Assembly (NCBI GenBank): GCA_029068655.1
Contig: JAIECF010000107.1
Span: 1 to 61,222 of the forward strand
DNA from: Muribaculaceae bacterium
GTDB taxonomy: Bacteria > Bacteroidota > Bacteroidia > Bacteroidales > Muribaculaceae
DNA: 61,222 bases
Direction: 5' to 3'
The notes beneath the pieces were generated by a model, which did no database searches, had not been told where the DNA came from, and saw only the letters and a list, made by a program, of their open reading frames with translations. Below, piece after piece: positions 1 to 61,222 of the stretch (positions within the stretch are counted from its first letter, which is position 1; each line of letters begins with the position of its first letter). Position numbers and translations under genes: made by a program.

Positions 1-58
1 AGTTTAATCATGAAATAACCTACAACCTCACGACACATAAACTACAGGTAAAAAAGAT

Positions 59-1708
59 ATGTTAGAAAAATTTCTGGATAAGACGGATTTCTCGTCTTAT
101 GAAGATTTTATGGCCAATTTTAAAGTAAATGTGCCTGAAAATTTCAATTTCGGATATGACGTTGTCGATGCTTGGGCAGAAAAAGAACCGCACAAGGAAG
201 CCTTGCTATGGACCAACGACAAGGGAGAATGCCGTCATTTCACTTTTGCGGACATCAAACGAGAATCAGACAAGACAGCTTCATTCTTCCAATCTCTCGG
301 GATCGGCAGAGGAGATCGCGTAATGCTTATTCTAAAGCGTCACTATCAGTTCTGGTTTTCAATAGTAGCCCTTCATAAGCTGGGTGCAACGGTGATTCCC
401 GCCACACACCTTCTTACCCCGAAAGACATCAAATACCGCTGCGAGATGGCCGACATAAAGATGATAGTTTGCGCGGGAGATCAAGTAATCGTAGAGCACA
501 TAGAGAAAGCCCTTCCTCAGTGTCCATCAGTGAAGGCGGTTGTGTCTACAGGCCCTATAGTACCCGAAGGCTGGTATGACTTCAATTCTTCCATAGAAAA
601 AGAGGCTCCGTTCAAGCGTCCGGAACTGGCAAATACCAACGACGACGTCAGCCTCTTGTATTTTACATCGGGCACCACCGGTGAACCCAAGATGGTAGCA
701 CATGATTTCACATATCCACTGGGCCATATAATCACAGCAAGCTATTGGCACAATCTCAACGAAGAAAGCCTTCATCTCACACTCGCCGACACCGGATGGG
801 GAAAAGCCGTATGGGGAAAGCTCTACGGGCAATGGATAGCCGGAGCAGATGTGTTTGTATACGATTTCGACAAATTCGAGCCGATAGATGTACTTCATAT
901 GATTCAGGACTACCACATCACGTCGCTATGCGCTCCTCCTACCATCTTCCGTTTCCTCATCCGTGAAGACCTATCGAAATTCGACCTTAAAACCCTCAGA
1001 TACTGCACTATCGCAGGCGAAGCTCTTAATCCCAGTGTCTTCGACGAATGGAAAAAGCTCACCGGCCTTCGACTGATGGAAGGATTCGGCCAAACCGAGA
1101 CAACTCTGACAGTCGCGACCTATCCATGGTGTGAGCCGAAACCCGGCTCAATGGGACTCAAGGGTCCGGAATATGACATAGATCTGGTAGATGACAACGA
1201 CGAACCGGTGGAAGATGGTGTACATGGAGAGATTGTAGTGAGATTGCATCCCGGAAAGAAGCCGCTCGGCCTTTTCAAGGAATACCTCAACGATGAAGAA
1301 CTCACCAATGAAGCCATGCACGACGGATTGTATCACACAGGCGACGTGGCATGGCGAGATGAAGACGGATACTATTGGTTTGTGGGCCGCAAGGATGACG
1401 TTATCAAGTCATCAGGCTACAGGATCGGTCCGTTTGAGGTAGAGAGTGCCTTGATGACCCATCCGGCGGTGGTAGAATGCGCCATAACAGGCGTACCGGA
1501 TGAAGTACGTGGACAGGTCGTTAAGGCTACGGTAGTTCTTGCCAATGACTATAAGGGGAAGGAAGGTCCGGAACTCATAAAGGATATCCAGAACCATGTG
1601 AAACGCGTGACAGCTCCATATAAATACCCCAGAATAGTTGAGTTTGTAGAGGAATTGCCCAAGACTATCTCTGGCAAAATCCGCAGAGCTGCTATCAGAA
1701 AGGACTGA
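59..1708 (+). CDS. AMP-forming acyl-CoA ligase (medium-chain acyl-CoA synthetase type)
   Basis: Predicted cytosolic enzyme that activates a carboxylic acid with ATP to an acyl-adenylate and then forms the acyl-CoA. The 549 residues follow the ANL superfamily plan: the phosphate loop YFTSGTTGEPKMV at about residues 201-213, the stretch GFGQTE in the large domain, the hinge and GYRIGPFEVES at about 453-463, and a small C-terminal domain with TISGKIRR, whose lysine (about K540) is the conserved catalytic lysine. It is shorter than true acetate Acs (about 650 residues) and resembles medium-chain or aryl ligases; the substrate cannot be read from sequence. It lies alone upstream of the purine promoter, and no convincing promoter is visible in the 58 bases before it. 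Confidence 0.9.
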   Translation: MLEKFLDKTDFSSYEDFMANFKVNVPENFNFGYDVVDAWAEKEPHKEALLWTNDKGECRHFTFADIKRESDKTASFFQSLGIGRGDRVMLILKRHYQFWFSIVALHKLGATVIPATHLLTPKDIKYRCEMADIKMIVCAGDQVIVEHIEKALPQCPSVKAVVSTGPIVPEGWYDFNSSIEKEAPFKRPELANTNDDVSLLYFTSGTTGEPKMVAHDFTYPLGHIITASYWHNLNEESLHLTLADTGWGKAVWGKLYGQWIAGADVFVYDFDKFEPIDVLHMIQDYHITSLCAPPTIFRFLIREDLSKFDLKTLRYCTIAGEALNPSVFDEWKKLTGLRLMEGFGQTETTLTVATYPWCEPKPGSMGLKGPEYDIDLVDDNDEPVEDGVHGEIVVRLHPGKKPLGLFKEYLNDEELTNEAMHDGLYHTGDVAWRDEDGYYWFVGRKDDVIKSSGYRIGPFEVESALMTHPAVVECAITGVPDEVRGQVVKATVVLANDYKGKEGPELIKDIQNHVKRVTAPYKYPRIVEFVEELPKTISGKIRRAAIRKD

Positions 1709-1754
1709 ATTAATTGCTGAAAGTATGTAAAAAACGACAGTGTGGATTCTGAAA

Positions 1755-1786
1755 TTTGGAAAATTCAAAGTTTTTGATTAACTTTG
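1755..1786 (+). promoter_or_regulatory. Bacteroidetes-type promoter for the purine leader RNA and purine cluster
   Basis: TTTG (1755-1758), 20 nt, then TAACTTTG (1779-1786): an exact match to the Bacteroidetes primary-sigma promoter (TTTG near -33, TAnnTTTG near -7). Transcription should begin near 1792-1794, more than 200 nt before purE, so a long structured leader or separate RNA is made first. Confidence 0.8.
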
Positions 1787-1792
1787 CACCAA

Positions 1793-2002
1793 GTTTTCAC
1801 AAAAAGAATTCGACACCGGAACATGCTCATCTCACGTAAGCAAAGACGACGCCATAAACATCAGTCATTCCGCCTGTTGCAAATCAGCAAGAGGGTTATC
1901 GCACAAGTGTGCGGACTTGATGTCAAGCCAAGTCGTGCAGTTTCGGATCAATACGTATAGGACAGACCGCGTTCCGACTATTCGGAATGCGGTCTTGCAT
2001 TT
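1793..2002 (+). ncRNA. Structured leader or small RNA upstream of purE; 6S-like candidate
   Basis: About 200 nt lie between the promoter and a terminator-like hairpin, with no credible ORF. Long-range pairings bring the ends together: 1816-1822 with 1940-1946 (7 bp, one G-U), 1846-1850 with 1932-1936, and 1858-1866 with 1914-1923 (9 bp, one bulge). Inside are two local hairpins, 1873-1880 with 1887-1894 and CGCACA/TGTGCG at 1900-1913. A rod-like RNA of this length with internal bubbles, next to a purine gene, fits 6S RNA; 6S genes adjoin purine or folate genes in several phyla (for example ssaA near purK in cyanobacteria). A purine-responsive leader is the alternative. The 6S label is an inference; the foldable RNA is seen directly. 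Confidence 0.5.
1965..2002 (+). terminator. Terminator-like hairpin just upstream of purE
   Basis: Stem 1965-1977 pairs with 1982-1994 (13 bp with one G-U, loop CTAT), followed by the T-rich TTGCATTT. It would end the leader RNA, or attenuate purE, whose start codon is about 20 nt further on. An ATG at 1987 lies inside this stem and is not the purE start. Confidence 0.65.
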
Positions 2003-2013
2003 ATATAAACACA

Positions 2014-2493
2014 ATGACAGCAATGAAAATCGGTATTGTAATGGGTTCAGCATCCGACTGGCCCGTAATGAAAGGAAGTGCTGAGATTCTCGATGAATTC
2101 GGCGTAGAATACGACAAAAAAGTGCTTAGCGCACACCGCACTCCCCATGAGCTTGAAGCATGGGTATCTGGTGCGCGCGAGGCAGGATATGCCGCCATCA
2201 TCGCCGCAGCAGGAGGTGCGGCACACCTGGCAGGAGTTTGCGCCGCATTCACCACTCTCCCGGTCATAGGTGTGCCTATTAAGGCCCGCACGCTTGACGG
2301 TCTCGACTCGCTGCTCTCAATGGTACAGATGCCTTCGGGAATCCCCGTAGCTACAGTCAGCATTGATGGAGCGAAGAACGCTGCGCTTCTTGCAGTAGAG
2401 ATTATGGCGGTCACGGACAAGGGTCTTGAAGAAAAAATGACTGCTTTCCGCAAAAAACAGGCAGAAAAAGTGCTGGCGAGCGAACTGATTTAA
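2014..2493 (+). CDS. purE: N5-carboxyaminoimidazole ribonucleotide mutase PurE
   Basis: Cytosolic purine enzyme converting N5-CAIR to CAIR (class I, normally with PurK) or acting directly on AIR with CO2 (class II). About 159 residues, usual for PurE, with the phosphate-site motif MGSASDWP, the catalytic-region SAHRTPHEL and the Gly/Ala-rich core [11 protein letters not shown]. The open frame extends upstream to 1987, but that ATG is buried in the leader hairpin; the starts at 2014 or 2023 (MKIGIVMG) give the family N-terminus. No purK lies nearby. It is the first gene of the nine-gene purine run. Confidence 0.95.
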
Positions 2494-2589
2494 CTGTGAA
2501 TGTTTAAAGAGTTTAGCAGGTATAAAAGGTTTGGCGGAAACAGAAAGACAAAATTAATTCTATCTAACCTTATTCTTTAAGCCAAAGAC

Positions 2590-2626
2590 CTTAAAACCAC
2601 TTAAACCACTTAAACTATTTAAACCA
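2590..2626 (+). repeat. Tandem 9-10 bp repeat before purL
   Basis: Four units CTTAAAACCA, CTTAAACCA, CTTAAACTA, TTTAAACCA run up to 10 nt before the purL ATG. This gap (2494-2636) shows no promoter consensus. It is one of many degenerate start-proximal tandem repeats in the window, here with a 9-10 bp rather than 7 bp period. Confidence 0.8.
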
Positions 2627-2636
2627 ATTGCAATAT

Positions 2637-5600
2637 ATGAAGCAAAACAAACGGATTTTCGTGGAGAAGAGCGGGGCCTACAGGGTTGAGGCCGACAGTC
2701 TCCGTCGGGAACTGAACGAAAACCTTGGCCTTGACATCAAGGACCTGCGTCTGATATGCGTATATGACGTATTCAACGCAGATCCTGCACTTGTAGAAGA
2801 GGCCAAATACCGTGTCTTCGGCGAACCTGCCACCGACACCGTAGTCGAGGATTTTGACCTTAACGGCAAGAAATATCTGGCTGTGGAATGTCTTCCTGGG
2901 CAGTTTGACCAGCGTGCCTCATCGGCGGAAGACTGCATCAAACTGATTGATCCGACCTCTGAGGCAGAGATAAGAAGCGCAAAGCTTATGATTTTCGATG
3001 ACTCCGTATCGGAAGAAGATCTGGAGAAGATAGCCCACTACACGATCAATGCTGTAGAATCACGCAGCAAAGACATGACTGTGCTCTGCCCACCGGAGCG
3101 CGCAACTGCATCTCCGGTAAAAGTACTGGATGGGTTCCGTGAAATCACACTGGAAAAGGCACCTGAGTTCATTAAGGAAATGAGTCTGGCAATGAACGAC
3201 GCAGACCTCATGACAGTAGTGGAATATTTCAATGCCGAAGGGCGAGACCCGAAGGAGACAGAACTCCGCATTCTCGACACTTACTGGAGTGACCACTGCC
3301 GCCATACTACTTTCATGACCGAACTGACCGACATAGAGGTTGAGGATAGCCCCGTAGCAGATGATATAAAGGCCTCTCTTGATCTTTACCTTCAGATGCG
3401 CAAGGATCTGGGGCGCGAGAGTAAACGCATATGTCTCATGGATCTCGCATGCATAGGCGCTCGCTGGCTCAAAGCAAAGGGGATACTTGACGATCAGGAG
3501 GAAAGTGAGGAAAACAACGCATGCTCAATCGTCATCGACGTTGATACCGAGAACGGAGAGAAGGAGAAATGGCTACTGATGTTTAAAAACGAGACACACA
3601 ACCATCCGACAGAGATAGAACCTTTCGGCGGAGCCTCCACCTGCCTTGGTGGAGCCATCCGTGATCCGCTGAGCGGCCGAAGCTATGTATATCAGGCGAT
3701 GCGTGTGACCGGTGCCGGCGATATTTATAAACCGGTAAGCGAGACTATGAAGGGAAAACTTCCCCAGCGCGTGATATCCAAGCGCGCGGCAGCCGGCTAC
3801 AGTAGCTACGGCAACCAGATCGGGCTTGCCACCACGCATGTGCGCGAGATATTCCATCCCAACTATGTCGCAAAGCGCCTTGAGGTCGGAGCTGTCGTCG
3901 GCGCTGTGAAGCAGGCCGACGTACGCCGTGAGCGTCCTGCTGCCGGCGACGTAATACTGATGTTCGGAGGCCGAACAGGCCGTGACGGCATCGGGGGAGC
4001 CACGGGATCAAGCAAGGAGCATAACGTAAGCTCACTTGAACAGTGTGGCAGTGAGGTTCAGAAAGGCAATGCTCCGGAAGAAAGGAAAATTGAACGGCTT
4101 TTCCACCGCCCGGAAGTTACTCGCCTCATCAAGAAATCAAACGACTTCGGTGCAGGCGGCGTAAGCGTAGCTATCGGCGAGCTGGCAGATGGACTCGACA
4201 TTTATCTTGACCGAGTTCCTGTGAAATACAGCGGTCTCAACGCTACGGAGCTTGCAATAAGCGAGAGTCAGGAGCGCATGAGTGTCGTGGTCGAGAAGAA
4301 AGACATGGAGGAATTCATCAGATATTGTCATGAGGAAAATCTGGAGGTGACCCACGTGGCAGATGTCACTGACCGTGGCCGCATGCGCATGATGATGAAC
4401 GGTGAAGTCGTAGCAGACCTGAGCCGAGACTTCATCGACTCAGCTGGAGCCACACGCAAGGCTACAGTCAAGATCGGAGCTGTGGCCTCGGAAATGCCTC
4501 ACAATACCCCGGCATCAATCGAGGAAATGCTTGCCGACGACAATGTCACATCCCAGAAAGGACTCATTGAGATGTTCGACTCTACGATCGGCGCCTCAAC
4601 TGTACTCATGCCTTTCGGAGGAAAGACTCAAGGTACTGAGACTCAGGTCAGCGTACAGAAGCTTCCTACCGGAGGCTTTACCAATACCGCAAGCATGATG
4701 GCCTACGGATTTAATCCCTACATAAGCGAATGGAGTCCTTACCATGGAGCCGCATACGCAGTGGTGGAAGCAGTAGCGAAGGTTGCTGCTGCCGGAGGTG
4801 ACACCACACGCATGCGCTTCTCCTATCAGGAGTATTTCGAGCGTATGCATACAGATAAGTCATGGGGCAAGCCAGCAGCGGCCCTTCTTGGCGCACTCAA
4901 GATGCAGAAGGAATTCGGACTGCCATCCATAGGCGGCAAGGACTCGATGAGCGGAACATTTGCAGACATATCGGTTCCTCCGACACTGATAGCATTCGGA
5001 ATCGTGCCTGTCGACGCCCGAAATGTGATAAGCCCGGAGTTTAAAGAAGCCGGCGACGTGCTCTACCTGCTTGAGGCCAAACCTCTTCCCAACGGCATGC
5101 CCGACACAGATAAGCTTAAGGAAAACTTTGCCGCTATACATCAAGACATCGAGGCCGGACGCATCAAGGCTGCATATGCCCTTGGTTTCGGTGGCCTCGG
5201 TGAAGCTGTTGCGAAGATGAGCTTCGGCAATGAAATAGGCGCTGAAATAGAATATCCGGAGAATGACCTTTACAAATGGAACTATGGAGCTATCCTCGTG
5301 GAAAGTCCAGAGAAACTTGGCAAGGAATATCAGGCTATAGGCGCTACAATCTCCGACCCGATCATCAATATCAATGGAAACCGTAAGGAGATCTTCATGC
5401 TTAAGGAAGCTAACAGCGCACGCTTCAACGAGATCTATCCGGACCATGCCGATACCAAAGGAGTGGCAGAGAATGCAACTTCAGGAGAGAACAAGACAGT
5501 ATGGGCAGGAGAACCGGTTGAACACCCCATAGTATATCTACCGGTATTCCCAGGCACTAACTGCGACTATGATATGATCCGTGCCTTCACCCGCGAGGGA

Positions 5601-6320
5601 GCGTCATGCACTACAAGCGTATTCTGCAATCTGACACCGGAACAGACCAGGGAGTCTGTAGCTACAATGGCTAAGATGATCGACGAGTGCCACGTGCTTG
5701 CTTTCAGCGGAGGATTCTCTCTTGGCGACGAACCTGACGGCAGCGGCAAGTTTATAGCAAGCGTCATTATGAACAACGCAGTGAAAGAAGCCATCGAACG
5801 TCTTCTGAAACGAGGCGGTCTTGTGATCGGCATCTGCAACGGTTTCCAGGCTCTGGTGAAGTCGGGACTTCTCCCATTCGGCAAAATCGGCGAGCTATCT
5901 GCAGAAAGCCCGACACTATTCCGCAATGATATCAACAGGCACATATCACAGATAGCCGTCACCCGTGTAGGAAGTGTGGCATCACCCTGGCTCGACGGAT
6001 TCTCGATCGGTCAGCTGCACTCCATCGCAGTGTCTCATGGCGAGGGTAAATTTACAGCAAGCCCGGAACTCGTGAGACAGCTTGCCGAGGCTGGACAAAT
6101 CGCTTTCCAGTATGCCGACGCATCAGGCAACGCCACGATGACGAGTCCATTCAACCCCAACGGCTCATCTGATGCAATCGAAGGCATAATAAGTCCGGAT
6201 GGTCAGATACTTGGAAAGATGGGCCACTCTGAACGTTATGACGACGGCCTCTTTAAAAACATAGCAGGCGACAAGCGACAGAACCTCTTCGCCAACGCAA
6301 TGAAATATTTCAGAAAGTAA
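2637..6320 (+). CDS. purL: Phosphoribosylformylglycinamidine synthase PurL (large, with glutaminase domain)
   Basis: Converts FGAR plus glutamine and ATP to FGAM. About 1227 residues, the single-chain type: N-terminal linker region, two FGAM synthetase halves (ETHNHPTEIEPFGGAST; GGKDSMSG) and a C-terminal class I glutaminase (FPGTNCDYD near the start of the domain, catalytic Cys about 1067 in GICNGFQAL, and GHSER with the His-Glu pair). The open frame begins at a TTG at 2628, but ATG at 2637 gives the natural start MKQNKRIFVEK. Because the glutaminase is fused, no separate purQ or purS is needed. It lies after purE with a 143-nt gap and before purM. Confidence 0.97.
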   Translation: MKQNKRIFVEKSGAYRVEADSLRRELNENLGLDIKDLRLICVYDVFNADPALVEEAKYRVFGEPATDTVVEDFDLNGKKYLAVECLPGQFDQRASSAEDCIKLIDPTSEAEIRSAKLMIFDDSVSEEDLEKIAHYTINAVESRSKDMTVLCPPERATASPVKVLDGFREITLEKAPEFIKEMSLAMNDADLMTVVEYFNAEGRDPKETELRILDTYWSDHCRHTTFMTELTDIEVEDSPVADDIKASLDLYLQMRKDLGRESKRICLMDLACIGARWLKAKGILDDQEESEENNACSIVIDVDTENGEKEKWLLMFKNETHNHPTEIEPFGGASTCLGGAIRDPLSGRSYVYQAMRVTGAGDIYKPVSETMKGKLPQRVISKRAAAGYSSYGNQIGLATTHVREIFHPNYVAKRLEVGAVVGAVKQADVRRERPAAGDVILMFGGRTGRDGIGGATGSSKEHNVSSLEQCGSEVQKGNAPEERKIERLFHRPEVTRLIKKSNDFGAGGVSVAIGELADGLDIYLDRVPVKYSGLNATELAISESQERMSVVVEKKDMEEFIRYCHEENLEVTHVADVTDRGRMRMMMNGEVVADLSRDFIDSAGATRKATVKIGAVASEMPHNTPASIEEMLADDNVTSQKGLIEMFDSTIGASTVLMPFGGKTQGTETQVSVQKLPTGGFTNTASMMAYGFNPYISEWSPYHGAAYAVVEAVAKVAAAGGDTTRMRFSYQEYFERMHTDKSWGKPAAALLGALKMQKEFGLPSIGGKDSMSGTFADISVPPTLIAFGIVPVDARNVISPEFKEAGDVLYLLEAKPLPNGMPDTDKLKENFAAIHQDIEAGRIKAAYALGFGGLGEAVAKMSFGNEIGAEIEYPENDLYKWNYGAILVESPEKLGKEYQAIGATISDPIININGNRKEIFMLKEANSARFNEIYPDHADTKGVAENATSGENKTVWAGEPVEHPIVYLPVFPGTNCDYDMIRAFTREGASCTTSVFCNLTPEQTRESVATMAKMIDECHVLAFSGGFSLGDEPDGSGKFIASVIMNNAVKEAIERLLKRGGLVIGICNGFQALVKSGLLPFGKIGELSAESPTLFRNDINRHISQIAVTRVGSVASPWLDGFSIGQLHSIAVSHGEGKFTASPELVRQLAEAGQIAFQYADASGNATMTSPFNPNGSSDAIEGIISPDGQILGKMGHSERYDDGLFKNIAGDKRQNLFANAMKYFRK

Positions 6321-6328
6321 TTGAGAAT

Positions 6329-6356
6329 ATTCTCAATTCTCAATTCTCAATTCTCA
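6329..6356 (+). repeat. Four tandem 7-mers ATTCTCA before purM
   Basis: ATTCTCA is repeated four times exactly, starting within the perfect palindrome TTGAGAATATTCTCAA (6321-6336), and ends 12 nt before the purM start. The whole purL-purM gap is made of this repeat, with no promoter match. Confidence 0.9.
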
Positions 6357-6368
6357 ATTATATAAATT

Positions 6369-7394
6369 ATGGCTAAATCATATGAAGCCTCCGGCGTGAA
6401 TCTTGAAGCCGGATATGAAGTAGTGAGCCGCATCAAGAAGCATGTGGCAAGCACAAACCGACCGGGCGTGATGGGAAATATAGGTGCGTTTGGCGGTATG
6501 TTCGACCTCGCGAGCCTCGGATATAAGGAGCCGATACTCGTGAGCGGCACCGATGGTGTCGGCACAAAGCTCAAGATCGCATTCGCAGTGGATAAACATG
6601 ACACTATCGGCATCGATGCAGTCGCAATGTGTGTCAACGACGTGCTTGCCCAAGGTGCCGAACCTCTGTTTTTCCTTGATTATGTAGCGGTCGGCAAGAA
6701 CGAACCCGCTGTGGTGGAAGCTATAGTATCCGGTGTGGCAGAGGGTTGCCGTCAGGCGGGATGTGCATTAATCGGAGGCGAGACCGCCGAGATGCCGGGC
6801 ATGTACCAACCCGGCGACTATGACATCGCCGGATTCACAGTAGGAGCTGTAGACCGTTGCAACCTTATAGACGGCAGCAAGGTTAAGACCGGCGACGTTC
6901 TCATCGGTATCGCTTCATCAGGCGTACACTCCAACGGTTTCTCGCTCGTACGTAAGATTGTAGCAGACGCAGGACTTGAATTCGACAAAAAGTATGAGGA
7001 GACAGGAGACCTGACTTTGGGAGAGATGCTTCTCACACCTACCCGTATCTATGTTAAACCGGTTCTGGATGTTATCCGCAATGTCGACGTTCACGGAGTA
7101 GCCCATATCACCGGAGGAGGCTTCGATGAGAATATCCCGCGTATCCTCCACGATGGTCAAGGCATAGAGGTTAAGGAAGGTAGCTGGGAAATACTCCCGG
7201 TATTCCGACTGCTTGAGAAATATGGCAAGGTGCCTCACCGCGAGATGTTCAACATCTTCAATATGGGCATAGGAATGGTACTTGCGCTCGACGAGAAAGA
7301 CGCAGCTAAAGCCATAGAGATCCTTGAGAAGCATGGCGAGAAAGCCACGGTCATCGGAAAGATAACTGATAAGCCCGGAGTCATGATAGTCTAA
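6369..7394 (+). CDS. purM: Phosphoribosylformylglycinamidine cyclo-ligase (AIR synthase) PurM
   Basis: Closes FGAM to AIR using ATP, the step directly after PurL. The 341 residues match the usual length. The AIRS fold is shown by [12 protein letters not shown], the [19 protein letters not shown] metal and dimer region, the [11 protein letters not shown] motif and the C-terminal [13 protein letters not shown] and NMGIGMV segments. It starts just after the ATTCTCA repeats and follows purL in pathway order, probably on one transcript. The 76-nt gap to purH is A-rich and shows no promoter or terminator. Confidence 0.97.
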
Positions 7395-7470
7395 ATCATT
7401 CATCGAAGCCTTCCCAACCTTGTAGACATCTTCAACTCCATAAACAACTAAACAACTCAAACACTAAATA

Positions 7471-9000
7471 ATGAGAGCACTAATCAGCGTAAGCGACAAG
7501 CGCGGTGTCGTAGACTTTGCCCGTCAACTTCAGGAAATGGGCTGGGAGATCATAGCTACCGGAGGCACCATGAAAGCCCTCCGCGAAGCCGGACTCAAGA
7601 TCATCAACATCAGCGACGTGACCGGATTTCCGGAAATCTGCGAAGGACGTGTCAAGACTCTTCATCCGAAAGTTCACGGCGGCCTACTGGCTCGCCGTGA
7701 TGTACAGGAACATATGGAAGAGATCGCAGCCAACGGCATAGAGACCATTGAAATGGTATGCGTAAACCTCTATCCGTTTGAAGCTACGATTGCAAAGGAA
7801 GGAGTGACACTGGCCGACGCTGTCGAGAATATCGATATAGGTGGCCCATCAATGCTCCGAAGCGCGGCAAAGAACTTCGCATCCGTAACCGTCGTCTGCG
7901 ATCCCGATGACTATGCCAAGATAATCGAGGAGATACGCGCTACCGGCGACACCACTCTCGAGACACGCTTCAAGCTTTCCGCCAAGGCTTATACACATAC
8001 AGCCCTATACGACAGCCACATAGCGACTTATATGCGCGAGAAGGCAGGGCTGGAAGAAAAACTCTTCCTTTCGTTCGACCGCGTACAGACTCTCCGCTAT
8101 GGTGAGAACCCCCACCAGCAGGCTGCCCTTTATAAAGCACCTGAAGAAGAGTCTTATTCACTGCTGAGCGCAAAGCAACTCAATGGAAAGGAACTCAGCT
8201 ACAACAACATTCAGGATGCCAACGCCGCGCTCAACATCGTGCGCGAGTTTGACGAACCGTTCTGCGTAGGCCTGAAGCATATGAATCCTTGCGGAGCTGC
8301 AGTAGGAATTAATATCGAAGAGGCCTGGCAGAAGGCCTACGAAGCTGATAAAGTCAGCATCTACGGTGGCATCGTGGCTATGAACCGTCCGCTCACGCTT
8401 GAGGTAGCAAAGTCCATGAAACCAATCTTCCTTGAGATAGTGATGGCCCCCGCATTTGAGGCTGACGCCCTGGAACTGCTCAAGACAAAGAAGAATCTTA
8501 GAATTCTTGAAGTGAAGATGGATGGCTCCCGTGAGGCGCAGCGCCAGTATGTAGGGATCAACGGAGGCCTCCTCGTTCAGGATGCCGACACAACTACAAA
8601 AGATGTCACGGCAGACATGACTGTGACTGAGAAGAAACCCACCGATCAGGAACTGAAAGACATGAACTTCGCATGGCGTATCGTAAAGCACGTGAAGAGC
8701 AATGCGATCGTAATCGTAAAGGGGGGCATGACTCTCGGTGTTGGTGCAGGACAGATGAACCGCGTTGGCTCGGCCGATATCGCACTCGAACAGGCACTCG
8801 CATCCGGAATCACGGAAGGCCTCGTGCTTGGCAGCGACGGATTCCTACCTTTCGGCGATACTGTCGAACTTGTAGCTGACAAAGGAGTGACAGCCATCGT
8901 TCAGCCAGGTGGTTCGATCCGCGACCAGGAATCGATCGACAAGGCCAATGAGAAAGGGCTCACAATGCTTTTCACCGGCATGCGCCACTTCAAACACTGA
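7471..9000 (+). CDS. purH: Bifunctional AICAR formyltransferase / IMP cyclohydrolase PurH
   Basis: Catalyses the last two steps to IMP. The 509 residues comprise an N-terminal MGS-like IMP cyclohydrolase domain (VSDKRGVVDFA, ATGGT near residue 30, KTLHPKVHGGLLARR) and a C-terminal formyltransferase domain (LRYGENPHQQA, KHMNPCG with the catalytic Lys-His region, SDGFLPFGD, QPGGSIRDQ). It is followed after 6 nt by purD, so the two are almost certainly cotranscribed. Confidence 0.97.
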   Translation: MRALISVSDKRGVVDFARQLQEMGWEIIATGGTMKALREAGLKIINISDVTGFPEICEGRVKTLHPKVHGGLLARRDVQEHMEEIAANGIETIEMVCVNLYPFEATIAKEGVTLADAVENIDIGGPSMLRSAAKNFASVTVVCDPDDYAKIIEEIRATGDTTLETRFKLSAKAYTHTALYDSHIATYMREKAGLEEKLFLSFDRVQTLRYGENPHQQAALYKAPEEESYSLLSAKQLNGKELSYNNIQDANAALNIVREFDEPFCVGLKHMNPCGAAVGINIEEAWQKAYEADKVSIYGGIVAMNRPLTLEVAKSMKPIFLEIVMAPAFEADALELLKTKKNLRILEVKMDGSREAQRQYVGINGGLLVQDADTTTKDVTADMTVTEKKPTDQELKDMNFAWRIVKHVKSNAIVIVKGGMTLGVGAGQMNRVGSADIALEQALASGITEGLVLGSDGFLPFGDTVELVADKGVTAIVQPGGSIRDQESIDKANEKGLTMLFTGMRHFKH

Positions 9001-9006
9001 TCAAGA

Positions 9007-10344
9007 ATGGAAATACATCATTTCAATAGCGAAGCCCTCCCTCCACAGGATAATCCGCTTCAGTTTCCGAAAATGCAACCGGCAAGAGAGGAAGAGATCC
9101 GTCCGGGAAAGACCGTGATGGTAATTGGTAGTGGCGGTCGCGAGCATGCTATCGTGGATGCTCTCGCACGCAGCGCAAGGGTTCAGAAGATCTATGCCTG
9201 CCCGGGCAACCCCGGTATGGCTAAGCATGCCACCTGCGTTCCCATCGGTGTCACTGATATCCAGGATCTCGTAGACTTTGCAAAAGACAGGAAAGTCGAT
9301 CTTACAGTAGTCGGGCCGGAAGCCTCGCTTGCCGCCGGAGTAGCAGACGCGTTCAAGGCTGAAGGTCTCCGAATATTCGGTCCGACGAAAGACGGTGCCC
9401 GTATAGAGTCGAGCAAGGAATTCGCAAAGGAGATAATGGAGAAATACGGAGTGCCTACAGGTTTCTATAAAAGCTTCGACCGCTATGAGGATGCCAAAGC
9501 ATATGCCGAAAGTCTCCCGTTGCCCACTGTGATCAAATACGACGGTCTGGCAGCCGGAAAGGGTGTGGTGGTTGCAGCTACCCGGGAAGAGGCAGATGCC
9601 GCGTTGAAAGATATGCTTCTCGACTCCGCTTTCGGCCAGGGTCGGGTGCTTATAGAGGAATTCCTCGACGGACCTGAATTCTCGTTCATGTGTGCTGTAG
9701 GCGGACGTAAGGTATATCCCCTTGCTCTTGCACAGGACCATAAACGTGCGTATGACGGAGATAAAGGACCAAATACAGGTGGAATGGGAGCTTACTCACC
9801 TCTCCCATTCATAAACGAAGAGATACGCGAGAAAGCACTCAAGGAAATCCTGCAACGCACAGCCGACGGCCTTGCCGACGAAGGTTTAGAATACACAGGA
9901 ATCCTGTACGGAGGCCTCATTCTTACCAAGGATGGACCGAAAGTGATCGAGTTCAACGCCCGTTTCGGCGATCCTGAAACGGAAGTTGTGCTTCCTCGTC
10001 TGAAAAGCGATATCTACGACCTTTTTGACGCAGCAATAGATTCAGCCGACCATGAGACAAAATGGAGTGATGACGCTTGCCTTGGAGTCGTGCTTGCATC
10101 AGAGGGCTATCCGGGCTCATATAAAAAGGGAGTGGAACTCAACTTTGACGGATGCTCTAAAGTATTCCATATGGGCACGTCGGTAAAAGACGGCAAGCTT
10201 CAGAGCGCCGGTGGACGCGTAGCGATGGTGACAGGTAAAGGAAAGACCCTTGAGGAAGCCGCAGCCAATGCCTATGCCGACGTCAAGAAATCGGCCAGGG
10301 ACGGTCTCTTCTACCGCACAGACATAGGCAAGCAAGTTCTATAA
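9007..10344 (+). CDS. purD: Phosphoribosylamine-glycine ligase (GARS) PurD
   Basis: Joins phosphoribosylamine and glycine with ATP to GAR. It is a typical ATP-grasp ligase: Rossmann start VMVIGSGGREHAI at about residues 37-49, KYDGLAAGKGVVVA nucleotide loop, GPNTGGMGAYSP and the metal-binding EFNARFGDPE. Total length 445; family members usually begin at the IGSGGREHA strand, so there is an extra N-terminal stretch of about 36 residues. ATG 9007 lies 6 nt after the purH stop; a later ATG at 9073 (MQPAREEE) would shorten the extension to about 14 residues. No clear ribosome binding site decides between them. Confidence 0.95.
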   Translation: MEIHHFNSEALPPQDNPLQFPKMQPAREEEIRPGKTVMVIGSGGREHAIVDALARSARVQKIYACPGNPGMAKHATCVPIGVTDIQDLVDFAKDRKVDLTVVGPEASLAAGVADAFKAEGLRIFGPTKDGARIESSKEFAKEIMEKYGVPTGFYKSFDRYEDAKAYAESLPLPTVIKYDGLAAGKGVVVAATREEADAALKDMLLDSAFGQGRVLIEEFLDGPEFSFMCAVGGRKVYPLALAQDHKRAYDGDKGPNTGGMGAYSPLPFINEEIREKALKEILQRTADGLADEGLEYTGILYGGLILTKDGPKVIEFNARFGDPETEVVLPRLKSDIYDLFDAAIDSADHETKWSDDACLGVVLASEGYPGSYKKGVELNFDGCSKVFHMGTSVKDGKLQSAGGRVAMVTGKGKTLEEAAANAYADVKKSARDGLFYRTDIGKQVL

Positions 10345-10345
10345 A

Positions 10346-10380
10346 GATTCAAGATTCTAATTCTAAATTCTAAATCATAA
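10346..10380 (+). repeat. Five degenerate 7-mers before purB
   Basis: GATTCAA, GATTCTA, ATTCTAA, ATTCTAA, ATCATAA in exact 7-nt register fill the purD-purB gap and end 1 nt before the purB ATG at 10382. Confidence 0.85.
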
Positions 10381-10381
10381 A

Positions 10382-11677
10382 ATGACAGACAGATACGGAA
10401 GAGACGTGATGCGTCGCGTCTGGACTGAAAAGAATAAATTCGATGCTTACCTGAAAGTTGAGATCCTTGCTGCTGAAGCATGGAGCAAGCTTGGTATCAT
10501 CCCGGAGGAGGACGTGAAAAAACTTTGGGACAAGGCTACTTTCGACATCGACCGAATCAAGGAAATCGAAGTGCAGACCCGTCATGATGTGGTAGCATTC
10601 ACACGTGCCGTCAGTGAAAGTCTTGGCGAAGAACGCAAGTGGGTGCACTATGGTCTGACTTCTACCGACGTTGTAGACACCGCTAACGGTTATCTCTTCA
10701 AGCAGGCTGATGAGATCATACGTGAGGATCTCTATAAATTCTGCGAAATGCTAAAAAAACAAGCAATCCGCTTTAAAAACCTACCATGTATCGGCCGCAC
10801 GCACGGTATCCACGCCGACATCACCAGTTTCGGTCTGAAATGGGTGTTGTGGCTTGCAGAAATGAAGCGAAATATAGAGCGTTTCAACCTTGCTGCAGCA
10901 GGTGTCGAAGTCGGTAAACTCAGTGGTGCCGTAGGGAACTTCGCCAACATTCCTCCCTTTATCCAGGACTATGTGTGCGAGCATCTCGGTATCAATTCTG
11001 CAGATATATCCACTCAGGTCATCCAGCGCGACCGACATGCCTACTATATGGCTACACTTGCACTCATTGCGTCAAGCCTCGAACAAATGGCCATGGAGGT
11101 CCGCAATCTCCAGCGCACCGAGGTGCACGAAGTAGAGGAAGCATTCGGCAAGGGACAGAAGGGTTCAAGTGCCATGCCGCATAAGCGTAATCCTATAGGC
11201 AGCGAGAACATATGCGGATGTGCCCGTGTTATGCGCGGATATATGGCAACCGCATATGAAAACGTAGCACTCTGGCATGAGCGTGACATATCCCACTCAG
11301 CTACCGAACGCATCATTATGCCTGATGCGACCATCCTGCTTGACTACATGCTCAACCGAATGATGGGAATTCTTGAAAATCTTACCATCTTCGAAGACAA
11401 AATGACGGCTGACATATATATGACCAATGGCGTTATCTTCGCCCAGCGTGTCATGAACGCCCTTATCGGCAAAGGTTGGGTTCGCGAACAGGCCTACGAT
11501 ACGGTCCAGCCCGTAGCGATGAAGGCTATGGCCACAGGCAGCAACTATAAGGATCTACTGCTCCAGACACCCGCGGTGATGGAAATGCTGACTCCTGAAG
11601 AGCTCGAGGCTTGCTTCACACTCGATTACTACCTTAAGAACGTAGATTATATCTACAAAAGAAACAATATTGAATAA
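10382..11677 (+). CDS. purB: Adenylosuccinate lyase PurB
   Basis: Acts twice in purine synthesis: SAICAR to AICAR plus fumarate, and adenylosuccinate to AMP plus fumarate. The 431 residues belong to the fumarase/aspartase superfamily, Bacillus-like PurB length, with the signature loop [16 protein letters not shown], the histidine motifs [11 protein letters not shown] and GRTHGIHAD, and [12 protein letters not shown]. It is followed 11 nt later by purA, so both enzymes of the AMP branch are adjacent. Confidence 0.97.
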
Positions 11678-11688
11678 TACTAAATAAT

Positions 11689-12981
11689 ATGTCTGAAAGA
11701 CTTGTCGTCACCGGCTCCCAGTGGGGAGACGAGGGCAAAGGAAAAATCACCGACTATTTCGCATGTCGCGCCGACATGGTAGTACGCTATCAAGGAGGCA
11801 ACAATGCAGGTCACTCAGTGATGTTCGACGGCCACAAATACTCCCTTCAGAGCATTCCCTCGGGTATCTTCAACCCGAAGACTGTCAACGTTATGGCCAA
11901 CGGCATGGTGGTAAACCCTGTTTCCGTTATCGCGGAACTCCAGAAACTACATGATCAGGGAATCACTGATTATCAACTCTATATTTCCGACAGGGCGGCC
12001 ATGGTGATGCCGTGGCACAGCATGCTTGACGGAGCGAGTGAAAACCTAAAGGGGGACGCCAAGATAGGCACCACCAAGAAAGGAATCGGTCCGGCTTACA
12101 CCGACAAGTATTCACGGATCGGACTCCGCATGGGCGATCTGCTTGATCCTGAATATTTCGCAGAGCGACTCAAAGCGGCGCTCGAAGTCAAGAATATGGA
12201 ACTCCGTATGTATGGTCTTGATCCTCTCGACTATCAGGAGGTCTATGACCAGTATATGGATATAGCAAAAGTCCTCGGTCCCCGCATCTGTGACACCAGC
12301 CTACTTATTGATGACGCTATCCATAGCGACGCCAAGATCCTCTTCGAAGGAGCTCAGGGCATGATGCTCTGCATCGACCACGGCACGTATCCTTATGTCA
12401 CTTCATCATGCCCCTCGGCAGCAAGTATTTCCCAAGGAGCCGGCATAGCACCTAAATGGATAGAAAATGTAGTAGGAGTAGCAAAGGCTTACTGCACGCG
12501 TGTAGGTGAAGGTCCGTTCCCCACCGAGCTTTTCGATGAGACGGCCCACGAGATCCGTGAGCGTGGCCATGAATACGGAACCGTGACAGGACGTCCTCGC
12601 CGCATTGGATGGTTTGATGCAGTTGTGGCTCGATATACATCACGACTTGCAGGTATCGATTATTGGGCACTTATGCTCTTCGATGTACTCTCAGGTCTTG
12701 ACAAAGTGAAGATCTGTGTAGGATATGAGATCGACGGCAAGGAAGTGATGGCACCGCCATCCACTATCCATATGCTTGCGAAGTGCAAGCCTGTCTATAT
12801 AGAAATGGAAGGCTGGAAGGAAGACATCACAGGATGCCGCAGCTATGAGGAGCTACCGGAGGCGGCTAAGGCATACGTAAGGAAGATCGAGGAACTTACC
12901 GGCACCAAGGTAGGCATAATCTCCGTAGGACCCGACCGTTCGCAGACCATCATGATCTCCGAAAAGCTGAAGGAATTCTAA
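11689..12981 (+). CDS. purA: Adenylosuccinate synthetase PurA
   Basis: GTP-dependent ligation of aspartate to IMP, the first step to AMP. The 430 residues show the N-terminal GSQWGDEGKGKITDYFA phosphate loop, the NNAGHSV motif with the catalytic His, GTTKKGIGPAYTDK, FEGAQGMMLCIDHGTYP and the GTP-site region TGRPRRIGWFD. It continues the purB-purA pair; a repeat-filled 53-nt gap separates it from guaB. Confidence 0.97.
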   Translation: MSERLVVTGSQWGDEGKGKITDYFACRADMVVRYQGGNNAGHSVMFDGHKYSLQSIPSGIFNPKTVNVMANGMVVNPVSVIAELQKLHDQGITDYQLYISDRAAMVMPWHSMLDGASENLKGDAKIGTTKKGIGPAYTDKYSRIGLRMGDLLDPEYFAERLKAALEVKNMELRMYGLDPLDYQEVYDQYMDIAKVLGPRICDTSLLIDDAIHSDAKILFEGAQGMMLCIDHGTYPYVTSSCPSAASISQGAGIAPKWIENVVGVAKAYCTRVGEGPFPTELFDETAHEIRERGHEYGTVTGRPRRIGWFDAVVARYTSRLAGIDYWALMLFDVLSGLDKVKICVGYEIDGKEVMAPPSTIHMLAKCKPVYIEMEGWKEDITGCRSYEELPEAAKAYVRKIEELTGTKVGIISVGPDRSQTIMISEKLKEF

Positions 12982-12989
12982 CGACATTC

Positions 12990-13031
12990 CTTAACGCTTA
13001 ACCCTTAACTCTTAACACTTAACTCTTAAAG
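12990..13031 (+). repeat. Six tandem 7-mers CTTAACN before guaB
   Basis: CTTAACG, CTTAACC, CTTAACT, CTTAACA, CTTAACT, CTTAAAG: six units in perfect 7-nt register, ending 3 nt before the guaB start. This is the clearest example of the 7-bp-period elements in the window. Confidence 0.92.
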
Positions 13032-13034
13032 ACA

Positions 13035-14507
13035 ATGGGTTTTTTAGATGAAAAAATAGCATTGGAAGGCTTTACATTCGATGATGTGTTGCTAATTCCG
13101 GCTTATTCCGAAGTAATACCGAGCGAAGTAAAGCTTGGTACCCGATTCTCACGCAACATTCCACTCAATATTCCCTTCGTGTCGGCAGCCATGGATACGG
13201 TGACCGAATCAGACATGGCTATAGCCATAGCACGTCAAGGTGGTATCGGCGTCGTCCATAAGAATATGAGTATTCAGGCACAAGCCGACCAGATCCGTCG
13301 AGTGAAGCGTGCAGAATCAGGCATGATCTATGATCCGGTAACCATCCACGGAGACCAGACCGTAGGCGATGCTCTGCAACTGATGCACGACAATCATATC
13401 GGAGGCATTCCTGTAGTAGATGGAGAAGGTAAGCTTGAAGGCATCGTGACTAACCGCGACCTTCGCTTTCAGAAAGACATGAGCATTCTCATAAAGGATG
13501 TGATGACAAAAGAAAATCTCATCACAACCAACAACCCCTCACTTTCAGAAGCCTCCGAGATTCTACTCAAGCATAAGATTGAGAAACTCCCTGTAGTAGA
13601 TGAGAACGGCAAGCTCGTCGGACTTATTACATACCGCGACATAACCAAGATTAAAGACTATCCAAACGCTGCCAAAGACAGCAAAGGCAGACTTCGTGTG
13701 GCTGCCGGAGTAGGAGTGACTTCTGACACTCTCGATCGCGTGAAGGCTCTTGTAGAGGCCGGAGCTGACGCAGTAGTCATTGATACGGCACACGGCCATA
13801 GCCAGAACGTAGTCAATACACTTAAGAAAGTCAAAGCAGCATATCCTGATCTTGACGTGGTGGTAGGTAATATCGCGACAGCCGATGCAGCAAAGTTCCT
13901 TATCGAGGCAGGAGCTGACGGTATCAAGGTAGGTATCGGACCCGGCTCAATCTGCACTACACGAATTGTGGCCGGCGTAGGAGTTCCGCAGCTCAGTGCC
14001 ATCTTCGAGGCTGCTAAGGCAGCTCATGCACTCGGAGTCCCTGTTATAGCTGACGGAGGACTACGATATTCTGGAGATGTGGTAAAGGCTCTGGCAGCCG
14101 GAGGCGATAGTGTGATGATGGGTTCGATGTTCGCAGGCACAGAGGAGTCTCCGGGCGAGACCATCATATACAATGGCCGAAAGTTCAAGTCATACAGAGG
14201 CATGGGTTCCATATCAGCCATGCAGGCCGGTTCTAAAGACCGTTACTTCCAGAGCGAGAAGACCGACAGCAGCAAGTTCGTGCCTGAAGGAATCGAGGCT
14301 CGCGTGCCTTATAAGGGAACGCTCAGCGAGACGGTATATCAACTCGTCGGTGGGTTGCGCAGCGGTATGGGATATGTTGGGGCACCCGACATCGATCACC
14401 TGCACGATGCCAAATTCGTGAAGATCACATCTGCAGCCGTAATCGAAAACCACCCCCATGATGTGACGATCACAAAGGAAGCTCCCAATTACACAAGAGG
14501 AAACTAA
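13035..14507 (+). CDS. guaB: IMP dehydrogenase GuaB
   Basis: NAD-dependent oxidation of IMP to XMP, committing flux to guanine nucleotides. The 490 residues contain a TIM barrel interrupted by two CBS domains (roughly residues 95-210: [19 protein letters not shown] and [18 protein letters not shown]). The active-site loop GPGSICTTR carries the catalytic Cys at about 307, and the flap region RYFQ is present. It follows purA and is separated from guaA by a single base, so guaB-guaA are translated from one message. Confidence 0.98.
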
Positions 14508-14508
14508 A

Positions 14509-16035
14509 ATGGAGAAGATATTGATATTAGATTTCGGATCTCAGTATACTCAGTTGATCGCTCGCCGCATCCGCGAACTCAACGTGTATTGCGAGATCCA
14601 CCCCTTCCACAAGGTGCCGGAAATTGACGCCGACGTGAAAGGCGTGATCCTTTCAGGTAGCCCTTACTCCGTCAATGATCCTGAAGCTCCCAAGCCGACG
14701 CTCGACACATTCAGGGGCAAGCTTCCCCTGCTTGGAGTCTGCTACGGAGCTCAGTTACTCGCTCAGATGTCAGGAGGAACAGTAAAGGGTGCTCCCAGCC
14801 GTGAATATGGCCGTGCCATGCTGACCGTGGTAGATGCCGAAGATCCCCTCATGATCGGTCTTCCCTCTCCCACTCAGGTATGGATGAGCCATGGCGACAC
14901 CATCACTGATATTCCGGAAAGCTTCCATATTATCGGAAGCACAGAGAATGTCCGGGTAGCCGCCTACCATATTGAGGGAGAACAGACATGGGGAATACAG
15001 TTCCATCCGGAGGTGTATCATTCCACCGACGGCACTCAGCTGCTCCGCAACTATGTGATGGGTATTTGCGGATGCTCAGGCACATGGAGTCCTGACTCCT
15101 TCATCGAGACTACGGTAGCGGAACTAAAGGCAAAGATAGGCGACGACCAGGTGATCCTCGGTCTCTCCGGCGGCGTAGACTCCACAGTGGCCGCTGTCTT
15201 GCTTAACAAAGCCATAGGCCATAACCTGCAGTGTATCTTCGTCAACAACGGTCTTCTCCGCCTTAATGAATTCGAGGGAGTCCTCGAGCAGTACAAGGGG
15301 ATGGGGCTTAACGTAAAGGGTGTTGACGCAAGCGAGAGGTTCTACACAGATCTGGCCGGTGTCACCGATCCGGAGCAGAAACGTAAGATCATCGGCCGAG
15401 ATTTCGTCGAGGTATTCAACGAAGAGGCTCAGAAGTTCAACGGAGCACGTTGGCTGGCACAAGGTACAATCTATCCCGACGTAATCGAGAGTGTAAGCGT
15501 CAACGGGCCTTCATGCACCATCAAGTCGCACCACAATGTAGGTGGACTTCCTGAAAAGATGAATCTCAAGGTAGTTGAGCCGCTTCGTCTCCTATTCAAG
15601 GATGAAGTGCGCCGCGTTGGCAAGGCTCTCGGCATAGATCCGCAGCTTCTCGGACGCCATCCATTCCCCGGACCGGGACTCGGAATCCGTATACTGGGAG
15701 AGGTGACTGCAGAGAAAGTACACGTACTCCAGCTGGCAGACGATATCTTCATCAGTAATCTTCGCGAAGCCGGGCTGTATGATCAAGTATGGCAGGCCGG
15801 GGCAATACTGCTTCCGGTGCAGAGCGTAGGAGTGATGGGCGACGAGCGCACATATGAGCGCTGCTGTGCCCTGAGGGCAGTGATTTCCACCGACGGCATG
15901 ACTGCCGACTGGGTACACCTACCCTACGAGTTCCTCGCCAAGGTAAGCAACGAGATCATCAATAAAGTGCGCGGCATCAATCGCGTAGTCTACGACATCT
16001 CCTCCAAGCCGCCAGCCACTATAGAATGGGAATAA
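14509..16035 (+). CDS. guaA: GMP synthase (glutamine-hydrolysing) GuaA
   Basis: Converts XMP to GMP. The 508 residues contain a class I glutaminase (nucleophile about Cys78 in [10 protein letters not shown], His-Glu pair in FHPEVYHS) fused to an ATP pyrophosphatase domain with the PP loop [15 protein letters not shown] at about 218-232 and the XMP-binding dimerisation C-terminus. It is the last gene of the purine run and is followed 11 nt later by a strong intrinsic terminator. Confidence 0.98.
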
Positions 16036-16046
16036 TCTTCGGAATT

Positions 16047-16073
16047 GGGATGCACGAAAGTGTGTCCCTTTTT
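16047..16073 (+). terminator. Intrinsic terminator closing the purine cluster
   Basis: Stem GGGATGCAC (16047-16055) pairs with GTGTGTCCC (16060-16068) around a GAAA tetraloop, followed by TTTTT. It is the only strong terminator seen between purE and here, which supports one long unit. Confidence 0.9.
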
Positions 16074-16130
16074 ACTTCCTGAAAGGAATGCCTTCAATAG
16101 CCGACTCATAGGATTTAGTTTCAGGAAAAA

Positions 16131-16162
16131 TTTGGAAAAGAGGGATTTTTTTTGTATTTTTG
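16131..16162 (+). promoter_or_regulatory. Promoter of the topoisomerase A gene
   Basis: TTTG (16131-16134), 20 nt, TATTTTTG (16155-16162). Transcription should begin near 16169. This rules out a TTG start at 16152, which lies inside the promoter, and leaves a leader of about 10 nt before ATG 16179. Confidence 0.85.
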
Positions 16163-16178
16163 CGCAAACTGCACCATT

Positions 16179-18995
16179 ATGGCCGATATCGACAACAACG
16201 ACGACAATATCATCGAAGAAGATAACCTTAACTTCGAAAACCAGAATACATCCGAGAATCCTACAACAGAGGAACTCATCGAAAGAGGTGAAGCCGGAAT
16301 CATAGAGACTCCTGAAGATGAAGTTCTTGAGGAGGAAGCCGCTGCGGACATACCGCAGGAAGAGACTCCTTCATACCGCATACCCGGAGCCTCTGACAAG
16401 AAGCACCAGCTATCGGGCATGTTCAAGAACTGGTATCTCGAATATGCGAGCTATGTGATCCTCGAACGCGCTGTGCCTCATATCGAAGACGGACTTAAAC
16501 CCGTACAGCGACGAATACTCCATACCATGGAGACGTTAGACGACGGCAGATTCAACAAAGTGGCCAATATAGTAGGAAGCACCATGAGCTATCACCCCCA
16601 CGGCGATGCCTCTATAGGGGATGCCCTTGTCCAGCTCGGCCAGAAGGAAATGCTTATCGATACTCAGGGAAACTGGGGCAATATACTGACAGGAGATTCG
16701 GCAGCCGCACCCCGATATATAGAGGCCAGACTCAGCGAACTTGCTCTTGAAATACTATTCTCGCCCAAAATTACTGAATGGCAACCCAGCTATGACGGAC
16801 GAAAAAAGGAACCTGTCACGCTTCCCGCCAAGTTTCCTCTGCTCCTCGCTCAAGGAGTTGAAGGAATCGCCGTAGGCCTGAACAGTAAGATTCTTCCCCA
16901 CAACTTCAACGAGATCGCGGAAGCGGCCATCGCTTATCTTCAAGGTAAGCCGTTCTCACTCTATCCGGACTTCCAGACCGGAGGTCTTATGGACGTGTCG
17001 CGTTACAACGACGGCGCTCGAGGCGGCCAGATCAAAGTGAGGGCTAAGATAGAGAAAATAGACAACAAGACCCTCGCAATCCGCGAGATACCTTTCGGTA
17101 AGACTACAGCCACCCTCATCGACACCATACTTAAGGCGATGGAGAAGGGCAAGATCAAGGTGAGAAAGGTAGACGACAATACCTCCGCCAACGCTGAGAT
17201 TGTAGTGCATCTTGCTCCCGGAGCCTCAAGCGACAAGACCATCGATGCTCTATATACATTTACTGACTGTGAGGTATCAATATCACCAAACTGCTGCGTG
17301 ATCTGGGATAAGAAACCTCGATTCCTTACAATCAGCGACGTACTTCGCTTCTCAACAGACCGCACGCAGGCAATATTACATCGGGAACTTGAGATAAAGC
17401 TCGGGGAGGCTCTCGAAAGCCAGCTCTTTGCAAGTCTCGAGAAGATATTCATAGAGGAGCGAATGTATAAAGACCAGCAGATAGAACGCGCTGCCGATAT
17501 GGACGCGGCTCTTGCAAGACTGTCGGAACTGTTTGAACCATACAAGACATCATTTTTCCGTGAGATCACCCGCGACGACTACATGCGGCTTTGGGAGATC
17601 AAGATGGGACGAATCCTCAAATTTAATTCCGAAAAAGCGGACGAAAAGATCTCGGTGCTTGACAAGCAGATAGCAGAGATACGCAAAGACCTTGAGCAGA
17701 TAATAGAGTATACAATCCGCTGGTATCAGCACCTGAAGGAGAAATACGGGCATGCATTCCCACGACGCACGGTGATCCGAGGATTCGACTCCATAGTCGC
17801 TACAAAAGTGGCTGAAGCAAACAAGCGTCTATATTACGACAAGGAGGGTGGATTCATCGGCACAGGTCTCAAGGATGCTGAGTTCAAGTTCACGTGCTCC
17901 GACATAGACGACGTTCTGGTCGTATATCGCGACGGCACATACAAGATCTCTAAGGTTCAGGATAAACTGTATGTCGGCAAGAAGGTGATCCATATAGGAC
18001 TTTTCAAGAAAAACGACAAGCGTACGATCTATAACATTATATACCGCAACGGCAAGGGAGGCATCTATTATAAGAAACGCTTCTTCATCACCGGCCTCAC
18101 ACGCGATAAGGAATATAATATGACGAAGGGCGAGCCAGGAAGCCGCATAGAATGGATGACTGTAAATCCAAACGGCGAGGCGGAGACCGTCAAGGTGCTT
18201 CTGAAAGATGATCCGGGGCCTGACGGACGCCGCCCGCGCAATCGTGAAGTGATGGTTGATTTCGCGGCTCTCGACATCAAGGGAAAGGAGTCGCTTGGAA
18301 ACCTTGTTACGAAATTTACGATACAGTCTGCGACACTCGACAAAAAAGGAACTTCAACTCTTGGCGGCCGAGACGTATGGTTTGACCGCGACGTATTGCG
18401 TCTCAACTATGATGGCCGAGGTGAGTATCTCGGATCGTTCCTGGGTGAAGACCTCGTACTTGTCATCACTAAAGACGGCGAATTCTATACGACCACATTC
18501 TCAGAGGAAAACCATTATGATGATAATATACTGAGAATAGAGAAATTCATCAAGGGAAAGGTATGGACCCTCGCTCTCGACGATGCAGAACTTGGGTACC
18601 CTTATCTGAAGCGCTTTGAGTTCGAACCTTCTAAGAATCCTCAGAGATTTGTTGGCAACAGTCCGGAGTCGACTATGATACTGCTTACAGACACACCGTA
18701 TCCAAGACTTCAGATATCATTTGGAGGGAACGACTCCGTGCGCCCGGAGATGGAGATTGAAGCCGAAGATTTCATCGCCGTAAAGGGCTACAAGGCGAAA
18801 GGGAAACGAATCACGACTTATCAGCTCGGAGAGATAAAGGAACTGGAACCCCTTCGGCAGCCAGAACCGGAACAGCCGACCCAGACCGAGACAACAGAGG
18901 AACCGGAAGACGATACTGACCAGGCTGAGACGGAAGAGTCCGATAATTCCGCTGGCCCGACAATAATAGAGGGCACTCTCTTCGATGATATCTGA
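16179..18995 (+). CDS. Type II topoisomerase subunit A (ParC/GyrA family, Bacteroidetes long form)
   Basis: Breaking-rejoining subunit of a type IIA topoisomerase, probably topoisomerase IV. About 938 residues: an acidic N-terminal tail (about 1-60), the winged-helix/tower domain with RRILHTME, HPHGDASIGDAL and the catalytic Tyr (about Y180) in RYIEARLSEL, a coiled-coil segment, a divergent beta-propeller C-terminal domain, and a very acidic Glu/Asp/Thr-rich tail. At the quinolone-determining positions the sequence has Ala (about 144) where E. coli has Ser and Asp (about 148) at the acidic site; this may be lineage-typical. The partner B subunit is not in the window. The start was chosen from the promoter position. 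Confidence 0.92.
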   Translation: MADIDNNDDNIIEEDNLNFENQNTSENPTTEELIERGEAGIIETPEDEVLEEEAAADIPQEETPSYRIPGASDKKHQLSGMFKNWYLEYASYVILERAVPHIEDGLKPVQRRILHTMETLDDGRFNKVANIVGSTMSYHPHGDASIGDALVQLGQKEMLIDTQGNWGNILTGDSAAAPRYIEARLSELALEILFSPKITEWQPSYDGRKKEPVTLPAKFPLLLAQGVEGIAVGLNSKILPHNFNEIAEAAIAYLQGKPFSLYPDFQTGGLMDVSRYNDGARGGQIKVRAKIEKIDNKTLAIREIPFGKTTATLIDTILKAMEKGKIKVRKVDDNTSANAEIVVHLAPGASSDKTIDALYTFTDCEVSISPNCCVIWDKKPRFLTISDVLRFSTDRTQAILHRELEIKLGEALESQLFASLEKIFIEERMYKDQQIERAADMDAALARLSELFEPYKTSFFREITRDDYMRLWEIKMGRILKFNSEKADEKISVLDKQIAEIRKDLEQIIEYTIRWYQHLKEKYGHAFPRRTVIRGFDSIVATKVAEANKRLYYDKEGGFIGTGLKDAEFKFTCSDIDDVLVVYRDGTYKISKVQDKLYVGKKVIHIGLFKKNDKRTIYNIIYRNGKGGIYYKKRFFITGLTRDKEYNMTKGEPGSRIEWMTVNPNGEAETVKVLLKDDPGPDGRRPRNREVMVDFAALDIKGKESLGNLVTKFTIQSATLDKKGTSTLGGRDVWFDRDVLRLNYDGRGEYLGSFLGEDLVLVITKDGEFYTTTFSEENHYDDNILRIEKFIKGKVWTLALDDAELGYPYLKRFEFEPSKNPQRFVGNSPESTMILLTDTPYPRLQISFGGNDSVRPEMEIEAEDFIAVKGYKAKGKRITTYQLGEIKELEPLRQPEPEQPTQTETTEEPEDDTDQAETEESDNSAGPTIIEGTLFDDI

Positions 18996-19063
18996 TAAAA
19001 GTAACATAGGCACTCGGTGCCCGCTGAAACGAGTCACTGCTCCGACCTCAAAATCAACACAGA

Positions 19064-20116
19064 ATGAATAAACTTAATATTCTTCCTTGGATAATATCTA
19101 TTCTGGCAGTATCCGGAATCGCCGTGTCATGCGTTGACGACGATAGAATCCGCATGGATGATCCGATTGGAAATTTCGACCAACTCTGGCAGACAATCGA
19201 CAACCATTACTGTTTCTTCCGTGAGAAAGGAATAGACTGGGACTCCGTCTATAGGAAATACCGGCCACTCGTAAAAGATGATACCCAATATATCGAGCTA
19301 TACAGTATCTGCGCTGCCATGCTCGATGAACTGAAGGACGGACATGTCAACCTTATCTCTTCCTTCAATACTTCTTACTATCGTAAATGGTGGAGCGATT
19401 ACCCTCAGGATTTCAGACTTCGCACAATTCAGGAAAACTATCTTGGCTTCAATTATCTCCAGACATCAGGTATTTCCTATAAGATGCTCCCCGACACGAT
19501 TGGATACATGTACTATCCCTCATTTTCATACGACATCGGAAATCTGAATCTTGACTATATCCTTGCCATCCTATATCAGAGCAAAGGTCTGATCATTGAT
19601 ATCAGAGACAACGGTGGAGGCAACCTGACAAATATCAAGACTCTGGTGAGTCGCCTTATCGACCATAAGGTATCAGGAGGAAGCATACGCCATAAGACCG
19701 GACCCGGTCACAATGATTTTTCAGAACCATATGAGATATTCTACGAACCGTGCGACACCAATGTACGCATAGCTTATCTCAACCGCCCCATCGCAGTCCT
19801 CACCAACCGAAGCTGCTACAGCGCAGCCAACGATTTCGTGTCGGTTATGAAGACAATTCCCAACGTAAGCATCATAGGTGCAAGAACCGGTGGCGGCGGT
19901 GGTCTTCCATTCAATTCAGAGATGCCGATAGGCTGGGGAGTCCGCTTTTCAGCATGTCCTATGACGTCGCCCGGGGGAGGGATAACGGAATTCGGCATAG
20001 ATCCCTCGCCCGGATGTGAGATACACTCGCCCGACTCCTTGCTTATCAGAGGCATAGATCCCATACTGGACTTCGCTATAGAACACATATTAGGCAAAGT
20101 CGAAGGAGTAGAATGA
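19064..20116 (+). CDS. S41-family peptidase-like lipoprotein
   Basis: Predicted envelope lipoprotein with a C-terminal-processing-protease-like fold. The N-terminus has a hydrophobic signal ending in a lipobox (AVSC, Cys about 23). The S41 core shows DIRDNGGGNL and NRSCYSAANDF, where the second serine (about S253) matches the family nucleophile, followed by GARTGGGGG. No PDZ domain is obvious, and the substrate is unknown. It follows the topoisomerase gene after 68 nt containing a short GGCAC/GTGCC hairpin without a T-run; no own promoter is seen. A strong terminator follows it. Confidence 0.8.
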   Translation: MNKLNILPWIISILAVSGIAVSCVDDDRIRMDDPIGNFDQLWQTIDNHYCFFREKGIDWDSVYRKYRPLVKDDTQYIELYSICAAMLDELKDGHVNLISSFNTSYYRKWWSDYPQDFRLRTIQENYLGFNYLQTSGISYKMLPDTIGYMYYPSFSYDIGNLNLDYILAILYQSKGLIIDIRDNGGGNLTNIKTLVSRLIDHKVSGGSIRHKTGPGHNDFSEPYEIFYEPCDTNVRIAYLNRPIAVLTNRSCYSAANDFVSVMKTIPNVSIIGARTGGGGGLPFNSEMPIGWGVRFSACPMTSPGGGITEFGIDPSPGCEIHSPDSLLIRGIDPILDFAIEHILGKVEGVE

Positions 20117-20125
20117 AGATTTCAT

Positions 20126-20156
20126 AAAAGTCAGTTCCGTAGGGACTGACTTTTTT
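20126..20156 (+). terminator. Intrinsic terminator after the S41 lipoprotein gene
   Basis: AAAAGTCAGTTCC (20126-20138) pairs with GGGACTGACTTTT (20142-20154), loop GTA, with a T-run to 20156. Stem of 13 bp with one wobble. Confidence 0.92.
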
Positions 20157-20188
20157 CTTGCAGGTTTAAAAAGATTTTTGTAACTTTG
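20157..20188 (+). promoter_or_regulatory. Promoter of aspS
   Basis: CTTG (20157-20160, one mismatch to TTTG), 20 nt, TAACTTTG (20181-20188). Transcription should start near 20195, giving an AT-rich leader of about 109 nt before aspS in which no clear structure was recognised. Confidence 0.75.
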
Positions 20189-20303
20189 CATAGTTATAAT
20201 GGCGCAAAATGCGATAACTTAAAAAATCAACTTTTAATCAATTGTATTTAAGCGAATTAAAAATTAAAATTCTGACATTTTCAGTCGATATTGAAATATT
20301 CGT

Positions 20304-22064
20304 ATGTATAGAGACACGACATGCGGCGAGCTGCGCCTCGCCGACGCCGGCAAGCATGTAGCGATAGCCGGCTGGGTACAGAAGGCCCGCAAGATGGGCG
20401 GAATGACATTCGTCGACGTCCGCGACCGCTATGGCATCACTCAGGTGGTGTTTGACAGCGAAAGCAATCCCGAACTTTTCGAGGCAGCGAATAAGCTTGG
20501 ACGCGAATACGTAGTGCGTATCACCGGCAAAGTGGAGGAACGCACCGCTAAAAACGCCAACCTTCCTACCGGCGATGTGGAGATTATCGCCGATGGCCTC
20601 AAGGTGCTCAACAAGAGCAAGACTCCACCATTTACTATTGAAGACAATACCGACGGTGGCGATGACCTGCGTATGAAATTCCGTTATCTCGACCTCCGCC
20701 GTCCCTGTGTGAAGAAAAACCTTGAACTTCGCCACCGTATGGCCTTCGAGATCCGCCGGTATCTTGATTCGAAGGGCTTTCTTGAGATCGAGACGCCTAT
20801 CCTCGTCAAATCAACTCCGGAAGGTGCCCGCGACTTTGTGGTGCCTTCGCGCATGAATCCCGGTGAATTCTATGCGTTGCCACAAAGCCCCCAGCTCTTC
20901 AAGCAGCTCTTGATGGTCTCAGGCTACGATCGCTATTTCCAGATTGCCAAATGCTTCCGCGATGAAGACCTCCGCGCCGACCGCCAGCCGGAGTTCACAC
21001 AGATCGACTGCGAGATGAGCTTTGTGGAGCAGGAAGACGTGATAGACATGTTTGAGGGACTCGTAAAGCATATTTTCAAGTATGTGAAGGGAATTGACTT
21101 CACTGAACCCTTCCCCCGCATGACATGGAACGACGCCATGCGTCTATATGGAAGCGATAAACCCGACCTTAGATTCGGCATGCAGTTCGTAGAACTGACC
21201 GATCTCGCGAAAGGCCATGGATTCTCAGTTGTCGACGACGCTGAACTTACAGTCGGCATCCTTGCAAAGGGTTGCGCTGACTACACCCGCAAGCAGATCG
21301 ACCAGCTCACGGATTTCGTGAAGCGCCCTCAGGTAGGTGCAAAAGGACTGATGTGGATCAAGTTCGAACCTGACGGAAGTATAAAGAGTTCCATAGGTAA
21401 GTTCTTCTCTCCTGAAGAGCTTCAGGAATGGGGCAAGCGCGCAGGGGCAGAGGCGGGCGATCTTCTGCTCGTGATGAGCGGCGAAGCCATGAAGACACGC
21501 AAGCAGCTATGCGAACTACGTCTTGAGATGGGCAACCGATTAGGACTTCGCGACAAAAATAACTTCACATGCCTCTGGGTAGTGGACTTTCCTCTCTTTG
21601 AATGGGACGATGAGACCCAGCGATACTATGCTATGCACCACCCATTCACCTCACCCAACCCTGAAGACATACCGCTCCTGAAAACCGATACCGGCAAGGT
21701 TCGCGCGACAGCCTACGACATAGTAGTTAATGGAACTGAGCTCGGCGGCGGCTCAATCCGTATACATGATTCGGAACTTCAGAACGAGATGTTCGAGCTT
21801 CTTGGCTTCACTCCCGAGAAGGCTCAGGAACAGTTTGGTTTCCTTATGAGCGCATTCCAATATGGAGCTCCCCCTCACGGCGGTCTCGCTCTCGGCTTTG
21901 ACCGTTTCGTATCGATTCTGGCGGGACTCGACAGTATCCGCGACACTATCGCTTTCCCGAAAAATAACTCCGGGCGCGACGTGATGAATGAATCCCCCTC
22001 CCCCATTGACCAGGCTCAGCTCGACGAGCTCGAACTTGAACTGAAACCGAAAAACAACGCATAA
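20304..22064 (+). CDS. aspS: Aspartate-tRNA ligase AspS
   Basis: Class II aminoacyl-tRNA synthetase charging tRNA-Asp. The 586 residues have the bacterial plan: N-terminal anticodon-binding OB fold (roughly 1-110), catalytic core with motif 2 ([18 protein letters not shown]), the inserted bacterial GAD domain (about 290-420), and motif 3 [26 protein letters not shown] is a normal family start. Its stop codon lies inside the 7-mer repeat that leads to the next gene, so aspS and the nif3-like gene are probably cotranscribed. Confidence 0.97.
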
Positions 22065-22093
22065 CGCAAAACGTATAACGTAAAACGCGAATA
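22059..22093 (+). repeat. Five degenerate 7-mers spanning the aspS stop and the next start
   Basis: GCATAAC, GCAAAAC, GTATAAC, GTAAAAC, GCGAATA in exact 7-nt register. The first unit contains the aspS stop codon; the last touches the following ATG at 22094. Confidence 0.85.
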
Positions 22094-22882
22094 ATGCTTA
22101 AAGTAAAGGATATAGCAAAAGCCATAGAAGACTTCGCGCCGATTAGCCTGAAGGAAGACTGGGACAATCCAGGACTTCAAGTCGGCGACCGAGATATGGA
22201 GGTGACAGGCATTCTGCTCTGCCTTGACGTCACTGAAGAAATCCTTAAGGAAGCCCGCAAGCGTGACTGCAACATGATCGTCAGTCACCATCCTCTGATT
22301 TTCGGAGGTCTTAAACGCCTGACAGGCGAGACGCCCACCGAGAGGATAGTGGCTGGCGCCCTACGCGACAATATCGCCATATATTCAGCACATACCAACC
22401 TTGACTCAGCTTTCGAGGGCGTCAGCTACGAGATGGCCCACATGCTTGGCATGAAAGATTGCCGTCCTCTTGAAAGAAGCACAACGGGAGGAGAGAAAGA
22501 AGGCCTCGGAATCGTGGGTACAGTTACTCCAACACCGAAGCTGGAATTCCTACGTAGAGTAAAAGAGACCTTTGAAGTAAAGGACCTCCGTTATTCCGCG
22601 CAGACACCAGGTATCGTAGTGAGGAAAGTAGCGCTATGCGGAGGATCAGGGGGAAGTCTTATCAAGAAGGCTCTTCAATCAGGCGCAGACGTGTATATAT
22701 GTGGCGATCTCAAATATCACGACTTCACGAGCTATGGCAGCGAAATCCTTCTTGCGGACATAGGCCACTTCGAAAGCGAGCGATGCAGCCGCAAGATACT
22801 AAGCCGGGCGATCCGCTCGGTCCATCCTGATTGCGTCATTTACTTCTCGGAATGTGAGCGCAATCCCATTTGCCTCCTATAA
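22094..22882 (+). CDS. Nif3-like dinuclear metal centre protein (GTP cyclohydrolase I type 2 / YbgI family)
   Basis: A 262-residue member of the NIF3 family, soluble proteins that bind two metal ions. Metal-site features are visible: ISHH-type VSHHPLIF at about residues 59-66, SAHTNLDSA at about 97-105, and the C-terminal DIGHFESE with His and Glu. In vivo function is debated in the family (a GTP cyclohydrolase-like annotation is common, evidence limited). It sits between aspS and a zinc-ribbon coiled-coil gene; the pairing with a zinc-ribbon protein is frequent in Bacteroidetes as far as I recall. Confidence 0.9.
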   Translation: MLKVKDIAKAIEDFAPISLKEDWDNPGLQVGDRDMEVTGILLCLDVTEEILKEARKRDCNMIVSHHPLIFGGLKRLTGETPTERIVAGALRDNIAIYSAHTNLDSAFEGVSYEMAHMLGMKDCRPLERSTTGGEKEGLGIVGTVTPTPKLEFLRRVKETFEVKDLRYSAQTPGIVVRKVALCGGSGGSLIKKALQSGADVYICGDLKYHDFTSYGSEILLADIGHFESERCSRKILSRAIRSVHPDCVIYFSECERNPICLL

Positions 22883-22934
22883 TGCATAATGTAAAGACAA
22901 CGGATCATGCATTATGAATCATGTATTATGAAAT
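22879..22934 (+). repeat. 7-mer repeat region before the zinc-ribbon gene
   Basis: ATAATGC, ATAATGT at 22879-22892, then after 14 nt ATGCATT, ATGAATC, ATGTATT, ATGAAAT at 22907-22934, all in 7-nt register. It overlaps the preceding stop codon and ends 12 nt before the next ATG. Confidence 0.8.
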
Positions 22935-22946
22935 AATTAAAAAAAT

Positions 22947-23762
22947 ATGGCTACAGATAAAAAAACAGACAAAGAGCGCTCGGTGGAAGAACGACTCACC
23001 GCCCTCTACCGCCTCCAGACCTGCCTGTCTGAGGTAGACCGAATCAAGAACGTTCGTGGAGAACTTCCTCTTGAGGTGAAGGACCTTGAAGACGACATAA
23101 TTCGTCTTCAGACACGCATACAGAACTATCAGGACGAGATAGCGCGCCACGAAGACCTCATCAACATCAAGAAAGGAGAGATCGTGATGCGCCGCGAGAA
23201 GATAGCCCGCTACGACGAGCAGATCAATAACGTCCGCAATAATCGCGAGTTCGCTTTCCTTGAGAAAGAGAAGGAATTTGAAAACCTTGAGATCGAACTT
23301 GCAGAGAAGAACATCCGCGATGCCCAGCATAAGATCAACGATAAGCAGGAGGAGATCGTAAAGACACAAGAGGAACTTACCGATCGCGAGCACAACCTCG
23401 AAGACAAGAAAAAGGAACTTGAAGACATCATCTCCGAGACAAAGCAGGAGGAAGAAAAGCTCCTCATGCAGGCCAAGGAACTGGAGACAAAGATCGACGA
23501 CTACACCCTCAATGCCTTCAAGCGGATCCGCAAAAACGCGCGCAACGGACTCGGCATCGTTTGCGTTCAGCGCAACGCATGCGGCGGATGCTTCAACCGC
23601 ATACCTCCTCAGCGTCAGCTCGAGATCAAGATGCACAAGAAAGTCATCGTATGCGAATATTGCGGTCGTATTCTAATCGACGGCGTACTCGCCGGCGTAG
23701 AAGAGATCGTCACCGAACAGCCGCAACCGCGGCGCCGCGCCCGTAGGGCGACTAAAGAATAA
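22947..23762 (+). CDS. Coiled-coil zinc-ribbon protein (CT398-like family)
   Basis: A 271-residue protein with a long antiparallel coiled coil (about residues 25-185, Glu/Lys/Gln-rich heptads) followed by a C-terminal C4 zinc ribbon: Cys pairs in NACGGCF and CEYCGR. It ends in a basic tail (PRRRARRATKE) that could bind nucleic acid. The architecture matches the C4-type zinc-ribbon family represented by chlamydial CT398, implicated there in RNA polymerase sigma-54 and secretion interactions; the role here is unknown. It probably forms an operon with the Nif3-like gene. Confidence 0.88.
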   Translation: MATDKKTDKERSVEERLTALYRLQTCLSEVDRIKNVRGELPLEVKDLEDDIIRLQTRIQNYQDEIARHEDLINIKKGEIVMRREKIARYDEQINNVRNNREFAFLEKEKEFENLEIELAEKNIRDAQHKINDKQEEIVKTQEELTDREHNLEDKKKELEDIISETKQEEEKLLMQAKELETKIDDYTLNAFKRIRKNARNGLGIVCVQRNACGGCFNRIPPQRQLEIKMHKKVIVCEYCGRILIDGVLAGVEEIVTEQPQPRRRARRATKE

Positions 23763-23795
23763 AGATTGATTATAAATTATTAAAGATTAAATATA
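23761..23795 (+). repeat. 7-mer repeat after the zinc-ribbon gene
   Basis: AAAGATT, GATTATA, AATTATT, AAAGATT, AAATATA in 7-nt register, beginning in the preceding stop codon. It closely resembles the repeat inside the RND permease gene at 35825-35859. Confidence 0.7.
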
Positions 23796-23800
23796 TCAAG

Positions 23801-23847
23801 TATGGTATTTCCGTCTATCCCATACGGAGATACCATACCGCTGTTTT
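23801..23847 (+). terminator. Long hairpin (terminator or operator) before the unknown exported protein gene
   Basis: 23801-23814 pairs with 23824-23837 (14 bp with one wobble, 9-nt loop), and TTTTT follows at 23843-23847 after six bases. It could terminate the nif3/zinc-ribbon transcript or serve as an operator or RNA regulatory hairpin. An ATG at 23802 lies in the stem, which argues against that start for the next gene. Confidence 0.55.
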
Positions 23848-23858
23848 TCAATCCATAC

Positions 23859-24620
23859 ATGAACGACTTCAGAAGATACGCTGTAATAGTTTCTTGCCTT
23901 GTGGCCTCAGCCGTTTCTATACTTGCCGAGCAGCATCTTGAATTCATCTGGGGACATCAGACCACAAGATGCACTTATCTGTCGCCACTCTCATACACAG
24001 GACCAGGTTACGGGCTGTCATACGAATGGCACCATTCGGCATGGCGCGACAAGACAGCAGGAATGCAGGCACATGCCCAGTTCGACTACGGCTATCTCCT
24101 GAGCCCGGCTAAAAACTCCAGGATGTACGACCTTACATTCCGCATTGATTGGGGTGTGGAACGACTGTGGCGTACAGTCTCCGGCTTCAACTGGGCTATC
24201 GGAGCCACGTTAGGAGCCGATGGAGGGGTCATATACCTACCGAGAAACGGTAATAATCCGGCACAGGCACTGATGTGGGCCGGAGGAACACTGACAGCCC
24301 GCGGTGGATACGACAGGATTAAACTCTGCGGCAAACCTCTGCGCATCAGTGAAAGTATCGAAATTCCCTCTATAGGCTGTTTCTTCTGCCCGGCTTATGG
24401 AGAGACCTACTATGAGATATATCTCGGAAATCACAACGGGCTGGCACATTTCGGATGGTGGGGCAACCGTCCGCAGGTACGCAGCCGGTTGCGTGCTGAC
24501 TGGCAGCTTGGCCGCTACGCACTCACACTTGGTTTTGACTATCGATTTCAGGGTCTCGAATGCAATGGCATCACTACCAGGCTCGCCCAGTGCTCAGGTG
24601 TAATAGGTATCTGCTTTTAG
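23859..24620 (+). CDS. Uncharacterised exported protein, possibly an outer-membrane beta-barrel
   Basis: Not recognised as a named family. About 253 residues starting MNDFRRYAVIVSCLVAS, a basic N-terminus and hydrophobic signal peptide with an AxA-like end (SILAEQ, about residue 24). The rest is rich in aromatic and glycine residues with alternating hydrophobic stretches (for example YGLSYEWHHS, FDYGYLLSP, LTLGFDYRFQG) and ends on an aromatic residue (CF), as outer-membrane barrels do. The open frame runs back to 23802, but that region is the hairpin. Its stop codon abuts the next ATG at 24621, so it is probably translated with the TPR-HTH gene, which it may support in the envelope. Confidence 0.6.
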   Translation: MNDFRRYAVIVSCLVASAVSILAEQHLEFIWGHQTTRCTYLSPLSYTGPGYGLSYEWHHSAWRDKTAGMQAHAQFDYGYLLSPAKNSRMYDLTFRIDWGVERLWRTVSGFNWAIGATLGADGGVIYLPRNGNNPAQALMWAGGTLTARGGYDRIKLCGKPLRISESIEIPSIGCFFCPAYGETYYEIYLGNHNGLAHFGWWGNRPQVRSRLRADWQLGRYALTLGFDYRFQGLECNGITTRLAQCSGVIGICF

Positions 24621-26336
24621 ATGAGAAGCTTGTATGTCATATCGGCTTGCTTGATACTGCTGTTCGGATTTTCCGGTTGCGGCAGACCTCAGAAGCAACT
24701 CGAGAGGATCGACACGCTTTGCGAAAGCAGTCCCCGACAGGCAGTATTTGCACTCGACAGCATCGACTATGGAAACCTTTCTGAAAAAGAACGCCATTAC
24801 TACGATTTTCTCTATGTGAAAAGCCGCGACAAGGCTTATGCCAGGCACTCCTCTGATAGCCTTATCCTTGACGCAATCAGCTATTATTCCAAGACTGACG
24901 ATAAAAAGCGATACGCGCAGTCGCTTTTCTACGCAGGGCGCATTTATTCACATCTTGGCGATCTCCCGTCAGCTATCGAATACTATTGCAAGGCTTCCGA
25001 TGAGTTCTCCCACCTCACTGACGACGAGGAATGCCTGAAACTTCGGGCTGAAGCGCTTAGTATAACCGGGCGTCTTCAAGCAGAATTAAAGCGTAACCAG
25101 GAGGCAATTCCCTATATAAAGAAAGCTATCTACGACCTCAAATATCAGAATGACAGCACAGGAATTGTCTACGACAACCTCCAGCTTGTAAAGATTTTCA
25201 CCGAAGAAAGCGACTTTGATCAGGCCAAACATCATCTTTCTGAGGCTATCAAATATTCAGATCATATACCTGAAGAGGGAAAGGCCTGGATCAGGTCTGA
25301 AAAAGCATCGATACTTATAAGTGAAGGGAAAGAGGATTCCGCCATGATAATAATGAAACCTCTAACCCGGCTTGTGGATTCTCTTTACAACAACTATGCA
25401 TATATACCGACCGGAAAATTTTTTAAGGATGGCAGTGATGCAGGATATATCTATGCTAAGGAATTGTCATTCAGTCGTGACTTCAACAATCAGTTAGTTG
25501 TCACCGAGCTTAGGCACCCATTGATTCCAAAAGATTCAGTTCATTCCTTTGTGATGGCATATGAGTCAAGAGTCAATGAACACATGAATCGGTATGAATC
25601 GGAAGAAGAGATGATGCAAAAGACAAAGTTCAACTATGACACTCATCTTAAGGCTCGCCGTAAAGCGGAAGCAGAGAAAAGACAGTTGATTTTTGCTGCA
25701 TGCATCCTACTGCTTATAGCCTGCGGGATAGCGGTATATTTCAAAATCAGAAGTCTGAAAAACGAGCTTCAACTCCGAACAGCACTAAATATCATCGACA
25801 GGATTGGATTTGTGGCAGAACTCAAAAACGCCGTAGAGTCAGTAGAAGTACCTTCTTCCAGAATAGAATATATCAGGAGTCTCAAGGCGCTGCCTATGGC
25901 TCACTCAGACAAGCCATCACTGAAAGAAGAGCTTCTTGACCGCCTGATGGCTTTTATTAGCGAAGAGATGCCCAAGGCAGATGTGCAAGATGAAATTTTG
26001 AAATCCCCGGTGATGGAGACTCTTCATAAAATGCTTGAAGAAGGGAAAGGCATAGCCCAAACCAACGAGGATATATGGCAAGGTATTGAAAAGACCGTAG
26101 AGGCTGTCTCTCCGGATTTTCGTGCAAAACTTGAAGTACTGGCATCCGGAAAGGTCACAAAAAGCGAATATCAGGTAGCCCTTTTAGCAAAATTCGGTAT
26201 CACTCCCAAGAAAATAGCATCTCTCCTCTACAGATCCAAATCAGCTATCACCGACCGCCGCTCTTCTCTCGCCAAAAAGATATTCGGACCGAAAGCCGAC
26301 ACCTCAGCCCTCGACCGCCTAATTGCAAGATTATAG
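24621..26336 (+). CDS. Membrane-anchored TPR protein with C-terminal HTH (one-component regulator)
   Basis: 571 residues in three parts. The N-terminal signal has a lipobox-like end (FSGC, Cys about 20). A periplasmic TPR-like helical region follows (about 25-340), with repeats such as AQSLFYAGRIYSHLGDLPSA and ALSITGRLQAELKRNQEA. One transmembrane segment lies at about 356-376 (ACILLLIACGIAVYF). The cytoplasmic C-terminus ends in a helix-turn-helix-like domain (FGITPKKIASLLYRSKSAI, about 525-545). This layout predicts a sensor that binds an envelope signal or partner and DNA inside the cell. It starts directly after the previous stop, and its own stop lies inside the inverted repeat of the following promoter, so it may regulate the adjacent propeller lipoproteins. 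DNA binding is an inference. Confidence 0.75.
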   Translation: MRSLYVISACLILLFGFSGCGRPQKQLERIDTLCESSPRQAVFALDSIDYGNLSEKERHYYDFLYVKSRDKAYARHSSDSLILDAISYYSKTDDKKRYAQSLFYAGRIYSHLGDLPSAIEYYCKASDEFSHLTDDEECLKLRAEALSITGRLQAELKRNQEAIPYIKKAIYDLKYQNDSTGIVYDNLQLVKIFTEESDFDQAKHHLSEAIKYSDHIPEEGKAWIRSEKASILISEGKEDSAMIIMKPLTRLVDSLYNNYAYIPTGKFFKDGSDAGYIYAKELSFSRDFNNQLVVTELRHPLIPKDSVHSFVMAYESRVNEHMNRYESEEEMMQKTKFNYDTHLKARRKAEAEKRQLIFAACILLLIACGIAVYFKIRSLKNELQLRTALNIIDRIGFVAELKNAVESVEVPSSRIEYIRSLKALPMAHSDKPSLKEELLDRLMAFISEEMPKADVQDEILKSPVMETLHKMLEEGKGIAQTNEDIWQGIEKTVEAVSPDFRAKLEVLASGKVTKSEYQVALLAKFGITPKKIASLLYRSKSAITDRRSSLAKKIFGPKADTSALDRLIARL

Positions 26337-26376
26337 TACGGATTGGGCAAGATCCCGTCTTATCCGTACTGTAAAA
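26333..26376 (+). promoter_or_regulatory. Shared operator, site A (inverted repeat upstream of the propeller lipoprotein pair)
   Basis: ATAGTACGGA (26333-26342), N20, TCCGTACTGTAAAA (26363-26376). The inverted repeat is 9 bp perfect (AGTACGGAT/ATCCGTACT). The same element with the same spacings stands at 33120-33163. It overlaps the end of the TPR-HTH gene and lies about 24 nt upstream of the -7 box at 26401. Confidence 0.8.
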
Positions 26377-26400
26377 CGACGTAAATCATAATGATTTTGA

Positions 26401-26408
26401 TAATTTTG
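26401..26408 (+). promoter_or_regulatory. -7 box of the propeller lipoprotein pair
   Basis: TAATTTTG followed by C, with no TTTG at the expected -33 position (CGAC at 26377-26380). A weak core preceded by an inverted repeat suggests activator dependence. The expected transcript has a leader of about 19 nt before ATG 26434. Confidence 0.7.
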
Positions 26409-26433
26409 CGTCCAAATTCTAATTTATCATATC

Positions 26434-27537
26434 ATGAGATGTAAAAGCATTATCGCGGCATTCACTGTAATAGCCATAGCCGGGATGGCTTCTTCCTGTT
26501 CAAGACAAGGAAAGGATGCAGATCCCAACGTATTATTGCCGGAGATCACATTAGGCAGTTTCGTCGATACGCAGACTCCTCTTTCAGAAATCATAGGAGA
26601 CTATCGCTTGATTCCATTGGAAACCACCGACGAGAGCCTGATCGGAGGAAGAACCAACAAGATTATCAAGAAAGATGGTCATATTTTCGTAAGGTCGAAC
26701 AATGAAGTATTGATGTTTGGAGAAAACGGCAACTTTCAGGATAAGCTATCGAGAGTCGGGGGTGGACCCGAAGAATACGAGAGCATTTTTGACTATGACA
26801 TAGTCCCGGAATATAACGAGATCTGGGTCTCATCAAATAGCGGAATCGTCAGATATGAGTATCCGTCGATGGAATTCAGCGGAACAATACCATTGAAATT
26901 CTTTGCCAACAGTTTCAAGTATCTCGGCAACGATACATTCATAGCATATACGCCTGAAGATATAGTCTACAAAGTAGTCTCCATGGATGGGAAAGTGCTC
27001 AATGAATACTTCGAGAAGGATCTTGCCAACAGTACTACTTTCCCGGTTCAGTTTGTAAGAATCGACAACTGCATAGCTACCCAGCTCGGGGATTCGAATT
27101 CGGCTGTCTGCTATGTGACTGACTCTGCATCATTCAAAATCAAGGATATTCTTTCGCCTAAGAATGATCAACTCGCTACTACTGAGATAAACCGCAAATA
27201 TTATGATCTGTATGGATATTTTGATTTCACTTCAAAGGTACGGCAGGATTATTCAACAGTATGTTGGTTTCGGAAAATAGGTGATCAGGCTTTGGTCTTT
27301 ATGCTTAATCCCGGGGATGAAAGATCAATCGTAATTGACAATGGTTCTACAGTCAAGGAATACAAGGTATGGCCCGAGGATAAGAATGTTATCAAAAACG
27401 ATATCTGCGATACTCCGGACGTGCCATATATAGTCACTTTTGGATCCTGCGACAGCGACGATTCCTTCATCTTCATACTGCCCAATGATGATGAAGAAGC
27501 AAACCCAACCCTCCTCGAAGTCAAGAAATTGAAATAA
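26434..27537 (+). CDS. 6-bladed beta-propeller lipoprotein
   Basis: Predicted outer-membrane or periplasmic lipoprotein of 367 residues. The signal peptide ends in a lipobox (ASSC, Cys about 22) followed by SRQGKDAD. The body has the Bacteroidales 6-bladed beta-propeller pattern: a strand ending in a solvent loop (IIKKDGHIFVRSNNEVLMF) and the hallmark VGGGPEEY, then repeated four-stranded blades. Function of the family is not established; binding of a ligand or partner protein is likely from the fold. It is the first gene after operator site A and is 18 nt upstream of a second, divergent propeller gene. Confidence 0.8.
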   Translation: MRCKSIIAAFTVIAIAGMASSCSRQGKDADPNVLLPEITLGSFVDTQTPLSEIIGDYRLIPLETTDESLIGGRTNKIIKKDGHIFVRSNNEVLMFGENGNFQDKLSRVGGGPEEYESIFDYDIVPEYNEIWVSSNSGIVRYEYPSMEFSGTIPLKFFANSFKYLGNDTFIAYTPEDIVYKVVSMDGKVLNEYFEKDLANSTTFPVQFVRIDNCIATQLGDSNSAVCYVTDSASFKIKDILSPKNDQLATTEINRKYYDLYGYFDFTSKVRQDYSTVCWFRKIGDQALVFMLNPGDERSIVIDNGSTVKEYKVWPEDKNVIKNDICDTPDVPYIVTFGSCDSDDSFIFILPNDDEEANPTLLEVKKLK

Positions 27538-27555
27538 TAATTTCAAATTAACACT

Positions 27556-28620
27556 ATGAGATTCGTGCATTTTATTAAGGTTATATCAACAATGACCTTT
27601 ATCGTGATGATAGCATCCTGTTCGAATAAAGAGAAAAGGAACACAGAATCAATTATGCCTGAAACAATGACTTTTCCCGAAAAAAGGACGGTGGAGATTG
27701 ATTTCGATGGAGCAGAGCCCATTACCAAACATTTCAAAAAAGTGGGTAATATTATTTTTGACGAAGACACCGAGGAGATAATCGGCGGCATACAACAGAT
27801 GATTGTGAGAGGCGATACCATCTATGCCGTTGACCCTGCAAAGAATCCCGGACTCTATGCCTACCTTAAGGATGGCTCACAGATATTTGCGTATTGTAAT
27901 CAAGGTGTCGGTCCGGAAGACATATCATCCCCTATGAGCCTTACCATCAATGATACTGAGATAATAGTATTTGACATGGCGGGAACAAAGCTTATACATT
28001 TCTCTAAAGATGGCAAGTTTCAAAAGAGCATCGACCTTCCGGTGTTCGCTCTGGCTGCAATCGAGGATAAAAATGGAGGCATTTGGATAGATTACTCCAA
28101 CCAGGAGTATGAGGATCTAAAACTCGCATGGAAGGCAGATGAGAAAAGCGACCCGGTTCCCGTTCTCGGAGTCCCTGACCATCTCAAAGGTATGACAACC
28201 GTGGAATTGGTCAATATGCTTCAGCTACCCAATGGAGAGCTACGCTACCTCCCAAGTCTTGAAATGCGTATCTACGCACTTCAAGACGGAAAAGCAGTTG
28301 AGGCATATGAACTGGACTATAAAGGCAAATGGCCATCAGAAGAGGATTTCAAGGCCAAATACGCGAGCAATGACTGGGCTATTAAGATCAGAAATATCCC
28401 TGTGAAAATAAAAGGGTTTGCTGAAAACGACCGTTGGCTCGTAATAGGGAATATCCTCAATCGCGAAAAGACCTACATTACCGTCTACGACAAGCAGACC
28501 GGAAAATCCACCACCTACATTGACTCTGACAAATCATATTACCATCCCGCCTATATAGACGGCGACAACCTCTACCTAACACGCCAGGACGACTCCATCG
28601 ACATCCTCTGCCTGCACTAA
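27556..28620 (+). CDS. 6-bladed beta-propeller lipoprotein (second copy)
   Basis: 354 residues with a signal peptide and lipobox (IASC, Cys about 23). Propeller pattern: IVRGDTIYAVDPAKNPGLYAY, the variant hallmark GVGPEDIS, then further blades ending YLTRQDDSIDILCLH. It is clearly of the same family as the preceding gene but diverged, so the pair probably has different partners rather than being a recent duplication. It is cotranscribed with the upstream copy (18-nt gap). The downstream gap contains a short CCGAAA/TTTCGG stem without a T-run and then a new promoter. Confidence 0.78.
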   Translation: MRFVHFIKVISTMTFIVMIASCSNKEKRNTESIMPETMTFPEKRTVEIDFDGAEPITKHFKKVGNIIFDEDTEEIIGGIQQMIVRGDTIYAVDPAKNPGLYAYLKDGSQIFAYCNQGVGPEDISSPMSLTINDTEIIVFDMAGTKLIHFSKDGKFQKSIDLPVFALAAIEDKNGGIWIDYSNQEYEDLKLAWKADEKSDPVPVLGVPDHLKGMTTVELVNMLQLPNGELRYLPSLEMRIYALQDGKAVEAYELDYKGKWPSEEDFKAKYASNDWAIKIRNIPVKIKGFAENDRWLVIGNILNREKTYITVYDKQTGKSTTYIDSDKSYYHPAYIDGDNLYLTRQDDSIDILCLH

Positions 28621-28691
28621 GAAGCATACTATCTCATAGACCGAAAACATTCTTATCGGTTTCGGACTGTCCTATCATTTTATCGGAATAA

Positions 28692-28723
28692 TTTGGATTT
28701 GAGGTGGGAAAGTGTTATATTTG
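28692..28723 (+). promoter_or_regulatory. Promoter of the AAA/PD-(D/E)XK gene
   Basis: TTTG (28692-28695), 20 nt, TATATTTG (28716-28723). A GTG at 28712 falls within this promoter and cannot be the start; ATG 28742 lies about 12 nt after the expected transcription start, preceded by AAGGAA. Confidence 0.82.
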
Positions 28724-28741
28724 CAAGGAAAAATAAAGACG

Positions 28742-30319
28742 ATGGCAACGATGGCTTACCCAGATAGAATGTTCCCTATAGGAATCCAAAATTTCCCCGA
28801 AATCATTTGGGAAGGATACACTTATGTTGACAAGACCTATTTTGTCGGTAAACTGGTAAAAGGTGGTAAATACAACTTTTTAAGCCGCCCCCGCAGATTT
28901 GGCAAAAGTCTTCTGCTCTCGACTATTCAGACATATTTTGAGGGACGACGCGAACTTTTCAAGGGACTTGCCATCGACAATATGTACTTGGATTGGACAC
29001 CAAGACCGGTACTCTATTTTGACTTCAACACTGGAAACTATGGACATCCTGATGGTCTTAAAAACCGATTGATAAGTCTCTTGAGATTATATGAAAAGGA
29101 ATATGACGTGGAAGTCTCAATGGAAGAAGACACTGCATTGCGTTTTGAGAACCTTATAAGGCAGGTCTATAAAAAAACGGGGCAGCAAGTGGTCATACTC
29201 GTTGATGAATATGATAAACCCTTGCTTCACCTTGACGAAAATCCTGAGCAGTTTGAGAAAAACCAAAGAATGCTGAAAGGTTTCTTCTCAAACCTGAAAT
29301 CGATGGATGCCTGCATTAAGTTTGGTATGCTCACAGGAGTAGCACGCTTCAGCAAGGTGAGTATATTCAGCGACCTGAACAACCTTGAGGATATATCCAT
29401 GCTCAATGACTATTGCGCCATATGCGGATGGACAGAAGAAGAACTTGTCAACAACTTCCGCACGGGCATACAAGCTCTTGCAGACGAACGCGAAGAGGAT
29501 TTCGACACGACTCTTCGCGCACTAAGGGATTATTACGACGGTTATCTTTTTTCTGGCAAGGGGTCAAGGATATATAATCCTTTCAGCGTTTTGAGAGCTC
29601 TTAAGGGAAGGGAGATCATGCCTTATTGGTTTGAGACCGGCACTCCGACATTTCTTGCGAAAAAGATAAAGAAAAGCGGGATAGATCCGGAATCACTCAA
29701 CGGTCAGACCCAAAGCTACAGCAACCTTATAGCCGTAGGAGTAGGAACTGACAATATTACTCCCCTCATGTTCCAAACCGGCTATCTTACCATCGAATCA
29801 TACGATGTACGCAGACAAAGATACACGCTTCGTTTCCCAAACCGTGAAGTTGAGATTGGTTTCGCGCAAAATCTGCTGCCTCTTTACGCACCGTCCACTG
29901 ACCGACCGGACAGTCCTTTCAGTATCGAGAGATTCAAAGACGACCTTTATGACGGCGACCCCAATTCGTTTATGAAGAGACTTGGTTCACTAATTAAAGA
30001 TCTCCCTTATGAGGACCATAGGGAGTCAACATATAGGGCCATCACATATCTTCTCTGCCTTCTTTCCGGGACGGATGCGATTCCTGAAAGACACTCCTAT
30101 AAGGGACGCAGCGATTTAGAGGCTTTGACTCCTGACTACTTCTATATATTTGAGTTTAAATACAATAAGAGCGTCGATGAAGCTATGCAGCAGATCTACT
30201 CTCAAGATTATGCAGGCCGTTACGCCATGGATTCGCGTAAAGTCTATCTCATCGGAGCAAACCTCAACGAAGACAACGAAGACCGAACCCTGGACTATGA
30301 GATTGTGGAACTGAAGTGA
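28742..30319 (+). CDS. AAA-ATPase-like protein with C-terminal PD-(D/E)XK nuclease-like domain
   Basis: About 525 residues of the AAA-ATPase_like plus PDDEXK_9 architecture, widespread and multicopy in Bacteroidales. The N-terminal part has a Walker A-like RPRRFGKSLLLSTI (Lys about 55) and a Walker B VVILVDEYDKPLL; the C-terminal part shows DYFYIFEFKYNKS, the E-x-K core of the nuclease fold. The family has been discussed as mobile or selfish because of its copy number, but function is unproven. It has its own promoter and no operon partner; a hairpin terminator is found 93 nt after it. The start was chosen from the promoter. Confidence 0.82.
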   Translation: MATMAYPDRMFPIGIQNFPEIIWEGYTYVDKTYFVGKLVKGGKYNFLSRPRRFGKSLLLSTIQTYFEGRRELFKGLAIDNMYLDWTPRPVLYFDFNTGNYGHPDGLKNRLISLLRLYEKEYDVEVSMEEDTALRFENLIRQVYKKTGQQVVILVDEYDKPLLHLDENPEQFEKNQRMLKGFFSNLKSMDACIKFGMLTGVARFSKVSIFSDLNNLEDISMLNDYCAICGWTEEELVNNFRTGIQALADEREEDFDTTLRALRDYYDGYLFSGKGSRIYNPFSVLRALKGREIMPYWFETGTPTFLAKKIKKSGIDPESLNGQTQSYSNLIAVGVGTDNITPLMFQTGYLTIESYDVRRQRYTLRFPNREVEIGFAQNLLPLYAPSTDRPDSPFSIERFKDDLYDGDPNSFMKRLGSLIKDLPYEDHRESTYRAITYLLCLLSGTDAIPERHSYKGRSDLEALTPDYFYIFEFKYNKSVDEAMQQIYSQDYAGRYAMDSRKVYLIGANLNEDNEDRTLDYEIVELK

Positions 30320-30585
30320 CAGTTGCCGCAACTGAAAATCAATATCAGAACTTTATTTGAAAATATGTTGCTTTAATACAATCATAACTAAATAAACTAA
30401 AGCATATCATCAGGTGTAGTTTCTTGGGTAGAAACTGCGCCTAACTTTTTATAGTTCTTAAAGTTATCTCAATTATTCACTTGTAATAGTTTCCACTCCA
30501 TAATCAAACACAAACAAATGTTAACTAAAATATACTTATGTTAAAATCTGGACTTTTCTAAGTCATTCGTAGTCATAGGAAGAAA
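30320..30585 (+). other. 266-base intergenic region upstream of the ECF sigma factor gene
   Basis: Holds one clear hairpin terminator (30412-30450) and AT-rich sequence on both sides. No TTTG-N20-TAnnTTTG promoter is visible before the sigma gene, so that operon may use another sigma factor, perhaps its own. No small ORF or tRNA is seen. Confidence 0.6.
30412..30450 (+). terminator. Intrinsic terminator between the AAA/nuclease gene and the sigma operon
   Basis: AGGTGTAGTTTC (30412-30423) pairs with GAAACTGCGCCT (30431-30442), 12 bp with two wobbles, loop TTGGGTA, followed by AACTTTTT. It isolates the sigma operon from upstream transcription. Confidence 0.85.
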
Positions 30586-31077
30586 ATGAACAGAAAAGGA
30601 TACATAAGACTGTTGACGGAAACGATGGAGAGCCAGAAACAAAGGCTCTTCAGGTATGCCTGTTACCGCCTCGGAAATCAGCAAGATGCCGAGGACATCC
30701 TACAGAATGTGTATCTCAAACTGTTAGAATCCATAGAGTATAGAAAACATCCGGAAAACCTCCGGGCTTACATATTCCGGTCTGTTGTGAATGCCTGTTC
30801 CGATTTCATGAAGCGTGAATCCAACATATCGAAGATTGCCACTTGCGACACACTTGAAATCGCTGAAGATCCTTCGAATTTCGAGGAAGAAGCAGTAATG
30901 ATCAATCGACTTGTGGAAAATATGCCTGAAAATCTACGAGATTATGTAAGGTTAAGAATCTACGCTGAGATGACTTTCGATGAAGTTGCCGAAACTATGG
31001 AAGTATCCTCTACTACCGCCAAAAGAAGGTTTTATGAAGGATTAGAATATTTACGTGCTAAACTCAATATGATATGA
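30586..31077 (+). CDS. ECF-type RNA polymerase sigma factor
   Basis: 163 residues with the two ECF domains: sigma-2 (RLFRYACYRLGNQQDAEDI with the DAED motif, about residues 20-50, and AYIFRSVVNACSDFMKRE) and sigma-4 (MTFDEVAETMEVSSTTAKRR, about 130-150). It is expected to direct RNA polymerase to a small set of envelope-response promoters. The next gene overlaps by 4 nt (ATGA) and encodes a single-pass membrane protein in the position where anti-sigma factors are found. No standard promoter precedes it, compatible with autoregulation. Confidence 0.88.
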   Translation: MNRKGYIRLLTETMESQKQRLFRYACYRLGNQQDAEDILQNVYLKLLESIEYRKHPENLRAYIFRSVVNACSDFMKRESNISKIATCDTLEIAEDPSNFEEEAVMINRLVENMPENLRDYVRLRIYAEMTFDEVAETMEVSSTTAKRRFYEGLEYLRAKLNMI

Positions 31078-31844
31078 AACTCTCCGACTACGAAAACTAT
31101 CAATCTTACCGGAGGCTTATCGAAATGCTCGAACCCCGTCATGCCCCAAAAACCTCCATCAAGTTCACCCCTCCAAAGAAAAAACATTCTTTACAGTGGT
31201 TGATTTTATGGTCCGGGAGGGCTGCTGCAGTATTGATAATCGCCGGCTTAGTGACATTATTAATAAGCCAGTCACAGCCAACAAACGGTGCTGTAAAGGT
31301 CATTGAATCAGCAATCGACAATATACGCACATCCGGATATTGCAACATAGAGTTTTCCGCAAGGATACTTCCAAGCCGCTCCCTTTATCCTCTTAAGATG
31401 TCGCCCAGAGGAGAGCTGAAACCCGTGACAATGACATTCAATTCTGACAGTATCTGCAATAGGATTGATCTTAAGTGGACAGATGATAATTCCAGGCATT
31501 GCCTCACAATGTACTCGGGAAACGTTGTAAATTTCCATGACGCAATGGTATCAAGCAGTACTCTGCCGTCAGAAGTCTTTTCCGTTTTGTCTAACGCTCT
31601 ACTTTCTCCCGATCCTGATTTCATTAAGATATTGGATACTCAGGATCTAAAGATGAAGACAAAATGGGATGATATCATTATCAAAAACGGAGGAAAAAAT
31701 AAAAAATACGAGTTCTGCATGACATTCTCGAAATCTTCCGGACGGCTCCTTGACTTTTCAGCCTATGACTATTCATATGGCAAGAAGACACTTATGATTA
31801 AGACAAATAAAATCAGCTATAACAATAATTTAAAGACAAAATGA
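31074..31844 (+). CDS. Single-pass membrane protein, candidate anti-sigma factor
   Basis: 256 residues: a cytoplasmic N-terminus of about 42 residues with a Lys/Pro-rich stretch (TPPKKKHS), one transmembrane segment (about 43-65, LILWSGRAAAVLIIAGLVTL) and a periplasmic domain of about 190 residues dominated by beta-strand patterns. It is not the classical FecR sequence and I do not recognise a named family; the C-terminal part resembles lipoprotein-sorting LolA-like folds only in general character. ATGA overlap with the sigma gene upstream and with the propeller lipoprotein gene downstream implies coupled translation. The anti-sigma role is inferred from position and topology. Confidence 0.6.
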   Translation: MKLSDYENYQSYRRLIEMLEPRHAPKTSIKFTPPKKKHSLQWLILWSGRAAAVLIIAGLVTLLISQSQPTNGAVKVIESAIDNIRTSGYCNIEFSARILPSRSLYPLKMSPRGELKPVTMTFNSDSICNRIDLKWTDDNSRHCLTMYSGNVVNFHDAMVSSSTLPSEVFSVLSNALLSPDPDFIKILDTQDLKMKTKWDDIIIKNGGKNKKYEFCMTFSKSSGRLLDFSAYDYSYGKKTLMIKTNKISYNNNLKTK

Positions 31845-33076
31845 AACAATTAATTACATTTACGGCATTGGCAGCTGCCGCTATGTTGCTTCCATCTTGT
31901 GGTCAAAAAGGGGGCGGCCAATCATCTCAAGAGGGTCGTACAATTTCCGAAATTCTCGCAGACTCGCCTGTTGCAGCGCAGCGGGTCTTAGTGGGAGAAG
32001 ACACTATGGTCGTTGCCCGGCTGACAGAAGCACCGGAGCCTGTGACTCTACTTGCTTCCGAGATGTTCGACGAGTTTGAGCTGATAAAGCTTGAGGATAC
32101 TGAAGGTGCCCTTACAGGAGGTGGCACGACATGGGTTTCCCAAAATCATATCTTGGTCTATGATGGTAATAATGTCAAACTTTACGACCGTAAAGGAAAG
32201 TTTATCGCTAATGTTGGAGCAAGAGGACAAGGACCTGGTGAATACTCCATCGCACCCTATTTCCTGACAATCGATGAGATGCAAGGGAAAATATACATGA
32301 TGACGTATTCAGCTTCACAGATCAATACATATAATGTTGCCGACGGCACCTTTGCCGGCAGTATTCCTTTGGTCTATGAATCGCCTAAAGGCTTTTGTAA
32401 GATAGACCCGGAAAATGGTCGGATCACAGTTGCAAGCATGCAGTTTAAAGATGTTGCACCCTGTTCTCCCGTTTGGGTTCAGGACTTCGACGGCAACCTT
32501 ATTTCTGAAGTTAAGCGTCCCGATCTTGGCATTACTCCCGATTTTTCAAATGAAATCAATCCGGGCATGAGTTCTGATGGGAAAGAGCTCTATCACTCCC
32601 AGTGTCTTATTACTGAATTGATAGCTGATACTCTTTATCGGTCAGACGGCAAGACCATTCACCCTGAGTTCACATATGATTTCGGTGAGAAGGTGCCGAT
32701 GCATTCATTAAGGTCTTTCCCCCAATTTTATGTAATGAAGATTTTCGGTGATCCCGTGATGGTATCTGAAAATTCATATATGGTTGGCAGCAATATGCCT
32801 TTTGTGATCGATCGCACCTCGCTCAAAGGTGCTCCTGCAGAATTGATGATTGACCAACTTGGTACACTTACATTTAAGAAAGATTGGGACTTTATGAGTA
32901 CTCCAGGCTATTTCACCATGTCATGTGATCCCGGCGATTTGCTTGACATGCTAAAAGCAGCCCCCGACACTCACCCATCAGCAAATGAAGATGGACTGAA
33001 ACGAATGGAGGAGCTGAGGAATTCAATCGACCATGATGGAAACCATTACGTCTTAATAGGCCATTGGAAACAATAA
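31841..33076 (+). CDS. 6-bladed beta-propeller lipoprotein in the sigma operon
   Basis: 411 residues, with signal peptide and lipobox (LPSC, Cys about 20) and a Gly/Ser linker. The propeller hallmark is the best of the three copies: ILVYDGNNVKLYDRKGKFIA and GARGQGPGEYS. It overlaps the preceding membrane protein gene by 4 nt, so sigma factor, membrane protein and propeller form one translationally coupled unit. By analogy with sigma/anti-sigma systems sensing from the periplasm, the propeller could be the sensing or target subunit; this is an inference. It is followed by operator site B. Confidence 0.8.
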   Translation: MKQLITFTALAAAAMLLPSCGQKGGGQSSQEGRTISEILADSPVAAQRVLVGEDTMVVARLTEAPEPVTLLASEMFDEFELIKLEDTEGALTGGGTTWVSQNHILVYDGNNVKLYDRKGKFIANVGARGQGPGEYSIAPYFLTIDEMQGKIYMMTYSASQINTYNVADGTFAGSIPLVYESPKGFCKIDPENGRITVASMQFKDVAPCSPVWVQDFDGNLISEVKRPDLGITPDFSNEINPGMSSDGKELYHSQCLITELIADTLYRSDGKTIHPEFTYDFGEKVPMHSLRSFPQFYVMKIFGDPVMVSENSYMVGSNMPFVIDRTSLKGAPAELMIDQLGTLTFKKDWDFMSTPGYFTMSCDPGDLLDMLKAAPDTHPSANEDGLKRMEELRNSIDHDGNHYVLIGHWKQ

Positions 33077-33119
33077 ATAAACTGACCAAAGACCGAAAAA
33101 GATGGTTGAAACTGATAAG

Positions 33120-33163
33120 ATAGTACGGAATTGAAGGTCAGAAGCGGTATCCGTACAGTAAAA
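33120..33163 (+). promoter_or_regulatory. Shared operator, site B (inverted repeat upstream of the RND operon)
   Basis: ATAGTACGGA (33120-33129), N20, TCCGTACAGTAAAA (33150-33163). The inverted repeat is GTACGGA/TCCGTAC. Bases, half-site spacing and distance to the -7 box are the same as at site A (26333-26376). Confidence 0.8.
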
Positions 33164-33187
33164 TTTAGTATTTTAGTGATGTATGCC

Positions 33188-33195
33188 TAATTTTG
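33188..33195 (+). promoter_or_regulatory. -7 box of the RND operon
   Basis: TAATTTTG followed by C, 24 nt after the GTAAAA of site B, with TTTA instead of TTTG at -33. The leader of about 58 nt contains the inverted repeat GTTAAAGTC/GACTTTAAC (33213-33245). Confidence 0.7.
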
Positions 33196-33266
33196 CATGT
33201 GCTAATATGGTCGTTAAAGTCCTTCACGACCTTAAAGACTTTAACAACAAAAATCAGTAGATGGAT

Positions 33267-34358
33267 ATGAAGAAAACTATAATTATTATATTTGCCTGCA
33301 TTTTGGCTGCCGGATGCTCCCATCAGTCAAAAGAAGATGAGGGAAAAGAGCATACAGCTAAAGTCAAAGCCATTGAAACCGAAAAGATTCAGGAAGTAAC
33401 AGTCATGGAGCTGCAGCCCTCTACGTTCTGCCACGAGATAGTAAGCAATGGAAAGGCAACCGCGAGGGAAAAGGTCGATGTCAATTTTCAGACGCAGGGA
33501 ATCATCACAGCGATTTACGTCCGTAACGGTGAGCGCGTCAGCAAGGGCCAGAAGTTGGCCTCACTCGACACTTACAAATTGAAAAATCAGACAGACAGGG
33601 ACCGCAACTCCGTGGCTACAGCCCGACTCGAAATGCAGGACGTGCTGATCGGTCAGGGATACGATCCGGAGCATCCGGATAGAGTTCCAGAAGACGTGAT
33701 GCACCTCGCCCGCCTCCGCAGCGGACTCGAACAGGCGGAACTGACGCTCGCTGCTTCTGAAAAGGAACTTGCAAATGCCACCCTCACCTCACCGGTCGGC
33801 GGCATAATCGCAAACCTTACTTCCAAACCGCACAACATGACCACATCCGACCCTCTATGCCGCATCATCGACGATGGAGGTATGGATGTAGAGTTCACAG
33901 TGATAGAAAGCGAACTCGCCATGCTTCATCAGGGCGACGCAGTGTCAGTGTCATCCTTCTCGGATCCCGATAGCAAGGCAACGGGGCGCATCACGGAAAT
34001 AAACCCTATGGTAGACGAGCACGGGATGGTAAAGGTATGGGCATCGGTAGACGGAGGTAAGAACCTACTTGACGGCATGAACGTACGCGTGCGCGTGAAA
34101 CGTGAAGCTGAAAATACTCTCGTTGTTCCCAAAAGCGCAGTAGTGCTCCGTTCAGGCCGTCAGGTGGTATTCACGCTTAAGGAGGGCAAGGCCATATGGA
34201 ATTATGTAGCCACAGGACTCGAAAACCTCGACCAATACACAATCACAGAAGGTTTGTCTCCGGGCGATTCCATAATAGTCACCGGCAATATCAACCTGGC
34301 GCATGAGGCACCGGTCAAGCGGAGAGTGGAGAGCGGAGGGTGGAGAGTAAATAGATAA
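33267..34358 (+). CDS. RND efflux periplasmic adaptor (membrane fusion) lipoprotein
   Basis: HlyD/AcrA-family adaptor of about 363 residues linking the inner-membrane pump to the outer-membrane channel. MKKTIIIIFACILAAGC is a lipoprotein signal with lipobox AAGC. It then has barrel-sandwich (lipoyl) halves (VDVNFQTQGIITAIYVRNGE and ATLTSPVGGIIANL), a short alpha-helical hairpin between them (about 100-165), a beta-barrel and a membrane-proximal domain (VVPKSAVV near 288). An in-frame ATG at 33261 is also possible. The last residues (RRVESGGWRVNR) are encoded by a 7-mer tandem repeat, so the C-terminus may vary between strains. First gene of the efflux operon, under operator site B. Confidence 0.9.
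   Translation: MKKTIIIIFACILAAGCSHQSKEDEGKEHTAKVKAIETEKIQEVTVMELQPSTFCHEIVSNGKATAREKVDVNFQTQGIITAIYVRNGERVSKGQKLASLDTYKLKNQTDRDRNSVATARLEMQDVLIGQGYDPEHPDRVPEDVMHLARLRSGLEQAELTLAASEKELANATLTSPVGGIIANLTSKPHNMTTSDPLCRIIDDGGMDVEFTVIESELAMLHQGDAVSVSSFSDPDSKATGRITEINPMVDEHGMVKVWASVDGGKNLLDGMNVRVRVKREAENTLVVPKSAVVLRSGRQVVFTLKEGKAIWNYVATGLENLDQYTITEGLSPGDSIIVTGNINLAHEAPVKRRVESGGWRVNR
34321..34348 (+). repeat. Four 7-mers GGAGAGN at the end of the adaptor gene
   Basis: GGAGAGT, GGAGAGC, GGAGGGT, GGAGAGT in 7-nt register, inside the coding sequence just before the adaptor stop codon and 21 nt before the permease start. Confidence 0.85.
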
Positions 34359-34368
34359 AGGAATTTTT

Positions 34369-37300
34369 ATGATCAGATATTTACTTCATCATCGCATAGC
34401 TGTCATAATGGCCTTTCTGGCTTTGGTGATACTCGGGTGCGTGACTTTTAGCACACTCCCTGTCTCGCTTTTGCCGGATATTGACATACCGCATATCACG
34501 GTACAGGTGACTCAAGACAACGTATCTGCCCGGGAGCTGGAGAATACTGTTGTCACTCCACTGCGACGACATCTTATGCAGACGGAAGGTCTGAGCGAAT
34601 TGAAAAGCGAAACCCGTGATGGCTCCTCCATCATATCCTTGACAATGGATTATGGAGTCAATACCGACTTGGCATTTATTGAAGTAAATGAGAAAATAGA
34701 CGGGGCCATGAATTCTCTGCCTAAAGAAATCTCACGACCAAAGGCAGTGAAAGCCAGCGCAACCGATATACCGGTTGTCTATCTCCAAATGACGACTAAA
34801 GTCAATGATGAAAGTGGCTTCAATGAAATGTCGAGAATAGCCGACAACATCGTGCGCCGCCGTCTGGAGCAGCAACCGGAGATCGCTATGGTCGATATCA
34901 CCGGTATACCGGGACAAGTGCTGAAAATCACGCCGGATCTTGACAAGATGAAGCAAGCCGGACTCTCTGTAGAGGATCTCGAATCTGCCCTTGTAGCCAA
35001 TAACGTCGAGCCGGGATCTATGACAGTCCGTGACGGTTATTATGAGTACAATATCCATGTCACTAATCTTCTCCGTACAGAAGAGGATGTTCGGGAGATA
35101 AAAATCCTCAAAGGGAACAGGATTCTTACTCTCGGAGACTTCGCTGACGTGAATCTGACTTCCCAGACTCCTGCCGGATACTCACTCCACAATGGAAAGC
35201 GGGCTGTAACACTTGCCATCATAAAGCATTCCGAGGAAAGCTTGAAAGACATGAGGAAGGCACTCCAATCTACCATTGATCATTTCTCTGAGATATATCC
35301 CGACATAGAATTCACTGAGACGAGAAGCCAGACGGAACTCCTCGACTTCACCATAACCAACCTGAAGCAGAATCTTATACTCGGACTGATACTTGTATTT
35401 ATAGTCTGCATTCTTTTCATGCGGAACATTAGCTCATCTCTTATCATAGGACTAAGCATAATCGTAGGACTCATAATCACTTTCCTCCTTTTCTATCTCT
35501 TCCATGTATCGATCAATATCATATCTATGTCCGGGCTCATCCTCGCTGTAGGAATGATGATAGACAACTCAGTGATTGTGACCGAAAACATTACCCAATA
35601 CCGCCAGCGTGGCGATACTCTGATGGATTCATGCGTCAAGGGCACCAACGAGATGATCACGCCAATGCTTTCATCGTCGCTCACCACTGTGGCTGTCTTC
35701 GTGCCTCTTATATTCATGAGCGGAATAGCCGGTGCCATTTTCTCCGACCAAGCTTTCTCCATCACAGTCGGACTCGCCGCCAGCTATATCGTAGGCATCA
35801 CACTTCTTCCGGTACTCTACTATTTGATTGAAAGATTAAATATTAAAGATAAAAGATTAATTATTCATGAAATATCTAATAATTCAAAGCCATGCCATTG
35901 GGAAACCGGATATGAGTATGTGATGGACTTTTGCTTCCGCCACAAGTGGCCGTTGATCATCGCGACGTTGCTGACGGTGCCTTTATGCGTGGTGCTTTTC
36001 CTCCGGATGCCACAACAGAGGATGCCAGACATAGACTCCAACGAGACTCTCGTCAAAATCGACTGGAACGAAAACATCAGTCTTGACGAGAACCGCCGAC
36101 GGACGCTATCGCTGACAGATACCAACGCCATCATATATTCAGCTTATATAGGTCCACAAGACTATCTACTTTATTCAGACATCGACCTCTCTACAGCAGA
36201 GGCTGAGCTTTATTTCATGACGGAATTACCCTCCGGCATTGAACCCTTAAAGAAGAGGATAACTGACAAAATCAATATCCAATATCCCTCAGCGACTGTG
36301 AACTTTTCGAAAACGGAAAATATTTTCGAAAAGATATTCTCAACAGATGAGGCATATATAGAGGCAAGGATACATTCAGGCTCAGGACATTCAGCTTCCG
36401 AAGCAGCTGAGATTATGGAGTTAAGGGAGCGACTGAAAACAGCAACCGGGAACTATCTATCACCAATACCACTGCGTAGCCAGATCGATATAGCCATCAA
36501 CCGCGACCTACTGGCACTTTACAATGTGGATTATTCAGAAGTGCAACGGGTATTGCGTACGGCTTTCAAGGGAAATAAGGTGTCCACTCTCCGCTCATTT
36601 CAGGAATACACTCCTATTGAAATAGCAGGTAGAAATAATGATATTCAGGAAACAATCAGCTCTCTCTTCGTGCGCAGCCGTGCCGACAGACAAGGTTACC
36701 GCACGGAAATTCCGTTAAGAAACCTTATCAATACACACGAAAGTAAAGATTTCAAGACCATCACGGCGGGAGAGGCCGGAGAGTACGTCACAATAGGATT
36801 CAATACCTCCGGCAATGAGGAAAGCCTTATGAATATTATATCTGAAACAGTACGTGCTGACGGTAGACATGACGTAGACTTCGCGGGAAGTTTTTTCAGC
36901 AATTCCAGGATGATGAAAGAGTTGACCTTGATCCTACTCGTCTCGCTGCTGATGATGTATTTCATCCTGTGTGCACAGTTCGGAAGTTTCATACAGCCTC
37001 TTATCGTGCTTCTCGAGATTCCCATAGACACTGCATTCGCATTACTCACGCTGATGATGTTTGGACAGACCCTAAACCTTATGTCGGCCATCGGCATAAT
37101 CGTTACGTGCGGCATAGTTGTCAACGACTCCATCCTGAAGCTCGATGCAATAAACGAACTGCGAAAGGAGGGAACTCCTCTTCTTGAGGCTATTCACACA
37201 GCCGGACGCCGCCGTCTTAAGGCAATCATTATGACATCGCTGACTACAGTATTCGCGATGCTACCTGTATTGTTTACCTCCGATATGGGTTCAGAACTGC

Positions 37301-37404
37301 AACGTCCGCTCGCCATAGCCATGATTGGGTCAATGATAGTTGGAACCGCAGTCAGTATTTTCATTATCCCACTTTTTTATAAATGCATAATTCACAATTC
37401 ATAA
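34369..37404 (+). CDS. RND-family efflux permease, first copy
   Basis: Inner-membrane proton-driven pump, 1011 residues, full RND length. Expected features: N-terminal transmembrane helix then the periplasmic porter loop (about 35-325), TM2-TM6 cluster with the TM4 motif VGMMIDNSVIVTEN (single Asp where AcrB has Asp-Asp), a second porter loop and TM8-TM12 (VTCGIVVNDSILKLD). Between the two halves (about residues 487-510) the cytoplasmic loop is encoded by an AT-rich 7-mer repeat. AAAGGA precedes the ATG, 10 nt after the adaptor stop. Substrate unknown; hydrophobic/amphiphilic compound class (HAE-like) is likelier than metals. Confidence 0.92.
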   Translation: MIRYLLHHRIAVIMAFLALVILGCVTFSTLPVSLLPDIDIPHITVQVTQDNVSARELENTVVTPLRRHLMQTEGLSELKSETRDGSSIISLTMDYGVNTDLAFIEVNEKIDGAMNSLPKEISRPKAVKASATDIPVVYLQMTTKVNDESGFNEMSRIADNIVRRRLEQQPEIAMVDITGIPGQVLKITPDLDKMKQAGLSVEDLESALVANNVEPGSMTVRDGYYEYNIHVTNLLRTEEDVREIKILKGNRILTLGDFADVNLTSQTPAGYSLHNGKRAVTLAIIKHSEESLKDMRKALQSTIDHFSEIYPDIEFTETRSQTELLDFTITNLKQNLILGLILVFIVCILFMRNISSSLIIGLSIIVGLIITFLLFYLFHVSINIISMSGLILAVGMMIDNSVIVTENITQYRQRGDTLMDSCVKGTNEMITPMLSSSLTTVAVFVPLIFMSGIAGAIFSDQAFSITVGLAASYIVGITLLPVLYYLIERLNIKDKRLIIHEISNNSKPCHWETGYEYVMDFCFRHKWPLIIATLLTVPLCVVLFLRMPQQRMPDIDSNETLVKIDWNENISLDENRRRTLSLTDTNAIIYSAYIGPQDYLLYSDIDLSTAEAELYFMTELPSGIEPLKKRITDKINIQYPSATVNFSKTENIFEKIFSTDEAYIEARIHSGSGHSASEAAEIMELRERLKTATGNYLSPIPLRSQIDIAINRDLLALYNVDYSEVQRVLRTAFKGNKVSTLRSFQEYTPIEIAGRNNDIQETISSLFVRSRADRQGYRTEIPLRNLINTHESKDFKTITAGEAGEYVTIGFNTSGNEESLMNIISETVRADGRHDVDFAGSFFSNSRMMKELTLILLVSLLMMYFILCAQFGSFIQPLIVLLEIPIDTAFALLTLMMFGQTLNLMSAIGIIVTCGIVVNDSILKLDAINELRKEGTPLLEAIHTAGRRRLKAIIMTSLTTVFAMLPVLFTSDMGSELQRPLAIAMIGSMIVGTAVSIFIIPLFYKCIIHNS
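35825..35859 (+). repeat. Five 7-mers inside the permease gene at the junction of its two halves
   Basis: TGATTGA, AAGATTA, AATATTA, AAGATAA, AAGATTA in 7-nt register, in frame, in the loop that joins the N- and C-terminal RND halves; AT-rich sequence continues to about 35888. The composition is unlike the surrounding coding sequence and like the intergenic repeat at 23761. Confidence 0.8.
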
Positions 37405-37414
37405 TGCATAATTA
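37387..37414 (+). repeat. Four 7-mers at the permease-channel gene junction
   Basis: ATAATTC, ACAATTC, ATAATGC, ATAATTA in 7-nt register across the permease stop and the start of the outer-membrane channel gene. Confidence 0.8.
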
Positions 37415-38894
37415 TAATCATTCTATTTGCAAATCCCAATTGCTGCTGACGCTTGCGATGCTTCTATCAGGATTTATGACCCCAGCATCGGCTGTGACTC
37501 TAACACTCGGCAAAACGATAGAGCTTGCCAACGACTCCTCTCTGATGGCCTTCCGATACCGCAACATGTATCAGGCAAGCTATTGGCAATACATAAGCTT
37601 CCGTGCCGGGCGCCTTCCGAGCCTTTCGCTGACAGTTACTCCGGCATCCTACAACCGGTATATGACACAGCGATACGATTTCGACCAGAATATAGACGTA
37701 TTCCGCCAGCAGCAGATGTTCAGTGCATCGGCCGGGCTGGAGCTACAGCAGAATTTCGACCTCTTGGGGGGAACGTTCTATCTTGACACAGATCTCGAAT
37801 ATATGCGCAATTTCGGCGCAAATACCTATACGCAATTTTCATCGGTCCCCGTCAGAATCGGCTACCGGCAAAACCTCATAGGCTTCAATTCCTTCAAATG
37901 GGAGCGTAAGATAGAGCCTCTCCGATATGAGAAGGCGAAAAGGGAACTTATCTATAATATGGAGAAAGTGAGTGAACAGGCAGTGACATACTTCTTCAAT
38001 CTTGCACTTGCTCAGGCTGAATACCGGCTGGCAGAGGAAAATGTGATTTCATGCGACACTATGTATGTCATCGGCGAGCGACGTTTCCGCATAGCCTCAA
38101 TATCTAAAGCTGATCTCCTTACCCTTGAACTCGATCGAGTCAATGCGCGCAACACATTGGAAAACACTCGCATTTCCCTGAAACGAGCGATGTTTTCATT
38201 AGCTTCATTTCTTGGGATGGACAAGAATTCCTATATAGAGGTGGAATTGCCCGGAAAGCCAAGAGATGCATACATTCCTGCCGACTTGGCCCTTACATAC
38301 GCTAAGGAAAACAACCCTACCCTTCTCGAACACAGGCAGAACATTCTCGAAGGAGAACGGGAAGTAAGCCGGACTGTGGCAGAGGCTCGCTTTAATGCTT
38401 CAGTAAATGCTTCTGTCGGCTTCAATCAGGTATCTGACCGATTGCCTGAAGCTTACCGTTCGCTTCTCCGCCAAGACCTCGTGAATGTTACAGTTTCGGT
38501 TCCTATTGTAGACTGGGGAGTGCGCAAGGGAAAGGTGAACATGGCGAAAAACAATCTTGATGTCACACGTATAGCAGCGGAGCAGGAGGAACTTTCGATA
38601 GAGGAAGAAATACTGATGACCGTCAGTGACTATGAGATACGCAAAAACATGATAGCCTCCGCCTCGGAAGCCCTTGATCTCGCAGACATGGCATACGAAC
38701 AGACTCAGCAGCGTTTCATCATAGGCAAGGCAGACGTCAACTCCATGACGCTTGCGCTCAACAGAAAGCAGGAAGCCTCTAAAAACTACATCCTCGCACT
38801 CCAGAACTTCTGGCTGAGCCATCACAAGATACGCCGCCTCACTCTCTACGATTTTGTAATGGACCTCCCCCTCTCCCGAGAATTTGACCTATGA
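37404..38894 (+). CDS. Outer-membrane efflux channel (TolC/OprM family)
   Basis: Outer-membrane factor completing the tripartite pump. About 496 residues with a signal peptide ending near PASA (about 30), then two repeated coiled-coil and beta-hairpin halves typical of TolC proteins (Ala/Leu/Glu-rich helices such as YFFNLALAQAEYRLAEENV and ALDLADMAYEQTQQRF). The permease stop and this ATG share a base in TAATG at 37402-37406; the earlier ATG at 37383 lies within the repeat and would add seven residues before the signal. It overlaps the second permease by 4 nt (ATGA). Confidence 0.88.
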   Translation: MHNYNHSICKSQLLLTLAMLLSGFMTPASAVTLTLGKTIELANDSSLMAFRYRNMYQASYWQYISFRAGRLPSLSLTVTPASYNRYMTQRYDFDQNIDVFRQQQMFSASAGLELQQNFDLLGGTFYLDTDLEYMRNFGANTYTQFSSVPVRIGYRQNLIGFNSFKWERKIEPLRYEKAKRELIYNMEKVSEQAVTYFFNLALAQAEYRLAEENVISCDTMYVIGERRFRIASISKADLLTLELDRVNARNTLENTRISLKRAMFSLASFLGMDKNSYIEVELPGKPRDAYIPADLALTYAKENNPTLLEHRQNILEGEREVSRTVAEARFNASVNASVGFNQVSDRLPEAYRSLLRQDLVNVTVSVPIVDWGVRKGKVNMAKNNLDVTRIAAEQEELSIEEEILMTVSDYEIRKNMIASASEALDLADMAYEQTQQRFIIGKADVNSMTLALNRKQEASKNYILALQNFWLSHHKIRRLTLYDFVMDLPLSREFDL

Positions 38895-41800
38895 GACATT
38901 TTTCAATAATCGTGCTCTTTATCGCTCTGTCGATAGCGGGATGTGCACTTCTCCCTCTTCTGCCTGTGAAACTCGTACCATCGATGACACTCCCTTCAAT
39001 CACGGTTAGTTTCTCGATGCCGGGTGCGTCTGCGCGCATGGTCGAGCAAGAGGTCACGTCACGAATCGAGTCTGTACTTGCACGAATAAACGGGGTCAAG
39101 GATCTAGACTCGAAATCACGGGAGGGTGGAGGACGAGTATCACTGAGTCTTGACCGCCATACCGATATGGACCTTGTGAGATTTGAGGTGTCTACACTCG
39201 TGAGGCAGATATGGAGTCAGTTTCCTGAAGGCGTAAGTTATCCTATCATATCGCTCCGACAAGCTGACAGCCATTCCTCCCGACCCTTCATGACCCTTAC
39301 ACTTAACGCACCAGCCAATCCACCCGAGATAATGAAATACGGAGAAGAAAATCTTAAGCCATTGCTTGCAAGGATAAAGGGAGTAGCAAAAGTGGAGTTA
39401 AGCGGTGCACAACCGATGGAATGGAAGCTACATTACGACATTGACAGGCTTTCAACGCTTGGGATCACCCCATCTGATATCAGCGAAGCCATAAGTGAAC
39501 AATATAAGTCAGAATTTCTCGGCATCTCCCCCATAATAAGAAAAAAGGGTAAGGATTGGCTCCGCATCTCTATCGGGTCGGAAATCCATCAAGGAAGCTT
39601 TAATCCCGCCGATATCACATTGGCCGCTAAAGACGGAAGTCTGATAACTCTTGACAAGATAACGGAATCTATTCATGAAGAGACCACCCCTACAGGCTAC
39701 TTCCGTATAAATGGCCTGAACTCCGTTTATGTCAGTATCACAGCTGACGAATATGCGAATCAACTTGATGTAGCTGAAAGGATAACCTCGTGCCTATCAA
39801 CTTTTTCACGCACAATGCCCACAGGATATATGGTAGAGACCATATACGACGCTACTGAAGAAATACACAGGGAACTCGACAAATTATATTTCAGGTCAGG
39901 ACTTACGATACTGATACTGATTATGTTCGTAGCTTTGGTTTCGCTGAGTTTCCGCTACATGCTCCTTATCACCATCGGACTTACTGTCAATATCTCTATT
40001 GCGATAGGATTATATTATCTTTCAGGAATTGAGATACAGCTTTATTCCCTCGCGGGCATCACAATCTCACTTAACCTCATAATAGACAATCTTATAGTAA
40101 TGGCAGACCATTACACTCGCCAGCGAAATACCAAAGCGTTCACCGCCATCCTTGCGGCTACCCTCACTACGATAGGCGCACTTTCCGTGGTGGCATTTAT
40201 GGATGAGGAGACTCGCCTTAGCCTGCAGGATTTCGTTGCTGTAGTCATCATAAACCTATCGGTCTCCTCAGCGGTAGCACTTCTTCTTGTTCCAGCTCTC
40301 GTAGAGAGACTCGGCATACACAGAAGAGGCAAAGACGGTAAAGTCTCCCGATTCAGGAGAAGAATAATGATCATACTCTCTCACTTTTATAGTAAAATTG
40401 TCTGTTTCGTCCTGAGGTTCAGGACAGTCTTCCTCCTTATCATCGTTCTTGCGTTTGGCCTACCGGTGTTTCTGATTCCCGAGAAAATAAACGAGAATAA
40501 TTGGATCGCAGAGAAATACAACGCCATGTTCGGATCGGTCACATATAAGGAAAAAGTAAGGCCATGGATCAACAACATACTTGGAGGTACACTTAGACTT
40601 TTCGTGGAGAAAGTCAACAATGGCTCATATTGGGACAGAACTCCCGGTGAACCGATACTTGGCATAAATGCAACTCTTCCAAATGGAGCTACTCTCGAGC
40701 AGATGAACACCCTCATATGTAAAATGGAGGAATATCTCGCAGGATTTTCGGAGATAAGACAGTTTCAGACAAATATATCGAGTCCTCGAAGAGCTTCTAT
40801 TTCGGTTTTTTTCCATGAGGATCACCAGCACGATGGGTTTCCATATAGGCTCAAAGGTGAGATAGTGTCTGAAGCACTCACTATCGGGGGCGGCTCGTGG
40901 ACTGTATACGGACTTCAGGATATGGCATTCAACAACGATGTGAGGGAGAATGCGGGAAGTTATCACGTAAAGATGACCGGCTACAACTACGACGAGTTGT
41001 ACAATTGGACGGAAGCGATGCGCGACACGCTCCTGTCACATCGAAGGATCAAAGAAGTAACGATCTGCTCTGAATTCTCATATTGGAAAGACGACTATTC
41101 CGAGGTTTATCTTGTCATCGATCGCGACAAGCTCGCAAAAACCGGTTTGACAGTAAACCATATCTTCGAAGCCATAGAGCCGACATTCGGACGTGGCATT
41201 ACCAGCGCGGCTATACCTACTGAGCGCGGCAGCGAGCTGATACGTCTCTATTCCCGGCAGGGAGAGAGCTATGATTTATTCGCTCTTCTCCACCAGCCCT
41301 TCAGCGCCGGTGAACGCACTTTCAAGCTAACCGACATCGGATACATAGAGAAGCAACAGACACCCCCCGATATTGTCAAAAAAAATCAGGAATATGTGTT
41401 GTGCCTTCAATATGAATACATCGGCTCTCCCAGACAGGGGGAACGCGTGCTTGAGAAAGATCTCGAAAAGATCAATACTTTGCTTCCTGTAGGATACAGA
41501 GCAGAAAAGCAGAAAAATGAATGGAAGGACAATGATGATTCGCAGAAATACCTTCTGCTACTTTTAGTGACAGCTATTACATTCTTTACTACTTCAATAC
41601 TCTTCAATTCCCTGCTTCAGCCTCTCGCAATCATTTTCATGATTCCTATTTCATTCATCGGCGTCTTCCTGACATTCTATCTCTTGAATCTTAACTTCGA
41701 CCGGGGTGGGTTCGCCTCATTCATTCTTCTGGCAGGAATCACCGTCAATGCCGCAATCTATATAGTAAGTGAATACAATGGTCTTCGACGGCTCTTCCCC

Positions 41801-42031
41801 GCCGCTGAGCCAAGACAACTCTACATCAGTGCACTCCGCGTTAAGATCACCCCTATCCTGCTGACAGTGCTGTCAACGGTCCTGGGGTTCATTCCATTCC
41901 TTATCAGCACTGCTAAAGAAGGGTTCTGGTTTCCACTGGCGGCCGGCACCATCGGAGGCCTTGGAATGTCGCTCATTGCGGTCCTCATATATTTACCCGT
42001 CTTTCTATTCTCCCACAGGCAAAAAAAATGA
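38891..42031 (+). CDS. RND-family efflux permease, second, divergent copy
   Basis: 1046 residues with RND topology: N-terminal helix (IIVLFIALSIAGCALLPLLP), porter loop, TM2-TM6, a second porter loop and TM8-TM12. The TM4 region is NLIIDNLIVMADH, more divergent than in the first permease, and the TM10 region is GITVNAAIYIVSEYN; neither shows the AcrB proton-relay set in canonical form. Two non-identical permeases with one adaptor and one channel recall MdtB/MdtC, where the two form a mixed trimer. ATGA overlap with the channel gene shows translational coupling. The operon ends at the terminator starting at its stop codon. Confidence 0.88.
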   Translation: MRHFSIIVLFIALSIAGCALLPLLPVKLVPSMTLPSITVSFSMPGASARMVEQEVTSRIESVLARINGVKDLDSKSREGGGRVSLSLDRHTDMDLVRFEVSTLVRQIWSQFPEGVSYPIISLRQADSHSSRPFMTLTLNAPANPPEIMKYGEENLKPLLARIKGVAKVELSGAQPMEWKLHYDIDRLSTLGITPSDISEAISEQYKSEFLGISPIIRKKGKDWLRISIGSEIHQGSFNPADITLAAKDGSLITLDKITESIHEETTPTGYFRINGLNSVYVSITADEYANQLDVAERITSCLSTFSRTMPTGYMVETIYDATEEIHRELDKLYFRSGLTILILIMFVALVSLSFRYMLLITIGLTVNISIAIGLYYLSGIEIQLYSLAGITISLNLIIDNLIVMADHYTRQRNTKAFTAILAATLTTIGALSVVAFMDEETRLSLQDFVAVVIINLSVSSAVALLLVPALVERLGIHRRGKDGKVSRFRRRIMIILSHFYSKIVCFVLRFRTVFLLIIVLAFGLPVFLIPEKINENNWIAEKYNAMFGSVTYKEKVRPWINNILGGTLRLFVEKVNNGSYWDRTPGEPILGINATLPNGATLEQMNTLICKMEEYLAGFSEIRQFQTNISSPRRASISVFFHEDHQHDGFPYRLKGEIVSEALTIGGGSWTVYGLQDMAFNNDVRENAGSYHVKMTGYNYDELYNWTEAMRDTLLSHRRIKEVTICSEFSYWKDDYSEVYLVIDRDKLAKTGLTVNHIFEAIEPTFGRGITSAAIPTERGSELIRLYSRQGESYDLFALLHQPFSAGERTFKLTDIGYIEKQQTPPDIVKKNQEYVLCLQYEYIGSPRQGERVLEKDLEKINTLLPVGYRAEKQKNEWKDNDDSQKYLLLLLVTAITFFTTSILFNSLLQPLAIIFMIPISFIGVFLTFYLLNLNFDRGGFASFILLAGITVNAAIYIVSEYNGLRRLFPAAEPRQLYISALRVKITPILLTVLSTVLGFIPFLISTAKEGFWFPLAAGTIGGLGMSLIAVLIYLPVFLFSHRQKK

Positions 42032-42066
42032 AAAAGGACACTACCATCAAGGCAATGTCCTTTTTT
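42031..42066. terminator. Bidirectional terminator shared by the RND operon and tRNA-Leu
   Basis: AAAAAGGACA (42031-42040) pairs with TGTCCTTTTT (42056-42065). On the plus strand it ends in TTTTTT; on the minus strand it reads into TTTTTCATTTTTTTT, so it can stop both the efflux operon and the tRNA transcript. Confidence 0.9.
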
Positions 42067-42068
42067 CG

Positions 42069-42150
42069 TGCGCCCGGGGGGACTCGAACCCCCACGTCGT
42101 TAGACACTAGATCCTAAGTCTAGCGCGGCTACCAATTACGCCACAAGCGC
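42069..42150 (-). tRNA. tRNA-Leu (anticodon UAG)
   Basis: 82 nt on the minus strand. Acceptor stem GCGCTTG pairs with CGGGCGC (two G-U pairs) and the discriminator is A. There is a D arm with TAATTGGTAGC, an anticodon stem-loop CTAGA-CTTAGGA-TCTAG with anticodon TAG, a class II variable arm, and T arm GGGGG-TTCGAGT-CCCCC. CCA is not encoded. It reads CUN leucine codons. Confidence 0.95.
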
Positions 42151-42161
42151 TTTTCTGAATG

Positions 42162-42193
42162 CAAAATTAATAAAAAATTCCTATATTCCCAAA
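42162..42193 (-). promoter_or_regulatory. Promoter of tRNA-Leu
   Basis: On the minus strand TTTG (42193-42190), 20 nt, TAATTTTG (42169-42162). The expected start is a few nt before the tRNA 5' end. Confidence 0.8.
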
Positions 42194-42213
42194 TTTATTC
42201 CCTAAAAAATCTA

Positions 42214-44178
42214 TCATATTAAATCGCCGCCCAATAATCCAACGACTTCTTCACTCACAGCAGTTGTCTTCAAGAGGTCGCGACGCAGATTCCGCAGACA
42301 ACGTCGTCCGTAAAGCCATAGAGGAATGGAAAGGGGCAGAAGAGCTAAAGCAATATATCCGAGCCACCGCTTTGGAGTTGGTGCATACACCCAGAGAACC
42401 CTTATGAGAGGTATTTCCGATAGTTTCATGACCACCCTTGGATCCCTGCTGTCTGAGAGATAGTCGATGGTTCGGTTGATCTCCTCTGCCACAGTATGAA
42501 TCGCCTTAGTATCGACAGCATCGACAAAATAGGCATAGTATGACTTCAACGGATTGCGCAAAGGCTCCAAGTCTGCCGCTATGACATCACAGTGGCGAGA
42601 TACTGTCTCAAGCATACGTTCAGCCCTCCATGTGTCAATATCGCGGATAATGACCTCTTTAAGAGCGACATGCCGTGAAGAGCGTAGCCCGAAAAGCATT
42701 CTGAAGAAATTCTTATATCGGTCGCCGTCAAATACAGAGGAGTCATTCATCGCCTTCCATGTCACATACGCCCCCAGGGGAGCAAGAATCATGGTGGAAA
42801 GCCATATGCCGGCGTCTACCGGCCAACGTCCGTCGCGAGCGAGCTTATAGCCCGTGTTATCAAATATGTAATAAATAAGGAAGAGAAATATAGACACCAC
42901 GAGCGGAGTGCCAAGTCCCCCTTTGCGAATGATAGCGCCGAGGGGAGCACCGATAAAGAAAAAGATGATGCATGCTACCGAAAGGGTGTATTTCTTTATA
43001 AGCTCAATCTCATGGCGACGAATGCTACGCTTCTCCTCATCCATCGTCAAGCTCTTGAATTCGTTGATATTCTGATGCTCCCTTGATATACCCATAGCTT
43101 GCCCAACGAGCTGCGCAGCCTCGGCCGGAGGCATTGAGTTAAGCACGGAATCGATCGAAAGCGGAAGCGTCGTCCTTGCTTTCTCTTCCGACTGCTTCTT
43201 AAGCTCCTCCTGACGTCTAAGCTCATATTCATCAACAGTTCCATCGCTCCGAACGATCGGAGCCATGTCGGGGCGAGGGAGAAGCACTGAAGCGTCTCGG
43301 CGCAGATCGCGCGAAAACATATCCCCGATCGAGTCGACACGCTGGCCGATCGAGTCTATACTCTGATGAAGCTCTGTGATGTTCTTACCTACGTATTGCT
43401 GACGCATGCCCTGCTCGTCGAGACGATTGAAGTTGGCATCGAAAGGTATAAGTATCTGTTTATCGAAGAAATTCTCGCGACGGAAGGGTACGTTGCGGTC
43501 ACTAGTGCGCTGACCACGAAGGTTTTCAAACTGCTCACCCTCGTAAAGATGAAGATAGAGATGACTCATTTCGGGAGTCATCGCCATGCGGGCAGAGTCA
43601 GCGAGAAGGATAGTCACGTTGTCGCCGCGGTTAACATCGTAGATCATTACGTCGTAGAGCATGCCAGTCTCCTTGTTTTTTTCCTTCACGAGAAGGTTAT
43701 AACCCGGTATCTGGTCGTAGAAGACATTTTCCGGAATCTCTACCTCAGGCGACTTCTGCCTTACGGAGAACAAGAGGGTCCACATCTTAACCTGCGCCTT
43801 AGGCAGAACGTCGTTCTGAAAGAAAAACGCTCCTACCGAAATGATGCACACCAGGACTATCAATGGAGCCATCACCCTAAGCAGTGATATGCCGGAGGCT
43901 TTCATGGCGGTCAGCTCGAATTTCTCACCGAGATTGCCGAAAGTCATCAGCGAAGCCAGCAGGATCGCCAGAGGAAGGGCCATAGGCACCATAGACAGGG
44001 CGGCATAGAAAAAAAGTTCACCAAGCACATCCATTCCGAGACCTTTACCCACGAGAGAGTCGATATACTTCCAAAGAAACTGCATCAGCACGATGAAAAG
44101 CACGATGAGGAAGGTCATCGCGAACAGCGGCAGAAATGTCTGCAGCATGAATAGATGTAGGCGCTTTATTACTTTCAT
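42214..44178 (-). CDS. LptF/LptG-family permease (YjgP/YjgQ), long Bacteroidetes form
   Basis: Inner-membrane component that, with an ABC ATPase, extracts lipopolysaccharide for transport to the outer membrane. About 654 residues starting MKVIKRLHLFMLQTF: transmembrane helices at about 12-35 and 55-85, a helix near 100-120, a large periplasmic domain (about 130-400), further helices (SVACIIFFFIGAPLGAIIRKGG; VVSIFLFLIYYIFD; IWLSTMILAPLGAYV) and an extra C-terminal domain with one more membrane segment (YIALALLPLSIPLWLYG). It is nearly twice the E. coli LptF length, usual in this phylum. The open frame extends to 44277, but a -7 box at 44193-44200 lies within that extension and supports 44178. 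Confidence 0.88.
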   Translation of the reverse strand: MKVIKRLHLFMLQTFLPLFAMTFLIVLFIVLMQFLWKYIDSLVGKGLGMDVLGELFFYAALSMVPMALPLAILLASLMTFGNLGEKFELTAMKASGISLLRVMAPLIVLVCIISVGAFFFQNDVLPKAQVKMWTLLFSVRQKSPEVEIPENVFYDQIPGYNLLVKEKNKETGMLYDVMIYDVNRGDNVTILLADSARMAMTPEMSHLYLHLYEGEQFENLRGQRTSDRNVPFRRENFFDKQILIPFDANFNRLDEQGMRQQYVGKNITELHQSIDSIGQRVDSIGDMFSRDLRRDASVLLPRPDMAPIVRSDGTVDEYELRRQEELKKQSEEKARTTLPLSIDSVLNSMPPAEAAQLVGQAMGISREHQNINEFKSLTMDEEKRSIRRHEIELIKKYTLSVACIIFFFIGAPLGAIIRKGGLGTPLVVSIFLFLIYYIFDNTGYKLARDGRWPVDAGIWLSTMILAPLGAYVTWKAMNDSSVFDGDRYKNFFRMLFGLRSSRHVALKEVIIRDIDTWRAERMLETVSRHCDVIAADLEPLRNPLKSYYAYFVDAVDTKAIHTVAEEINRTIDYLSDSRDPRVVMKLSEIPLIRVLWVYAPTPKRWLGYIALALLPLSIPLWLYGRRCLRNLRRDLLKTTAVSEEVVGLLGGDLI

Positions 44179-44192
44179 GTCGTTTCTGAATG

Positions 44193-44200
44193 CAAAGTTA
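44193..44200 (-). promoter_or_regulatory. -7 box of the LptF/G-type gene
   Basis: TAACTTTG on the minus strand, 14 nt before the ATG at 44178. No clear TTTG at -33. It faces away from the pta promoter in the same intergenic region. Confidence 0.55.
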
Positions 44201-44244
44201 CAAAATAATTCCTCATGAAAGGGGGTTAATCCAATATTTTTTGC

Positions 44245-44252
44245 TAAATTTG
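44245..44252 (+). promoter_or_regulatory. -7 box of pta-ackA
   Basis: TAAATTTG followed by CG; the -33 region is GGGG rather than TTTG. The leader of about 80 nt contains two overlapping inverted repeats (44294-44317). Confidence 0.5.
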
Positions 44253-44341
44253 CGTATTCTAAAGCTGAGCCGACCAATCAGGACCGACTAAACCTTAAGC
44301 CTCCGGCTTTAAGCCGGACCTTAAAATAAACATATAAGACC

Positions 44342-45352
44342 ATGACACTTTTTGAAAGACTGACCGCTAAGGCCAAGGAAAAACCTCAGAGACTCGTACT
44401 TCCTGAATCTCTCGAGCCACGCACACTTAAAGCCGCTGAATACATCATAGCGGAAAAAATCGCTGATGTCACTTTCTTAGGAAAGGCCGAGACGATTCTC
44501 TCAAAAGCCGAGGAACTCGGACTCTCCAACATCAAGAACGCTCATATCTGCGATCCTGACGATGTGGAATTTACTGAAAAATACGCAGAACTCCTATGCG
44601 AGCTCCGCAAAAAGAAAGGCATGACCATTGACGATGCCCGCTACCAGGTGAAGAATCCACTCTATCTCGGTTGCCTTATGATAAAGGCCGGTGACGCAGA
44701 CTGCATGGTGGCCGGCGCACTCAGCCCGACATCGAGCGTGCTTCGCGCCGCATTCCAGGTATTGAAGACCAAACCGGGTGTAACCTGCGTAAGCGGTGCC
44801 TTCATCATGCTTCTACCCGAGGGTTGCAAATTCGGCGACCAGGGCATGCTGGTATTTGCAGACTGCGCAGTAGTGCCTGATCCTACTACAGAGGAACTCG
44901 CTCAGATAGCCATCGAGACAGCAAAGACTACCAAAAACATAGCCGGACTCGACCCCGTAGTGGCAATGCTCAGCTTCTCCACGAAAGGAAGCGCAAGCCA
45001 TGAGAGGGTTGACAAGGTTCGCAATGCAGCTGAACTCGTACATCAGCTTGCTCCGGAGCTCAAGGTCGATGGTGAACTACAGAGCGACGCGGCCATAGTG
45101 CCGAACGTAGGCGCTCAGAAAGCACCGGACAGCGATGTTGCAGGACACGCCAACACACTTATCTTCCCGTCGCTTGAAGCCGGCAATATAGGCTATAAGC
45201 TCGTTCAGCGCCTTTCGGGCGCCGGCGCGGTGGGACCGATCCTTCAGGGACTTGCCGCTCCCGTCAACGACCTTAGCCGTGGCGCGACAGTGGAAGACAT
45301 CATCAATACTATCATCGTGACCTGCAATCAGTCACTTGCCGAAAAGAAATAA
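44342..45352 (+). CDS. pta: Phosphate acetyltransferase Pta
   Basis: Interconverts acetyl-CoA and acetyl phosphate, the first step of ATP-yielding acetate production. The 336 residues are the short catalytic-domain form without the regulatory N-terminus of E. coli Pta. Visible signatures include RLVLPESLEPRTLKAA, MVAGALSPTSSVLRAA, MLSFSTKGSASHERV and HANTLIFPSLEAGNIGYKL. It is followed 47 nt later by ackA, the usual operon partner. Confidence 0.97.
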   Translation: MTLFERLTAKAKEKPQRLVLPESLEPRTLKAAEYIIAEKIADVTFLGKAETILSKAEELGLSNIKNAHICDPDDVEFTEKYAELLCELRKKKGMTIDDARYQVKNPLYLGCLMIKAGDADCMVAGALSPTSSVLRAAFQVLKTKPGVTCVSGAFIMLLPEGCKFGDQGMLVFADCAVVPDPTTEELAQIAIETAKTTKNIAGLDPVVAMLSFSTKGSASHERVDKVRNAAELVHQLAPELKVDGELQSDAAIVPNVGAQKAPDSDVAGHANTLIFPSLEAGNIGYKLVQRLSGAGAVGPILQGLAAPVNDLSRGATVEDIINTIIVTCNQSLAEKK

Positions 45353-45399
45353 TCCAATTCATCCCCACGACCTTAAGGACTTAAAAATAAAACCCTAAA

Positions 45400-46596
45400 A
45401 TGAAGATATTAGTGCTCAACTGCGGCAGCAGCAGTGTGAAATATAAACTTATCGACAGCAATTCGAAGGAAGTGCTCGCAGAAGGCGGGGTAGAAAAGAT
45501 CGGTCTCCCCGACTCTTTCCTTAAATTCAAGCGCCCCGATGGTTCGAAGGAGACCATCACTGTCGAGATGCCCGACGCCAAAGCCGCTGTAGAAAACGTG
45601 ATCAAGGTTCTCACCGATCCGAAAGACGGTGTTATCAAGAGCTTCGATGAGATCGATGCCGTTGGCCATCGTGTGGTGCACGGAATGGACAAATTCAACA
45701 AGTCTGTACTGATCACACCGGAAGTAATAGAGAAAGTAAAGGAATGCTACACCGTGGCTCCTCTCCACAACCCTGCAAACATCGCAGGCATCGAGGCAGT
45801 GACCGAGCTGATCCCCAGCGTTCCTCAGGTAGCGGTGTTCGACACCGCTTTCCATCAGACTATGCCTGACTACGCCTACATGTATGCCCTTCCCTACGAG
45901 GCTTATGAGAAATATGGCGTTCGCCGCTATGGCTTCCACGGAACCAGCCACCGCTACGTCAGCAAGCGTGCATGCGAATTCCTTGGCCTTGACTATGACA
46001 AGCAGCGCATCATTACCTGCCATATCGGCAACGGAGGCAGCATCGCAGCAATCAAGGATGGTAAATGTGTCGATACCTCGATGGGCCTCACACCGACAGA
46101 GGGTCTCATGATGGGCACTCGAGTAGGTGACGTCGACCCGGGAGCTCTGGTATACCTTATGAAGGAAATGAACCTTGACGCTGACGGAGTGATGAACCTG
46201 ATCAACAAGAAGAGCGGTGTGGCCGGAGTGAGCGGCATAAGCAACGACATGCGCGATATAGAGGCCGGAATCAAGGCCGGCAACGACCGCGCACGACTCG
46301 CACTCGAAATGTATGAATACAGAATCCTGAAATATATCGGAGCCTATACAGCGGTGCTCGGGGGAGCCGACATAATTGTGTTCACCGGTGGCGTTGGAGA
46401 AAATCAGATTTCCACAAGAGAAAAGATCTGCAAGAAACTTGAATTCCTTGGCGTGACCTTTAACGAGGAAGCCAACAAGACCCGCGGCGAGGAGATCGAG
46501 ATCTCAGGACCAAATTCCAAGGTGCACGTCGTAGTGATTCCTACAGATGAGGAACTTATGATCGCACAAGACACAGCGGCCATCGTAGGCAAATAA
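45400..46596 (+). CDS. ackA: Acetate kinase AckA
   Basis: Transfers phosphate from acetyl phosphate to ADP, giving acetate and ATP. The 398 residues show the ASKHA fold: MKILVLNCGSSSVKY phosphate loop, HRVVHG (catalytic-region His and Arg), FDTAFHQTMP, YGFHGTSHRYVS, CHIGNGGSIAAI and FTGGVGENQI. The gap from pta contains ACCTTAAGGACTTAAAAAT, akin to the repeats before purL and the RND operon. The lgt gene follows after 12 nt. Confidence 0.98.
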   Translation: MKILVLNCGSSSVKYKLIDSNSKEVLAEGGVEKIGLPDSFLKFKRPDGSKETITVEMPDAKAAVENVIKVLTDPKDGVIKSFDEIDAVGHRVVHGMDKFNKSVLITPEVIEKVKECYTVAPLHNPANIAGIEAVTELIPSVPQVAVFDTAFHQTMPDYAYMYALPYEAYEKYGVRRYGFHGTSHRYVSKRACEFLGLDYDKQRIITCHIGNGGSIAAIKDGKCVDTSMGLTPTEGLMMGTRVGDVDPGALVYLMKEMNLDADGVMNLINKKSGVAGVSGISNDMRDIEAGIKAGNDRARLALEMYEYRILKYIGAYTAVLGGADIIVFTGGVGENQISTREKICKKLEFLGVTFNEEANKTRGEEIEISGPNSKVHVVVIPTDEELMIAQDTAAIVGK

Positions 46597-46608
46597 ATCA
46601 TTCGGTCT

Positions 46609-47457
46609 ATGCTTGGATTCGTAACCTGGAACGCCGACCCAATACTGTTTTCATTCGGTCCGTTTGCCGTCAGATGGTACGGACTGATGTTCGTGACAGG
46701 CTTTTTCATCGGCTATCAGATAGTGGCGGCGATGTTCAAACATGAAGGGGCTCCCGAGAAATGGCTCGGGATCCTCCTTACATATCTTGTAGTGTGCACG
46801 ATCGTCGGTGCACGTCTCGGACACGTGTTCTTCTATGAATGGGAATACTATTCGGCACATCCTGCGGAGATACTTAAGGTGTGGAACGGTGGACTAGCCA
46901 GCCATGGAGGCACCATCGCCATCTTTATAGGCATATGGATTTTCAGCCGTCTGGTGACTCATAAATCGATGAGTTGGGTTCTTGACAAGATAGTAGGGCC
47001 CATCGCACTTACGGGATGCCTCATACGACTCGGCAATCTGATGAACTCGGAGATCTACGGCGGTCCGACCGACCTCCCCTGGGGATTCCTGTTCGTGCGC
47101 AACGGAGAGACACTCCCCTGTCATCCGACCCAGCTTTATGAGGCCGGATGCTATCTTCTGCTTTTCGCGCTATTGATGTGGATGTACTGGAAGAAGAACG
47201 CGGAGGAACGCCCATGGCTGATGACTGGTGTTTTCTTCCTCGTCACTTTCGGATCCCGATTCCTGATAGAATATGTCAAGAACGTGCAGGTGCCATGGGA
47301 AATACAGATGCGTGCAGAATGGGGTATAGACCAGGGACAACTTCTGAGCATTCCATTTATCCTGCTTGGAATAGGAATGATAATATACGCTATTGTGAAG
47401 CCACGTCAGCACTGGAAATTTCCTAACCGTTTCTCCGATGCCGACGAAAAGAAATGA
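46609..47457 (+). CDS. lgt: Prolipoprotein diacylglyceryl transferase Lgt
   Basis: Inner-membrane enzyme that adds diacylglycerol to the lipobox cysteine of prelipoproteins, the first step of maturation for the lipoproteins in this window. The 282 residues have about seven transmembrane segments and the signature GCLIRLGNLMNSEIYGGPTD (about 134-153) with the conserved Arg and Asn, plus HPTQLYEAG. Possibly cotranscribed with pta-ackA (12-nt gap). Two AGTCTTA 7-mers overlap its stop. Confidence 0.96.
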   Translation: MLGFVTWNADPILFSFGPFAVRWYGLMFVTGFFIGYQIVAAMFKHEGAPEKWLGILLTYLVVCTIVGARLGHVFFYEWEYYSAHPAEILKVWNGGLASHGGTIAIFIGIWIFSRLVTHKSMSWVLDKIVGPIALTGCLIRLGNLMNSEIYGGPTDLPWGFLFVRNGETLPCHPTQLYEAGCYLLLFALLMWMYWKKNAEERPWLMTGVFFLVTFGSRFLIEYVKNVQVPWEIQMRAEWGIDQGQLLSIPFILLGIGMIIYAIVKPRQHWKFPNRFSDADEKK

Positions 47458-47732
47458 GTCTTAAGTCTTAAGATGGCGGACATGCCGCTTAAAGCACATG
47501 CATCAACCTGCCGAACATAGACCATGTTATTAACCAGTATAACATCCGTAAATCAAGAAGGGTTCCAATCTCACGATTGGGACCCTTCTTGATTCCGACG
47601 TTTGAAGCAATGCATCAGTCCGTCGTTTTTCTTAATGAACAAAAATCTATCTTCTTTATGAATTTTAAACATTTTAGATTGCAAAATTGTTTCAAAGTCA
47701 TTACATTTTAACATTTGTTAAAATAAATTTTT
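47458..47732. other. 275-base convergent intergenic region between lgt and sufS
   Basis: Holds a 20-bp hairpin (47551-47594) and, near sufS, the AT-only inverted repeat ATTTTAACA-TT-TGTTAAAAT (47705-47724). The rest is AT-rich and non-coding on both strands; no promoter or small ORF is convincing. Confidence 0.7.
47551..47594. terminator. 20-bp hairpin, probable bidirectional terminator between lgt and sufS
   Basis: 47551-47570 pairs with 47575-47594 over 20 bp with one wobble and a TCAC loop. It lies between convergent genes. No clean T-run follows (TTCTTGATT is part of the stem), so termination is likely but not certain. Confidence 0.7.
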
Positions 47733-48953
47733 CTAAAGCAGTATGGGGATGACACGCTGAAGAGCTGCGATAAATGCGTCCACCTCTTCCAATGTATTAT
47801 AAGCCGCAAAGGATGCCCTGACTGTTCCGCTGATGCCCAGACGCTGCATAAGAGGCTGAGCGCAATGATGACCGGTGCGAACCTCCACACCGAGTTTGTC
47901 GAGAAGCATACCCATATCGTAATGATGTATATCTCCAACAAGGAATGAAATGACAGCGCTTTTATCCGGAGCATTACCGAATATGCGCATTCCTGGTATC
48001 TCTAGCATCCTCGTCCCGGCATACTCCATTAGCTCATGCTCATGAACAGCAATATTGCCGATACCTATATCTTCAATGAAGTCTAATGCCTTCGGGAAAG
48101 CGCCGATACCAACAAAGTCAGGAGTACCGGCTTCGAACTTAAAGGGAAGCTCGGCAAAGGTAGTACCGTCGAAACTGACATGAGCAATCATCTCTCCTCC
48201 TCCCTGATAAGGAGGCATACGGAGCAAGTGCTCCTTTTTGCCATAAAGGACTCCTATTCCGGTTGGTCCGTACATCTTATGAGAGGAGAATACGTAGAAA
48301 TCGCAATCGAGATACTTCACATCCACCTTCATATGAGGCACAGCCTGCGCACCGTCTACAAGGACCGGAACTCCCCTGCTGTGGGCATAATCTATCATCT
48401 CTTTCACCGGATTTACTGTACCAAGCACATTTGAGACATGACAGAATGAAGCCATACATGTATGCTCATTGAATAAGTTCCGGTAATCATCAAGCTTAAG
48501 TTCGCCGATGTCATTGATATCGACCACCCTTATCTTCAGGTCAGGACGACGGCTTTGAAGAAGCTGCCACGGCACTATATTGGCGTGATGCTCCATAACA
48601 GTGAGGATTATCTCACCGTCATAAGGGAAAAGCGAACCGAACGAAGAGGCGACAAGATTGATGGCTTCAGTAGTGCCACGTGTAAAGATAACCTCTTCAA
48701 CAGAAGCAGCACTTATATAATCACGAACCCGACGCCTGCATTCCTCCTGAAGCTCAGTAGCTTCTTGAGAGAGGGTGTGTACTCCACGGTGTACATTGGC
48801 CTTGAAGTCAAGATAGCCTGACGAAACGGCATCCACAACGCTACGAGGGGTCTGCGAAGTCGCCGTATTATCGAGATATATCAGCGGCTTTCCATCTATC
48901 CGTCGCGACAATATAGGGAACTTATTCCTTATCTCCTGGACATCATAATTCAT
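47733..48953 (-). CDS. sufS: Cysteine desulfurase SufS
   Basis: PLP enzyme that takes sulfur from cysteine for iron-sulfur cluster assembly. About 406 residues, class II desulfurase: LDNTATSQTPRSV near the N-terminus, DGAQAVPHMKVD, PLP lysine in FSSHKMYGPTGIGVLYG, and the persulfide cysteine in RTGHHCAQPLM. The open frame extends to 49043, but the start MNYDVQEIRNKFPIL at 48953 gives the family N-terminus and lies 10 nt after the sufD stop. A 21-bp tandem repeat covers the sufD-sufS junction. Confidence 0.95.
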   Translation of the reverse strand: MNYDVQEIRNKFPILSRRIDGKPLIYLDNTATSQTPRSVVDAVSSGYLDFKANVHRGVHTLSQEATELQEECRRRVRDYISAASVEEVIFTRGTTEAINLVASSFGSLFPYDGEIILTVMEHHANIVPWQLLQSRRPDLKIRVVDINDIGELKLDDYRNLFNEHTCMASFCHVSNVLGTVNPVKEMIDYAHSRGVPVLVDGAQAVPHMKVDVKYLDCDFYVFSSHKMYGPTGIGVLYGKKEHLLRMPPYQGGGEMIAHVSFDGTTFAELPFKFEAGTPDFVGIGAFPKALDFIEDIGIGNIAVHEHELMEYAGTRMLEIPGMRIFGNAPDKSAVISFLVGDIHHYDMGMLLDKLGVEVRTGHHCAQPLMQRLGISGTVRASFAAYNTLEEVDAFIAALQRVIPILL

Positions 48954-49007
48954 CATCGGCATTCTATAATTCATCGTTGACCACTGATAATTGATCGTTG
49001 CACGAAA
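48945..49007 (-). repeat. Three 21-bp repeats at the sufD-sufS junction
   Basis: Units begin at 48945, 48966 and 48987 (plus-strand ATAATTC, ATAATTC, ATAATTG), each 21 bp, three times the 7-bp period seen elsewhere. They span the sufS start, the sufD stop and the last sufD codons. Confidence 0.75.
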
Positions 49008-50340
49008 CGGGGCAGGAAGCGCACGCAGTCTGTTCTCCTGCAAACCGACGCTCCACCATTATCTTGAGTCTGTCGCGCAGAGGAGGGAGAGCAATTCCAT
49101 CGATTACGTCGCTCATAAAAGCCTGCTTGAGCATGAAGCGCGCCTGATCTTCTGAGATACCTCGGGTCATCATGTAGAAGAGCTGTTTCTCATCGAGCTG
49201 ACCTATGGCGGTGCCATGTGAACATTTCACATCATCATTATAAATCTCAAGCTGGGGCTTTGAATGCATCCTTGCGCTGTCGCTTCCGACAAGATTGCGG
49301 TTTGACTGATAAGCCTCAGTCTTTGACGCACCTTCAGCTACATATATCAGGCCTGCAAACGCACCCATAGCGTCTCCGTCTACGACATACTTGAAGAGCT
49401 CGTCAGTATTACACTCAGGCACATCATGAGATATCCTCGAATATGTGTCGAGACGTCGGGAATCATCTTCTATACCCATACCGAGCATACGCAGACTCGC
49501 ATGCCGACCGGCAAAACGCGTGAAGAATTCATTCCTGGTGGTTCCGTTATAGAGGGTCATAGAGTCGAGAAGTATCTCCGACCCGGCATCCTGGCTTAGC
49601 CATAGTGAAGAGAGACGTGAAGTGCTACTGGTGCTCTCTTCAAGATCATAGAAGTCAAGGTGACTTCCCGCTCCCGCGAAGATCTCTATCACCTGCACCG
49701 AGCAGAAATCAACATCAGACGACTGAGTATGATCGCAGAAAAGCACCTTGGCCTCAGAGTCTTCCTCCATCACGATAAGGACCCTCCTGGCAGCCAGCAA
49801 TGCCGCTGAATTATTGAATATATTGACCACCTGAATCGTAGGAGCAACCTTGACGCCCTTGCCCACGCGGATCACCACGCCATCCTGGCAGAAAAGTGTG
49901 TTGAGGGCGACTATCGGATTAGAGATATCAGCCAGCATACCGTAATGACCGGCGATAAAGTCAGGATTCATCCGAGCATATGAAGCGAGCGACATCACTT
50001 CAACTCCCTCTGGAAGCACATTACGGCATCCGGAAGTCTCTGCAAACGCATCATTGACTATAAGAAACAATGACGTTGAAAGCATAGGCACATCGCAACG
50101 GAAAGTATCTGAAGGATTCACGTCTATGCGAACTCTTCCTACATTTACGCCATAATCGGGAGAGAGTATTCTTTCAAAATCAGTATACCGGTAATTCTCA
50201 TCCTTAAGAGTAGGAAGTCCCTGCTCGATGAGCGAAGACGCCGCATCAGGACGGAGGCGGTTAAGGACTTCCGGAGCTTTAGAGTCGATCAGATCTCCAT
50301 GCTCCTGCCAGAGGTCAAGATATTGATCAAGCGCACCCAT
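48964..50340 (-). CDS. sufD: Fe-S cluster assembly scaffold subunit SufD
   Basis: Partner of SufB and SufC in the SufBC2D scaffold. The 458 residues show the SufB/D beta-helix core (for example VVIRVGKGVKVAPTIQV and the series of short strands around 190-330) and the C-terminal conserved region AKTEAYQSNRNLV-like (ASKTEAYQSNRNLVGS), CSHGTAIGQLDEKQLFYMMTRG and GDRL-like helical end. sufC starts 3 nt upstream on the same strand. The last residues before the stop (SCNDQLSVVNDEL) come from the tandem-repeat region. Confidence 0.93.
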   Translation of the reverse strand: MGALDQYLDLWQEHGDLIDSKAPEVLNRLRPDAASSLIEQGLPTLKDENYRYTDFERILSPDYGVNVGRVRIDVNPSDTFRCDVPMLSTSLFLIVNDAFAETSGCRNVLPEGVEVMSLASYARMNPDFIAGHYGMLADISNPIVALNTLFCQDGVVIRVGKGVKVAPTIQVVNIFNNSAALLAARRVLIVMEEDSEAKVLFCDHTQSSDVDFCSVQVIEIFAGAGSHLDFYDLEESTSSTSRLSSLWLSQDAGSEILLDSMTLYNGTTRNEFFTRFAGRHASLRMLGMGIEDDSRRLDTYSRISHDVPECNTDELFKYVVDGDAMGAFAGLIYVAEGASKTEAYQSNRNLVGSDSARMHSKPQLEIYNDDVKCSHGTAIGQLDEKQLFYMMTRGISEDQARFMLKQAFMSDVIDGIALPPLRDRLKIMVERRFAGEQTACASCPVSCNDQLSVVNDEL

Positions 50341-50343
50341 CGC

Positions 50344-51120
50344 CTATGCCTCCCTTTTTATCTCGTCGCGGCCGTCGACATCGGCCTTGATCCAGTCGTA
50401 GCCTTTCTTTTCGATATCCAAAGCGAGTTCCGGACCGCCGGTATATACGATACGACCTTTGTAGAGCACATGGATCACATCGGGCTTGATATAGTCGAGA
50501 AGACGCTGATAGTGGGTAATGACGATCGCCGAGTTTTCAGGAGTCCGGAGTTTATTGACACCCTCAGCCACAATTCGAAGCGCATCCACGTCAAGACCGG
50601 AATCTGTCTCGTCGAGGATTGCAAGCTTCGGCTCAAGCACTGCCATCTGGAAGATCTCGTTGCGCTTCTTTTCCCCTCCGGAGAAACCCTCGTTGACACT
50701 GCGGGAAGCAAGTTTATTATCAAGTTCCACTATCGCCCGCTTCTCCCTCATGAGCTTGAGGAAATCGGTAGCACCCATAGGAGCCTCGCCCAAATACTTG
50801 CGCTTGGCATTGACTGCCGCGCGCATGAAATTGACCATAGATACACCCGGAATCTCTACAGGATACTGGAATCCGAGGAACAGGCCCTCATGGCTTCTCA
50901 CGTCGGGAGTCATCTCAAGAAGATTCTTACCCATGAATGTCACTTTTCCACCTGTAACAGTATAAGCAGGATTGCCGGCGAGAACCATTGAAAGGGTTGA
51001 CTTTCCCGAACCGTTCGGTCCCATTACGGCATGTACTTCTCCCGGACGAACATCAAGGTTGATACCTCGCAGGATTTCCTTACCGTCTATTTCCGCATGT
51101 AGATCTCTTACTGATAACAT
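50344..51120 (-). CDS. sufC: Fe-S assembly ATPase SufC
   Basis: Cytosolic ABC-type ATPase driving conformational change of the SufBCD scaffold. The 258 residues include Walker A GPNGSGKST (34-42), the SufC-type signature GFSGGEKKRNEI and Walker B LAILDETDSGLD. Normally encoded after sufB; here the upstream gene is cvpA-like and no sufB is present in the window. The 89-nt upstream gap has no standard promoter, so it may be transcribed with the cvpA-like gene. Confidence 0.96.
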   Translation of the reverse strand: MLSVRDLHAEIDGKEILRGINLDVRPGEVHAVMGPNGSGKSTLSMVLAGNPAYTVTGGKVTFMGKNLLEMTPDVRSHEGLFLGFQYPVEIPGVSMVNFMRAAVNAKRKYLGEAPMGATDFLKLMREKRAIVELDNKLASRSVNEGFSGGEKKRNEIFQMAVLEPKLAILDETDSGLDVDALRIVAEGVNKLRTPENSAIVITHYQRLLDYIKPDVIHVLYKGRIVYTGGPELALDIEKKGYDWIKADVDGRDEIKREA

Positions 51121-51209
51121 ATCTTATATTATATTTTCTATTATCCAATTAATTCAAATTCAAGTCTCCAACATGTCTCCCCATCGTCACCGCCCGACCA
51201 CTCCTTAAC

Positions 51210-51761
51210 TCAACTGATGGTACGCGCCTCCCATAGCTGTACACGGTGGACATATTCGTCGGCAGACATTGTACCGAGCAACTCAGGCGCAAGACGTATG
51301 ACCCCGTCTACAAGATTGCCATCATCATGACGTGCACAGTGCATCAAAGGAGAATCAAAAGGGCGACACAAGGCAAGGTCGAACAGAATGGATAGAAACA
51401 TTAAATATTTCAATAGACAAAACGCCGCTCCGACTATTGAGTTCACTATTCCTACCGGAATCATGCCGAGAATAAAGTTAAGAATTCCCGTAAGCATTGA
51501 GAAAACAAGCAGACAGAGTCCCCATATGATGCCGTATCCAAGTATGGACACAAAAAAAGTTTTCGCAACCGGGTGATAAACATGAGGAAACCAGCCTAAA
51601 AGCCATGCTGTGAAATCGGGCCCTAAGGCACGAGCAGCCACAATGCCAAAGACAAAACCGAGCAGACTCGACACCTGACGCATCATCCCGGCATGAAACC
51701 CACGGAATATACCGACGAGCCCCACAGCTATAACTAATATATGATAGATAGCTTCTCCCAT
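51210..51761 (-). CDS. CvpA-family membrane protein
   Basis: 183 residues with about four transmembrane helices (YHILVIAVGLVGIFRGFHAG, GFVFGIVAARALG, FFVSILGYGIIWGLCLLVFS, VNSIVGAAFCLLKYLMFLSI), matching the CvpA/colicin V production family in length and topology. The Gly-Phe-rich N-terminal helix pattern is typical. Cellular role is not settled in this family. It lies upstream of sufC and diverges from the lysozyme-like gene. Confidence 0.82.
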   Translation of the reverse strand: MGEAIYHILVIAVGLVGIFRGFHAGMMRQVSSLLGFVFGIVAARALGPDFTAWLLGWFPHVYHPVAKTFFVSILGYGIIWGLCLLVFSMLTGILNFILGMIPVGIVNSIVGAAFCLLKYLMFLSILFDLALCRPFDSPLMHCARHDDGNLVDGVIRLAPELLGTMSADEYVHRVQLWEARTIS

Positions 51762-51793
51762 TTATTTCCCATTCGTTCTTTTAATTTCAACTG

Positions 51794-51801
51794 CAAAATT
51801 A
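51794..51801 (-). promoter_or_regulatory. -7 box of the cvpA-like/suf operon
   Basis: TAATTTTG on the minus strand, about 33 nt before the cvpA-like ATG. The -33 position lacks TTTG, so this is tentative. Confidence 0.45.
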
Positions 51802-51841
51802 ATAAAAATTTTGCAAAATAAGGAATTTTTACATCTTATGA

Positions 51842-51873
51842 TTTGGCAAGAAACCCAAATATTATTAACTTTG
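51842..51873 (+). promoter_or_regulatory. Promoter of the lysozyme-porU-porV region
   Basis: TTTG (51842-51845), 20 nt, TAACTTTG (51866-51873). The expected transcription start (51879-51881) coincides with the first ATG, so the message is leaderless or starts at the internal ATG 51923. Confidence 0.82.
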
Positions 51874-51880
51874 TAGAAGA

Positions 51881-52651
51881 ATGAAGATACTGGCCGACAT
51901 CAATACCCGCAAGACGGACATTATGGTATTTCTCTGCTTCCTTCTGGCGGCGGCGCTATTGACATGGGCGGCATATGCTGCGTGGGTAAACTTCCGCACC
52001 ACACCACCATTCGTAGACAGAGAGGTGTTTCCGGTAGGAGGTATAGACATTTCAGCCCACAACGGTAAGATCGACTTCAAGGAAGTAGCCGCCGACGGGG
52101 TGGAATTCGTATGGATCAAAGCTACGGAAGGTGCAGATTTCCGAGACAAAAGATTTGCCATCAATCACAAAAGGGCCGGTGAAGCCGGTCTGAAACGAGG
52201 AGCCTATCATTTCTTCCGTTTCGACAAGGACGGTGTAGAGCAGGCCATAAATCTCCTTGAGGCTATCGACGACAGAATTCTTGAGATGGGTGTGGCGATA
52301 GATGTCGAGACCTCCGGGAATCCGCAGAACATTGACGAAGACCTCATTAAGGAAAGGATAGCAGCAATGGTGGACTATCTCAACCTACGGGGACTCGCTC
52401 CTACTTTATACTGCAACAAGGCAGACTACTACAGATATATGGCAGACTCTTTCCCAGGAAATTCACTTTGGATATGCTCTTTTTCGTCTGATCCCATCGC
52501 CGCCCCGTGGACATTCTGGCAGCACAACCATAAAGGGGCCGTCAAGGGAGTAAAAGGAGCGGTAGACCTTAATGTCTTTGGAGGTCCTGAATCTGAGTGG
52601 AGGGAGTTTATCTCAAGGCAACAATATAAAGCTAATAAATCCGTTAATTAA
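51881..52651 (+). CDS. GH25 lysozyme-like protein with N-terminal membrane anchor
   Basis: Glycoside hydrolase family 25, a muramidase fold acting on peptidoglycan. After a short N-terminal segment comes a transmembrane helix (about 15-34, MVFLCFLLAAALLTWAAYA), then the catalytic barrel: GGIDISAHNG with the family Asp, WIKATEG, AYHFFRF, AIDVETSG with the Asp-x-Glu pair, TLYCNKADYY and FWQHN. The anchor suggests a periplasm-facing cell-wall enzyme. ATG 51923 is an alternative start with a normal leader. The porU gene starts 2 nt after the stop. Confidence 0.88.
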   Translation: MKILADINTRKTDIMVFLCFLLAAALLTWAAYAAWVNFRTTPPFVDREVFPVGGIDISAHNGKIDFKEVAADGVEFVWIKATEGADFRDKRFAINHKRAGEAGLKRGAYHFFRFDKDGVEQAINLLEAIDDRILEMGVAIDVETSGNPQNIDEDLIKERIAAMVDYLNLRGLAPTLYCNKADYYRYMADSFPGNSLWICSFSSDPIAAPWTFWQHNHKGAVKGVKGAVDLNVFGGPESEWREFISRQQYKANKSVN

Positions 52652-52653
52652 AG

Positions 52654-55600
52654 GTGAAAATATTTAATTACATATCGATATATGCCTTCAGGCTGACCGT
52701 TGCACTTGCAATGGTCATAATTTCTGCTGCAGTCGCGCTAGGCGCAGACACCGGACGATATACGTCATCTTCCGCTCTCTCAACCGGATATTGGGTAAAA
52801 ATCGACGTGACAACACCGGGATTGCAGACGCTGAGCCGCCAGACATTAAAGACTTTCGGATTCAACGATCCCAAAACAGTCTATGTCTATGGCTACGGAG
52901 GCCGCATGATCTCAGAAACGCTCAATTCGGACCATCCTGACGATCTGCCTCCGGTGCCTGTTGTAAGGAAGGACGATGGATCCATAACTTTTTATGCCAC
53001 CGGCAACATAGCGGCAAAAGCTTCATCCACTTCCCAGATGAAATACGACCATTACATAAATCCTTACGGGGATACATCGTATTATTTTCTGAGTGACGTG
53101 GAGCCGATCTATTCCACACCAGTGATAGATCTTTCCAATAAGTTGGATAATGTTGAAGAGACTTTCACCTGCCAGATCGTGCATGAGCGCGATCTACTCC
53201 AGTGTGCTACTTCAGGAAGAGACTATCTGGGGGAGGATTTCAGGTCGAACAAAAGCCAGACATTTAATTTCGAACTTCCAGACAATGCAACAGGAGACGC
53301 AAGGATAAGAGTCAAGTTCGGCACCAACACAACAGGAGCACCAAGCAGCTTCATCGTCAGCGCCAACGGAGAGAGACTCCCCGCTACTTCTGACGACAGG
53401 ATCGCCGCCGTGACTTCAAGCGATCAATATTACAGGGTAGCGACAAGCACCAAGACGGCTGAGGGAGTCGGCAATTCTCTTACTGTTGGAATTGAATATT
53501 CACAAGGGGGTGTTGTAAATGTAGCCCGACTTGACTGGATAGAAGTGGAATATGAAAGAAATATTTCACTTAAGGATTCCCGCCTCCATTTCATAGTAAA
53601 TCCGGCATCTCCCACTGCCTACAAGATAAGCGGAGTATCCGAGCAGACCATTCTTTGGGATGTGACCAAACCATGGGAAATAAAAGAAGTGAAAGGGAGC
53701 TTCGACCCATCAGCTCAAACGCTGACAATATCGGTAGAAGAAGCCGGAATGAGAGAATTCATCGCTTTCGACCCTACTGTAAAGGGGGCTTCAGTGCCGG
53801 GACGTTTCAAGACCGCCAATCAGGATATACACGGACTCCCAACTCCGGATATGGTGATCATAACTCCTGAAGAGTTCATGTCCGCAGCGGAAAAGATAGC
53901 CGACATCCACCGCATCCAAGACGGCATGACTGTGCATATATTGTCTCCTGAAAAAATTTTCAACGAATTTTCAAGCGGAAACCCTGACGTATCCGCATTC
54001 AGAAAACTCCTCAAGATGTGGTATGACCGGAGTCAGACCGAAACGGAAGGACGCACCTTCAGCTATTGCCTGCTGATGGGACGCCCGACTTATGATCAGA
54101 AACTCAAGAATCCTGAGACCATAAAATCCGGATACGCGCACACATTGATATGGCAGTCTCCAAACGCTCTGACAGAGGCATCCTCATACAATACTGACGA
54201 CTTCATCGCTATGCTTGAAGACGAGTCTTATGAACGTCCTATGTATTCCAGGAAACTCCTTGTGGGAGTTGGCAGATATACGGTCACATCGGCTTACGAG
54301 GCTGAAACGGTTGCGGCTAAACTGGAAGCATATACAACATCTCCCAACTACGGAGTATGGCGCAACAATGTTATGGTGATTGCCGATGATGGCGACAATG
54401 CCCAGCATCTTGAGCAGGCACAATCCGCCATTTCACACATGATGATGAGTCAGGCCGGAAGCAACTACTCTTATGAGAGAGTATATCTGGACGCATTCGA
54501 GAGAAAAAATTCAGGCTCGGGACTTACCTTCCCGGATGCCAAACAAAGAATGCTGATGAAGTGGGAGAAAGAAGGGACCTCCCTAATATCCTATATCGGC
54601 CATGCCAATCCAAAAGAATGGACACATGAGAAACTACTGACATGGAACGATATAAACAATATGTCGAACCAATACCTTCCCGTGCTCTATGCTGCGACAT
54701 GCAGCTTCGGTAAATGGGATGCAGAGGATATCAGCGGCGCTGAGATCATGCTCACCAATCCTACAGGAGGAGCTATAGCGGTGATAACTCCCAGTCGTAC
54801 TGTCTATATAAACAAGAACGGCTATATCACCAACTCTATTTCGAAGGAAATGACCAGCAGAGGTGCGGACGGAAAAGGGCAACGTCTCGGCGACATAATG
54901 AGAATAGGAAAAAACCAATCGGAAAAGCCGGACGACAATATGCTGCGCTACCATCTCTTCGGTGATCCAGCACTTCGTATGCCTGTGGCAGCATATACAG
55001 TTCAGATAGACTCCATCGATGGAAAGCCTCTTGCCACCGACATATCTGACGCTCCTGTTGTTAAGGCCCGATCTTCAGTGAAGATATCCGGGAAGGTTAC
55101 TGACAGCGAAGGGAATATCATACCCTTCAACGGACCGCTACAGTTCACACTGTTTGACGCGGAGACCAGTGTCCACACTCACGGCTGGGGCGATAACGGC
55201 AAGGAGTCCGTATATCAGGACAGAACGGTGAAACTCGCTACAGGAAGCACCAATGTGGAAGAAGGCTCATGGTCGGCAACTATCCTTATGCCCTCAGAGA
55301 TATCCAACAATTTCTCGCCGGCTATGATATCACTATATGCATATGACACCGCCAATAATGACGAAGCCAATGGAGCGACCGACAGGCTCTATGTATATGG
55401 ATATGACGCAGACTCCCGGGAAGATTCAGATGGTCCGATCATCGAAAGCTTTGGAATAGGATCCTCCTCATCCATGGTGCACTCAAATCCGGTGGCCATG
55501 GCTGTATTCAGCGATGAAAGCGGCATTAATATCTCAGAGGCCGGAATAGGACATCAGATGAGTCTCCTTCTTGATTCAAAGAAAATGTATGACGATGTAA

Positions 55601-56076
55601 GTCATTATTTCGTGCCCGATCCTTATGATGAGACTAAGGGAAGCATCTCATATCCTCTGATGAATCTCGAACCGGGAGAGCATCAACTGACCCTTACAGT
55701 CTGGGATAACGCCAACAATTCTTCAAGCGAAACGGTAAGCTTCAAGGTAGGCCTCAACATGCGTCCGGAAGTGAACGAACTGACTTCATTCTACAGCAGG
55801 GAAAAAGATCAGCTCAGCGTGAAAGTCAGCACCGACAGGGCTTTATGTTCGCTACATTGCAGTCTGGAATGCTTTGATCTCTCCGGCAATCTCATCTGGA
55901 GCCTTAAGCGAAAAGCATATTCGGACAGCGACAGCTCATTCATTTGCGACTGGGATCTAAATGACTCCAACGGCAACCGCCTTCCGAGAGGAATCTACAA
56001 CCTGAGGGTAACCGTAACATCAGAAGACGGGCTGTCAACATCTCAAAGCAAAAAAATAGCAATTCCTGCAAAATGA
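52654..56076 (+). CDS. porU: Type IX secretion sortase PorU (C25-family peptidase)
   Basis: Cell-surface peptidase that removes the C-terminal signal of T9SS cargo and attaches it to lipopolysaccharide. 1140 residues: signal peptide (about 1-30), an N-terminal beta-rich region, and a gingipain-like catalytic domain with the His in SYIGHANPKEW (about H650) and Cys in AATCSFGKWD (about C683). Ig-like domains follow, and a T9SS-type C-terminal domain ends in GIYNLRVTV. It begins with GTG, 2 nt after the lysozyme stop; the next ATG falls inside the signal peptide. It overlaps the FAH-like gene by 4 nt (ATGA). Active substrates such as tagged cargo are not in the window. Confidence 0.92.
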   Translation: MKIFNYISIYAFRLTVALAMVIISAAVALGADTGRYTSSSALSTGYWVKIDVTTPGLQTLSRQTLKTFGFNDPKTVYVYGYGGRMISETLNSDHPDDLPPVPVVRKDDGSITFYATGNIAAKASSTSQMKYDHYINPYGDTSYYFLSDVEPIYSTPVIDLSNKLDNVEETFTCQIVHERDLLQCATSGRDYLGEDFRSNKSQTFNFELPDNATGDARIRVKFGTNTTGAPSSFIVSANGERLPATSDDRIAAVTSSDQYYRVATSTKTAEGVGNSLTVGIEYSQGGVVNVARLDWIEVEYERNISLKDSRLHFIVNPASPTAYKISGVSEQTILWDVTKPWEIKEVKGSFDPSAQTLTISVEEAGMREFIAFDPTVKGASVPGRFKTANQDIHGLPTPDMVIITPEEFMSAAEKIADIHRIQDGMTVHILSPEKIFNEFSSGNPDVSAFRKLLKMWYDRSQTETEGRTFSYCLLMGRPTYDQKLKNPETIKSGYAHTLIWQSPNALTEASSYNTDDFIAMLEDESYERPMYSRKLLVGVGRYTVTSAYEAETVAAKLEAYTTSPNYGVWRNNVMVIADDGDNAQHLEQAQSAISHMMMSQAGSNYSYERVYLDAFERKNSGSGLTFPDAKQRMLMKWEKEGTSLISYIGHANPKEWTHEKLLTWNDINNMSNQYLPVLYAATCSFGKWDAEDISGAEIMLTNPTGGAIAVITPSRTVYINKNGYITNSISKEMTSRGADGKGQRLGDIMRIGKNQSEKPDDNMLRYHLFGDPALRMPVAAYTVQIDSIDGKPLATDISDAPVVKARSSVKISGKVTDSEGNIIPFNGPLQFTLFDAETSVHTHGWGDNGKESVYQDRTVKLATGSTNVEEGSWSATILMPSEISNNFSPAMISLYAYDTANNDEANGATDRLYVYGYDADSREDSDGPIIESFGIGSSSSMVHSNPVAMAVFSDESGINISEAGIGHQMSLLLDSKKMYDDVSHYFVPDPYDETKGSISYPLMNLEPGEHQLTLTVWDNANNSSSETVSFKVGLNMRPEVNELTSFYSREKDQLSVKVSTDRALCSLHCSLECFDLSGNLIWSLKRKAYSDSDSSFICDWDLNDSNGNRLPRGIYNLRVTVTSEDGLSTSQSKKIAIPAK

Positions 56077-56675
56077 CGATCTACGCTATAGTCAATCCAT
56101 TGTTGCCATCCCCTAAGGATTATCCAAGACCGATATGGACACTCATATCTCCAGCGGGCATTCTTCAGGGGGGTAATCCCTATTTCGTGCCCGATTTTGC
56201 AAAACACTTTGAGGCGAGGGTGGCTCTGGCTGTCAGGATCGGTAAGCTTGGCAAGGGTATTGCCGGAAGATTTGCTTCAAGATACGTAGAAGCAGTGGCG
56301 CCTGCAGTATTGTTTACAGCTTCCGACCTTCTCCGGACCCTTAAAGAAGAGGGTCTTCCATGGACTTCCGCCATAAGCTATGACAGATGTCTTGCAATTG
56401 GGAAATTCATAAATCTACCTTTCGATGAAATCCCAGCCTGCGAATACTCCATTGGTATCAGACCGGATGGAGCTGAGGAAGAGACCATACGCAACTGTAT
56501 AGATGACGCTGCCCTGCTAGCCACATGCATTGAGACCATAAGCAGAGACAATACCCTGAAGACGGGTGATATATTACTGGTCGGACTTTCGGGAGAGAGC
56601 CTACAGGTGATGCCTGACATGAGAGTGACTTTAAAGATCAACGGATATGAATCACCTGGATTCAATATAAGGTAA
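56073..56675 (+). CDS. Degenerate fumarylacetoacetate-hydrolase-fold protein between porU and porV
   Basis: 200 residues. It resembles small Bacteroidales FAH-family proteins in order of motifs: FEARVALAVRIGKLGKGIAG, RYVEAVAPAVLFTASDLLR, GLPWTSAISYDRCLAIGKFI, and GDILLVGLSGES near the end. Compared with the metal-dependent family pattern, the Glu-x-Glu metal pair appears as Glu-Ala-Arg, the following metal Asp as Leu, and the active-site Lys before Asp as Ile. It is therefore probably catalytically inactive. It is translationally coupled to porU and precedes porV by 56 nt. Family assignment is from motif memory, not a search. Confidence 0.65.
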   Translation: MTIYAIVNPLLPSPKDYPRPIWTLISPAGILQGGNPYFVPDFAKHFEARVALAVRIGKLGKGIAGRFASRYVEAVAPAVLFTASDLLRTLKEEGLPWTSAISYDRCLAIGKFINLPFDEIPACEYSIGIRPDGAEEETIRNCIDDAALLATCIETISRDNTLKTGDILLVGLSGESLQVMPDMRVTLKINGYESPGFNIR

Positions 56676-56731
56676 GAATGATTGACCTCCATTAATGAAT
56701 AATAAAAGAACAGTCTTCACGTTAAATATTC

Positions 56732-57973
56732 ATGAAAACTTCAAGAATACTGTGTACTATAGCGGCGGCGACTTTCGTGTCTTACGCTTTGGCAGAAAGC
56801 GGCAATGACATAAAAGACAACGAGTTTAATCCGGTTCAGACCGGTGTGACCACACTCAGCATAACACCCGACGCGCGAGGAAGCGCTATGGGCAATCTCG
56901 GTGCGGCAACCGACGCCGACATCAATGCCCAGTTCTGGAATCCATCCAAATATGCGTTTGCATATTCGGCAGGAGGAGTCGGGATCAGCTATACTCCCTG
57001 GCTCCGTAAGATAGTAAACGACATATTCCTCGCTGATGTAAGCGGCTACCTGAAACTCGGAAGTTCCGACAATCAGGCCATAAGCGCTTCGCTTAGATAT
57101 TTTTCATTAGGAGAGGTGATTGTAGATGAGAGTATCGGCACTAACACCATAAATCCTTATGAGTTCGCCCTTGACTTCGGATACTCACGAAAGCTGAGCG
57201 AGAAATTCTCGATGGGTGTAGTATTGCGCTATATCCTCTCTGATCTTTCATACGAGGATTCCTATTCCGGGGAGACCAATACAGCAGGATCAGCATTCGC
57301 CGTAGACCTAAGCGGCTATTACACTACATTTCCTCTAATCGGCAGAAGCGAATGCCAGTGGAGCTGGGGCTTCAATGTAAGTAATATCGGCTCGAAGGTT
57401 AGCTATGACCATGGCACCAACTACTATTATCTACCCACCAATCTCCGCCTCGGCACCAACTTCACCTTTCCTCTCGCCGACTACAACCTGCTCTCGATTG
57501 GTTTGGATCTTAACAAGCTGCTCGTGCCTACCAAGCCACGTGAAAACGATTATATCAATCCGGGCGGCGCATACTACGATCCGGACAAAGACGAGGCCCA
57601 GAACGCTGCAGCATTCGATGATGCTCTGCAAAAATGGGAGACAATGTCGCCTATCACAGGTATATTCAAAAGCTTTTCAGATGCTCCCGGCGGTTTTTCA
57701 GAGGAACTAAAGGAGATCAATGTCTCGCTGGGTGCTGAGTATTCATACAATGATCAATTCTTCGTGCGTATGGGATATAACTATGAGAATGCCATGAAGG
57801 GTGGGCGAAGCTATTTTGGTTTCGGCGCAGGATTCTCGCTCAATGTAGTTCGTCTTGACGCATCCTATATGCTTGCGACCGCACAAAGCTCTCCACTCGA
57901 CCAGACAATGCGCTTCACTCTAAGTTTCGACATGGACGGCATACGTGACCTTCTTGGCAAACGCCGCCGCTAA
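56732..57973 (+). CDS. porV: Type IX secretion outer-membrane protein PorV (LptO)
   Basis: Outer-membrane beta-barrel that shuttles T9SS cargo from the translocon to the PorU sortase. 413 residues: signal peptide (about 1-21), the family's N-terminal VQTGVTTLSITPDARGSAMG and AATDADINAQFWNPSKYAF, then barrel strands ending in TMRFTLSFDMD near the C-terminus. It lies next to porU with only the FAH-like gene between. porV and ispF adjacency is also known from Porphyromonas gingivalis. Confidence 0.93.
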   Translation: MKTSRILCTIAAATFVSYALAESGNDIKDNEFNPVQTGVTTLSITPDARGSAMGNLGAATDADINAQFWNPSKYAFAYSAGGVGISYTPWLRKIVNDIFLADVSGYLKLGSSDNQAISASLRYFSLGEVIVDESIGTNTINPYEFALDFGYSRKLSEKFSMGVVLRYILSDLSYEDSYSGETNTAGSAFAVDLSGYYTTFPLIGRSECQWSWGFNVSNIGSKVSYDHGTNYYYLPTNLRLGTNFTFPLADYNLLSIGLDLNKLLVPTKPRENDYINPGGAYYDPDKDEAQNAAAFDDALQKWETMSPITGIFKSFSDAPGGFSEELKEINVSLGAEYSYNDQFFVRMGYNYENAMKGGRSYFGFGAGFSLNVVRLDASYMLATAQSSPLDQTMRFTLSFDMDGIRDLLGKRRR

Positions 57974-58014
57974 CTCCAGAACTCAATATCTTAGTCAACA
58001 AACAACCCCAAACT

Positions 58015-58491
58015 ATGATACGTATTGGCCAAGGCTATGACGTCCATCGCCTCGTGGATGATCGAGAACTATGGATATGCGGATTGAAAATTCCACATAC
58101 TCACGGACTGCTCGGCCACAGTGATGCCGACGTCGCTATTCATGCCCTGTGCGATGCACTGTTAGGAGCACTCGCACTCGGTGATATAGGAAAGCTTTTT
58201 CCTGATTCTGATCCCCGTTACAAGGGTATTGACAGCAAGATCCTGCTTGGTCATGTCATGCATCTCATACGGGAGCAAGGATATGAAATAGTAAACTGTG
58301 ACATTACCATATGTGCTGAAGCACCGAAGTTCCGTCCCTATATTGACGATATGCGCACCACACTGGCAAGAGTCATGGGAACGGATCAGCATAATATCTC
58401 TGTTAAAGCCACGACTACAGAGAAGCTTGGCTTTACCGGACGTAAAGAGGGTATATCCGCCATGGCCGTATGCCTACTCAATAAATCATGA
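58015..58491 (+). CDS. ispF: 2-C-methyl-D-erythritol 2,4-cyclodiphosphate synthase IspF
   Basis: MEP-pathway isoprenoid enzyme, forming the cyclic diphosphate with release of CMP. The 158 residues match the family. Metal ligands are visible in GYDVHRL (Asp9, His11) and LLGHSDADV (His about 43), with GDIGKLFPDSDPRYKG and the C-terminal TTTEKLGFTGRKEGI. It follows porV by 41 nt and precedes the helicase by 77 nt, with no clear promoter or terminator on either side. Confidence 0.97.
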   Translation: MIRIGQGYDVHRLVDDRELWICGLKIPHTHGLLGHSDADVAIHALCDALLGALALGDIGKLFPDSDPRYKGIDSKILLGHVMHLIREQGYEIVNCDITICAEAPKFRPYIDDMRTTLARVMGTDQHNISVKATTTEKLGFTGRKEGISAMAVCLLNKS

Positions 58492-58568
58492 ATTTTCCAA
58501 TTTCAACCCTTCTCCTTTAAACCACTGAGACGGTGTAAAGCCGAATTCAACTAAGTCTCCGATAAGAC

Positions 58569-60677
58569 ATGAACCTCAACGAAAAGCAAACTCAGGCCAT
58601 GGAGGCTACCGAGGGACGCGTGCGCGTAGTGGCCGGAGCAGGATCCGGCAAGACACGTGTGCTCGCCCACCGCTTTGCGTTCATCGTCAATGAGCTCGGC
58701 ATCTCTCCGGGCAATGTGCTCTGTCTCACCTTCACCAACAAAGCTGCCCAGGAGATGAAACACCGCATAGCAGGAATGGTAGACCGTGGAAACGTCAATG
58801 ACCTTATATGCACAATCCATAGCTTCTGCGTCAAACTGCTAAGAAGAGAAATTTATAAACTTGGTTATCCTAAAAACTTCACCATAATTGACGAGACCGA
58901 TGCCAAAGATCTCGCAAAAGAGGCTATGCAGGAATTCTGCGTAGACAGAAAGAAGAATACAGCAGAGCGTCTTCTGAAAGATGTGGCCGCTCTGAAGGGA
59001 TATGATCCTGACGGATATATCGCGAAATACCTTATGCCGGGAGCCCAGGCAGGAGCTCCTGACGTAAAAGTGAGATATATTCAACTACAGCGCAAGCAAT
59101 TCGCCCTCGATTACGACGACATCATATACATGGCCACTTATATTCTCACCCACTTTCCTGACGCGAGGAAATACTGGACAGAGAAACTAAACTATGTGAT
59201 GGTGGATGAGGTGCAGGACTGCAGCGGTGATGACTGGAAACTTATCGAAATTCTCGCCGCACATCATGGCAATCTCTTCGTGGTGGGAGACCCAGACCAG
59301 GCTATATACGAATGGCGAGGAGCAACTCCGAAGACTTTTGTAAACTTCAAGGCGGAAACAGACATAATCCTGGACATAAACTACCGAAGTACTCCAGACG
59401 TGCTGGCGGTAGCCAACAGCATAATATCTCACAACAAAAACCGAATACGCAAGGAATTAATTGCTGTCCGGCTCAATGAAAGGCTTCCCGTATGGATGCA
59501 TTGCAAAAGCGAAAGCGAGGAGGCTGAATGGATAGCGACTATGATCGAGAACAATGCCCTGCAAGGGAGCCGTTTTGTAGACAATGCAGTGCTCTACCGG
59601 AGTTCATTTCTGTCGCGACGCATCGAGCAGGCCCTTCTAAAGAGAAAGATACCCTACACTGTGTGGGGTGGCGTCAGATTCTTCGAGCGTAAGGAAATAA
59701 AGGATATTATCAGCTATCTGCGCCTCACCGCCAATGAAAACGATGATATGGCTTTCACCCGCATCGTGAATGTACCTGCCCGCAAGTTCGGAAGCGTAAC
59801 GCTCGGAAAGCTGAAGCAACTTGCAGATTCGGAGGGAGACTATCTATATCCAACCCTTCGGCGTCATATCGGCGAACCTGCATTCGGAAAGAAACCGATA
59901 CGCGATTTCATATCCCTTATAGAGAATGCCAGGTCGATAGCTGAAGGTCTCAAGGTATCGGATCTAACTGAACGCCTTATGCAGTCGAGCGGACTTGACA
60001 CTATGTACCGTACCGACGAGGAAGAGGAACGCCTGGAAAATGTCGCAGAGCTTATCAACTCCATGATAGAGTTTGAGAATTCAAGATTTGAGGACGGCGA
60101 ATCTGACCTCTATCATTATCTTGGAGAGATCGCACTATATACTAATACCGACCATCAGGAGGACAAGGACAAGGTAAGACTGATGACCATCCATCAAGCC
60201 AAAGGGCTTGAGTATCCTCATGTTTTCATTATGGGGCTGACCGAGGGAGTGTTCCCCAACCATCGTTCGATCAGAGAACGTAGGATAGACGGCGAAGAGG
60301 AAGAGCGAAGACTCATGTATGTGGCTGTCACCCGTGCTAAAGATATGCTGTATCTGTCAGACTCAGAAGGATATCTCAATGAGAGCGGAGCATTGAAGTA
60401 TCCGTCGCGTTTCATATCTGAGATTGAAAATGGGCTGCTGCGCATTGAAGGTAATCCGGACAAGACACTTCTCGAAGGAACAAGAAACATGGTCCGCACT
60501 CTCGACGAGGAACTCGGAGGAGGAGACTCGGAAATATGGAGCTCCGGAACTAAAGTCACTCACCGAATATTCGGAGAAGGCATTGTAGAAAGCTATGATC
60601 CGGTATCCAAATCCTACAAGGTACGTTTCGGAGAAAAAGTGCGTCAGCTAATCCCTACAGTCCTCAAACTATCATGA
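58569..60677 (+). CDS. UvrD/PcrA-type superfamily I DNA helicase
   Basis: ATP-dependent 3'-5' DNA helicase of about 702 residues. Motifs in order: Walker A AGAGSGKTR (about 22-30), LTFTNKAAQEM, VDEVQDCSGDDW (motif II as DEVQD), VVGDPDQAIYEWRGA (motif III), LDINYRST, IHQAKGLEYPHVF (motif V) and LMYVAVTRAKD (motif VI). The C-terminus carries a small PcrA-like tail (KVTHRIFGEGIVE). Roles in repair and replication restart are expected. It is last in the porU-porV-ispF direction and ends before a bidirectional terminator. Confidence 0.94.
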   Translation: MNLNEKQTQAMEATEGRVRVVAGAGSGKTRVLAHRFAFIVNELGISPGNVLCLTFTNKAAQEMKHRIAGMVDRGNVNDLICTIHSFCVKLLRREIYKLGYPKNFTIIDETDAKDLAKEAMQEFCVDRKKNTAERLLKDVAALKGYDPDGYIAKYLMPGAQAGAPDVKVRYIQLQRKQFALDYDDIIYMATYILTHFPDARKYWTEKLNYVMVDEVQDCSGDDWKLIEILAAHHGNLFVVGDPDQAIYEWRGATPKTFVNFKAETDIILDINYRSTPDVLAVANSIISHNKNRIRKELIAVRLNERLPVWMHCKSESEEAEWIATMIENNALQGSRFVDNAVLYRSSFLSRRIEQALLKRKIPYTVWGGVRFFERKEIKDIISYLRLTANENDDMAFTRIVNVPARKFGSVTLGKLKQLADSEGDYLYPTLRRHIGEPAFGKKPIRDFISLIENARSIAEGLKVSDLTERLMQSSGLDTMYRTDEEEERLENVAELINSMIEFENSRFEDGESDLYHYLGEIALYTNTDHQEDKDKVRLMTIHQAKGLEYPHVFIMGLTEGVFPNHRSIRERRIDGEEEERRLMYVAVTRAKDMLYLSDSEGYLNESGALKYPSRFISEIENGLLRIEGNPDKTLLEGTRNMVRTLDEELGGGDSEIWSSGTKVTHRIFGEGIVESYDPVSKSYKVRFGEKVRQLIPTVLKLS

Positions 60678-60688
60678 TTCATAAACAA

Positions 60689-60727
60689 CGGCGCTGAATC
60701 TTTCGATCCAGCGCCGCTTTACTTTAT
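60689..60727. terminator. Bidirectional terminator between the helicase and tpx genes
   Basis: CGGCGCTG (60689-60696) pairs with CAGCGCCG (60709-60716), followed by CTTTACTTTATT on the plus strand and TTGTTT on the minus strand. It lies between convergent genes. Confidence 0.8.
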
Positions 60728-60752
60728 TCTATTAATTCTTCAATCTTAGGAA

Positions 60753-61222
60753 TTATGCCAAAAGGCTTTCCACGTATTGATAATCGGGCTCGTTGGTCTG
60801 TTCTTCCACCATACGGCTCCCCAATACCTTGCCATCCTTGTCGATAACGACTACCGAGCGTGCCATCAAGCCACGAAGAGGACCTTCAGCGAATTCTACA
60901 CCGTAAACCTTGCCGAAATCAGAACGGAAAGTGCTTCCGGTCACTACATTCTTGATGCCATTGGCAGCACAGAAGCGCTGAGCGGCGAAAGGAAGGTCTG
61001 CCGATACACATACTACAACAGTCTCCGGAAGATTAGACACTTCTACATTGAATTTTCTTACAGATGCCGCACAAACGTCAGTATCGATACTCGGGAAAAT
61101 ATTGAGAACCACACGTTTCCCTTTCAGCGATTCAAGATCGAAGTCTGAAAGATCCTGTGCTGCCAAACTGAATGCCGGAGCTGATACCCCGACTTCGGGC
61201 AACTCTCCGACAGTCTTAACGG
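60753..61222 (-). CDS. tpx: Thiol peroxidase Tpx (5' end beyond the window)
   Basis: Atypical 2-Cys peroxiredoxin that reduces peroxides with thioredoxin. The visible frame continues to the window edge; residues VKTVGELPEVGVSAPAF at the edge match the Tpx N-terminal third strand, so about 15-20 residues and the start codon are missing. The peroxidatic Cys lies in DTDVCAASVRKFN and the resolving Cys in QRFCAANGI. An apparent start at 61202 is an internal TTG (Leu) codon. Convergent with the helicase gene. Confidence 0.93.
   Translation of the reverse strand, partial: VKTVGELPEVGVSAPAFSLAAQDLSDFDLESLKGKRVVLNIFPSIDTDVCAASVRKFNVEVSNLPETVVVCVSADLPFAAQRFCAANGIKNVVTGSTFRSDFGKVYGVEFAEGPLRGLMARSVVVIDKDGKVLGSRMVEEQTNEPDYQYVESLLA

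Follow-up and report, generated by a model that had tools for sequence, protein, structure and literature searches.

Two promoters of a Muribaculaceae genome carry the same composite element, an inverted pair of the heptamer GTACGGA held at a fixed distance from the -7 box. Judged from sequence, both copies are probably private operators of the membrane-anchored one-component activator encoded beside the first of them, here called the TPR-HTH regulator, which would act by the mechanism proposed below. TPR-HTH regulators form a large family in gut Bacteroidales, and behind most of those examined lies an array of repeats phased at 11 bp, with a word peculiar to that regulator. The two promoters lie in a stretch of 61,222 nucleotides (contig JAIECF010000107.1), which is referred to as the window.

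The composite element and its surroundings

The element reads GTACGGA-N20-TCCGTAC-N31-TAATTTTG and occurs base for base at positions 26336-26408 (site A) and 33123-33195 (site B). Site A consists of a left half-site (26336-26342, plus strand), a right, promoter-proximal half-site that reads TCCGTAC on the plus strand (26363-26369, minus strand) and the -7 box TAATTTTG of the propeller operon promoter (26401-26408, plus strand). The corresponding parts of site B, upstream of the RND operon, lie at 33123-33129 (plus), 33150-33156 (minus) and 33188-33195 (plus). Around the half-sites a longer block, ATAGTACGGA-N20-TCCGTAC(T/A)GTAAAA, extends over 26333-26376 and 33120-33163, and its sole difference between the two sites is T26370 against A33157. 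When up to three mismatches were allowed, the longer block was matched twice in the window and never in 100 dinucleotide shuffles of it. The initial annotation had described the same string before both operons with one differing base, and had claimed identical spacings of 20 bases between the half-sites and 24 bases from GTAAAA to the -7 box; the description was found to be exact, and the gap from TCCGTAC to the TA of the box is 31 bases at both sites.

Housekeeping promoters of Bacteroidetes have TTTG at -33 and TAnnTTTG at -7. The -7 box is present at 26401 and 33188, and the -33 TTTG is missing from both promoters, as had been stated. At site B the -33 place is occupied by TTTA (33164-33167), 20 bases before the TA of the -7 box.

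Site A lies between the regulator gene (24621-26336, plus strand, 571 aa) and two genes for 6-bladed beta-propeller lipoproteins of the DUF5128 family, at 26434-27537 and, 18 bases downstream of the first, at 27556-28620 (both plus), which probably share one operon. The stop codon TAG of the regulator (26334-26336) has one base in common with GTACGGA. Site B precedes an RND efflux operon on the plus strand that encodes a periplasmic adaptor (33261-34358), a first permease (34369-37404), a TolC-like outer-membrane channel (37383-38894) and a second permease (38891-42031). Between the two sites, the stretch 30586-33076 encodes an ECF sigma factor (30586-31077), a 256-aa protein and a third propeller lipoprotein, and the same order is seen in the sister species G077 (locus L100). 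The 256-aa protein matched no Pfam family and could be called an anti-sigma factor by position only. A protein with AAA-ATPase_like and PDDEXK_9 domains is encoded between the propeller pair and the sigma operon (28712-30319).

The specificity of the element was assessed at several levels. A bare half-site occurs 8 times in the window against 4.07 expected, and 7 of 100 shuffles reach 8, so that it is not rare. The half-site pair with a spacer of N18..22 and no -7 box was found in 8 of 61 genomes and its reversed control in 2 of 61; the pair without the box is thus not perfectly specific. It is the paired, box-phased arrangement that is exceptional. The initial annotation had proposed a search of the genome and its relatives for sites placed at promoters. 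In the genome itself (3.6 Mb in 264 contigs, 86% complete), GTACGGA-N16..24-TCCGTAC was matched at sites A and B only, both at promoters, and the reversed pattern was not matched. The 5' region of the RND operon also contains units of about 9 bp (33206-33244; of the type TTAAAGTCC, TTCACGACC or TTAAAGACT), which look like members of a dispersed repeat family, since matches are scattered across other genomes of the same genus.

The regulator and its company in sister species

Pfam recognised TPR models only in the TPR-HTH protein, and no NCBIfam model matched it at E 0.001. An AlphaFold2 model built from 65 sequences (mean pLDDT 81.2, pTM 0.57) places a TPR solenoid at residues 23-283, a long helix with a hydrophobic stretch at 328-406, and an all-helical C-terminal domain, devoid of strands, with a recognition helix at 540-555. 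Cys20, which follows a signal-like helix, is near-invariant (at least 90% conserved), and this conservation suggests that the N-terminus is lipoprotein-like or exported. Sequence and model together fit a predicted topology with a periplasmic TPR domain, a membrane helix and a cytoplasmic C-terminal HTH domain. A profile of the TPR part matched many TPR proteins among solved structures. The profile of the HTH domain matched no solved structure significantly; three regulator chains, presumably LuxR-like, appeared at the nonsignificant E values of 0.33, 0.49 and 0.91. No account of these operators or of this regulator family was found in searches of the open-access literature.

The pattern GTACGG-N19..23-CCGTAC-N29..34-TAnnTTTG was searched for in 111 genomes of the same genus and gave 15 matches in 10 of them, with none for the reversed control in all 111. 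A window-type regulator was defined by the recognition helix SAI[ST]DRRSSLA, and such helices were present in only five genomes when all same-genus matches to the HTH profile were inspected. These five account for nine of the 15 matches (G000, two; G013, one; G077, two; G114, one; and G134, three), the regulator of G134 running off the end of its contig. The other six matches are in G003, G015, G032, G074 and G132; those in G003, G015 and G032 are arrays directly 3' of another TPR-HTH paralogue.

Orthologous promoters were compared with respect to the regulator, where "without a regulator" means that none was found in genomes that are incomplete, which does not prove absence in any single genome. 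RND adaptor orthologues (E up to 1e-60) were found in 16 of the 111 genomes, in 21 copies. When the best copy per genome is considered, all 4 genomes with a window-type regulator have the site (G013 has it with one mismatch), and none of the 12 without a regulator does. The remaining adaptor copies had no half-site pair in the available upstream sequence, up to 1400 bp, and a few of them had lone half-sites; a second adaptor of G134, 39% identical, has no site. Propeller orthologues (E up to 1e-30) were found in eight genomes, and the site is present in 5 of 5 with a window-type regulator (that of G013 on a short contig, L006) and in 0 of 3 without. The co-occurrence anticipated by the initial annotation is therefore seen: the sites accompany window-type TPR-HTH proteins and are missing from orthologous promoters where no such regulator was found.

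At the propeller and RND orthologues of sister species both spacings are kept, with 31 or 32 bases to the box, and the spacer bases have diverged. The initial annotation had read the element as an activator operator at fixed helical phase, and this reading is supported at the sequence level by the promoter location and the conservation of both spacings. In G134, each of the two propeller genes has a site of its own, and the RND operon keeps its site although the gene upstream is a different one (by eye, signal peptidase I-like). In G077, a HigB/HigA-like toxin-antitoxin pair (L100, 11071-11734) separates the TPR-HTH gene from site A, and the site is kept. The TPR-HTH protein had been named the leading candidate regulator on the ground that its stop codon lies within the left half-site. 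The candidate is strengthened by the co-occurrence, but the overlap is incidental, because in G077 the site stays at the propeller promoter, apart from the regulator. Another TPR-HTH gene, different from the first, is also located in the syntenic region of G077 (L100, 6323-8128), and a further propeller-like lipoprotein comes after it.

A scan of GTDB contigs for the exact pair with the box returned 12 stretches, six of them labelled Muribaculaceae bacterium. Six of the 12 were inspected: a TPR-type or TPR-HTH gene precedes the match in L180 and L182, the match in L185 is the site of G074 again, and L176, L177 and L181 have no TPR-HTH-type gene upstream in the inspected part, so that the last three matches look like chance. 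The record of L182 (JAMPBQ010000012.1) is labelled Clostridium sp., probably mistakenly: its TPR-HTH gene is typical of Bacteroidales, and it also has a GTACGGA array and a gene that by eye resembles a C10 protease.

Paralogous regulators and their arrays

A profile of the C-terminal domain matched 47 of 111 genomes of the same genus (E up to 1e-15) and 10 of 247 genomes across the order, our own included (E up to 1e-10). Removal of 7 duplicates from the 104 C-terminal hits left 97, and removal of 8 with less than 200 bp downstream left 89; seven loci retrieved solely to look for window-type helices are outside these counts. We scored each gene for a 6-mer, containing two or more G or C, of which an identical copy follows at a distance of exactly 11 bp in the first 260 bp or so after the stop codon. 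This was the case for 58 of the 89 TPR-HTH genes, compared with about 3 in shuffled sequence (30 shuffles), and the next commonest distances were 22 bp (15) and 21 bp (14). The other long ORFs of the same loci passed in 11 of 251 cases; three of these (L104, L107 and L109) are by position TPR-HTH genes that had been removed as duplicates, and without them the count is 8 of 248. The test was failed by 31 of the 89 paralogues, and it does not detect a single inverted pair such as that of the window. In the order-wide sample, 7 of 14 loci passed, L187, L189 and L191 among them with longer repeats, and 7 failed.

The window element is a single inverted pair, and most paralogue arrays have several half-sites with an 11-bp period. 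Many arrays have direct copies in one orientation followed by the opposite orientation nearer the promoter, and in L072 each arm is made of two copies around an inner spacer that is again N20. The words differ between paralogues: 29 different words were found in the 72 arrays read by hand, among them GTACGGA, GTGCGGA, CTACGGA, ATTACGG, GTGAGAA, GTGCTGA, GTTCGGA, GTTCCAA, GTTTAGT, ATGACTG and ATTTCAG. The initial annotation is corrected in this respect, in that the operator belongs to an extensive series of arrays, each specific to its regulator. In L048, L068, L074 and L075 the TPR-HTH gene is split by stops or frame changes and the repeat array is still present 3' of it. In L049 (G007, C32) a unit made up of the TPR-HTH C-terminus, the sequence after it and a small secreted protein occurs twice in tandem, almost unchanged in sequence.

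The position of the arrays relative to the promoter was determined for the 72 paralogues with hand-read words, 57 of which were measurable, having an inverted half-site with a TAnnTTTG box within 20-45 bp. The promoter-proximal half-site lies 31-32 bp from the -7 box in 46 of the 57; the gap is 42-43 bp in 6, 21 bp in 2, and 30, 33 and 40 bp once each. The distance between the two arms of an array varies among paralogues. Apart from the three gaps seen once each, the classes are about one helical turn apart, a pattern that fits an activator making contact with polymerase from a fixed face.

Association between regulator and word was examined with the same hand-read words, available for 72 of the 97 paralogues (25 had no assigned word). 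Nine near-duplicates were removed for the coupling and correlation tests, leaving 63 pairs, among which L048, with an unreadable helix, was kept; it was removed for the nearest-neighbour test. Of the 11 strongest residue-base couplings, 6 involve residues 540, 541, 544, 545 and 546 of the predicted recognition helix. Lys540 co-occurs with G1 (43 of 43) and C4 (42 of 43), Arg546 with G6 (42 of 49), and Tyr or His546 with A6 (9 of 12). The strongest single coupling (z 9.9) links word position 4 to residue 79, which belongs to the TPR domain, and residues 315, 119, 509 and 567 are likewise among the top 11. The partial correlation between helix and word given the TPR domain was 0.327, a value reached in 0 of 500 permutations, and that between TPR domain and word was -0.049. 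When words were instead chosen by script (53 regions, 49 after an identity filter), the correlation was 0.284 for the helix (0 of 500), 0.123 for the tail (1 of 500), 0.096 for the TPR domain (10 of 500), 0.043 for the HTH scaffold (58 of 500), and 0.064 and 0.055 for parts of the linker. Word similarity thus follows recognition-helix similarity far more than that of other protein parts, and the association is clear. A predictive recognition code was dropped: leave-one-out nearest-neighbour prediction gave 5.17 of 7 bases right from the helix, 5.18 from the TPR domain and 5.16 from a constant word (scaffold, 5.05; linker, 4.27), and hence no usable code was shown.

The genes behind the arrays were surveyed in the 77 cassettes with at least 1.5 kb downstream. 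By an iterated profile, a small secreted protein is the near next gene in 45 of the 77, and the window belongs to the 32 cassettes that have none. The two small secreted proteins of the same genus that were tested, and that of L182, matched no Pfam family. An ORF of 300-520 aa with a CxxxCxxC motif is present in 13 of the 77, and the two tested (L047 and L067) were Radical_SAM by Pfam; the cassette of L065 contains a C25 peptidase. Among order-level relatives, the next gene was DUF3244 in 2 of 3 tested. In L047, L055, L062, L067, L069 and L075, short peptides with a GG leader, many of them Cys-rich, and/or radical-SAM-like proteins are encoded after the TPR-HTH cassette, and these loci look like peptide natural-product operons. 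Gene neighbourhood gives rise to the idea that the sensed signal may be a peptide made by the cassette.

Proposed mechanism, related systems and significance

We propose that the periplasmic TPR domain would sense an envelope or extracellular signal and that the cytoplasmic C-terminal HTH domain would bind the GTACGGA half-sites, for which the covariation argues. Bound 31 bp 5' of the TAnnTTTG box, the regulator could substitute for the missing -33 TTTG contact and, as the geometry suggests, activate RNA polymerase at two operons, that of the propeller lipoproteins and, in trans, that of the RND efflux system. Across paralogues, the recognition helix would have diversified together with its operator word, and for this reason cross-talk between paralogues is probably lacking. 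Direct binding, dimerisation, activation rather than repression, the use of the two -7 boxes for transcription starts, and insulation between paralogues are what we infer from the sequences.

The geometry also bears on whether the TPR-HTH protein could instead be a repressor, held on the paired half-sites and released on signal. Inverted pairs are common in repressor operators, and looping between the two arms would be possible, the arm distance being variable among paralogues. However, the half-sites mostly end 31-32 bp 5' of the -7 box and do not overlap it, the exceptions at 21 and 42-43 bp are one helical turn away, and neither site has the usual -33 TTTG; repression is accordingly an unlikely reading.

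Two further explanations would leave the TPR-HTH protein out of the regulation, and both were rejected. The sites might be read by a different regulator, such as the ECF sigma factor, whose operon lies between them, with the TPR-HTH protein a bystander. This is very improbable, given that the -7 box is of the housekeeping type (by the consensus above), that no GTACGG occurs just ahead of the sigma gene (30300-30620), that the RND site of G134 adjoins another gene, and that both the helix-word correlation and the co-occurrence indicate the TPR-HTH protein. The inverted repeat begins at a stop codon and might therefore be an RNA-level element, a terminator for the TPR-HTH gene or an attenuator hairpin, for which we see scarcely any chance. 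Lying upstream of the -7 box, the element should be outside the target transcript, its second copy follows a different gene, and in G077 it stays with the promoter, apart from the TPR-HTH gene; moreover, related arrays have direct copies at 11 bp, and a terminator scan marked nothing at the repeat. Activation by the TPR-HTH protein is thus the reading with which the known systems are compared below.

The pho box bound by PhoB consists of 7-bp words with 4 bp between them, giving an 11-bp period, and the TPR-HTH arrays likewise have 7-bp words with an 11-bp period. Unlike PhoB, the TPR-HTH protein has no visible phosphorylation domain, its words differ between paralogues and an inverted arm is present; the predicted C-terminal domain also has no beta-wing or strand, in contrast to the winged helix of PhoB/OmpR proteins. 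RRNPP and Rgg proteins are cytoplasmic peptide-pheromone regulators with an N-terminal HTH and a C-terminal TPR domain. The TPR-HTH family resembles them in the fusion of a TPR sensor to an HTH and in the peptide-product-like operons that adjoin some relatives, but does not fit their architecture, having a predicted periplasmic TPR domain, a C-terminal HTH, a lipobox-like Cys and a hydrophobic helix. TPR genes near RiPP clusters of Bacteroidales are mentioned in PMC10352776.

According to PMC3878776, the SusR-like regulators of Bacteroides are single inner-membrane polypeptides with a periplasmic sensor and a C-terminal HTH without clear similarity to known DNA-binding domains; motif similarity among paralogues follows regulator similarity, and the predicted sites, in glycan-use regulons, are pairs of direct repeats whose centres lie 67 or 77 bp apart. 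A periplasmic sensor, a membrane helix and a C-terminal HTH in one chain would fit the TPR-HTH sequence and model as well, the HTH has no clear known match, and word similarity tracks regulator similarity. SusR-like proteins are compared here by description only, and on that basis the TPR-HTH family differs in its TPR-type sensor, in its arrays, where 7-bp words at 11 bp plus inverted copies take the place of repeats 67 or 77 bp apart, and in its targets, namely propeller lipoproteins, RND efflux, small secreted proteins, and radical-SAM or peptidase operons. In ToxR and CadC the winged HTH is N-terminal and the periplasmic domain C-terminal. The TPR-HTH protein would share with them the design of a one-component regulator that is bound to the membrane and acts on promoters from there, but its domain order is reversed and its model has no wing. 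In the main text of PMC10269533, on ToxR/CadC-type regulators, neither "TPR" nor "tetratricopeptide" occurs.

One regulon would join propeller lipoproteins of unknown function with an RND efflux operon, and the peptide and protease operons of other species may be governed by the same type of switch. More tentatively, gut Bacteroidales may possess large, fast-diversifying and insulated sets of TPR-HTH circuits, each with its own word and cassette and possibly sensing outside peptides in an RRNPP-like manner; in that reading, the cassettes precede secreted-protein, peptide natural-product (radical SAM) and protease operons, and each operator word changes in step with the recognition helix. The much-duplicated, uncharacterised membrane regulators of Bacteroidales would gain an operator that can be read from sequence, from which their targets could be predicted. 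Because the 72 natural pairs, with their 29 words, differ in few helix residues and few bases, they constitute a ready-made data set for a recognition code, and natural regulator-operator pairs might supply sensors that do not interfere with one another for the engineering of gut commensals.
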